This document shows, piece by piece, positions 1-31,298 of a stretch of DNA of 31,298 nt. The notes beneath the pieces were generated by a model. The model was given only the letters and a program-made list of their open reading frames with translations. It was not told the DNA's origin and did not search any database. The stretch is from a virus, in the IMG/VR virus record IMGVR_UViG_3300022818_000131, positions 1 through 31,298 of that record; one strand, given 5' to 3'. Position numbers and translations under genes: made by a program. Each line of letters starts with the position of its first letter. Positions within the stretch are counted from its first letter, which is position 1.

Positions 1-1
1 G

Positions 2-79
2 GTCACTCGCAAAGAGCAGGCTCTGTTGAAATGTATTTTAGCTCAATTTGGGAAGATGTTTCCCGAGGTGGAAACTTGA
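2..79 (+). CDS. C-terminal end of an unknown gene (partial)
   Basis: An open frame enters from the left edge and stops at TGA 77-79, giving 25 residues ending in KMFPEVET. It lies on the same strand as the terminase genes and its last residues are charged and helical in character. There is too little sequence to name it. It could also be chance, since any 26-codon open frame is possible at an edge. Confidence 0.3.
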   Translation, partial: VTRKEQALLKCILAQFGKMFPEVET

Positions 80-111
80 TCTGCGAAACCAGTACGAAAA
101 TCCAGGGAACC

Positions 112-120
112 GATATATAA
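112..120 (+). promoter_or_regulatory. TATA box upstream of the terminase genes
   Basis: The sequence GATATATAA is a good archaeal TATA element. Transcription would begin about 25 nt downstream, near 142, leaving a short leader with the Shine-Dalgarno-like AGGTG at 153-157 before the ATG at 166. Confidence 0.5.
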
Positions 121-165
121 GGGGAACGCATTTTATTATTATATTTGATATCAGGTGTTTAATGC

Positions 166-585
166 ATGGCAGCCCCGAGGAAAAAGAGAAATAAAGAAAT
201 TCTAAAAAATTCTAAGGTTTTTAAGTGGACGCCTGCACGAAGAAAAGCCGCAGAAATGTTATCGACGGGCTTATATACATTTGAACAAATCCAAACAGAA
301 CTCAGAATTACTACACCTACCCTATGGGAATGGAAACTTAATACTATTTTTTTAGACGAAGTTGATAGACTTACATTAGAAATTCGGGCAATCAATAGAG
401 CTGGGCGGATCCGTGAAGCTCTCCATGGGTTGGAAATGAAAAGGCATAATATTTCAGTAGATCGAGACACGTTTTTAGATTATCTGGAGTTTCTGACGAA
501 GATTTCCCCTACCGATACTAAAAGCTCGGATGATAAACTTAAGGCCCTGATTGATGCTATCATGTTGGGTTCGAGGAAATCCTGA
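166..585 (+). CDS. Terminase small subunit (putative)
   Basis: The protein has 139 aa with a very basic N-terminus (AAPRKKRNKE) and a helix-turn-helix-like segment at about residues 25-60 (ARRKAAEML, then FEQIQTELRITTPTLWEWK). This is the arrangement of phage TerS proteins of the phBC6A51-type HTH class, which bind the packaging site and load the large subunit. It ends one base before the large terminase start at 587, so the two are coupled. AGGTG at 153-157 supports the ATG at 166; another ATG at 162 is in a different frame. The identification rests mainly on position and the HTH pattern; specific catalytic residues are not expected in this family. Confidence 0.72.
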   Translation: MAAPRKKRNKEILKNSKVFKWTPARRKAAEMLSTGLYTFEQIQTELRITTPTLWEWKLNTIFLDEVDRLTLEIRAINRAGRIREALHGLEMKRHNISVDRDTFLDYLEFLTKISPTDTKSSDDKLKALIDAIMLGSRKS

Positions 586-586
586 T

Positions 587-1867
587 ATGGCGTTTAAAGC
601 CGGGGAATTTTCCCCTAAACAGAAAGATGTGATGGCCAATTGTGACGAAACACTCAATTTGCTTGAAGGAGCTGTTCGGTCTGGTAAAACGGTATGTTCA
701 ATTGTTTCTTTTCTCAAACTCATTGTAACCAATCCATCCGGCAACGTTCTTTTCGTCGGAAAAACCGATCGTACTCTTTATCGAAATATCCTCAGGCCAA
801 TTGAAGAAATGATAGGCGCTGATTATTTCAAGTTCCGCCGTGGGACTGGAGAAGGCGAGATTTTTGGCAGGACGTTTGATACAGCCGGTGCAAACGATGA
901 ACGAGCTTATACCAAGATTCAAGGGATGACTCTTGCGCTTGCGTATGGCGACGAATTGACATCGTGGCCGGAGTCTTTCTTTCAGATGCTCATATCTCGG
1001 TTGTCAGACCCAGGTGCGCGTTTCGTTGGTACGATGAATCCCGAAGGTCCATATCATTGGATGAAAACCAAATTCCTTGAACGAGAACACGAATTATCGT
1101 TGGAGTCTTGGCATTTTATCCTTGAGGATAATTATAATTTAGATGCGAAATACGTTGAGAATCTCAAAAAGTTTTACACTGGATTGTATTATAAACGATA
1201 CATCTTAGGACAGTGGGTGCTTGCAGAAGGAGCTATCTATGATATGTTCTCCGAGGAAAGACATGTTAAAGAAGTATCTCCTGATTTATGGCATGGTATC
1301 ACCATAAAACACGTATCGGTCGACTATGGTACGTCAAACAAATGTGTGTTTCAGCTCTGGGGAAATAACGGTTATACTCGTTATTTGAAAAAGGAGTATT
1401 GTTATGACTCCAAAGAAGCTGGAAGGCAGAAAACGGATAGTGAGTATGCTGATGATCTGATCCAGTTCATGGGCAACGAAGTCATACAATCTATAATCGT
1501 TGATCCATCCGCGGCTTCTTTTAAAACTGAACTCGAAAAACGTGGATTATATATTATGGATGCAGATAATGAAGTCCTTGACGGAATAAGGGAAGTTGCG
1601 AGCGAGTTAGCACAGGGACATATACAGATTGATCCCACTTGCTCGAATTGTATTAAAGAATTCACTGGATACCTTTGGGATACGCGGGCGAGTGAACGCG
1701 GTGAGGACAAACCCATTAAACAGAATGATCACAGCATGGATTCGCTCAGGTATTATACAAAGTCTATACAGTTATACACATACTTAAAGGATCCAAAACC
1801 ACACGGGTATGTGGGGTATTCATATAACCCGTCTTATAAATCAAATGATCCGTTTGATGACTTCTGA
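587..1867 (+). CDS. terL: Terminase large subunit (PBSX-type, ATPase plus nuclease)
   Basis: This is the 426-aa packaging motor. Visible motifs are Walker A GAVRSGKT (residues 28-35), Walker B ending in D122-E123 within LALAYGDELTSW, and the coupling motif GTMNPEGP (148-155). The RNase H-like nuclease domain begins near residue 240 with D246 in SVDYGT, then D306 in IIVDPSAAS and D385 in DHSMDSLRYY, so all three metal-binding acids are present. It translocates DNA into the prohead and cuts it. I chose ATG 587 because GAGGA at 573-577 lies 9 nt upstream and the conserved region starts at once; an ATG at 551 lies inside the small subunit gene. Length is typical for the family. The gene is 17 kb from the portal gene, unlike most related genomes. 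Confidence 0.95.
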   Translation: MAFKAGEFSPKQKDVMANCDETLNLLEGAVRSGKTVCSIVSFLKLIVTNPSGNVLFVGKTDRTLYRNILRPIEEMIGADYFKFRRGTGEGEIFGRTFDTAGANDERAYTKIQGMTLALAYGDELTSWPESFFQMLISRLSDPGARFVGTMNPEGPYHWMKTKFLEREHELSLESWHFILEDNYNLDAKYVENLKKFYTGLYYKRYILGQWVLAEGAIYDMFSEERHVKEVSPDLWHGITIKHVSVDYGTSNKCVFQLWGNNGYTRYLKKEYCYDSKEAGRQKTDSEYADDLIQFMGNEVIQSIIVDPSAASFKTELEKRGLYIMDADNEVLDGIREVASELAQGHIQIDPTCSNCIKEFTGYLWDTRASERGEDKPIKQNDHSMDSLRYYTKSIQLYTYLKDPKPHGYVGYSYNPSYKSNDPFDDF

Positions 1868-1961
1868 ATTCTTTTTCTCAATGCTTATACGCAAAACTGT
1901 ATATTTCCGGGAAACGTTCATATTATTTTCCGAGATCAATAAATACAAATACAACAAGTTC

Positions 1962-1970
1962 TTTTTATAA
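1962..1970 (+). promoter_or_regulatory. TATA box of the DUF1699 gene
   Basis: TTTTTATAA lies 45 nt before the ATG at 2015, in the 147-nt gap after the terminase. A start near 1993 would leave a leader of about 20 nt that carries the GGAGCTT box at 2003-2009. The rest of the gap (1868-1960) holds a T-rich stretch after the terminase stop and nothing else I can name. Confidence 0.45.
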
Positions 1971-2014
1971 TGTACTTCTTGCGAATTTTCAGTTAAACCT
2001 TCGGAGCTTGTAAT

Positions 2015-2485
2015 ATGAAAATAAGAGTTGTATCCAAAAGAGAGGAAATACCATTCGTAGACCCAAAGGAAATTATAGTCCACCTGGCATTTAGACCGAA
2101 AAATGAGGACATCCTGAATTTAGTTAAAGCCTGTCCTAAAATTGAAGCCATCCAAGTGCCCGCCTCCTACATAGGAAGTGTCTCAAAATCAATAAAAGTA
2201 TTCCTTGACATGGAGAGAATACAGCTTATAGAAGGGACGGTATGGGGTCACCGGACAGACCGATGTGATTCATACACGATTCCGTTGTCACTGACAACAC
2301 GGATAACAGAAATGAGAGTAGACGGTGTTGTCTCGAAAACGATAGAGGAACGAATAGTACAAGAGTTCAAGATCGATGCTGGGATGGTTGGTTTTATTAT
2401 GGAATCCTTACCAACGACTCGTCACGGTTCGGTGAAAGAGGAAGGAAGCTCTTATGCTTTAGATATGAGAAGTTCACTAAAATAA
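2015..2485 (+). CDS. DUF1699 family protein
   Basis: The 156-aa protein begins MKIRVVSKREEI and continues with IVHLAFRPKNEDI, then CPKIEAIQVPASY and VWGHRTD. This order matches my memory of DUF1699, a family of unknown function that is abundant in Methanosarcinales chromosomes and rarely seen elsewhere. The C-terminal third (about residue 100 onward) contains a helix-turn-helix-like stretch (KTIEERIVQEFKIDAGMVGFI), so DNA binding or regulation is possible, but this is inference. GGAGCTT at 2003-2009 sits 5 nt before the ATG. It has its own TATA box and a T-rich end, so it looks like a single-gene transcript. It is the best host clue in the window and was probably acquired from a host chromosome. 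Confidence 0.78.
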   Translation: MKIRVVSKREEIPFVDPKEIIVHLAFRPKNEDILNLVKACPKIEAIQVPASYIGSVSKSIKVFLDMERIQLIEGTVWGHRTDRCDSYTIPLSLTTRITEMRVDGVVSKTIEERIVQEFKIDAGMVGFIMESLPTTRHGSVKEEGSSYALDMRSSLK

Positions 2486-2489
2486 GAAT

Positions 2490-2516
2490 TGATTTTTAAT
2501 ATTTTTAATATTTTTC
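2490..2516 (+). terminator. T-rich terminator after the DUF1699 gene
   Basis: Three T5 runs separated by AATA occur just after the DUF1699 stop codon, followed by another T8 run near 2537-2544. Archaeal RNA polymerase terminates at such T clusters without needing a hairpin. Confidence 0.5.
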
Positions 2517-2566
2517 AAAGCGGAATCAGAATACTCTTTTTTTTCATCACTTTCCTCACAAAAAAT

Positions 2567-2575
2567 ATTTATATC
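2567..2575 (+). promoter_or_regulatory. TATA box of the first beta-helix gene
   Basis: ATTTATATC preceded by an A-rich BRE-like stretch lies about 70 nt before the ATG at 2643. The predicted transcript would start near 2597 and include GGAGCTT at 2628-2634. Confidence 0.5.
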
Positions 2576-2642
2576 TTATATCATTCTATAATTAACATAA
2601 TATTTTTTGATTGGCTATTCAAACTACGGAGCTTACCCCACA

Positions 2643-4049
2643 ATGAAACAGATAACAGTGAACGCTACCGATTCAAAAGGATTACAGACCGAAATTGATA
2701 AAAACGGTAGTAATCCGGCTGAATTCATTTTAAAAAACAACATGTTGATCAATTCCCTTGTCCGGTTTTATAATTTTGCGGATTTTAATGGGAACGGGAA
2801 AACGCTAACTTTGATGCCGGATGCACCAGTTAGCCCGTTCGGCGAACAAGTACCCATGATTGGGAGCAAAATCGGAACTGGTATAAACGGTCTCAAAATA
2901 CATGATATTATTTTTGAGGGAAACCGAGACCGTCAGTCTAAAGTACCAACTAACATCAGTCACGCAGGCGGGAATAAAAACTGGGGAATTGGTTATCATA
3001 ATTTTATAGGTATAGGAAACCTCAAAACGCCGGTTCCTGCGAATTCGTTGAATTGCGACTTCTATAACCTAACCTTTAATAATAATTTGGGCGATGGAAT
3101 CCGGATTGAAGGTGGGACTAATATTATAGTCCACGATATCAAAGGAAAACGTGGCGGTCATGACATTGTAAATTATGGTCATGTTTCGGGTGGAGAAATC
3201 TATAACGTAGATGTTGCTCTGGCTGTTAATGCCGGGGTGCGTGCCAGATCAGCTAAAAATATAAAAATCCATGACTGTAAAATAAACGGCGGTACAGGAC
3301 TTGCTTATTCTCCCGGTATACAAATCCAGGATCTTTCCTCCGACATTGATATTTACAATAATTATATTTATGGGACTTATGGTCCTGGTATCCAGATTGC
3401 ATGTTCAGTGCCTAATACTGGTTTGGTTACTGTCCGAAATAATTTAATCGTGTCATGCGGTCATATGCCAGCCAGTAATAAAATAGGCGGGGTTGGTGGA
3501 ATTGTTTTTGATGGGTTTAAGGTCGACATCAAAAACAATACGATTTCTGAAAGTTTGGGATATGGAATAAAAGTTGGACCTTATGACGTGAGTTCAACCT
3601 ACAAAAATAACGCCTCCATAAAAAACAATATCATAACTCTTACTAAACCCAGTTTAGCCCCCGGTTTAATGTCAGGCTGTGGAATTGCCGATTTAACTGG
3701 TGGACGATACACCGTTTCTGTGGATGGAAATTGCCAATATGGAAACAAAATGAATCATTATAAAGTAAATTATACAAATGGTATATCTGCTGATCCTCTT
3801 TTTATTGATCCGAAAAATGGAAATTACCACCTTCGGGCCGGCTCTCCTTGTGTGTCATCCGTCGGGGAAGTTGGTAGGTATTCCGGAACGTCAGAAGTTA
3901 CGAAAGGTCCATGTCCCGGAGTTACAATCTTCCGTGATTCAGAAGACGATTTGAGAGCTTATGTGAGAGCATTAAGAGACGCTGGGCACATCGAAGCCGG
4001 CGATGAAATAGAATTTGTCAATGTATCGGGTGGTTTTGAGGTTAATTGA
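2643..4049 (+). CDS. Right-handed parallel beta-helix protein (putative virion spike)
   Basis: The 468-aa protein has no signal peptide. From about residue 80 to 400 it shows the repeating pattern of PbH1/NosD beta-helix coils (LKIHDIIFEG, CDFYNLTFNNN, IKIHDCKINGG, IDIYNNYIYG, VTVRNNLIVS, VDIKNNTISES, ASIKNNIITL), and near the end the common closing segment DPLFIDPKNGNYHLRAGSPC. Such proteins bind or cleave polysaccharides in viral spikes. The absence of a signal peptide favours a virion component over a secreted host-type protein. The last 60 residues are acidic and non-repetitive. I chose ATG 2643 because GGAGCTT (2628-2634) lies 8 nt upstream; the ATG at 2607 would precede this site. No catalytic residues can be assigned. 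Confidence 0.78.
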   Translation: MKQITVNATDSKGLQTEIDKNGSNPAEFILKNNMLINSLVRFYNFADFNGNGKTLTLMPDAPVSPFGEQVPMIGSKIGTGINGLKIHDIIFEGNRDRQSKVPTNISHAGGNKNWGIGYHNFIGIGNLKTPVPANSLNCDFYNLTFNNNLGDGIRIEGGTNIIVHDIKGKRGGHDIVNYGHVSGGEIYNVDVALAVNAGVRARSAKNIKIHDCKINGGTGLAYSPGIQIQDLSSDIDIYNNYIYGTYGPGIQIACSVPNTGLVTVRNNLIVSCGHMPASNKIGGVGGIVFDGFKVDIKNNTISESLGYGIKVGPYDVSSTYKNNASIKNNIITLTKPSLAPGLMSGCGIADLTGGRYTVSVDGNCQYGNKMNHYKVNYTNGISADPLFIDPKNGNYHLRAGSPCVSSVGEVGRYSGTSEVTKGPCPGVTIFRDSEDDLRAYVRALRDAGHIEAGDEIEFVNVSGGFEVN

Positions 4050-4050
4050 A

Positions 4051-4179
4051 ATGGGTAATACCTGTGGTATTTGTCAAAAATATAAACAAGACCAGGACTT
4101 TTATTTATTCGGGGAATGTGGAAAAACAAAAAAATACGTTTCCCCGCATTATTTTTGTGACTATTTTGAGGAGAAATAA
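4051..4179 (+). CDS. Small cysteine-rich protein, possible zinc knuckle
   Basis: The frame encodes 42 aa with four cysteines, C5-x2-C8, C23 and C37 (TCGICQK, GECGK, FCDYF). The spacing could hold one zinc ion. The ATG lies one base after the stop of the beta-helix gene, with GAGGT about 8 nt upstream, so it is likely co-translated. Tiny Cys-rich proteins of this kind are common in phage genomes and have no assigned role. Confidence 0.65.
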   Translation: MGNTCGICQKYKQDQDFYLFGECGKTKKYVSPHYFCDYFEEK

Positions 4180-4181
4180 AC

Positions 4182-4232
4182 ATGTCAAATCCTTATGAAA
4201 ACTTAAATTCCGCACTCGCAGTGATCAAATGA
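4182..4232 (+). CDS. 16-aa mini-ORF coupled to the next gene by an ATGA overlap
   Basis: ATG 4182 follows a strong GAGGAG Shine-Dalgarno site and encodes MSNPYENLNSALAVIK. Its TGA (4230-4232) overlaps the ATG at 4229 of the next gene as ATGA. The next gene has no good ribosome-binding site of its own, so this short frame probably delivers ribosomes to it by termination-reinitiation. The peptide itself may have no function. Confidence 0.5.
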   Translation: MSNPYENLNSALAVIK

Positions 4233-4669
4233 CCCTTGTCACACTTGACACGGAATTGATCGGCGGCGTGCTTGGAGCGATTATATCAGTAATCGTTGCG
4301 GCGTACGGATACCTACAAGCAAAGGGATATATTACAAAATGGAAATCGAAATTATCGATATCCAATGACGTGGCAGAGGAGGTAATAAAACAAAACCACA
4401 GCGCACTTGAAAAACTAAGACTATCTGATGACATTCTTCATATTTTACAGCTACATGCGTCTGATGACACGGGATTGATAGACCCTGACAAACTTATAAT
4501 AGTTTTGGATAACTATAAGAGAATACACGAACTTGTCTCTCTAAAACGTGGGATGACCATGAAAGAGCAAGACGAGGTATGCAGTATCGTATTCAAAATT
4601 CTAGGAGATCATACAGAGTTCAAGGGAAATGAACCGGGTCAACGACCCCATACCCCAAAAATCGGGTAA
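4229..4669 (+). CDS. Small membrane protein with N-terminal transmembrane helix (holin-like candidate)
   Basis: This 146-aa protein has one hydrophobic helix at about residues 10-30 (IGGVLGAIISVIVAAYGYL), followed by a charged, mainly helical cytoplasmic-type domain containing EKLRLSDDILHILQLH and LDNYKRIHELVSLKRG. The segment AYGYLQAKGYIT just after the membrane helix resembles AYGTMKAQGKIT in the next gene, so the two N-termini may be related. Position near a C1 peptidase gene allows a role in membrane permeabilisation, but no known holin family is recognised. A tail- or capsid-associated membrane anchor is the main alternative. Confidence 0.6.
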   Translation: MTLVTLDTELIGGVLGAIISVIVAAYGYLQAKGYITKWKSKLSISNDVAEEVIKQNHSALEKLRLSDDILHILQLHASDDTGLIDPDKLIIVLDNYKRIHELVSLKRGMTMKEQDEVCSIVFKILGDHTEFKGNEPGQRPHTPKIG

Positions 4670-4690
4670 TGAGACTTCAGGAGCTAGAAT

Positions 4691-5032
4691 ATGGATTTTG
4701 AAGAACTAAATCAATGGATAACATTTTTCATAGGAATAGGTGTCGCTCTGGCGACCGCCTATGGAACAATGAAAGCGCAAGGAAAGATAACGTATCCCGC
4801 TGCTTGGGTTGAAGCTGGGAAAGCCCAGATCGCAGCCGATGGCGAGAAAATAAAGGACCTTACAGCGGGTTGCGAGATTGCACAGTATGCCGTAAAAGTA
4901 ACTAATAATATATCACCTCAGGAACTTGAAGTAATTCTTACGGCAGCTCGCAAATACAGTGTAGATGGACTTACAGCCCAGGAAGCCCAGGAATTGGGTA
5001 TAAAGCTAGTCGAAGCTGCAAAAAACAAATGA
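4691..5032 (+). CDS. Small membrane protein, relative of the preceding gene (holin-like candidate)
   Basis: The 113-aa protein has a hydrophobic helix at about residues 8-26 (WITFFIGIGVALATAYG), followed by a helical soluble part with LTAQEAQELGIKLVEAAKNK at the end. The post-membrane segment AYGTMKAQGKIT is like that of the gene before it. GGAGCT at 4680-4685 lies a few bases before the ATG. Small size, one N-terminal membrane helix and charged C-terminus fit class III-like holins in form only. Function is not shown by sequence. Confidence 0.6.
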   Translation: MDFEELNQWITFFIGIGVALATAYGTMKAQGKITYPAAWVEAGKAQIAADGEKIKDLTAGCEIAQYAVKVTNNISPQELEVILTAARKYSVDGLTAQEAQELGIKLVEAAKNK

Positions 5033-5056
5033 AAGAATGTAAATGGAGCTCATCGA

Positions 5057-6220
5057 ATGAAAAATATCATAGTATTACCCGGTCAATCCATTAATAATGC
5101 GATTACATCGGCGCAGTCAGGCGATACTGTTTCTCTTGGTTCTGGGACTTATCAACTATCGTCTGAAAAAGTCATAATGAAAAGCGGCATCCACCTGACG
5201 GGGGAAAGCGTCACTGACACTTTTATCAGAGCAGGACCAAACACAGGCGGTTCCGTTTCCGGCCAAACGTCCGATGGATGGATATACTGTATTGGACTGA
5301 ACGATATCGAGATAAGCAATCTCACGTTCACAAGCACTGCAAGCGGAACAAATGATGGAGGTAGGGGCGAGACTCGAAACTGTATTCTCTTGAAGGGATG
5401 CAGTAACGTCAAAATCCACGACAACAAAGTAATTAGGTATGTTTACAATGACTTTGTGAAATGTCACTCTGGAAACAATGTCCAAGTTTACAACAACTCC
5501 GGGCAATGCGGACATGATTTTGTAGAGTTTCTTACTGGAACGAAGAACAGCCGGGCCTATGGTAACAATATCATCGTCCAAACAAATACAGGTATCAGAT
5601 GTGATGGAGCTTCAAATATTGAACTAGATCACAATACACTGACTGGTGCTGGTGGTACGGGGTGGTGTCTGTTTGAGATGGAGAGTGCGCTCTCGAATAT
5701 TAATATCCACCATAACATTTGCCACGATTATAGGGGTTCATCCGGTAGTTATGTAGTTGCGCCGGTGCATGTATCTGGGTCTGTTAGTGTCCATGATAAT
5801 ATAATTTGGAATTGCGGATCGATTGCATACGGCACAATTACGAACAATACTATCAATCCAACGGATCGAAATATTGCCAATTGGGTAGCAAAAGGGTATG
5901 GTGCTGGATCGTTAGGGAGTATTGAGCCTCCTGTAGTAATACCCGTTGAACCTCCGGTAGTGCCTCCAGTTGTGCCCAAACCAGCTATAGTAACGGTTAC
6001 ATTCAGCGGTACGGGACCATTTGTATGTGCAGCGATAGGGAAGATCGCGAACAATGATCAGGTTATAATAAACAAGGCACTTATTTACGCAAAAGAGAAT
6101 AATTGTTTAGAAGTCCGATTAAACGGGCCTCATTCATATTATATAAGTTCGGGAATTATAAAACCAGATGGGGTGATGTTGTCCGGAGTTAAAGGCGCTC
6201 AGATAATTTGGAACTTCTGA
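5057..6220 (+). CDS. Right-handed beta-helix protein, C-terminally truncated relative of the surface protein at 7382
   Basis: The 387-aa protein lacks a signal peptide. Residues 1-280 form a pectate-lyase-like beta-helix (DTVSLGSGTYQLSSE, MKSGIHLTGE, NVKIHDNKVI, NIELDHNTLTG, NINIHHNICHD). This part is closely related to residues 30-310 of the protein at 7382-10204, including an identical 42-nt DNA run (5279-5320 and 7691-7732). A proline-valine linker follows (EPPVVPPVVPKP), then only the first coils of a second beta-helix before the stop, where the relative continues for 600 residues. GGAGCT at 5045-5050 precedes the ATG. It is probably a virion or spike protein, and its end looks cut. Confidence 0.78.
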   Translation: MKNIIVLPGQSINNAITSAQSGDTVSLGSGTYQLSSEKVIMKSGIHLTGESVTDTFIRAGPNTGGSVSGQTSDGWIYCIGLNDIEISNLTFTSTASGTNDGGRGETRNCILLKGCSNVKIHDNKVIRYVYNDFVKCHSGNNVQVYNNSGQCGHDFVEFLTGTKNSRAYGNNIIVQTNTGIRCDGASNIELDHNTLTGAGGTGWCLFEMESALSNINIHHNICHDYRGSSGSYVVAPVHVSGSVSVHDNIIWNCGSIAYGTITNNTINPTDRNIANWVAKGYGAGSLGSIEPPVVIPVEPPVVPPVVPKPAIVTVTFSGTGPFVCAAIGKIANNDQVIINKALIYAKENNCLEVRLNGPHSYYISSGIIKPDGVMLSGVKGAQIIWNF

Positions 6221-6243
6221 AATGTAAACTATATCTAGGTGCA

Positions 6244-6306
6244 ATGAATAAAAATAAAGAGTTTATTATTATCCCAGTAACAAAACAAAGGAGCTTGGAA
6301 AAATGA
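6244..6306 (+). CDS. 20-aa mini-ORF overlapping the DUF1328-like gene
   Basis: ATG 6244 opens a 20-codon frame whose TGA at 6304-6306 overlaps the start ATG at 6303. AGGTG lies very close upstream. Because the next gene has its own GGAGCTT box inside this frame, coupling is not required here, and the frame may be chance. Confidence 0.22.
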
Positions 6307-6461
6307 TGGATTTGATAGGACTTGCTGTAACTTTTCTAATATTGGCACTAGTTGCATATATATTGGGCGCTAGGGGATTTGCAGGTTTCTCTGTGGAAAT
6401 TGCGAGGTGGCTTGTCATAATCTTTGTTATACTTGCAATCCTCACGTTTTTCATCAGGTGA
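6303..6461 (+). CDS. DUF1328-like small two-helix membrane protein
   Basis: The frame encodes 52 aa with two hydrophobic helices (about residues 4-22 and 36-50) joined by a glycine-rich turn, [14 protein letters not shown]. The pattern F-L-I-x-A-L-x-A, then G-x-x-G-x-A-G, I-A and F-V-I-L is that of DUF1328 (YtjA-type) proteins, which are short membrane proteins of unknown function in bacteria and archaea. GGAGCTT at 6290-6296 lies 6 nt before the ATG. The gene directly precedes a cysteine peptidase gene, so a role with it in membrane or envelope disruption is possible but unproven. Confidence 0.72.
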
Positions 6462-6468
6462 TATTTCT

Positions 6469-7257
6469 ATGACCGCAAAACATACCTTCGGTTGGCTTCC
6501 GGATTTACCGGACGCAAGAGACTACATCTTCAAAACGGCTCGTATTGTTTCCTTACCTTCGTCTGTTGATCTGAGACGAGGATGCAGTGCAATTGAGGAT
6601 CAAGGCAATCTCGGATCTTGCACTAGCCAAGCAGTAGTGGGCGCCTTAGAATTCCTTGAACTCAAAGATGGAGTTACATTCTTTGATTTATCAAGGTTGT
6701 TTGTCTATTATAACACCCGTATCCTAGAACGAACTGTTAAATATGACTCGGGCGCCTCGTTAAGAAACACTGTGAAAGCAGTTGCGAAACAAGGTGTATG
6801 CACTGAAGTAATATACCCTTACATTGAAAAGAAATATAAATTAAAACCTGGTCCGGAATGTTATACTGATGGACTCAAACGAAGGGTCCTTGAGTATTCC
6901 AGGTTGCTCACTCTTCAAGACATGAAAGTTTCTCTTGCTGAAGGTTTTCCTTTTGTATGCGGAATCTCTCTCTATGAATCATTTGAATCTGAGAAAGTGG
7001 CAGAAACCGGGACTGTTAATATGCCCACTCGGAGAGAATCGATGATAGGCGGTCATGCGATTATGGTTTGTGGGTATGATGATAAAACGAGTCGATTTAT
7101 TGTCCGCAATTCATGGGGGACAGATTTTGGTATGGATGGGTACTTTACAATTCTATATAAATATATAACAACTTTAGGAGATGACTTTTGGCAGATAAAA
7201 AGAGGGAGTCAACTATCTCAAGTAAAAGTATCGGGACTAGCTTTCTCCTCAAAATGA
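6469..7257 (+). CDS. Papain-family (C1) cysteine peptidase
   Basis: The 262-aa protein carries the papain catalytic set: Q45 in EDQGNLGSC, nucleophile C51 in GSCTSQAVV, H196 in GGHAIMVCGYDD and N214 in VRNSWGTDFG. The N-terminus FGWLPDLPDARDY is typical of prokaryotic C1A peptidases. No signal peptide or propeptide is seen, so it works in the cytoplasm, in the virion, or outside after membrane opening. In a virus of a host with a protein S-layer it could cut the envelope during entry or release; capsid processing is less likely because a separate prohead protease exists. I chose ATG 6469, 8 nt after AGGTGA, in place of an ATG at 6424 that lies inside the previous gene. Confidence 0.9.
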   Translation: MTAKHTFGWLPDLPDARDYIFKTARIVSLPSSVDLRRGCSAIEDQGNLGSCTSQAVVGALEFLELKDGVTFFDLSRLFVYYNTRILERTVKYDSGASLRNTVKAVAKQGVCTEVIYPYIEKKYKLKPGPECYTDGLKRRVLEYSRLLTLQDMKVSLAEGFPFVCGISLYESFESEKVAETGTVNMPTRRESMIGGHAIMVCGYDDKTSRFIVRNSWGTDFGMDGYFTILYKYITTLGDDFWQIKRGSQLSQVKVSGLAFSSK

Positions 7258-7279
7258 TTAAAGTAATTAATTAAATTGA

Positions 7280-7290
7280 TTTCTTTTTTT
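7280..7290 (+). terminator. T-rich terminator after the peptidase gene
   Basis: TTTCTTTTTTT follows the peptidase stop by about 25 nt. It separates the left viral block from the gene set starting at 7382. Confidence 0.45.
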
Positions 7291-7353
7291 AATCCAAATC
7301 GTGTATCTCGTCGTGTTTGCGTTTCCTATCACGCGGCGGGCGTAACAAATGTA

Positions 7354-7360
7354 TTTATAC
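7354..7360 (+). promoter_or_regulatory. TATA box placing a leaderless start at GTG 7382
   Basis: TTTATAC preceded by an A-rich BRE-like stretch lies inside the first codons of the longest possible frame (ATG 7349). Its centre is about 26 nt before GTG 7382, which is where transcription should begin. The transcript would thus be leaderless and the ATG at 7349 would not be transcribed. Confidence 0.5.
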
Positions 7361-7381
7361 GTACCGGTGTTATTTAATGGC

Positions 7382-10204
7382 GTGTTACGGAAACTCAACA
7401 GTCACGTTATTTCATCGTTTGTTTTCTTTATACTGCTCACCGGAGTGGCTAATGCTGCCACCCTTACCGTAAGTCCGGCGGGTGTCGGTAATGATGAGAA
7501 CGGAATTAACGATGCGATTAACATGGCTCAGCCTGGTGACACCGTTTTACTGAAGTCTGGCACATATCAACTAACTGAACGAATCACTATGAAAAGTGGT
7601 ATCCACTTACGGGGTGAAAGTGCCACTAACACTATTCTCAGAGCTGGACCGAATACCGGGGGGTCCGTCTCTGGTAAAACCACCGATGGGTGGATATACT
7701 GTATTGGACTGAACGATATCGAGATAAGCAATATTGCCTTCACGAGTTCAGCAAGCAGTACAAAGGACGGCGGTCTAGGAGAGACTCGAAACTGTATTCT
7801 CCTTAGGGGATGTACAAATGTCAAAATCCACGACAACGAAGTCATTAAGTATGTTTACAATGACTTTGTAAAGTGCCACGCCGGGGATAATATACAAGTG
7901 TACGATAATTCCGGGCAGTGTGGGCATGATTTCGTAGAGTTTCTTTCAGAAACGAAAAACAGTCGGGCCTATGGTAACAATATCGTCGTTCAGACCAACA
8001 CCGGTATCAGGTGCGACGGAGCTTCGAACATCGAACTCGATCACAATACCCTTACGGGCGCGGGCGGGACTGGCTGGTGCCTCATGGAGATGGAAAACTC
8101 ACTCTCAAATATAAACATACATCACAATATAATGCATGACTACCATGGGTCATCCAATAGTTATGCTGTTGCTCCGGTGACCGTTTCTGGTTCAGTTAGT
8201 GTCAATAATAATGTTCTGTGGAATGTCGGATCAATCGCTTATGGCACAACTAAGGATAATAATATCGACCCATCAGACCGCAGTATTTCATCATGGGTAG
8301 CAAAAGGATATGGCGCGGGATCATCCGGTACTGTAGCCCCATCACTCATACCTCCTGCTGTACCGCAAGTTGTGACCACACCACCCATAGTAACTACTCC
8401 CTCGCCCGAGCTCGCTGGCGGTACAATGGTTTATCCAACTGGTTCAAAATCAGATCAAACGGTAATAAATAACGCGCTTGAAGGGAGGGGGAAAGTATAC
8501 CTGAACGCGGGAACTTATACAATTGATAATACGATTGTTATAGGGTCGAATACAATCTTAACAGGTTCGCCGGACGCCGTTATTTTAGTTTCCCCCTCAT
8601 CTTCTCAATGGTTTACAGGTTCAGTAGGTATTATTTCCTCTAAAGAATCAATCAAAAATGTTGAGATTTCAGGTTTTAAGATCAATGGAAATCTTGGCAA
8701 TCTTCCTGCAGGTTATGCAAATTCACCAGGTCATGATAAGGACTGCGAACGTGGTATATTCATCGGTGGCTACTCAAATGACTATGCCGATAATATCAAA
8801 ATACATGATATGCAGGTATATGATTGTTTTTCTGACGGAATTAATATAAGGTTTGCAAAGAACGTAGCAGTTTATAATAATTTTATTTCAAATACGCAAC
8901 ACGAGGGTATATTTTGGTCGGTTGTTGTAGGTGGAGAAATCTATAATAATAAAATTGCAGGAATAACAAGCGATTGCATAAGGCTTGATAACTCAATTAA
9001 CTGTAAAGTTTATGACAATGTGTTATTCTCATACGATGGCGATAATACAAACGGAGCGTATAAACATGGTGAAAATGGCATGCAAGTAGGTAATGCGGGT
9101 TCTTCTCATGGTTACGACGCATCGAAAAAACCAACCGTAACAACCAATATTGAGATATCAAATAATACCTTTGCCAACAATGGTTTAAAAGCCATCATGC
9201 TAGGCTCGGGCTCGGGCAATAATGTTTTTGTTCATGATAATAAATTCATAGGTGTTGCTGAACTCAAAACAATGGGTATTCCAGTTGTTGGAAATACTGT
9301 TGAAAATGTTTCGGTTGAGAATCCACCGACAAAAGAAATGTCAGAGAAGATCTTCGGATCTATCTTTGATATTCTGAACATCAATTTCCAGGATTCAGCC
9401 ATCACTAACCAGCCCGATGACCAGATACAGTATTCTGTGCAGAAAACAACTTCCGGAAACATAGCTGGCGGGGTAAAGATCGTCGGTTTTAGAAACACGA
9501 TCGTGATTGACAATACAACCTACATGCAGAACACAAACTCAACCATTACGAAATCAGAAGCAGTCATTGCCCAGCCCCTTGACTTTTGGAATCAGGGTAA
9601 TGATAAAGTAGAGAAGACCGTAGACGTTAATGTAGAGAATGGGACCGCAACAGCTATACTAACTGTAAAAGTGAGGCACTATAAGACATCTTTCTCAAAG
9701 CAGACGAATAAAATGAAAGGGTCTTATTCAACCTCAACTGCAACCTTTACCGATACTGCAAAGGCCCCGAGCGTCTATCCTGCGCCGGGGAACATCTCCG
9801 GTATGATAAACGTTTATCCTACATATTTCGAAGTATATGTGCCTCAGACGGGGCTTGTAAAGATCGAGTATGCGTATGGCAACAATACTACCGAACATCG
9901 TTTCCTTGCTGGTGAGCGAACAAATAAGGACGGTATAGACTATACGGTGTACTCTAAGATGGAGGACTGGACTGCTGGGCTTGGTCACGTCGGGGACTGG
10001 GCCAGGGTATACGGTAAGTTCGACAACAGCAAATTAAATGTAACTGCTAGTACCCCCTACGAGGATATCCACATATCAAGTTTCAAGATCAAAAATAATG
10101 GCGAGATCGCGGAACCTATTGCTTTCTGGTTTTATCCGACAATATGTTTTCTAGTTGCTTTATATTTACTCGGAAGGTACTTTTGGCGTAGGATTTGGTA
10201 CTAA
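7382..10204 (+). CDS. Large cell-surface protein: signal peptide, two beta-helix domains, C-terminal membrane anchor
   Basis: From GTG 7382 the protein has 940 aa. A signal peptide comes first (positive LRKLNSH, then SSFVFFILLTGVANA). A first beta-helix (about 30-310) is closely related to the protein at 5057-6220. A proline-threonine linker (about 320-345) leads to a second NosD-like beta-helix (about 350-640), then a beta-sandwich-like region rich in Thr and Asn with many N-glycosylation sequons (about 650-910). A single transmembrane helix (FWFYPTICFLVALYLLGRYF) and a positive tail end the protein. It should be anchored in the membrane and exposed outside, as an adhesin or receptor-binding protein. 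It directly precedes the secretion-like operon and may be its surface partner. ATG 7349 is the alternative start, argued against by the TATA box within it. Confidence 0.8.
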   Translation: MLRKLNSHVISSFVFFILLTGVANAATLTVSPAGVGNDENGINDAINMAQPGDTVLLKSGTYQLTERITMKSGIHLRGESATNTILRAGPNTGGSVSGKTTDGWIYCIGLNDIEISNIAFTSSASSTKDGGLGETRNCILLRGCTNVKIHDNEVIKYVYNDFVKCHAGDNIQVYDNSGQCGHDFVEFLSETKNSRAYGNNIVVQTNTGIRCDGASNIELDHNTLTGAGGTGWCLMEMENSLSNINIHHNIMHDYHGSSNSYAVAPVTVSGSVSVNNNVLWNVGSIAYGTTKDNNIDPSDRSISSWVAKGYGAGSSGTVAPSLIPPAVPQVVTTPPIVTTPSPELAGGTMVYPTGSKSDQTVINNALEGRGKVYLNAGTYTIDNTIVIGSNTILTGSPDAVILVSPSSSQWFTGSVGIISSKESIKNVEISGFKINGNLGNLPAGYANSPGHDKDCERGIFIGGYSNDYADNIKIHDMQVYDCFSDGINIRFAKNVAVYNNFISNTQHEGIFWSVVVGGEIYNNKIAGITSDCIRLDNSINCKVYDNVLFSYDGDNTNGAYKHGENGMQVGNAGSSHGYDASKKPTVTTNIEISNNTFANNGLKAIMLGSGSGNNVFVHDNKFIGVAELKTMGIPVVGNTVENVSVENPPTKEMSEKIFGSIFDILNINFQDSAITNQPDDQIQYSVQKTTSGNIAGGVKIVGFRNTIVIDNTTYMQNTNSTITKSEAVIAQPLDFWNQGNDKVEKTVDVNVENGTATAILTVKVRHYKTSFSKQTNKMKGSYSTSTATFTDTAKAPSVYPAPGNISGMINVYPTYFEVYVPQTGLVKIEYAYGNNTTEHRFLAGERTNKDGIDYTVYSKMEDWTAGLGHVGDWARVYGKFDNSKLNVTASTPYEDIHISSFKIKNNGEIAEPIAFWFYPTICFLVALYLLGRYFWRRIWY

Positions 10205-10292
10205 TTCGCCCCCGCCCGTTTCTCTTTTGCCGTGGTTTTGTTTCGCTTGTCCCGTTGATGTCAAATATGGCGGGTGGTAACTCCACAACCTA

Positions 10293-10299
10293 TTTATAC
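10293..10299 (+). promoter_or_regulatory. TATA box of the secretion-like operon
   Basis: TTTATAC lies in the 165-nt gap after the surface protein gene, 70 nt before the pilin-like gene. Transcription would start near 10322. T-rich pyrimidine tracts at 10214-10253 could end the upstream transcript. GGGGG at 10356-10360 is the only ribosome-site candidate before ATG 10370. Confidence 0.5.
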
Positions 10300-10369
10300 A
10301 ACTGCTGTGTGATATAGCAGTAGCAAATACAACATAACCTCAACATAAACTCAATGGGGGTTTTAAAAC

Positions 10370-10753
10370 ATGATGATGAAACAAATAATCAAGACAGCAA
10401 AACAAACTATCCTTACAGTATTATCGACAACCTTGCTAGCGACGCCAACGTTGGCGGCAATTGATTACGGAAAGTTCTTCAACCCTGAACAGGCAGTGGG
10501 GAAGGTCGCAAGCTCTCCAATTGGGGCGGCCCTTGTAAGCATCCTCGAGCTTGTCGTGGGTATAGTCGTTATTGGAGGAGTACTAGCCCTCATTGTATCC
10601 TTCTTAAAATTCATATTTGGGCTCAAGACCGGATCTGGTGACTCCGCCTCTGATGGGTATAAGGGGATGGGTAGTATAGCCCTCGGTGGTCTCATCCTTG
10701 TGATCTGTATTTCGATGTTTTTTTATTTCCTCGAATACAAACCCACACCTTGA
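10370..10753 (+). CDS. VirB2/TrbC-like (CedA1-like) pilin subunit, putative
   Basis: The 127-aa protein has a signal peptide (KQIIKTAKQTILTVLSTTLL, cleavage probably after PTLA at 29), a short exposed part (FFNPEQAVGKVASSPIG), and two transmembrane helices at about 55-80 and 100-122 joined by a small polar loop with SGDSASDGYKG. This size and two-helix layout is that of VirB2/TrbC conjugative pilins and of the CedA1/TedC pilins of archaeal DNA import systems. It is first in an operon with a polytopic membrane protein and a VirB4-like ATPase, the same company that VirB2 keeps. Sequence identity to known pilins cannot be judged here, so the family assignment rests on topology and context. Confidence 0.65.
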   Translation: MMMKQIIKTAKQTILTVLSTTLLATPTLAAIDYGKFFNPEQAVGKVASSPIGAALVSILELVVGIVVIGGVLALIVSFLKFIFGLKTGSGDSASDGYKGMGSIALGGLILVICISMFFYFLEYKPTP

Positions 10754-10762
10754 GGTAGAGGC

Positions 10763-11785
10763 ATGAAACACTCTACACTCGCCCTTTTTTTATTCATCTT
10801 GTTGATCTGTCAGCCGACAATGGTTCATACTGCCAACGCTGGCGCACTTGATAACGGAATAGACATGGTCGCGCAGGGAATAGGAAAATATGCACAGCTA
10901 AAGGCAGAAGAGATGTTGAGTGGAAATTTCGGTGTTACATTTGCGAATACCAGCGAGATGGAAAATTATGCCCCCTCTCAGAAATTAGTTTATATGGTTG
11001 CGACAGCCTCACAAAATCCATTTGAGCTGGAATGGGTTCAACATACATTCGCTACTGAACTGGTTTGGTATATAATAATAGGAGTGCTGATAATCGTAAT
11101 CATAGGAGGGCTAAATATTATACAGAAAGCCTTCCCAGAGGAGATGTCCGGCACTTATCAGATGTTTACAGGGCATGAGGGCTTTTTCGATTATACAGCA
11201 ACTCTGAAAACGACTCTGAAACTGGGTATAATGCCACTATTGGCACTACCAATAATTGAGGCACTACTTACGTTGGAACAGGTAATATCATCGGGCCTGA
11301 CCATGGAGTCACTGCAGTTCATTAATACCCCATCAACTAGTACAGGTGGGATCTGGATGTTTGAGGCGCTAGCATATGCTTGCTGCGGCTGGCTGTTCGG
11401 TATCCGGATTGAATACATAAACATGTTCGCAGCACACATCCTGATAATAATTCTCCTGCTCTGTATTTCATGGTCATTTTCGAAGTATCTGGGTGAGATG
11501 TTAATTGCTTGGTTCATATCAGCACTGGCAATGCGCCCTATACTGCTTTGGCTCTCTGCGTGGGCGGTCGAGAACATCGCTAGGCAGCCGAATGAGATGA
11601 TGAAAATTGTTGTAACCAATGGTGTTATGACAGTAGTTGTAATCGGATCTTTTATAATCGCACTTGTCCTGGTGCTTTGGCCTGTTGTTATGTTGGTCAT
11701 CAAAGTGATTTCTGATTACCTACTCGGAACGGGATATAAAATAATTAAAATCTCAAATCAACTGAAAATGATAAGGGGGAAATAA
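10763..11785 (+). CDS. VirB6/TrbL/CedA-like polytopic membrane protein, putative
   Basis: The 340-aa protein has an N-terminal signal sequence (LALFLFILLICQPTMVHTANA), a soluble segment of about 60 residues, then about six hydrophobic helices: near 98-118 (WYIIIGVLIIVIIGGLNII), 150-165, 200-215, 222-240, 245-265 and 290-320. An extended N-terminal exterior part followed by five or more helices is the shape of VirB6/TrbL and of CedA, the channel components in conjugation and Ced systems. GAGG precedes the ATG, and the gene starts 10 nt after the pilin gene. It probably forms the inner-membrane conduit with the pilin and ATPase. Confidence 0.62.
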   Translation: MKHSTLALFLFILLICQPTMVHTANAGALDNGIDMVAQGIGKYAQLKAEEMLSGNFGVTFANTSEMENYAPSQKLVYMVATASQNPFELEWVQHTFATELVWYIIIGVLIIVIIGGLNIIQKAFPEEMSGTYQMFTGHEGFFDYTATLKTTLKLGIMPLLALPIIEALLTLEQVISSGLTMESLQFINTPSTSTGGIWMFEALAYACCGWLFGIRIEYINMFAAHILIIILLLCISWSFSKYLGEMLIAWFISALAMRPILLWLSAWAVENIARQPNEMMKIVVTNGVMTVVVIGSFIIALVLVLWPVVMLVIKVISDYLLGTGYKIIKISNQLKMIRGK

Positions 11786-11788
11786 ACA

Positions 11789-12637
11789 ATGTCGACCGCT
11801 GCCACGTCAGGGAATCGAAACTTTGACCCAACAGTACTAGGGCTACATCAAAATCAACAATTTTTATTATTTATTCTTATATTCCCGCTTATGGGATGTT
11901 TCGTGCTTAGCATATTTACACTCGGGTCTCATCTTGGCGTTTATGTATCAATCGGCTTCGGCTTTCTTGAACTGTTGTTTTTCCTAGCCGTAGGAAGAAA
12001 CACCGCCTCCCTATATCATTTTGAAAGAAACTTGAGGTTTATGTGGTCAGTGCATCTGGGAACCGACTACATAAATAAATATGGGCATCACGGGATACAG
12101 AAGGCTCGAAGCCTGACTCACATAAAAAAAGTTCATAAAGGTGGCTATATTGAGTACTTTTTTGACCGGGACAGACCACACAATTGGGGCGGAATAATCC
12201 ACCTAAATACTTTCACCCCCGATGATCTTGAGGCTTTCAAAGCCAACGTGGAAAGGATGTGCGTTGGCCTTCCGGATCATTCGATAATAAAAACCACGCT
12301 GAAAGTGAGATCTGATCTGACAGATCACGCCGAGTCCATCAGAAAGGAGCTTGGTAAGGAGGGTCTGCCTCAAATCATCCGTGAATCAATGGACGAACAC
12401 CGTATCATGTGCGAACTCGCTAACGAGAAATCCTACGAGAATCATATGCTAGTGTTACTCTCATACAATGCGTCCCCCGAAGGCGCAATGCATAAATTAG
12501 ATATCATGATTCAGACAATTACCGAAATATTGGAAGGTATGAAAATCGGGTGCACGAGACTGGAAACTCCAGAAGCAATTGAAGATATGTTCTATGGTGA
12601 TATTACTTTTAACGTACATGGATTAAGGAGACTTTAA
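11789..12637 (+). CDS. VirB3-like membrane segment fused to a VirB4 N-terminal-like domain
   Basis: The 282-aa protein has two adjacent hydrophobic helices at about 26-70 (FLLFILIFPLMGCFVLSIF and YVSIGFGFLELLFFLAV), as in VirB3/PrgI proteins. A soluble domain follows that resembles the N-terminal part of VirB4/TraC ATPases (VKVHL-type opening at HLNTFTPDDLEAF, then LVLLSYNASPEGAMHKLD, ILEGMKIGCTRLETPEAIEDMFYG). It has no P-loop. In single-chain VirB3-VirB4 proteins this region is followed directly by the ATPase domain; here it stops and a 59-aa minigene carrying the start of a P-loop domain follows after one base. GGGGGAAATAAACA precedes the ATG, 4 nt after the previous stop. Confidence 0.6.
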   Translation: MSTAATSGNRNFDPTVLGLHQNQQFLLFILIFPLMGCFVLSIFTLGSHLGVYVSIGFGFLELLFFLAVGRNTASLYHFERNLRFMWSVHLGTDYINKYGHHGIQKARSLTHIKKVHKGGYIEYFFDRDRPHNWGGIIHLNTFTPDDLEAFKANVERMCVGLPDHSIIKTTLKVRSDLTDHAESIRKELGKEGLPQIIRESMDEHRIMCELANEKSYENHMLVLLSYNASPEGAMHKLDIMIQTITEILEGMKIGCTRLETPEAIEDMFYGDITFNVHGLRRL

Positions 12638-12638
12638 C

Positions 12639-12818
12639 ATGGCAAACCAACAATATAGATCACACACAACACAGAACCTAGACACCGAGGGTATCTTAAT
12701 CGGATACGCGACGCGTGATGAAAACGCAGGAACTCCAATATTTTTGAATCTTGACGACTCTAAATATCGGAGTAAGCATCTGGCCATATTCGGTGGCAGT
12801 GGATCAGGCATGGATTGA
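12639..12818 (+). CDS. 59-aa P-loop minigene (truncated copy of the VirB4 Walker A region)
   Basis: ATG 12639 follows a strong AAGGAG site and opens a frame that stops at TGA 12816-12818. After 12 unrelated residues it reads LDTEGILIGYA, then GTPIF-L-N-L-DDSKY and SKHLAIFGGSGSG, matching the segment before and through the Walker A loop of the next gene, then ends with MD where the ATPase has KST. It therefore lacks the P-loop lysine and cannot bind nucleotide normally. It begins one base after the preceding stop. It may be a decayed end of an earlier VirB4 copy, a regulatory microprotein, or a recombination template. The frame and ribosome site are intact, so translation is likely. Confidence 0.6.
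   Translation: MANQQYRSHTTQNLDTEGILIGYATRDENAGTPIFLNLDDSKYRSKHLAIFGGSGSGMD
12672..12808 (+). repeat. Direct repeat, copy 1 (P-loop region of the minigene)
   Basis: This 137-bp stretch aligns without gaps to 13621-13757. By hand I count about 15 mismatches, close to 89% identity. Both copies are read in the frame of their own gene, and the similarity ends exactly inside the Walker A codons. Confidence 0.85.
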
Positions 12819-12831
12819 GGAGACAAAAAAC

Positions 12832-15462
12832 ATGGCACAACCGTCATACAAACAACACACCGACGATCGTAGATTAAGAACACATATGACACGCAAGGTA
12901 AGCAACGCCGTAAAAGGGATAGTGTTCCGTTCAAAAATATGGTGGGAGACTTTCAGAGATTTTGAATACGAGAGACTCTTAGAGGCAGAGGCTGCTTTCC
13001 TGGCTTGCCCCTCCTCTATTGAGTCAACGGATAACGGCAACTTCTTGAGAATAAATGGGACTCGCCTGTCCCAATTATTTTATATTGCGTCACCGTCTAA
13101 AATCGACCCTGCCGAAAGTGGAATACGGAAAAATGCTGATCCATTTGTCCTTGACAAGATCATGGAAGTTACGGACGACAAGAATATAGATCTGACCCTG
13201 ACTCAAGTAATCTATAAGATGTCAAGTTTGGAAGGGAGTCAGGAAACTGACCGTGAACTCTCAAAAATGGATTGGATTAAAGACACTGAGGTTAAAACAT
13301 CAGGCAGGTACTCGCGGAGAATAGATCACTATACCGCAGACATCGAGGAGTTTAGTAAGCAATCGTATGACGGTACGCACAGACAAGTTAAACAACTTCT
13401 CATCGCCCGAGTAGACGGTGACGACGAGCAGAAAGTTGAATTCCACAGTACTCACCTACAGATGATACTTCGTGGACATGGGGTCCTTACCGAAGTTCCG
13501 AAGGGTGGTCAGCTTGAAGCACTGAGGTCAAGCCTGATGTCGAATGATATCGTCAAGGGCGCTGTCCTTAAAACAATGTCCGATGTAGCAGCTGCGATGT
13601 GGCCAGGAAGAAACCCAATGCAGAGCCTAGACACCGAGGGTATCCTAATCGGATATGCGAAGCATGGTGAAAACGCAGGAACTCCTATCTTTTGGAATCC
13701 TGACGATTCTAAATATATGAGTAAGCATCTTGCCATATTCGGCGGCAGTGGATCAGGGAAAAGCACGCTACAACTTTACATTGATTACAACGCCGTGCTT
13801 GCAGGCTGTGACTTTATACATATATTCCCTAAAGAAGACATGGGAACTTCCGCCCTCCGGATGATAGAGGCCATTGATGGGCAATTAATAAAGATTGGGG
13901 AGAATGGACAGAACTTCAACCCACTCATGGTCAGTTATAATCCCGAAACACATGGGAAGGAAATCATGGACCGAAAAAAAGCGTATATTAGACACAAAGA
14001 ATCTGTTGCGAACTTCGTTAATATCATCATTGGCGAATCATTTTCATCCTCAATGTCCGGGGTCTTCAAGAGATCCCTCTCCGACCTGTACGAGAAGGCG
14101 GGGTTTGTGGATAAGAACGCAACCCCGATCAACGTTGAGCAGTGGGATGACGGTAAAAAATGGCCGTCACTTGGCGATCTCGTGGACAAATGGGAAGTAT
14201 GGGTTACAGACGACGCTAAGAAAAAAGACAGGACTACCCTTAAGGCCTTGATTAACCACTTGACCGATATCAAGCAAGGAGAGTCCCTTAACTGGTTAGA
14301 TAACCACGAGTCATTTAATCCATCTGGGCGTTTTATCTGTATCGACGTCTCCGACCTGAAAGATAATAAGAGATATCAGGATGCAGTAACCGTCCTGCTG
14401 GTGGACATTATTAACACTCGGCTAAAATCACCCAATATGGAGGCTCACCGGAAGAAGAACCGAACGATTGTTATGCTCGATGAAGGAGCTAATCTCCTCG
14501 AAAATCCTGGTATGGAGAGGTATATCAAACGTTGGTTCAGGGAAGCAAGGGCCGGAAAGTGTAGTATCATTCTGGATAATCAGGATACACTCGGCGTAAA
14601 ACACATCCTGCCGATCTTGAAGTCAAACACCGATGCAACCATATTCATGTGTAATATGTCCTCTGAAAACATTTCTGAATTTGAAAAAGATTATCATTTT
14701 TCGGTGAAAGATAAAAACTATCTAATGGAACCCCCAGATGGAGATATTCGGAAGTTTCTGTTTGTGATGAATGGATTTAAGATCAAAGGTAGGGTCATCC
14801 TGAGTAATACACAGTCCAAAGTTTTCTTTGACCAGGATATCGAAATACCACTATCAGGCGAGAGCTATATGAAATGCGGGTATGAGCTATTAGACGGGCT
14901 CGAGTGGATCAGAGACAAAGGTATAATGTCAGATGATTGGATCTCTGGGATGAGGGACTCAGACATACCAGGGTGGACTAGAGTAACAAGGTTAACTCCT
15001 CCTGTGGTTGGCATGTCGAAGGTAATTTGGTTTAGAAACGATATCGCAAAATCAAGTAAGATCAGTGGAGAATCGCCCGACCACTATGCGACCTGTTATC
15101 TGCTTGCAGGAGAATTAATCAGGATCGGTTGCACGAACGTATGTGTTAATAATTGGGGTGGCCAGGGCAAAGAAGATGCAGATGTTACCTGTGTTACTCC
15201 GGATGGACGACGGCTATGGATTGAATATGAGCATCCGAACTCCCATAGAGAGTTAAAGATAGCAGATAAGAAGACTAAACAAATGCGATTCTGTGACGTG
15301 TGGCGCTGTATCTGCCAACAAAAGAACGAGCCGGTAGTCAAAAAGGCCGTTGGAGACGACTTTTATATGGTCAGAGGAGATGCAGTCAAAAACTTCCTCA
15401 TCTCGCTCTCTTCCTCTAATCAGATGAGATATGAGGGAGCGAGCCAGCCAACAGAGGCCTAA
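12832..15462 (+). CDS. VirB4/TraC/HerA-type conjugation ATPase with possible nuclease-like C-terminal domain
   Basis: From ATG 12832 (GAGGAG about 9 nt upstream) the protein has 876 aa; an earlier ATG at 12751 lies inside the minigene. Residues 1-260 resemble a VirB4 N-terminal domain. The motor domain has Walker A GGSGSGKST at 304-312 and Walker B TIVMLDEGANL with D550-E551, followed by WFREARAGKCSIILDNQ, where VirB4 proteins carry their sensor and finger residues. After residue 760 there is a separate domain with DADVTCVTPDGRRLWIEYE: D784, then E798-x-E800, a spacing like PD-(D/E)xK folds but without the usual lysine. The enzyme should power assembly or transport at the membrane with the three upstream products. 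Lack of transmembrane helices fits VirB4. HerA-type packaging is the alternative reading. Confidence 0.85.
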   Translation: MAQPSYKQHTDDRRLRTHMTRKVSNAVKGIVFRSKIWWETFRDFEYERLLEAEAAFLACPSSIESTDNGNFLRINGTRLSQLFYIASPSKIDPAESGIRKNADPFVLDKIMEVTDDKNIDLTLTQVIYKMSSLEGSQETDRELSKMDWIKDTEVKTSGRYSRRIDHYTADIEEFSKQSYDGTHRQVKQLLIARVDGDDEQKVEFHSTHLQMILRGHGVLTEVPKGGQLEALRSSLMSNDIVKGAVLKTMSDVAAAMWPGRNPMQSLDTEGILIGYAKHGENAGTPIFWNPDDSKYMSKHLAIFGGSGSGKSTLQLYIDYNAVLAGCDFIHIFPKEDMGTSALRMIEAIDGQLIKIGENGQNFNPLMVSYNPETHGKEIMDRKKAYIRHKESVANFVNIIIGESFSSSMSGVFKRSLSDLYEKAGFVDKNATPINVEQWDDGKKWPSLGDLVDKWEVWVTDDAKKKDRTTLKALINHLTDIKQGESLNWLDNHESFNPSGRFICIDVSDLKDNKRYQDAVTVLLVDIINTRLKSPNMEAHRKKNRTIVMLDEGANLLENPGMERYIKRWFREARAGKCSIILDNQDTLGVKHILPILKSNTDATIFMCNMSSENISEFEKDYHFSVKDKNYLMEPPDGDIRKFLFVMNGFKIKGRVILSNTQSKVFFDQDIEIPLSGESYMKCGYELLDGLEWIRDKGIMSDDWISGMRDSDIPGWTRVTRLTPPVVGMSKVIWFRNDIAKSSKISGESPDHYATCYLLAGELIRIGCTNVCVNNWGGQGKEDADVTCVTPDGRRLWIEYEHPNSHRELKIADKKTKQMRFCDVWRCICQQKNEPVVKKAVGDDFYMVRGDAVKNFLISLSSSNQMRYEGASQPTEA
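13621..13757 (+). repeat. Direct repeat, copy 2 (P-loop region of the ATPase gene)
   Basis: This is the full-length counterpart of 12672-12808, offset by 949 bp. Here the reading continues through GKST into an intact ATPase. Confidence 0.85.
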
Positions 15463-15482
15463 ACCCCCTCCTTTTTTGGGGA
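15463..15482 (+). terminator. Terminator after the ATPase gene
   Basis: CCCC and GGGG flank a T6 tract immediately after the stop codon, and a T7 run follows at about 15521-15527. Either T run could end the operon transcript. The rest of the 165-nt gap leads to the promoter at 15590. Confidence 0.5.
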
Positions 15483-15589
15483 CACTAGTATAAGTGAAGT
15501 ATAGTTGTAGAATAGCTCTATTTTTTTCATTGTTTTTCGGTCAGCCGTGGGTGCTATGTAGTTTTTCAATACAGCGTGCAGTATGCGTG

Positions 15590-15604
15590 CGAAACCTATA
15601 TAAG
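15590..15604 (+). promoter_or_regulatory. Strong BRE/TATA promoter, probably leaderless
   Basis: CGAAA followed by CCTATATAAG is the best archaeal BRE-TATA pair in the window. The TATA centre is about 28 nt before GTG 15628, so transcription should begin within a few bases of that codon. Confidence 0.65.
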
Positions 15605-15627
15605 ATTACACCACACTTAAGAAGAAG

Positions 15628-16008
15628 GTGATTTTCATCAAACGTATTGTAAAATATGACGATTCAACCGCTTTTGGTAAATTTTACGTTTTGGATCTCG
15701 ATGTGTGGGCAGAAACCGAACACCACATAACAAGTGACACACGTTTGGGCATCGGCAGAGACACCGCCGGAGCAGAAACGGCAATTTTTATTCAAGTCGG
15801 GCAAGATGGCGAGACTTTTAAAGTACCTGACGAAAACGGAAGAGAGTTCCTGTTTTTTAATCGTCGGGATTGGATCGAATTGAGAAAAACAAAAGGGGCT
15901 GATAAATATAAGCCAATGTTTGTAAGTGAAAACGGGACCATTTGGATTGGAAAAAGTTTCAAAGGTTGTAACTTCCGTGTATTTACGAAACTGGAGGGAG
16001 TCGAATGA
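15628..16008 (+). CDS. Hypothetical protein, 126 aa
   Basis: I do not recognise a family. The protein is beta-rich with no membrane helix or signal peptide; features include FGKFYVLDLDVWAET, AETAIFIQVGQ, FLFFNRRDWIELR and a C-terminal FRVFTKLEG. The start is GTG 15628, supported by the TATA box 28 nt upstream; AAGAAGG just before it could also act as a ribosome site. Its stop overlaps the next start (ATGA at 16005-16008). It opens a small-gene cluster that may represent accessory or regulatory functions. Confidence 0.7.
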   Translation: MIFIKRIVKYDDSTAFGKFYVLDLDVWAETEHHITSDTRLGIGRDTAGAETAIFIQVGQDGETFKVPDENGREFLFFNRRDWIELRKTKGADKYKPMFVSENGTIWIGKSFKGCNFRVFTKLEGVE

Positions 16009-16481
16009 ACATAATTGATTCGGTAAAACGAGGAAAGATAACACACATGACCATAATCACAGTGCTGGCGATCCTCACGATTGGAGTAGCCACGGCGGTT
16101 TATAGTAACGACCCTGCGTTTCTCAATCGCCACGCAGAAACTCAAATCGTGGATGAAAATCCTTTGATGACAACGTTATCCTCCGACGAACAAGATACAC
16201 TATTCCGAGATCAGCGACTGGATGAAGCACAGGGTGTCGATAACATTGTAAATAACGTGTTAAGTGGAGCAGTAAAGCCGGGAAATGGAATTGATAGACT
16301 TGTCATGATCAGACTTTATGCAAGAAGTGACATTGACCTTTCACCCGAGGACACTGTAACTAACCTCAGATATATCGATTTCGTGATGTCTTCCCAGGAC
16401 GTTATTAACTCTTATATGTATAAAACCGGAAACGTTGACGAGATGCGAGTCTTAACCAAAGAAAAAAGAGATAAAATTTAA
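16005..16481 (+). CDS. Single-pass membrane protein, unknown
   Basis: The 158-aa protein has one hydrophobic segment at about 17-33 (TIITVLAILTIGVATAVY), followed by an acidic, mostly helical domain (SSDEQDTLFRDQRLDEAQG, DLSPEDTVTNLRYIDFVM). With positive residues before the helix the large part is probably outside. GGAGGG lies upstream, and the start overlaps the previous stop as ATGA. No family is recognised. Confidence 0.68.
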   Translation: MNIIDSVKRGKITHMTIITVLAILTIGVATAVYSNDPAFLNRHAETQIVDENPLMTTLSSDEQDTLFRDQRLDEAQGVDNIVNNVLSGAVKPGNGIDRLVMIRLYARSDIDLSPEDTVTNLRYIDFVMSSQDVINSYMYKTGNVDEMRVLTKEKRDKI

Positions 16482-16502
16482 TTAGTGTGGGTGGCGGAAA
16501 TA

Positions 16503-16817
16503 ATGGAACCAGACGGTATTGTAGTGATTCCTATATATTGTAAAGCTTTTGAGATATTTGAAAATGATAAAGATAAACGAGCAACCGAATATGATATTCT
16601 TATATCCGACGGATGTTTAGAAACTTGTCCGAAATGTAATTCAACAGATATTAAAAAGCGGGAAATCCGAGCACAGTATTCTAGTAATCCTAAGGATATT
16701 AAAATTAATCAATACGTAGTATGTTTATCCTGCGCATTAAGATGGTATGAATCAGGGGTAATTCCAGAAACATCAGAACCAGATGAAATTCCAAAAAAAA
16801 ACAAAGAAAACCTCTAA
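16503..16817 (+). CDS. Zinc-ribbon protein, unknown
   Basis: The 104-aa protein contains C-x2-C pairs in ETCPKCNST (about residues 46-49) and VVCLSCALRW (about 81-84), forming one zinc ribbon with a 31-residue spacer. Ribbons of this form occur in small viral regulators and in nucleic-acid-binding proteins. The ATG at 16503 follows GGTGGCGG; a GTG at 16485 would add six residues. The C-terminus is polar and low in complexity (PKKNKENL). Confidence 0.66.
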   Translation: MEPDGIVVIPIYCKAFEIFENDKDKRATEYDILISDGCLETCPKCNSTDIKKREIRAQYSSNPKDIKINQYVVCLSCALRWYESGVIPETSEPDEIPKKNKENL

Positions 16818-16849
16818 AGACGCTAACACAGTTTCCATTTCGGATAACA

Positions 16850-17089
16850 ATGGATATAGAAATGAGGTCAATGGATGAATATTTTATATTTTGCAAGCTA
16901 CATCGGAAATCGGTTGTAAATTTGGAATGGTTCGTTGGTTCCTATTATAAACCAAAAGGGCAGATTACAATAACTCAAACAGCGCAGGATCTATCAAGTG
17001 CTAAATGTAGAGCTGAAGAATTAATTTCTCAGTATTTTGGCATAACCGATAAAAAAAAGCAAGGAGTGTTGAAAAATGACGGAATATGA
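16850..17089 (+). CDS. Hypothetical protein, 79 aa
   Basis: The protein has an aromatic N-terminal half (YFIFCKLHRKSVVNLEWFVGSYY) and a helical C-terminal half (SSAKCRAEELISQYFGI). No family is recognised. There are further possible starts at 16862 and 16871, none with a clear ribosome site. Its end overlaps the following gene by 14 bases, which supports a real operon. Confidence 0.5.
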   Translation: MDIEMRSMDEYFIFCKLHRKSVVNLEWFVGSYYKPKGQITITQTAQDLSSAKCRAEELISQYFGITDKKKQGVLKNDGI

Positions 17090-17306
17090 TGCCGATTTCT
17101 TAGAAAAACTAAGAAAATTATGTTTAGAATTTGATGTGAAATGTGACAATTGGCCAGACCATGAGTTAGAAGGCTACGCATTGTTTGAATATGCAAGAAA
17201 CCCGGTTGATTATCCTGCTGAAAAGTGGAATGATATTGATGGTCAGAGAGACGATACTGGATACCTCAGAGAATGGTGCAATTTGACAGGACGGAATGGT
17301 AATTGA
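17076..17306 (+). CDS. Hypothetical acidic protein, 76 aa
   Basis: ATG 17076 has AAGGAG about 10 nt upstream. The small protein is acidic and rich in Trp and Tyr (KCDNWPDHELEGYALFEYARN, here given in part; PAEKWNDIDG; GYLREWCNLTG). No family is recognised. It is the last gene of the + cluster and faces the inverted block; the 3' tail of an opposite frame overlaps it. Confidence 0.58.
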   Translation: MTEYDADFLEKLRKLCLEFDVKCDNWPDHELEGYALFEYARNPVDYPAEKWNDIDGQRDDTGYLREWCNLTGRNGN

Positions 17307-17609
17307 GGTCACTCTATTGACTCCCACAGTCCCGATATTATAAATTTCGCCGATTGTGACATTGAAAATAACTTCACTAATACTAATTTCAGTTTCATTG
17401 AAAATTACTTTGTTCATAGTATACGTACCAGCTCCAGTTTCAACCTGAAAATTTCCATCCACACCGGATGTAGTAGTTACGATGTTTCCGTCTGCATCGA
17501 CGAATGGGATCCGTACTCCTTCAAGGACTTCTCCGGTGTCTGGATTGATGATTGTTCCCGAGATTCCGGTTAGTTGTGTGGGCTGTGGGATTTGCCCGAG
17601 TGATATCAA
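17166..17609 (-). CDS. Carboxypeptidase-regulatory-like domain protein, probably a fragment
   Basis: Residues 14-99 match a CarboxypepD_reg/transthyretin-like beta-sandwich: ISGTIINPDTGEVLEGVRI, TTTSGVDGNFQVETGAGTY, then EIYNIGTVGVN. Such domains serve as adhesive modules in surface and viral fibre proteins. The frame begins with TTG immediately after an in-frame stop and has no good ribosome site, and after about position 17313 the frame merely continues antisense to a + strand gene. The true domain thus spans about 17313-17609. It looks like a piece of a larger gene left at the edge of the inverted block, though a short TTG-started product cannot be excluded. Confidence 0.45.
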   Translation of the reverse strand: MISLGQIPQPTQLTGISGTIINPDTGEVLEGVRIPFVDADGNIVTTTSGVDGNFQVETGAGTYTMNKVIFNETEISISEVIFNVTIGEIYNIGTVGVNRVTSITIPSCQIAPFSEVSSIVSLTINIIPLFSRIINRVSCIFKQCVAF

Positions 17610-17619
17610 CTAATCAAAC

Positions 17620-17766
17620 TTATTTCCACCGTTTTTTCCCTTTGAAATATGTAGATATGGCGTATACATACGGGAAATGCAGCCAGAATTTCAATTTCTC
17701 GATCCTGCTTTTCTGGTCATAGTCCAACCAGGCAATAGAATCTTTGATAAAACGAATAAATTTCAT
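17620..17766 (-). CDS. Small basic protein, 48 aa
   Basis: The start at 17766 is fixed by GGAGCTC 4 nt upstream (17771-17777 on the + strand), although the frame extends further back to an ATG at 17811. The product is basic and aromatic (KFIRFIKDSIAWLDYD, KFWLHFPYVYAISTYF, KGKKRWK end) and may lie at a membrane surface. No family is recognised. It follows the head morphogenesis gene in the same direction. Confidence 0.6.
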   Translation of the reverse strand: MKFIRFIKDSIAWLDYDQKSRIEKLKFWLHFPYVYAISTYFKGKKRWK

Positions 17767-17785
17767 TTTCGAGCTCCTGATGGTT

Positions 17786-18508
17786 TTAAATTTTAATTTT
17801 TGGTTTTTCATATCCCCTTTCTTTTTCTGTATAGTCTGGAGACCAGTTGTCTTTTACTATATAACACGACATATAGCACCTGCAATTTATTTCCCCCAAA
17901 CTTGGAAATTCTTTGATTTTATATACTCTGTGATTTCTCTCAACGTGTTTAGGGCGAACTCTGCTGTCTTCCATCGTATGCCATTGTACCATTTCAAGTT
18001 TGCCATAAGTCCATAACTTTCTTGTAGCCTCGTCTTGCTGTACCCTCGTTTCACAGAACGCAGCGTTTTTAGCCCTTACATTTTTACCAAACGATTCTAT
18101 CTTTCCTAATTCCTCTTTTATTTTTGCAGACGACCAACTTTCAGTTTTTGATTTATCAAAGATCTCTTTTAACTGTATTTTGGTTTTGGTGGTTAGATCA
18201 TTTAGCCATGGATTAAAGGACTTGATATCATCCTCGACCACCATGGAACCACCTTTTTCTTTCAGCATCTTCTCGTAACTCTTCACTGCTGCGCTGGACC
18301 ACTTGACCATTGTGGATAGTTTAATAGATACCGGCTTTAATTTGGCAGCACTACGCGCCTTATTCAAATCACCTAGAGCCGTTATCGAACTCGCAATCCG
18401 GACGGATAGAGCAGAATGGATCAGTGATGCAATATATACGGCTACAAGGACGGCTACAGCTTCATCAATATTTGAGTTATCTTCGGTTTGCACTTCATTC
18501 GGGGTCAT
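17786..18508 (-). CDS. Phage Mu F-like head morphogenesis protein
   Basis: The 240-aa protein has a hydrophobic stretch near the N-terminus (DEAVAVLVAVYIASLIHSAL) and a C-terminal Mu-F/SPP1 gp7 domain (Phage_Mu_F). The signature runs WHTMEDSRVRPKHVERNHRV, then EFPSLGEINCRCYMSCY, with the D, R, H and NCRC residues that are conserved in this family. These minor head proteins act with the portal in head assembly. I chose ATG 18508, whose upstream AGGTGG fits; a GTG at 18520 is possible. The ATG overlaps the stop of the 29-aa gene (ATGA), which in turn overlaps portal, so the three should be translated in sequence. Confidence 0.88.
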   Translation of the reverse strand: MTPNEVQTEDNSNIDEAVAVLVAVYIASLIHSALSVRIASSITALGDLNKARSAAKLKPVSIKLSTMVKWSSAAVKSYEKMLKEKGGSMVVEDDIKSFNPWLNDLTTKTKIQLKEIFDKSKTESWSSAKIKEELGKIESFGKNVRAKNAAFCETRVQQDEATRKLWTYGKLEMVQWHTMEDSRVRPKHVERNHRVYKIKEFPSLGEINCRCYMSCYIVKDNWSPDYTEKERGYEKPKIKI

Positions 18509-18594
18509 GCAGGCGACCACCTGCTAAACATCAGATAGACAATGAGTATCAGTAGAACTATTAAAACAATGTCAAACGTGTCTGGGAATCCCAT
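18505..18594 (-). CDS. 29-aa single-helix membrane microprotein between portal and head morphogenesis genes
   Basis: The ATG at 18594 overlaps the portal stop (TAATG) and its TGA overlaps the next start (ATGA). After MGFPDTFD comes one transmembrane helix (IVLIVLLILIVYLMF) and a short SRWSPA tail. The perfect overlaps at both ends and the clean membrane helix make it a credible gene that is too short for normal gene finders. Its position suggests a head- or portal-associated membrane role, but no homologue is known to me. Confidence 0.6.
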   Translation of the reverse strand: MGFPDTFDIVLIVLLILIVYLMFSRWSPA

Positions 18595-20099
18595 TACAAT
18601 CCCTTCTCAACTGCTTTAATAAGATCTTCCCATCCCCCGCTTAACTCACTTTCTAATTTCTGAACTGATTCATCAAACGACGGTGGTTCCCCCTGATTTT
18701 GTTTGACATCTTGCTGGACTTCTTCTTCTGTCATTTGTTTGTCTTGTGGGTTCGGGTTAGGCTCTGGCAGTTGTGGAGTTACTGGAGTTACTGAAAAAGT
18801 ACTGGGTTGAATAACGTTAGATCTCAAAGTCTCAAACTTCTCTTTTGCCTTCAATAAATATTCAATGTCAGCATTTTCCAACCCGAAATATTCTCTTATT
18901 TCGTCAGGATCAGCAAGTACAACACCATTTACAGCAAAGGCATCAATCAGTTTTGAACCTTTTTGAAAATCCAGGTCTTGGTTTTTCAGTTTCAATCCTA
19001 TGATATTAACATCCGAACGAAGATCCGTATACCCATTCCATGCCAGCATATCATTTATCATTGTATCAAGATACTCTTTTATGGGGCGCTGAAGACCGGC
19101 GATAAAAGATTGCAGTAGTTCATTTTCTCCAGCAGTTGACCCACCGAGTTTATTTTCACCACCCGTCGATAAAAAGTCAGCCGGTGAATACGTTTCTAAT
19201 ATCCATTTTCGCCAATCTTCCATGGTTTTTAGAGTGTTTCCTGACGCAGTGCCTTCAACTTCGACCGGTTCTACATTATACGGTAGTCCGAAAAACTGAT
19301 TTCTGGAGACTGATTTGAGAACACTTTGTATATATTGCCACACGTTTTGAGTATTGTCTGGCATTAAATTATTTTTATCAGTATGCCTCAAAAACCAAAT
19401 GTTTTCACGGTTTATATTTTGTTTTAATGCGAGTCTTCCAAATTCATAATCGGGAAGTTGTTTATAAACCGGTGTTAAAAGAGGTATCCCGTCAATATAA
19501 GCTGTGTTTTTTGGGGATTTTATATGTTCACAGTTTATAATTTCTTCGGGGATACCTATTATATTATTATATTGATAAAAATGAGTGCTCCCGTCTTGAA
19601 ATCTGACAATACCTTTGAGGTATTTACCGTATGCATTATACGGAGAAGTTACAAATGGCATTTTTGTGAATGTCTCACAGGGCAAAACTCGCAACTCTGT
19701 AATAACATACTGGCCGTCTGCATTCTGCCCAATGCCCTTTGACTGTATGAAGTCCCCCCACTCGAACCACTCGTGAAGCATGCTTGAGATATGATTAAAC
19801 ATTGCGAGAGGGCTGAAAACTTCCCTTACCCATTCGGCTACGTCTTCTCTAGCTCCACCTTTCTGGTCAGCAATATTATAAACAATCTTTTCTAAGACCA
19901 TATTTGTAATATTGTCCTTAATTTTGTCCGAGAGTGGATGATCTTTAAATTTTTCGATTTCTTCAATTGTTAGTTTTTCATCATCCCATCGGTTTTCCTG
20001 GTCGAAATAATCATACATGTAATTCTGCCCTTCGGCTTTAGTATTATTTGGGATAGTTTCAGCCGGAGGGGTCTTTTTGCCAAAGCTCCAAAGTTTCAT
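18594..20099 (-). CDS. Portal protein
   Basis: The 501-aa protein shows the layout of phage portal proteins: helical N-terminal domain (NMVLEKIVYNIADQKG), the clip/stem region, FLRHTDKNNLM, the wing region with the conserved TYSPADFLSTGGENK stretch, and a long helix near IAGLQRPIKEYLDTMINDML followed by the crown (ADPDEIREYFGLENADIEYLL). The last 70 residues are Pro/Gln-rich and low complexity. A dodecameric portal is the DNA gate at the capsid vertex and the partner of TerL. It starts at ATG 20099 with no ribosome site; the TATA box at 20121-20133 is about 28 nt upstream, fitting a leaderless message. It is transcribed away from the capsid operon. Confidence 0.88.
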   Translation of the reverse strand: MKLWSFGKKTPPAETIPNNTKAEGQNYMYDYFDQENRWDDEKLTIEEIEKFKDHPLSDKIKDNITNMVLEKIVYNIADQKGGAREDVAEWVREVFSPLAMFNHISSMLHEWFEWGDFIQSKGIGQNADGQYVITELRVLPCETFTKMPFVTSPYNAYGKYLKGIVRFQDGSTHFYQYNNIIGIPEEIINCEHIKSPKNTAYIDGIPLLTPVYKQLPDYEFGRLALKQNINRENIWFLRHTDKNNLMPDNTQNVWQYIQSVLKSVSRNQFFGLPYNVEPVEVEGTASGNTLKTMEDWRKWILETYSPADFLSTGGENKLGGSTAGENELLQSFIAGLQRPIKEYLDTMINDMLAWNGYTDLRSDVNIIGLKLKNQDLDFQKGSKLIDAFAVNGVVLADPDEIREYFGLENADIEYLLKAKEKFETLRSNVIQPSTFSVTPVTPQLPEPNPNPQDKQMTEEEVQQDVKQNQGEPPSFDESVQKLESELSGGWEDLIKAVEKGL

Positions 20100-20120
20100 G
20101 TAATTTTAATATGGCTTACG

Positions 20121-20133
20121 CTATATAAAAAAG
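20121..20133 (-). promoter_or_regulatory. TATA box of the portal operon, probably leaderless
   Basis: On the - strand the sequence reads CTTTTTTATATAG. Its centre is about 28 nt before the portal ATG at 20099, so the transcript should begin at or next to the start codon. It lies at the 3' end of the small gene at 20134-20307. Confidence 0.55.
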
Positions 20134-20307
20134 TTATACCGTTTTCTCTTTCAAACTCTTGTTTTCTTTATATGCAGCCAGCAGAATTAATATACACTCA
20201 TCGGGGGAAATGTCCAAATCTAATTTCAGGTGTCCAAATGCAGTTAAAGTTGATCTACTTTTAAGCCAAATAGCGGGACGTTTTTTATTCTTAGCTCCGG
20301 TTTCCAT
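20134..20307 (-). CDS. Small protein, 57 aa, upstream of portal
   Basis: ATG 20307 opens a frame of 57 codons ending at TAA 20136-20134. The product has a basic N-terminus (METGAKNKKRPAIWLKSRST) and a helical second half with DISPDECILILLAAYKENKS. A basic start plus a short helical C-terminus fits a small DNA-binding regulator, but no ribbon-helix-helix or HTH motif is clear. No ribosome site precedes the ATG. It fills the portal-facing half of the 386-nt divergent region. Confidence 0.42.
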   Translation of the reverse strand: METGAKNKKRPAIWLKSRSTLTAFGHLKLDLDISPDECILILLAAYKENKSLKEKTV

Positions 20308-20342
20308 GATTATTGGTATGGTTTTAACTAATTAAAACGTTT

Positions 20343-20384
20343 CTATCATGCCGGCATTTGTATAATTGATAGAAAATCTATCAA
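20343..20384. promoter_or_regulatory. Operator-like inverted repeats between the divergent operons
   Basis: TTGATAG (20366-20372) and CTATCAA (20378-20384) form a perfect 7-bp inverted repeat with a 5-nt spacer. A further CTATCA half-site stands at 20343-20348. They lie 35-75 bp upstream of the capsid-operon TATA box and beside the start of the small - strand gene, a good place for a virus-encoded regulator to bind. Confidence 0.42.
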
Positions 20385-20418
20385 AACCGTTATCGGTAGG
20401 CGCGTTTTACATACTAAA

Positions 20419-20428
20419 CTTTATATAT
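20419..20428 (+). promoter_or_regulatory. TATA box of the capsid operon
   Basis: CTTTATATAT preceded by CTAAA is a strong archaeal TATA box. A start near 20450 leaves a leader of about 35 nt containing GGAGCTT at 20471-20477, followed by GTG 20486. Confidence 0.6.
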
Positions 20429-20485
20429 TCATAGTGCTTTTATTAAATTGATTATTTTTCCGTAAACACAGGAGCTTACTATATA

Positions 20486-21529
20486 GTGGATTTGCAAAAC
20501 CCTGATATCCCACAGATCAGTCAACACGATCTAATTTTAGGCGGGGTTGAGTGGTTACAGAATAAAGACGGGAAACAACACTATTACCCGCGTAGTGTCT
20601 TCGAGAAGCGACTCTCGACTTTCGACGATCTGAAAATCATTTATGCCAAGAAACATCCACCCCAGGGACTGTATGGTAAAAACATTGAAGACGTCCTGAA
20701 GGCAATAGACGGGAAAGTCGTAGGTTATACTAAAAATTCTATCCTGAATAATACAGGCAGTGACTTCCTAAAAACAACTGGATACATCACCGATCCAGAA
20801 ACCGAACAGAAGATCAAAAAACGTGAACTTATGATTTCATCAGGGTTCCGATATAAAGCCCCTGACGTCGGTTATTTGGAGGATGTCATAGGCGATCATG
20901 TTCTTTTTTATGATAAAGCCAGTGGGATACCGCAAGGCGATCCTAAGGCCCTAATCCTTAATCAGGGTTCTCCTGATGATGAATGTATAGGCTATCTAGC
21001 CGGAAACTTTGGAGCTTGTAAAATGACAGATGAACCAAAGAGCGAACTTGCTGAACTAGTCACTCTCATTAAAAATAATATGGGAGAGGCTAACGAAAAG
21101 TTCCTCATTCAGGAAACTGAAAAACTAAAACTGAATGCGGATATCGCGGCTGTAAATGACAAAATGAGCCAAATGCAGACTGCGATCGATGAAAGAGACG
21201 CGAAGATTACAGAACTACAGACAATAATAGATGATATGAAAAAGAATGCAAGTCAGGACAAAACAAATCGCATCAAAGGTAACCAGGACGCGTGGTGGAA
21301 CAATCTTATAAAACCCGTTCAGGAAAAATTCCTTGCGAGAAAGGAAGAAAGCAATGATGATGAATTAAAGTGGAAACTGAATCAAGACATCGATGCTTTC
21401 ATTGCAAATATTCCGAAGCCTGAACTTAAAAACGCAGAGGGCGCCACTGAAATTAAAGGCAACACGAGCGACGAAAACTCATACGACTCAATAAATGCTG
21501 AATTCAAGGCAAAAATGGGGATGTCTTAA
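20486..21529 (+). CDS. Prohead protease (DUF2213-like) fused to scaffold
   Basis: The 347-aa protein starts at GTG 20486, 8 nt after GGAGCTT. Residues 1-165 resemble DUF2213-type prohead proteases: H57 in YAKKHPPQG and serines 118-119 in RELMISSGFRYKAP are the likely catalytic pair by analogy. Residues 180-280 are a coiled coil (ELVTLIKNNMGEANEKFLIQ, AVNDKMSQMQTAIDERDAK), typical of scaffold or delta domains, and the C-terminus is charged. The protein would guide assembly of the capsid and then digest the scaffold. It is directly followed by the putative decoration and capsid genes, the usual order. An internal start at 21023 may give the scaffold part alone. Confidence 0.8.
   Translation: MDLQNPDIPQISQHDLILGGVEWLQNKDGKQHYYPRSVFEKRLSTFDDLKIIYAKKHPPQGLYGKNIEDVLKAIDGKVVGYTKNSILNNTGSDFLKTTGYITDPETEQKIKKRELMISSGFRYKAPDVGYLEDVIGDHVLFYDKASGIPQGDPKALILNQGSPDDECIGYLAGNFGACKMTDEPKSELAELVTLIKNNMGEANEKFLIQETEKLKLNADIAAVNDKMSQMQTAIDERDAKITELQTIIDDMKKNASQDKTNRIKGNQDAWWNNLIKPVQEKFLARKEESNDDELKWKLNQDIDAFIANIPKPELKNAEGATEIKGNTSDENSYDSINAEFKAKMGMS
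21023..21529 (+). CDS. Nested scaffold protein from an internal in-frame start (putative)
   Basis: Within the protease-scaffold gene the sequence GGAGCTTGTAAAATG (21011-21025) is in frame and starts the coiled-coil half, giving 168 aa beginning MTDEPKSELAELVTL. The site differs by one base from the start region of the DUF1699 gene (GGAGCTTGTAATATG at 2003-2017). Lambda makes its scaffold Nu3 from an internal start in the protease gene C in just this way. The bases also code for Gly-Ala-Cys-Lys, so the match could be fortuitous. Confidence 0.5.
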   Translation: MTDEPKSELAELVTLIKNNMGEANEKFLIQETEKLKLNADIAAVNDKMSQMQTAIDERDAKITELQTIIDDMKKNASQDKTNRIKGNQDAWWNNLIKPVQEKFLARKEESNDDELKWKLNQDIDAFIANIPKPELKNAEGATEIKGNTSDENSYDSINAEFKAKMGMS

Positions 21530-22126
21530 ATGGTAATTTCAACAATAGCCGGACAATTCGGCAGAGTCGAACAGATCAGCTGCATTCTCTACGAAGGGAA
21601 TATCACTGTTCCGACTTCTGGGTATGACACTTTCGGACCAACTCCAACGGTGGCATCTGAAATTATCCAGGGAGAATGGGTATCAATCTCAACTGATACC
21701 GCAAATACATATTCTGCTACTGGCGGCCTTCCGGTAGTTACAAAAATTGCAAATGGTAGCGCAATCATTGTCGGGCAGATCATTGATACCCCTCGTTGGG
21801 TGAAGTACGCACCATCATCTCAGACAACATGGTCTACAATGCTTTCTGGTAGCTATTATAGAGTAGCAACCGTTGCGGTTTTCCCGATGAATGTTTACCA
21901 GGCAACCCTGAAATGTGCCAATGCTGCAGCTGTAACCCCTGGGACTCTCGGAGTCCTGAAAGCCGATGTATCCGAAATGAATGGGACTCGCGGGCTTACC
22001 GTTAACGATGTTGCAAGTGGTGGAGGGAATAACATATTCAGTTTCCATTACGCAGCACAGGACTCTGGGCTTGGAAGCTATTCCATCCTGGTTGGGGTAA
22101 CCGGATCACTCACCGGAGCAACTTAA
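21530..22126 (+). CDS. Putative capsid decoration or head protein
   Basis: The 198-aa protein lies between protease-scaffold and major capsid protein, the usual place for a head decoration or stabilising protein. It is beta-rich and low in charge (GNITVPTSGYDTFGPTPTVA, GSAIIVGQIIDTPRWVKY, GSYYRVATVAVFPMNVY) with no signal peptide or membrane helix. ATG 21530 directly follows the previous stop. I assign the role from position and composition; no conserved motif is recognised. Confidence 0.6.
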   Translation: MVISTIAGQFGRVEQISCILYEGNITVPTSGYDTFGPTPTVASEIIQGEWVSISTDTANTYSATGGLPVVTKIANGSAIIVGQIIDTPRWVKYAPSSQTTWSTMLSGSYYRVATVAVFPMNVYQATLKCANAAAVTPGTLGVLKADVSEMNGTRGLTVNDVASGGGNNIFSFHYAAQDSGLGSYSILVGVTGSLTGAT

Positions 22127-22139
22127 GGAGGGTTGAAAA

Positions 22140-23108
22140 ATGCCACAAGTATCTGGACCAAATGAGAAATTTCTCACAAAAGAATTCGTAATCCCTAAAA
22201 TATATGAGATTATGAATCCCCTGCTTTCCTTTGTCGACATGTTCCCAAAGGTGCAGGCCACCGCTCGTACTATTGCTTATAGACAGGAATCCACAACTGA
22301 TTCTGAAGATTTACTAAAGCAGTATCCTAGAACCCTCACATCCTCCAGTCAGTTCGCCTATGTTTCGATAAGTCAGATGACCATGAAAGCAGCCGCGCTG
22401 AATAAAAAGGGGTTTGCAATCAAAATTGACCAGGACGCAATTGATTTTGTTGAAGGTGTTGACGAAATCCAAAGAGCACTTAGAAAAGTTGGTTTTTGGC
22501 TTGCTCAGGATTATGACAACCAGGTAAGTGCAGCAATTACCGCGGATGGAACCGCACTCTCTGGAAACTGGGCTCCAAACGCAGTATGGTCAGACATTGC
22601 AAATGCTACGCCGATTGCTGATCTGGAAGAACTTGAAGACCTGTTTATCAGAGATGGACACCCATACAGACTTACAGATGTTTTCGTTCATCGAACCAAT
22701 TTCAAGGAGCTGAAAAAGTATCTCACTTCTATTGATATCGGGGAAAGGAAACAAACTGATCTATATGGTATGCCTGCAACCGGAACAAAAGATCTTATGA
22801 CAATTCCAGCGGTTGGAGCAGATGTACACCGTCTTCTTACTGGAGTTAACGAGGGGTCTATTATTGCAATTGACCGGAATAACCCAGGGATGACCATATT
22901 TTACAACAATTCTCCCAGGTATAGCACAAACACCGGAGCATACAACGTCATCGAAGGCGGAAAGAGAGTTTCCAAACCCTATAGCTTTGGTTTCAACTTT
23001 AATCGCTACACTGACCAGGAAACTCATGAGGAAGTAATGCAGTTTTGGTATGACATTGCACCAACAGTCATTGAACCTTATGCAATAGCAACCGATACTG
23101 GAATTTAA
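22140..23108 (+). CDS. Major capsid protein, HK97 fold
   Basis: The 322-aa protein has a strong AAGGAGGG ribosome site. Position after protease and decoration genes, a length of 322 aa, and a helical opening (KEFVIPKIYEIMNPLLSFVDM) followed by a long spine-like helical region (GVDEIQRALRKVGFWLAQDYDNQVSAAI) and a C-terminal P/A-domain end (KPYSFGFNFNRYTDQETHEEVMQFW) fit HK97-type capsid proteins of archaeal head-tailed viruses. There is no long N-terminal delta domain, consistent with a scaffold supplied by the upstream gene. It forms the shell that TerL and portal fill. Confidence 0.85.
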   Translation: MPQVSGPNEKFLTKEFVIPKIYEIMNPLLSFVDMFPKVQATARTIAYRQESTTDSEDLLKQYPRTLTSSSQFAYVSISQMTMKAAALNKKGFAIKIDQDAIDFVEGVDEIQRALRKVGFWLAQDYDNQVSAAITADGTALSGNWAPNAVWSDIANATPIADLEELEDLFIRDGHPYRLTDVFVHRTNFKELKKYLTSIDIGERKQTDLYGMPATGTKDLMTIPAVGADVHRLLTGVNEGSIIAIDRNNPGMTIFYNNSPRYSTNTGAYNVIEGGKRVSKPYSFGFNFNRYTDQETHEEVMQFWYDIAPTVIEPYAIATDTGI

Positions 23109-23153
23109 TTTTAAAATGGACTAACTCTAGTACAAAACATCAGGAGCTTTAAC

Positions 23154-23663
23154 ATGGCAACATATACTCCGACCAACGCCGGAACTTTTAGATCCAAGGG
23201 GGGTTCCCTTTCTGAAAAACTTGGATATGAATTTAATAAAGTAGCTAATGCGATGGATACTGCTCGAGTTCATATCGTTGATCTTACAGCATCAATGGTT
23301 TCCGGCACTTCTCTTGCCGCCAATGGGGTTGATTTAGCAAGCGGTACAAATGCCACATTCTACGCGGTATTTGTCGCCCCCAGTGCTCTTACACTAATTA
23401 ACCTGGTTACCTACACGACCGAGGCCTACGTCAAGGAAACCACTGACGCAAAAATCGAACTAAAAACCGAAGCTGCAAGTCCCCTAGTAAAGTTTTCTTA
23501 TACATTTCCGGTAGGAGGACAGCTCGTAAAAACCATGGTTTCTACACCTCCTACAAGTTCTCAGCTTTCCACTGGTGATGCACTAGACATGTTTATCACT
23601 CAATCAGCGTCTACGTCTGGTACTGGGCACGCTAAAGTGTTTTTGAAATATATAATCAACTGA
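23154..23663 (+). CDS. Hypothetical virion protein, 169 aa
   Basis: GGAGCTT at 23143-23149 lies 4 nt before the ATG. The N-terminus is helical (GGSLSEKLGYEFNKVANAMD) and the rest a likely beta-sandwich (TFYAVFVAPSALTLINLVTY, PLVKFSYTFPVGGQLVKT, HAKVFLKYIIN end), a form common to phage neck, decoration and fibre-attachment proteins. No family is recognised. It is the only gene between the capsid protein and the spike genes. Confidence 0.62.
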   Translation: MATYTPTNAGTFRSKGGSLSEKLGYEFNKVANAMDTARVHIVDLTASMVSGTSLAANGVDLASGTNATFYAVFVAPSALTLINLVTYTTEAYVKETTDAKIELKTEAASPLVKFSYTFPVGGQLVKTMVSTPPTSSQLSTGDALDMFITQSASTSGTGHAKVFLKYIIN

Positions 23664-23710
23664 GGGAAACCTGGTGTTTACGGCATGGATTTTGGACAAC
23701 GGTGACCCTC

Positions 23711-25636
23711 ATGAAAATTAGAATTTTATTAATTTCGTTTTTATTTTTATTTGTGATGGGGGGATGTGCTTCCGCAGTTGTGGAGATCCCAGGGGGGGCA
23801 GTCTCGTCATATAACATGAATGTTGCTGGAGAAACATATAAACTGATGGGGGATGTAACTGCAACAAGTACAGCCTTTGTGGCAGGCGCAAATAATATAA
23901 TATTAGATGGCCAGGGATATACCGTTACTTTCGCATCAACTGCTACGGGGTATGGTGTGGATGCTGCGTCCAGATCGGGTATAACAATAAAAGATGTTAG
24001 ATTCGTACATGATAACGCAGGAATCTCCATTTCACACGGACTTTATTTTCACCCGGTTACAAGTAGTTCGGTCATAAATTGCACAGTAGTAAATTCTAAT
24101 GGGTATGGGATATATTCTACTACCGCAAGCGGCAATATAATTGATAACTGTGTGTTTACGATCCTTGGCAGTGGTAACACACACGGTATATATCTCGGAT
24201 CGTCTTCAAATAATAATACTATTAAAAATAGTAACATATCGACGGTGTCGGGTGGACACAGTGTATATATAACGACGACAAGTATCAATAACACCCTTAG
24301 AAATAACACTGCGTCAGCTTTGACAGGTACGGGAATGTTTATAAATTCAAATAAAAATACTATAAACTTGTGTAATGCATCATCTGATTCAGGAACCGGT
24401 TTAGCGATCGTAACCTCAAACAATACAAATGTATCTGATAGTAATGGCAAAAGTCGAACAGGATATGGGATACGTATCCAGGTTAACTCTTATAATAACA
24501 CAATTAACCGAAGTGTGGGCACTTCAATAGCCGGGTGTGGTATCGGGGTATCAAGTTCAACCGGAAATAATATATCCTACAGTGAGGGGATTTCGGACAC
24601 TTCCCCTGGTATCCAGCTCACATATGCAAATCAAAATTATTTTGACCACGATGTCGGTAAATCAACATCCCACCACGGGTTACGTATAGATCAATCAAAC
24701 CTTATAAATTATTTCAGCAGTATGATTCTTGATTCTCCTAGATACGGATCAGCGCCGTATGATTCCAGAATGATTACGATGCTGGGAGATTCTATTACTG
24801 CACTTGATTTAGGTAGTAATGTCAGCAGGTCATTAGGTAATATTACACCTCCATATCACGTAATTAATAGAGGTGTAGGTGGTGAACAAGCCTCAAATGG
24901 TGTACTTAGGGTAGATGATGAATTATCACTAACGAGTCCCGATATTGTTACCATTATGTACGGTACAAATGACATCTCACACGGAGTACCACAACAAACT
25001 ATAATTGATAATATTTTACAGACTGCGAATACTGTTAAAGAATATGGGGCAACTCCGTATATAATGACGGTTACCCCAAGATCGGCAAATACTCAAGCGA
25101 TTATCGATCTAGACATAGCATTGACTGACCAAGCGGAAGCGGCTGGATATAACGTGATTGATACATACGACTCTTTGGATTCAGTACCTCTTAACGGGTT
25201 ATATGATTCATACGTTGATGCCTACTACTTTGATGGGTTACATCCCAACGGCGCTGGCAATGCACTCCTAGGTGAGTACGTCGCAGGAAATATCGCGCGT
25301 GCTGCATATTTTTCCGCATCGTCCACATCTGGAAATGCCCCACTTGCTATACAGTATACAGACTCGACAACAAATTACCCATTGTTGTGGTCATGGGACT
25401 TTGAAAATGACGGTATCACCGACTCAACTCAACAAAATCCTGTTCATACATATGGAAAAGCAGGTAATTACTCAGTTAATTTGACTGTTCGTAATGAATA
25501 TGGAAACTTTTCAAAAGTTAAAACGAATTATATAACGGTTGCTGCTCAGACACCTCCAACTACACTAAATCAAATGATGGCGATTCTAAAACATTACTTC
25601 CCCTTTTTGTTTTTAACATTACAGGAGGCTCAATAA
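23711..25636 (+). CDS. Secreted beta-helix / SGNH hydrolase / PKD protein
   Basis: The 641-aa protein begins at ATG 23711, after GGTGA; a GTG at 23702 is possible. A signal peptide with a lipobox-like end (MKIRILLISFLFLFVMGGCA) precedes a NosD-type beta-helix (about 40-340). An SGNH/GDSL esterase domain follows (about 352-530) with GDS and Ser361 in MLGDSITALD, block II in RGVGGEQ, GTND at 418-421, and Asp508/His511 in DGLHPNGAG. A PKD domain (about 540-612, LWSWDFENDGITDS and VHTYGKAGNYSVNLTV) is next, then a hydrophobic end. It probably removes acetyl groups from a surface polysaccharide. A signal peptide is odd for a virion protein, so a cell-surface or secreted role is also possible. Confidence 0.85.
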   Translation: MKIRILLISFLFLFVMGGCASAVVEIPGGAVSSYNMNVAGETYKLMGDVTATSTAFVAGANNIILDGQGYTVTFASTATGYGVDAASRSGITIKDVRFVHDNAGISISHGLYFHPVTSSSVINCTVVNSNGYGIYSTTASGNIIDNCVFTILGSGNTHGIYLGSSSNNNTIKNSNISTVSGGHSVYITTTSINNTLRNNTASALTGTGMFINSNKNTINLCNASSDSGTGLAIVTSNNTNVSDSNGKSRTGYGIRIQVNSYNNTINRSVGTSIAGCGIGVSSSTGNNISYSEGISDTSPGIQLTYANQNYFDHDVGKSTSHHGLRIDQSNLINYFSSMILDSPRYGSAPYDSRMITMLGDSITALDLGSNVSRSLGNITPPYHVINRGVGGEQASNGVLRVDDELSLTSPDIVTIMYGTNDISHGVPQQTIIDNILQTANTVKEYGATPYIMTVTPRSANTQAIIDLDIALTDQAEAAGYNVIDTYDSLDSVPLNGLYDSYVDAYYFDGLHPNGAGNALLGEYVAGNIARAAYFSASSTSGNAPLAIQYTDSTTNYPLLWSWDFENDGITDSTQQNPVHTYGKAGNYSVNLTVRNEYGNFSKVKTNYITVAAQTPPTTLNQMMAILKHYFPFLFLTLQEAQ

Positions 25637-26253
25637 TGAGCGAAACCATATGGAAAAATGGGGTCACTCAAAAAGTGCGGCACACATCGCTGGCAACAGA
25701 TTACACCGATTTTACAGGAACTATAACAGGCGATGCATTACCCGGACTTGTACTGGTTTATTCCGAAAATAGATCTACAGGATGGGTCGATCAGGTCATT
25801 TTAAATCCGGTTGATGAGTGGAACGCTGAAAATGTGGCAATATGGGAAGCAGAAATTCCAGCTTCTTATATCACACTTCCAAAAGGAAATGCTACATTAC
25901 AAATTTCAGGTACTGGAATGAAACTTGTTACAATACCATTAACAATCGGAACAGGTGGAGGAGGAGGAGGAGGAGGCATGGAAGTATTTACAATCACTAA
26001 TCATAATTCATTAACTCGACAAATTGACACTGCTGACACAACACTCACGGCAGCCCGCATTAAAACAATTTGGAATCTTACACAAGGAGTAAAAATATAC
26101 GACAGCGAACGCCCGAGAGCTGTGAAATCGGTTGGTGGGGAAACTGGATTCGATATTCAAGTTTCGTCGGGGGTAATTATCTACGGCTATATAAATGGAA
26201 ACATAGAAGACGATGATGAACTAAGTATAAAAGTTTATCCATCTGCGAATTGA
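25636..26253 (+). CDS. Fibre-associated protein with polyglycine linker
   Basis: The 205-aa protein starts at ATG 25636, overlapping the previous stop (TAATG), with AGGAGG about 8 nt upstream. It has two parts: residues 1-105, a beta-sandwich like those of phage baseplate or tail-fibre subunits (VRHTSLATDYTDFTGTITG, LVLVYSENRSTGWVDQVIL), and residues 115-205 (MEVFTITNHNSLTRQIDTAD onward). Eight glycines join them. I do not recognise a family for either part; the spike-gene context suggests a virion component. Confidence 0.62.
   Translation: MSETIWKNGVTQKVRHTSLATDYTDFTGTITGDALPGLVLVYSENRSTGWVDQVILNPVDEWNAENVAIWEAEIPASYITLPKGNATLQISGTGMKLVTIPLTIGTGGGGGGGGMEVFTITNHNSLTRQIDTADTTLTAARIKTIWNLTQGVKIYDSERPRAVKSVGGETGFDIQVSSGVIIYGYINGNIEDDDELSIKVYPSAN
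25954..25977 (+). repeat. GGA microsatellite encoding eight glycines
   Basis: GGT, six GGA codons and GGC encode Gly8 directly before an in-frame ATG at 25978. The run also resembles a string of Shine-Dalgarno sites. Confidence 0.8.
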
Positions 26254-26263
26254 AAGGTGGAAC

Positions 26264-26308
26264 ATGGAACTCTACACCAAATTAAACGAAGATGAGATGA
26301 AAACATGA
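26264..26308 (+). CDS. 14-aa mini-ORF coupled to the next gene by an ATGA overlap
   Basis: ATG 26264 follows AAGGTGG and encodes MELYTKLNEDEMKT. Its TGA (26306-26308) overlaps ATG 26305 of the next gene, which has no ribosome site of its own. The arrangement repeats that at 4182-4232. Confidence 0.45.
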   Translation: MELYTKLNEDEMKT

Positions 26309-26799
26309 CAGAACTAACGATGGCAGAAAAAACGGAATACGATCCACGTCCTCAGTTTTTTGTAAAAATGTTTAAGGATGGAACATATGATTGCAAATCC
26401 ATGGACGGACGTGGAGAACTCGATCAAAATACAATGGAACTTGAATATCCTGTTTCAGAGTCGAGCGAAGAAGAGAAAATTAAATATGCTCTAACAATGC
26501 CGGACATCAACGGTTTCAACGGAAGCAACGAAATTAAAACTATGATGGCTAAAGAACGCATCGTGGCACCGGATTTTGTGCTTCCGAATGCTTGGAATCC
26601 GAATGTTACCCGGGTTCATGATGATCCGGAATATTTCTTGAAATCGCCAGCGAAACCTGTGATATGGACTCTGAAAAGAGGGACCGAGGAAGAAGCAATT
26701 GCAGAAGCTCAGGCATATCTTAAACAGATGATCGATTCTGGAAAGTGGGACATGGTAATTGCGGTTTACAAAAAACAGTATAATGTAGTGGAGGTCTGA
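26305..26799 (+). CDS. Hypothetical protein, 164 aa (possible tail-fibre-associated protein)
   Basis: The protein is acidic and soluble, with no membrane segment (PRPQFFVKMFKDGTYDCKS, EEEKIKYALTMPDINGF, then a helical end EEEAIAEAQAYLKQMIDSGK). Small acidic proteins between fibre genes often act as fibre chaperones or adaptors, but no family is recognised. The start at 26305 is set by the ATGA overlap with a short leader frame; ATG 26320 (MAEKTEYD) is an alternative. Confidence 0.6.
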   Translation: MTELTMAEKTEYDPRPQFFVKMFKDGTYDCKSMDGRGELDQNTMELEYPVSESSEEEKIKYALTMPDINGFNGSNEIKTMMAKERIVAPDFVLPNAWNPNVTRVHDDPEYFLKSPAKPVIWTLKRGTEEEAIAEAQAYLKQMIDSGKWDMVIAVYKKQYNVVEV

Positions 26800-26801
26800 A
26801 C

Positions 26802-27245
26802 ATGACTGTATTTATCACAAACACCGAAGCCGCCGCATACCTTAATAACCGTTTTACTGGCGGTGCAACACTTACCAACAACGCTCAACTCTCTTTAGGT
26901 CTTGCTACTGCATCTCCAACAGGTACGGGTAGTTTCACAAATGAACCGACATCCGTGGGAGGGTATGCGCGAAAACTGATCGGGGCAAACGGTACAACAA
27001 TATGTGCAGCAGCTACTGCGTTAGTTATCACAAACGGTAACGGTGCTATTACCATGGATACCTCGACAGCAGCTTGGAGTACTGTAGAAACGAACCTAAC
27101 ATACTGGTTTATTGCTAGTTCCCAAACCCTTGGGGCCGGCACTATGCTGTATTATGGTCTTCTGGGCAGTGCCATAAAAGTTAATGCTGCAAATCTTGCT
27201 CCATCGTTTGCAATTTCGCAGTTGTCGTTAACTCTACAGTCCTAA
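26802..27245 (+). CDS. Putative tail fibre / virion protein, 147 aa
   Basis: The 147-aa protein follows GGAGGT and begins MTVFITNTEAAAYLNNRFTG. It is rich in Ala, Thr, Gly and Ser with beta-strand periodicity, as in phage structural beta-barrel proteins (LSLGLATASPTGTGSFT, YWFIASSQTLGAGTMLYYG, SFAISQLSLTLQS). No charged or catalytic motif is seen. I infer a virion role from composition and from its place among fibre genes. Confidence 0.62.
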   Translation: MTVFITNTEAAAYLNNRFTGGATLTNNAQLSLGLATASPTGTGSFTNEPTSVGGYARKLIGANGTTICAAATALVITNGNGAITMDTSTAAWSTVETNLTYWFIASSQTLGAGTMLYYGLLGSAIKVNAANLAPSFAISQLSLTLQS

Positions 27246-27279
27246 GGAAGTTGGTAAAACGTGACGGTAGGGTGATGCT

Positions 27280-28530
27280 GTGACTCAACGAATGGTGATG
27301 TATCCGGGGCAGCACGGGAGTCCACAGACAACACTTTCTTCTGGTTGCCAGGCAGGAGATACTACAATTGTAGTGGCAAATGCCTCCATCCTTTTAACAT
27401 CGGGTAGCCTTCCATTTTTAATGACAATTGGTACTTCAACCGGTTTTGATAGTTCGTCTGAAGTTGTACTTGCCACAAATATTGCAACTAATACTCTTAC
27501 AGTTACTCGAGGAATTCAGGGAACCCCACATGTATGGGCAGCCGGATCACTTTGTGCAATACTGTTTACAGAATATCAAAATAGAGCATTTTTGACAAAT
27601 CTTGGTATTGCTCTGGATGAAGCCCCACATACCGAATATACTGCCAACATGATGATTAACGGAAATCTGGAGATGTGGCAGAGAGGAACATCAGTTAGTA
27701 ATCCAGCATCCGTCACATTACTAGCCGATAAGTTTGTTATCAGTTATAGTGGAATTGGATCTCTTCCAACATTAGTGCATAGTCGGCAAACATGTGCTCC
27801 TGGGGATCTGGATGGGACTTTTTATTTTTATAGGATCGCTCCTGATGGGGCTGGATCTACTTTTAATGCGTGGTCTTTCTACACATTACAGCACAGTATA
27901 AGAAGGGGGACAAGGGACTTTGCGGGCGCAGGAAAGTATGTGACGGTTTCTTTTTTTGCGAGAAGCAATATTGCAAACAAAAGAATCGGTCTAGGGCTAC
28001 AATCAAGGTATGGAACTGGTGGAAGTCCTAGTGCGAATGGATGGGCAGGAAGCTGCGTTACATTAACTTCTACATGGACTCGATACACTGTTACACTTCC
28101 AACGCCGACAAATGTTGGGGTAACATATGGTACAAACAACGATGACTATATGATTCTGTATATATTCATTGCTTGGGATGGGGCAACATGGGGGGAATAC
28201 AACCTCGGTGTATCAGGAACCGAAACATTTGGTGCAAGTGGAACAATAGATTTTGCACGATTTATTGCAAATCCCGGGATGAATGAATACACATTTATGC
28301 CAAAAAGATACGACGCCGAATTAAAATCTTGTGAAAAATCATATCAGGTTATGTCAATAACGACAATAAATGGTACATTTTGGCTTCCATTCAGGACACA
28401 AATGTATTCCATACCTACTGCAACAAGATCAGGGGGGTCTGCTACCTTTGCTAATGCAACTACCGATGGAATAAGTGTTGTTGATACATCCGCAGAATCA
28501 ATATCTGTTCTTTTAGAAACCGGCGACTAG
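27280..28530 (+). CDS. Putative tail fibre with carbohydrate-binding-type domain
   Basis: The start is GTG 27280, five bases after GGTGAT, a full match to the archaeal anti-Shine-Dalgarno. The 416-aa protein has an N-terminal tail-attachment-like beta domain (about 1-110, AGDTTIVVANASILLTSGS, TLTVTRGIQGTPHVWAAGS). A jelly-roll domain follows (about 125-350), opening with MINGNLEMWQRGTS, then VSFFARSNIANKRIGLGLQ and TLTSTWTRYTVTLP, as in phage fibres with CBM-like sandwiches. The C-terminal YDAELKSCEKSYQV and FRTQMYSIPTAT segments are common in phage fibre tips. It should bind a host surface glycan. Confidence 0.75.
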   Translation: MTQRMVMYPGQHGSPQTTLSSGCQAGDTTIVVANASILLTSGSLPFLMTIGTSTGFDSSSEVVLATNIATNTLTVTRGIQGTPHVWAAGSLCAILFTEYQNRAFLTNLGIALDEAPHTEYTANMMINGNLEMWQRGTSVSNPASVTLLADKFVISYSGIGSLPTLVHSRQTCAPGDLDGTFYFYRIAPDGAGSTFNAWSFYTLQHSIRRGTRDFAGAGKYVTVSFFARSNIANKRIGLGLQSRYGTGGSPSANGWAGSCVTLTSTWTRYTVTLPTPTNVGVTYGTNNDDYMILYIFIAWDGATWGEYNLGVSGTETFGASGTIDFARFIANPGMNEYTFMPKRYDAELKSCEKSYQVMSITTINGTFWLPFRTQMYSIPTATRSGGSATFANATTDGISVVDTSAESISVLLETGD

Positions 28531-28563
28531 GAATAATGACACTTCTTAAATTGTGGTAAAAAA

Positions 28564-30462
28564 ATGGATCCTCCGAGCACAATAGTATGTCTAGGTGACA
28601 GTGTAACCGCCGGAGTTGGTGGGGCATATCCGTATACATATTATCTGAGTTCTCAGATTCCAGGAACCACAATAATCAATAAAGGAATCGGAGGAAATAA
28701 AACAGTAGACATGATTGCAAGGTTTACAACAGATGTTGTTGCAAACTCTCCAAACGTGTGCATAATAGAAGGTGGGATAAATGATGTCGGAAATGGTATA
28801 AGCTATCAAACATCACAGGCCAATGTCCAACGATTATTCCAACTTTGTATTTCACATAATATAATTCCAGTATTCATGCTTAATTATTGTGTTAATGTAT
28901 TTACATATGCACAAAATGCTCAATTAATGAAGATAAATAACGCAATAGTATCACTTGCGAACCAGTATCATTATCCCGTAATTGATCTTGCAGGACCATT
29001 CCAAGATCCGTCAAATTTCGGATATTCATATGTTTCATATTTAAACACTGATAACCTCCATCCTAGTACCGTCGGTCATCAAGCAATCGCAACATTAACA
29101 TATAACACGTTATTTGCAAATCAAACAATAACCTTGATGGGGCAAATCGGATCATTTGGTACATTACCATATGGCAGAAGAATTGTAAATTCTATACCAG
29201 TTGGTCTATCCTCAACCATCGTGGGTGGTGGATTAAAAACCACTAATATCATTGAATTTGAAAGAATCACGTCAGGTATATCAGGCAGTGGTTCTCAGGT
29301 TGCCTCATTATCCACGAAAAAGAGCATTGCAAGTTCCATAAGTGGTGGTGGCTCTTCTTCTGTGAACCTGATAGAATTTGCTCAGTTGATCTCGTCGGTT
29401 ATATCAGCAGCAAGTGAAACAACTAACATTGTTGAGTATGCTTTGATATCATCTTCTCTATCAGGCGGGGGCTCGGCGACTTCCAATATTATAAAATATA
29501 ATTACATTATATCGTCGGTTGTGGGTGGCGGCTCTCAATCATTTAATCCTATTACATTCGAACGAATGGTATCATCTCTAACTGGAGTCGGTAGTCAGAC
29601 GGCTACGATTATCGTAACTACTTACCTTCCCGTTTCATTTTCTATATCGGGTGGTGGCTCCGAAACTGCAACGATCCAAGAGTTAGAGCAGATGATATCA
29701 TTAATCGGCGGTGGTGGCTCCGAAACATCCGATCCTATTATGTTCGAACGAATAAGTTCAGTCCTTGCAGCCACGGGCGCATTAACTGCCGATGCGCAGC
29801 TAAACACTGGAACGGTTAATCTCTCAGCTTTCCTCTCAGGTAATGGCTCGGAAATCTCAAATATAATTGAATTTGAAAAAACAACTTCCACTGTAACAGG
29901 TGGTGGATTACAGAATGCTGCTTTATCAAGTAATCAAATTATAACTTCTTCTATATCTGGCATGGGAACCTCGGCCGCTAATATTATAAAATGGAATTAT
30001 ATATCAAGTAATATATTGGGCATGGGAGCCGCGGTGGCCAATGTTATAAAATGGAATTATATATCAAGTAATATCTCGGGCGTGGGAGCAGCGGTAGCTA
30101 ATGTTATAGAATGGAATTACATATCAAGTAATATATCGGGCGTTGGTTCCCAGACTTCAGATATCGCCCTGCTTGAATACATTGCAAGTGTAATATCCGG
30201 TTTTGGATCAACACAAGCTGAGATCTCCATAAACAAAAACATTTATAGTATTGTCTCAGGTTCTGGAAGTCAAACCGCTAATGATATCGTTTTTGATTTA
30301 CTGGATCGCGTTGATTTGCTAAATGGTATAGTAATAGGAATTGGTCACAGTTCAGCACATTTGACAGTTATTATTATAGCCACTCCACATTTTAAATATC
30401 CACAAACATTAATAATTAATCAAAACGCAAGGACGGTGACAATTGCAAATGACTTTATTTAA
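28564..30462 (+). CDS. SGNH hydrolase with long tandem-repeat stalk
   Basis: The 632-aa protein has an intact SGNH esterase domain at residues 5-185: Ser13 in LGDSVTAGVG, block II in GIGGNK, Asn73 in GGINDVG, and Asp163/His166 in TDNLHPSTVG. The second part (about 205-605) is a run of near-20-residue repeats with consensus I-S-S-x-I-S-G-x-G-S-x-T-A-N-I-I-E-F. This is likely to form a beta-solenoid or fibrous stalk. There is no signal peptide, which fits a virion fibre. It would deacetylate a polysaccharide at the cell surface, like acetyl-esterase tailspikes. Gene order and enzyme type match the other SGNH gene at 23711, but the two proteins differ elsewhere. Confidence 0.82.
   Translation: MDPPSTIVCLGDSVTAGVGGAYPYTYYLSSQIPGTTIINKGIGGNKTVDMIARFTTDVVANSPNVCIIEGGINDVGNGISYQTSQANVQRLFQLCISHNIIPVFMLNYCVNVFTYAQNAQLMKINNAIVSLANQYHYPVIDLAGPFQDPSNFGYSYVSYLNTDNLHPSTVGHQAIATLTYNTLFANQTITLMGQIGSFGTLPYGRRIVNSIPVGLSSTIVGGGLKTTNIIEFERITSGISGSGSQVASLSTKKSIASSISGGGSSSVNLIEFAQLISSVISAASETTNIVEYALISSSLSGGGSATSNIIKYNYIISSVVGGGSQSFNPITFERMVSSLTGVGSQTATIIVTTYLPVSFSISGGGSETATIQELEQMISLIGGGGSETSDPIMFERISSVLAATGALTADAQLNTGTVNLSAFLSGNGSEISNIIEFEKTTSTVTGGGLQNAALSSNQIITSSISGMGTSAANIIKWNYISSNILGMGAAVANVIKWNYISSNISGVGAAVANVIEWNYISSNISGVGSQTSDIALLEYIASVISGFGSTQAEISINKNIYSIVSGSGSQTANDIVFDLLDRVDLLNGIVIGIGHSSAHLTVIIIATPHFKYPQTLIINQNARTVTIANDFI
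29980..30147 (+). repeat. Near-identical 60-bp tandem repeats within the stalk
   Basis: Units begin at 29980, 30040 and 30100, each starting AAT-(A/G)-TTATA-(A/G)-AATGGAATTA; the first two differ at few positions and the third decays after about 30147. They encode the 20-aa unit N-V-I-K-W-N-Y-I-S-S-N-I-S-G-V-G-A-A-V-A. The high DNA identity marks a recent expansion within an otherwise diverged repeat array. Confidence 0.8.
30430..30454 (+). repeat. Direct repeat around a start codon, copy 1
   Basis: This 25-bp stretch, with GGTGA and ATGACT, recurs at 30510-30534, 80 bp downstream, with four mismatches. Each copy positions a ribosome site and an ATG, so it looks like a duplicated translation start. 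Confidence 0.65.
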
Positions 30463-30526
30463 TATAAATTTGATACCGTATGACACCGATAATATAAAAA
30501 TACAGTTTAAAGACGGTGATGATTGA
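30449..30526 (+). CDS. 25-aa mini-ORF between fibre genes
   Basis: ATG 30449 lies 9 nt after GGTGA and overlaps the end of the SGNH gene. It encodes 25 aa (LFNINLIPYDTDNIKIQFKD in part) and ends at TGA 30524-30526, two bases before the next ATG. The predicted peptide is beta-like. It may be a small gene, or the remnant of a duplicated gene start. Confidence 0.42.
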   Translation: MTLFNINLIPYDTDNIKIQFKDGDD

Positions 30527-30534
30527 AAATGACT
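30510..30534 (+). repeat. Direct repeat around a start codon, copy 2
   Basis: This is the counterpart of 30430-30454 and covers the ribosome site (GGTGAT, 30515-30520) and ATG (30529) of the last gene. Confidence 0.65.
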
Positions 30535-31298
30535 AACTATACCAGTGAATATACCGGCACCCAAATCGACTTACGATTAAATAATGCACGGACACCTACG
30601 AGTCACTCTACTTCACATAAACAAGGTGGATCAGATGCATTAATAATGGATGAACTTGGGTTAAATGATAACACTAACGCGAATGTTACAATGTATTATC
30701 ATGGATTATGTCCGAAATTACCTAATAATATTAATAAATTTTTAAATGGGCAAGGTGGATGGTCGACTTCAACAGTAATTAATGTAAAAGAATATGGTGC
30801 AGTAGGTAATGGTATAGTAGACGACATAACAGCCATACAAACAGCAGTCACTGCAGCCGCAGGTAAAACTTTATTTTTCCCAGAAGGTACATATTGTTTT
30901 TCGAATAGTGCATCCGTGTTAGCAAACACCACTATAATTTTTAATAACTGTACTTTTAAGGCAATTGACGCATATAACCTATTTACAGTTAGTGTGGCGG
31001 GGGTATCGTTTTCTGGCAATGCCACGCATAATGGAAACGGGCTATCGGCTGGATTTGTCTACCTCACCGGAACTGCAACGAAATTCCTATGTGACATGAA
31101 TTTTACAGTTCAAAATATTCTATCAACCGGCGCGGCGGGTGCTTTTAACAGCTTCCAGGCATCCGGAATAACGATAAAAGGGAATATATCAACAGCCGAC
31201 AGTATCTTATTTAATTTCAACGGTGCAAGTGAGATTTCGATTGAAGGTGTTGCGTGTACCTATACAAATAATATATCATTCCCGCCGATTTTTATTTA
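30529..31298 (+). CDS. Pectate-lyase-type (Pectate_lyase_3) tailspike, partial
   Basis: The frame starts at ATG 30529 behind GGTGAT and stays open to the window end (256 codons). After an N-terminal adaptor-like region (TSEYTGTQIDLRLNNARTP) comes the classic spike entry INVKEYGAVGNGIVDDITAI followed by QTAVTAAAGKTLFFPEGTY, the first coil of a right-handed beta-helix, and later coils (TTIIFNNCTFKAID, GITIKGNISTADSI). It is a viral tailspike that binds or cuts host glycans. The catalytic region, if present, lies beyond the window. Confidence 0.85.
   Translation, partial: MTNYTSEYTGTQIDLRLNNARTPTSHSTSHKQGGSDALIMDELGLNDNTNANVTMYYHGLCPKLPNNINKFLNGQGGWSTSTVINVKEYGAVGNGIVDDITAIQTAVTAAAGKTLFFPEGTYCFSNSASVLANTTIIFNNCTFKAIDAYNLFTVSVAGVSFSGNATHNGNGLSAGFVYLTGTATKFLCDMNFTVQNILSTGAAGAFNSFQASGITIKGNISTADSILFNFNGASEISIEGVACTYTNNISFPPIFI

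Follow-up and report, generated by a model that had tools for sequence, protein, structure and literature searches.

Conjugation machines are regarded as a property of plasmids and ICEs, and the Ced and Ted systems as domesticated cellular versions of them. The parts of Ced and Ted are a pilin, a VirB6-like protein and a VirB4-like ATPase (PMC9905601). The archaeal conjugative plasmids pNOB8 and pT33-3 carry VirB4 and VirD4 homologs without a recognised relaxase (PMC12857230). In monoderm T4SS, the protein TrsD has been described as a remote homologue of the N-terminal portion of VirB4 (PMC12102498).

The locus described here resides in a virus. The window, by which we mean the whole stretch of DNA analyzed, is an IMG/VR virus record of 31,298 bases, possibly a fragment. 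It contains a block of seven genes whose order and strand are shared by eight IMG/VR virus records, the window included. From first to last, the block encodes an anchored beta-helix protein, a pilin-like protein, a polytopic membrane protein, a protein with a TM segment and a VirB4N-like domain, a VirB4 ATPase, a small soluble protein and a small single-TM protein. The window also encodes a large terminase (551-1867; PHROG 2, 8e-48) and a capsid protein (22140-23108; PHROG 1650, 1.5e-8; Pfam Phage_capsid_4, 2.9e-6), which place it among the head-tailed viruses (Caudoviricetes). No tail genes were recognised within the window itself; they are present in a relative that shares its capsid protein and in five of the records that bear the cassette. 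The interval between the terminase and the head genes is a series of membrane and secreted genes. The cassette lies in this late/structural region, with the beta-helix gene, a disaggregatase-related protein (2607-4049; 1.9e-20), small TM proteins and a C1 (papain-like) peptidase nearby. A previous sequence-only reading had located the operon between terminase and portal. The terminase and the major capsid protein were confirmed, but no PHROG or Pfam model recognised the ORF taken for the portal (18594-20099, minus strand). Its identity as a portal, suggested by its position beside a Mu-F-like head protein gene (17786-18520, minus strand), is plausible but unproven.

By profile and by predicted fold, the ATPase (12832..15462, plus strand) is certainly a member of the VirB4 family, as had been claimed. 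It matches the models NF045975 (2.2e-25) and TIGR00929 (4.5e-20), in both cases under the full-length cut-off of the model, and harbors a Walker A motif (GGSGSGKS) and a Walker B motif (MLDEG). The AlphaFold model averages a pLDDT of 55.5, and most of the ATPase core lies at 55-85. The best Foldseek match of this model was R388 VirB4 (2.2e-16), with top matches that span 620-720 columns, and the best VIA match was the Thermoanaerobacter VirB4 structure 4ag5 (Z 35.3, 361 residues). Lower VIA scores were obtained for DndH (Z 28), HerA (24) and HerA defence complexes (20-23). The ORF had been read from a TTG at 12751; the start is most likely the ATG at 12832, which has a GAGGAG site upstream (12817-12822). 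Beyond the core, about 215 aa at the C-terminus form a region that is found in all lineages. Pfam scans gave no family for this region, and its fold could not be named as the AlphaFold pLDDT was below 50. A PD-(D/E)XK-like pattern (D ... ExE) was spotted there by eye and is only a guess.

The first three genes of the proposed operon were folded as a single read-through chain with stops replaced by Gly, which may have lowered the quality of the model (mean pLDDT 51.9). The polytopic membrane protein encoded by the second gene (10763..11785, plus strand; 340 aa), which is conserved in the eight records, had been proposed to be VirB6. Its three top PDB matches are R388 TrwI/VirB6 (7o3v_G, Z 10.4; 8rtd_L, 9.9; 8rt9_F, 9.5), although VIA scores below 8, or below about 13 for helical proteins, can arise by chance. 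These matches span 222-232 residues, with an rmsd of 4.0 over 232 of 261 residues for 7o3v_G, and the presence of TrwI in the three chains was verified using the R388 TrwI sequence. A designed repeat protein, the next match and an unrelated one, follows at a distance of 2 to 3 Z units (Z 7.3, rmsd 9.4). Most of this part of the model has a pLDDT of about 50-78.

The third gene (11789..12637, plus strand; 282 aa), also conserved in the eight records, encodes a membrane segment followed by a soluble domain reminiscent of the VirB4 N-terminus. The soluble part aligned with residues 15-242 of R388 TrwK/VirB4 at a VIA Z of 7.1-7.3 (rmsd 9-10), within the chance range, and Foldseek matched it to the VirB4 N-terminal domain with a probability of 0.6-0.8. 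We consider both assignments, VirB6-like and VirB4N-like, likely on the basis of predicted folds, with modest strength, because two separate parts of the chain select one and the same machine. Neither claim was upheld by profiles, however: when the pilin-like, VirB6-like and VirB4N-like proteins were compared with the plasmid counterparts tried, no profile-profile probability exceeded 2%. The product of the third gene looks like a fusion of a TM protein with a TrsD-type protein.

The pilin candidate (10370..10753, plus strand; 127 aa) has a signal segment and two TM helices, a topology like that of VirB2 and CedA1, and its position in the operon is conserved in all eight records. Topology and position weakly suggest that it is a pilin. 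The Pfam TrbC model gave an E of only 0.55, and no confirmation was obtained by profile or fold.

Comparison with the known systems yields likenesses of various kinds. Monoderm T4SS (MPF-FATA, with TrsC/TrsD/TrsE and PrgI, and the Mycoplasma ICE with Mbov_0397) resemble the viral block in the profile of VirB4, which matches those of Lactococcus and Pontibacillus (about 98% by hhalign), and the Mycoplasma Mbov_0397 ICE ATPase is the top NCBIfam model for the viral protein. In the Lactococcus and Pontibacillus plasmid loci, a gene of the pilin-like or CagC kind, near the start of the locus, is followed directly by those for a small TM protein, a TrsD-type protein and VirB4, and the viral order pilin/polytopic/TM-VirB4N/VirB4 is similar. 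In contrast to these monoderm systems, the viral block has no recognised VirD4 or relaxase, joins the TM segment and the VirB4N domain in one protein, has a short VirB6-like protein (340 aa) and a beta-helix partner, and is carried by a head-tailed virus. In haloarchaeal plasmid loci such as that of Haloplanus pCBA1113-01, a VirB4N-like protein is encoded immediately upstream of VirB4, as in the virus, and the hhalign probability between the viral and the haloarchaeal-plasmid VirB4 is 98.9% (489 columns); altogether, the alignments with haloarchaeal-plasmid and Firmicutes VirB4 profiles cover 370-489 columns. Unlike in the virus, however, the polytopic protein of these plasmid-borne loci is encoded downstream and exceeds 600 aa, a pilin is not recognised, and the parts other than VirB4 have no profile match to the viral ones.

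Ced (Sulfolobales) and Ted (Thermoproteales) share with the virus a reduced part list of pilin, VirB6-like protein and VirB4-like ATPase, but they are cellular systems of Thermoproteota. The plasmids pNOB8 and pT33-3 have an archaeal VirB4-type ATPase and no recognisable relaxase, as the virus does; unlike the virus, they carry VirD4-like proteins, and VirB4 and VirD4 homologs are the only ones named in their description (PMC12857230). In its list of parts, the virus therefore comes nearer to Ced/Ted as described in the literature. The sequence of the viral VirB4 was matched here to plasmid and ICE types only, and the single Ced model that appeared, CedD, gave an E of only 0.07. Among tailed viruses, proteins with a VirB4-like fold were found in BFVD, by fold only, in Bacillus phages G and JL and in 'Siphoviridae sp. 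ctHip2'.

The absence of VirD4 and relaxase from the window, noted in the sequence-only reading, was borne out by the lack of PF02534, PF12696 and PF03432 matches outside VirB4 and extends to the eight records, which may be fragments: the VirD4 models (PF02534, PF12696) detected nothing besides VirB4 itself, and the single relaxase family searched (PF03432) was not found. Matches to PF01935 in the eight records also fall in VirB4. The sequence-only reading took the absence of both proteins to favor an import or appendage function over full conjugation; a recognisable relaxase is equally missing from archaeal conjugative plasmids, whereas these do possess a VirD4 homolog (PMC12857230).

The four ORFs of the proposed operon are present, collinear and tightly spaced on one strand. 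They are conserved in other virus contigs and must therefore be coding rather than chance ORFs: the encoded proteins are 78-94% identical in two other contigs, and the genes are kept in order at 13-41% identity in five further records. The block is, however, larger than the four genes initially proposed, as both an upstream gene and a downstream pair travel with them. The upstream gene (7349..10204, plus strand) encodes a right-handed, pectate-lyase-like beta-helix protein (Pfam PF12708, 2.2e-6; PF13229, 2.5e-6) with an N-terminal signal segment and a C-terminal TM anchor (hydrophobic stretches around residues 16 and 920). It is a fixed partner of the cassette: seven records have a counterpart in the corresponding place. 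The C-terminal segment of the G010 protein scores under the TM threshold applied. The downstream pair (15628-16481) comprises a small soluble protein (15628..16008, plus strand), with a homologous or positional equivalent in the eight records, and the small single-TM protein that closes the block (16005..16481, plus strand), with an equivalent at the same position in all eight.

About 70 bases before the start of the pilin candidate lies a promoter-like element of the archaeal TATA type, AACTCCACAA-n-CTATTTATACA (10279..10300, plus strand), which is invariant in the window, G001 and G002. The proposal of a promoter is sustained by the observation that CTATTTATACA is unchanged in these three contigs while the flanking intergenic DNA has drifted. 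Between the third gene and VirB4, a mini-ORF of 59 codons (12639..12818, plus strand) ends in GGSGSGMD. It partly duplicates the VirB4 stretch that leads to Walker A and stops before the lysine; at the DNA level, 12672-12808 and 13621-13757 are 89% identical. The mini-ORF occupies the identical place in G001 and is absent from G002. Both copies remain open and share departures from the parent sequence (LNL, KYRSKH). Between the window and G001, the codon differences are 8 synonymous and 5 non-synonymous in the mini-ORF, compared with 10 and 1 in the parent stretch.

A search for the operon in other viruses, suggested by the sequence-only reading, recovered the block in the eight records mentioned above, likely Methanosarcinales viruses. 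A VirB4 scan of viral contigs detected two near relatives at 90-92% identity (locus L002 in G002 and locus L003 in G001). Four distant relatives (G008, G009, G010 and G022) were found in records reached from terminase or capsid relatives, and a scan with a widened alignment added G033. VirB4 identity across the eight records ranges from 22 to 92%. Leaving the window aside, six of the remaining seven records have a terminase and five a tail-tube protein; G001 additionally encodes a tape-measure protein, and G002 is a fragment of 14.8 kb cut inside the first gene of the block. Scans of genomes of 84,980 species for VirB4 and DUF1699 confirmed no relative, which is weak evidence of absence as short peptide patterns were used. 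Likewise, tblastn of two VirB4 proteins against 50,697 phage records gave no match.

The terminases of these viruses sort into three families that show one another little or no similarity by BLAST: family A (window, G008, G009 and G010; 63-76% identity), family B (G001 and G022; 70%) and family C (G033; 24% to G022 over 215 aa). The VirB4 groups do not follow this division. One group, made of the window, G001 and G002 (91-92% alike), crosses families A and B, and another, made of G008, G022 and G033 (68-77% alike), crosses the three families. The window and G001 have in common the block, the beta-helix gene, the peptidase and the DUF1699 neighbours, in partly changed order, while their terminase and capsid proteins differ. 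Because each of these VirB4 groups combines viruses with different terminases, the simplest reading of these sequences is that the cassette, with some of its neighbours, apparently moves between virus backbones. Retention of the block across strong divergence, together with its exchange between backbones, suggests that selection probably acts on it as a whole.

DUF1699 was found in five of the eight records; among 14 control genomes, it gave a signal in Methanosarcina acetivorans only. G001 encodes another disaggregatase-type protein. Because of the DUF1699 and disaggregatase-type proteins, the hosts are likely to be Methanosarcinales, an indirect argument that agrees with the euryarchaeal host proposed earlier.

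What could such a block do? The apparatus is very probably of the T4SS type. We moderately favor the view that it forms a minimal T4SS-type translocon or pilus in the host membrane, used for cell contact and probably for movement of DNA, although confidence in DNA as the cargo is evenly balanced. The virus would build the machine in the cytoplasmic membrane of Methanosarcinales, with VirB4 as the motor and the VirB6-like protein as the membrane channel, two roles supported by sequence or fold. The VirB3/TrsD-like product of the third gene, whose identity has fold support, is proposed to dock the motor to the channel. The complex may polymerise the secreted two-helix protein into a short pilus or stalk, and the anchored beta-helix protein might act as an enzyme or adhesin that opens or grips the polysaccharide or S-layer coat. 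Wall hydrolases that open the coat for bacterial conjugation machines offer an analogy. The resulting structure would link the infected cell with a neighbour, most likely for passage of viral or plasmid-like DNA. As neither a coupling ATPase nor a relaxase is recognised, loading of the substrate would have to take another route, by way of the VirB4 C-terminal region or of HerA-type ATPases of the host, or with double-stranded DNA that is not nicked. Participation of the C-terminal region in loading is a conjecture. A tentative extension is that the pilus and channel would pass the viral genome directly from an infected cell to its neighbour, across the polysaccharide coat of the host, as a second mode of spread independent of virions, with this region in place of the coupling protein.

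A surface appendage or an envelope-remodelling device that does not transport DNA, either a pilus for adhesion between host cells or a late aid to exit or entry that acts together with the nearby beta-helix proteins, small membrane proteins and papain-like peptidase, is unlikely. It would fit the late/structural setting of the cassette, beside beta-helix, disaggregatase-related, small TM and C1 peptidase genes, and the fixed partnership with the beta-helix gene; a simple adhesin, however, would not need so much as a complete VirB4 motor together with VirB6-like channel and VirB4N-like docking proteins. The part list brings up Ced/Ted-like import, in which infected cells would take DNA from neighbours or from the medium while virus is being produced, to be used in repair or recombination or as a source of nucleotides. 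We consider import rather improbable. The parts equal those of Ced and Ted (PMC9905601), and no coupling protein or relaxase was found in the eight records, but these two are systems of thermoproteotal cells, no sequence link to them was seen beyond the poor CedD score, and there is no visible reason for a tailed virus to need DNA import.

The matches of VirB4 to PADLOC mads_8 (4.2e-16) and to HerA defence complexes raise the question of whether the complex blocks or kills rival elements or neighbour cells, as in superinfection exclusion or warfare between elements. ATPases of the VirB4/HerA family are known also from defence systems. We regard exclusion as very unlikely: the VirB4 fold scores clearly better, T4SS-like proteins that are secreted or lie in the membrane surround it, and the block contains no conserved effector gene. 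Lastly, a fragment of a conjugative plasmid or ICE, joined to the virus contigs through misassembly or through a single recent insertion, would explain why the relatives of this VirB4 are otherwise known from plasmids, but it is hardly credible and was rejected, since the block occurs in eight separate virus records (seven with a terminase, five with a tail-tube protein) with VirB4 identities that span 22-92% and collinear neighbours.

No published description of the viral block was found in the open-licence literature. A virus-borne VirB4 appears to have precedent in the bacterial tailed phages identified by predicted fold; the surprising part is the conserved multi-gene block. If the proposed minimal translocon is real, a T4SS-type machine would be under viral selection, recurring across three terminase families. 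It would link the modes of spread of viruses and plasmids and provide a euryarchaeal example of a minimal T4SS, in which one could test what such a system does when neither a coupling protein nor a relaxase is recognised. Altogether, these observations suggest that viruses took over a plasmid-type machine for movement of DNA from cell to cell.

The C-terminal region of the VirB4 ATPase (residues about 660-878; window 14806-15462) is kept in all lineages of the cassette, the conserved block that carries this gene, and four of its residues (E, H, G and E) are invariant among them. The region has no Pfam match, and the model is not reliable there. BFVD entries S5MSQ0, G3MBM1, G3MBM2 and A0A8S5RV31, from Bacillus phages JL and G and from 'Siphoviridae sp. 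ctHip2', also have VirB4-like folds; these proteins were identified by fold.

A mini-ORF at window 12639-12818 is a duplicate of a VirB4 segment that reaches as far as Walker A, and its counterpart is found at 9995-10153 of L003, the VirB4 locus of virus record G001. The reading frame has stayed open in both contigs, and the two mini-ORFs have derived residues in common; in G002, the third contig compared, the mini-ORF is absent. G001 also encodes a 72% relative of the papain-like C1 peptidase detected close to the cassette (6424-7257; E-value 6.1e-17).

The Mu-F-like gene and the putative portal gene (17786-20099, minus strand) run opposite to the other head genes; in the capsid relative L012, both lie on the strand of the capsid gene.

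Two beta-helix genes share a 0.8-kb stretch with 77% identity (7505-8322 and 5090-5910), a duplication or gene conversion inside one virus. GDSL/SGNH hydrolase domains were detected at 23702-25636 (3e-17) and 28564-30462 (7.3e-25); the latter gene, for an SGNH-hydrolase/repeat protein, harbors short repeats with 60-base spacing (29952-30143). Both proteins are likely surface proteins. Together with a disaggregatase-related protein (2607-4049), these domains suggest that host surface polysaccharide is a target of attack.
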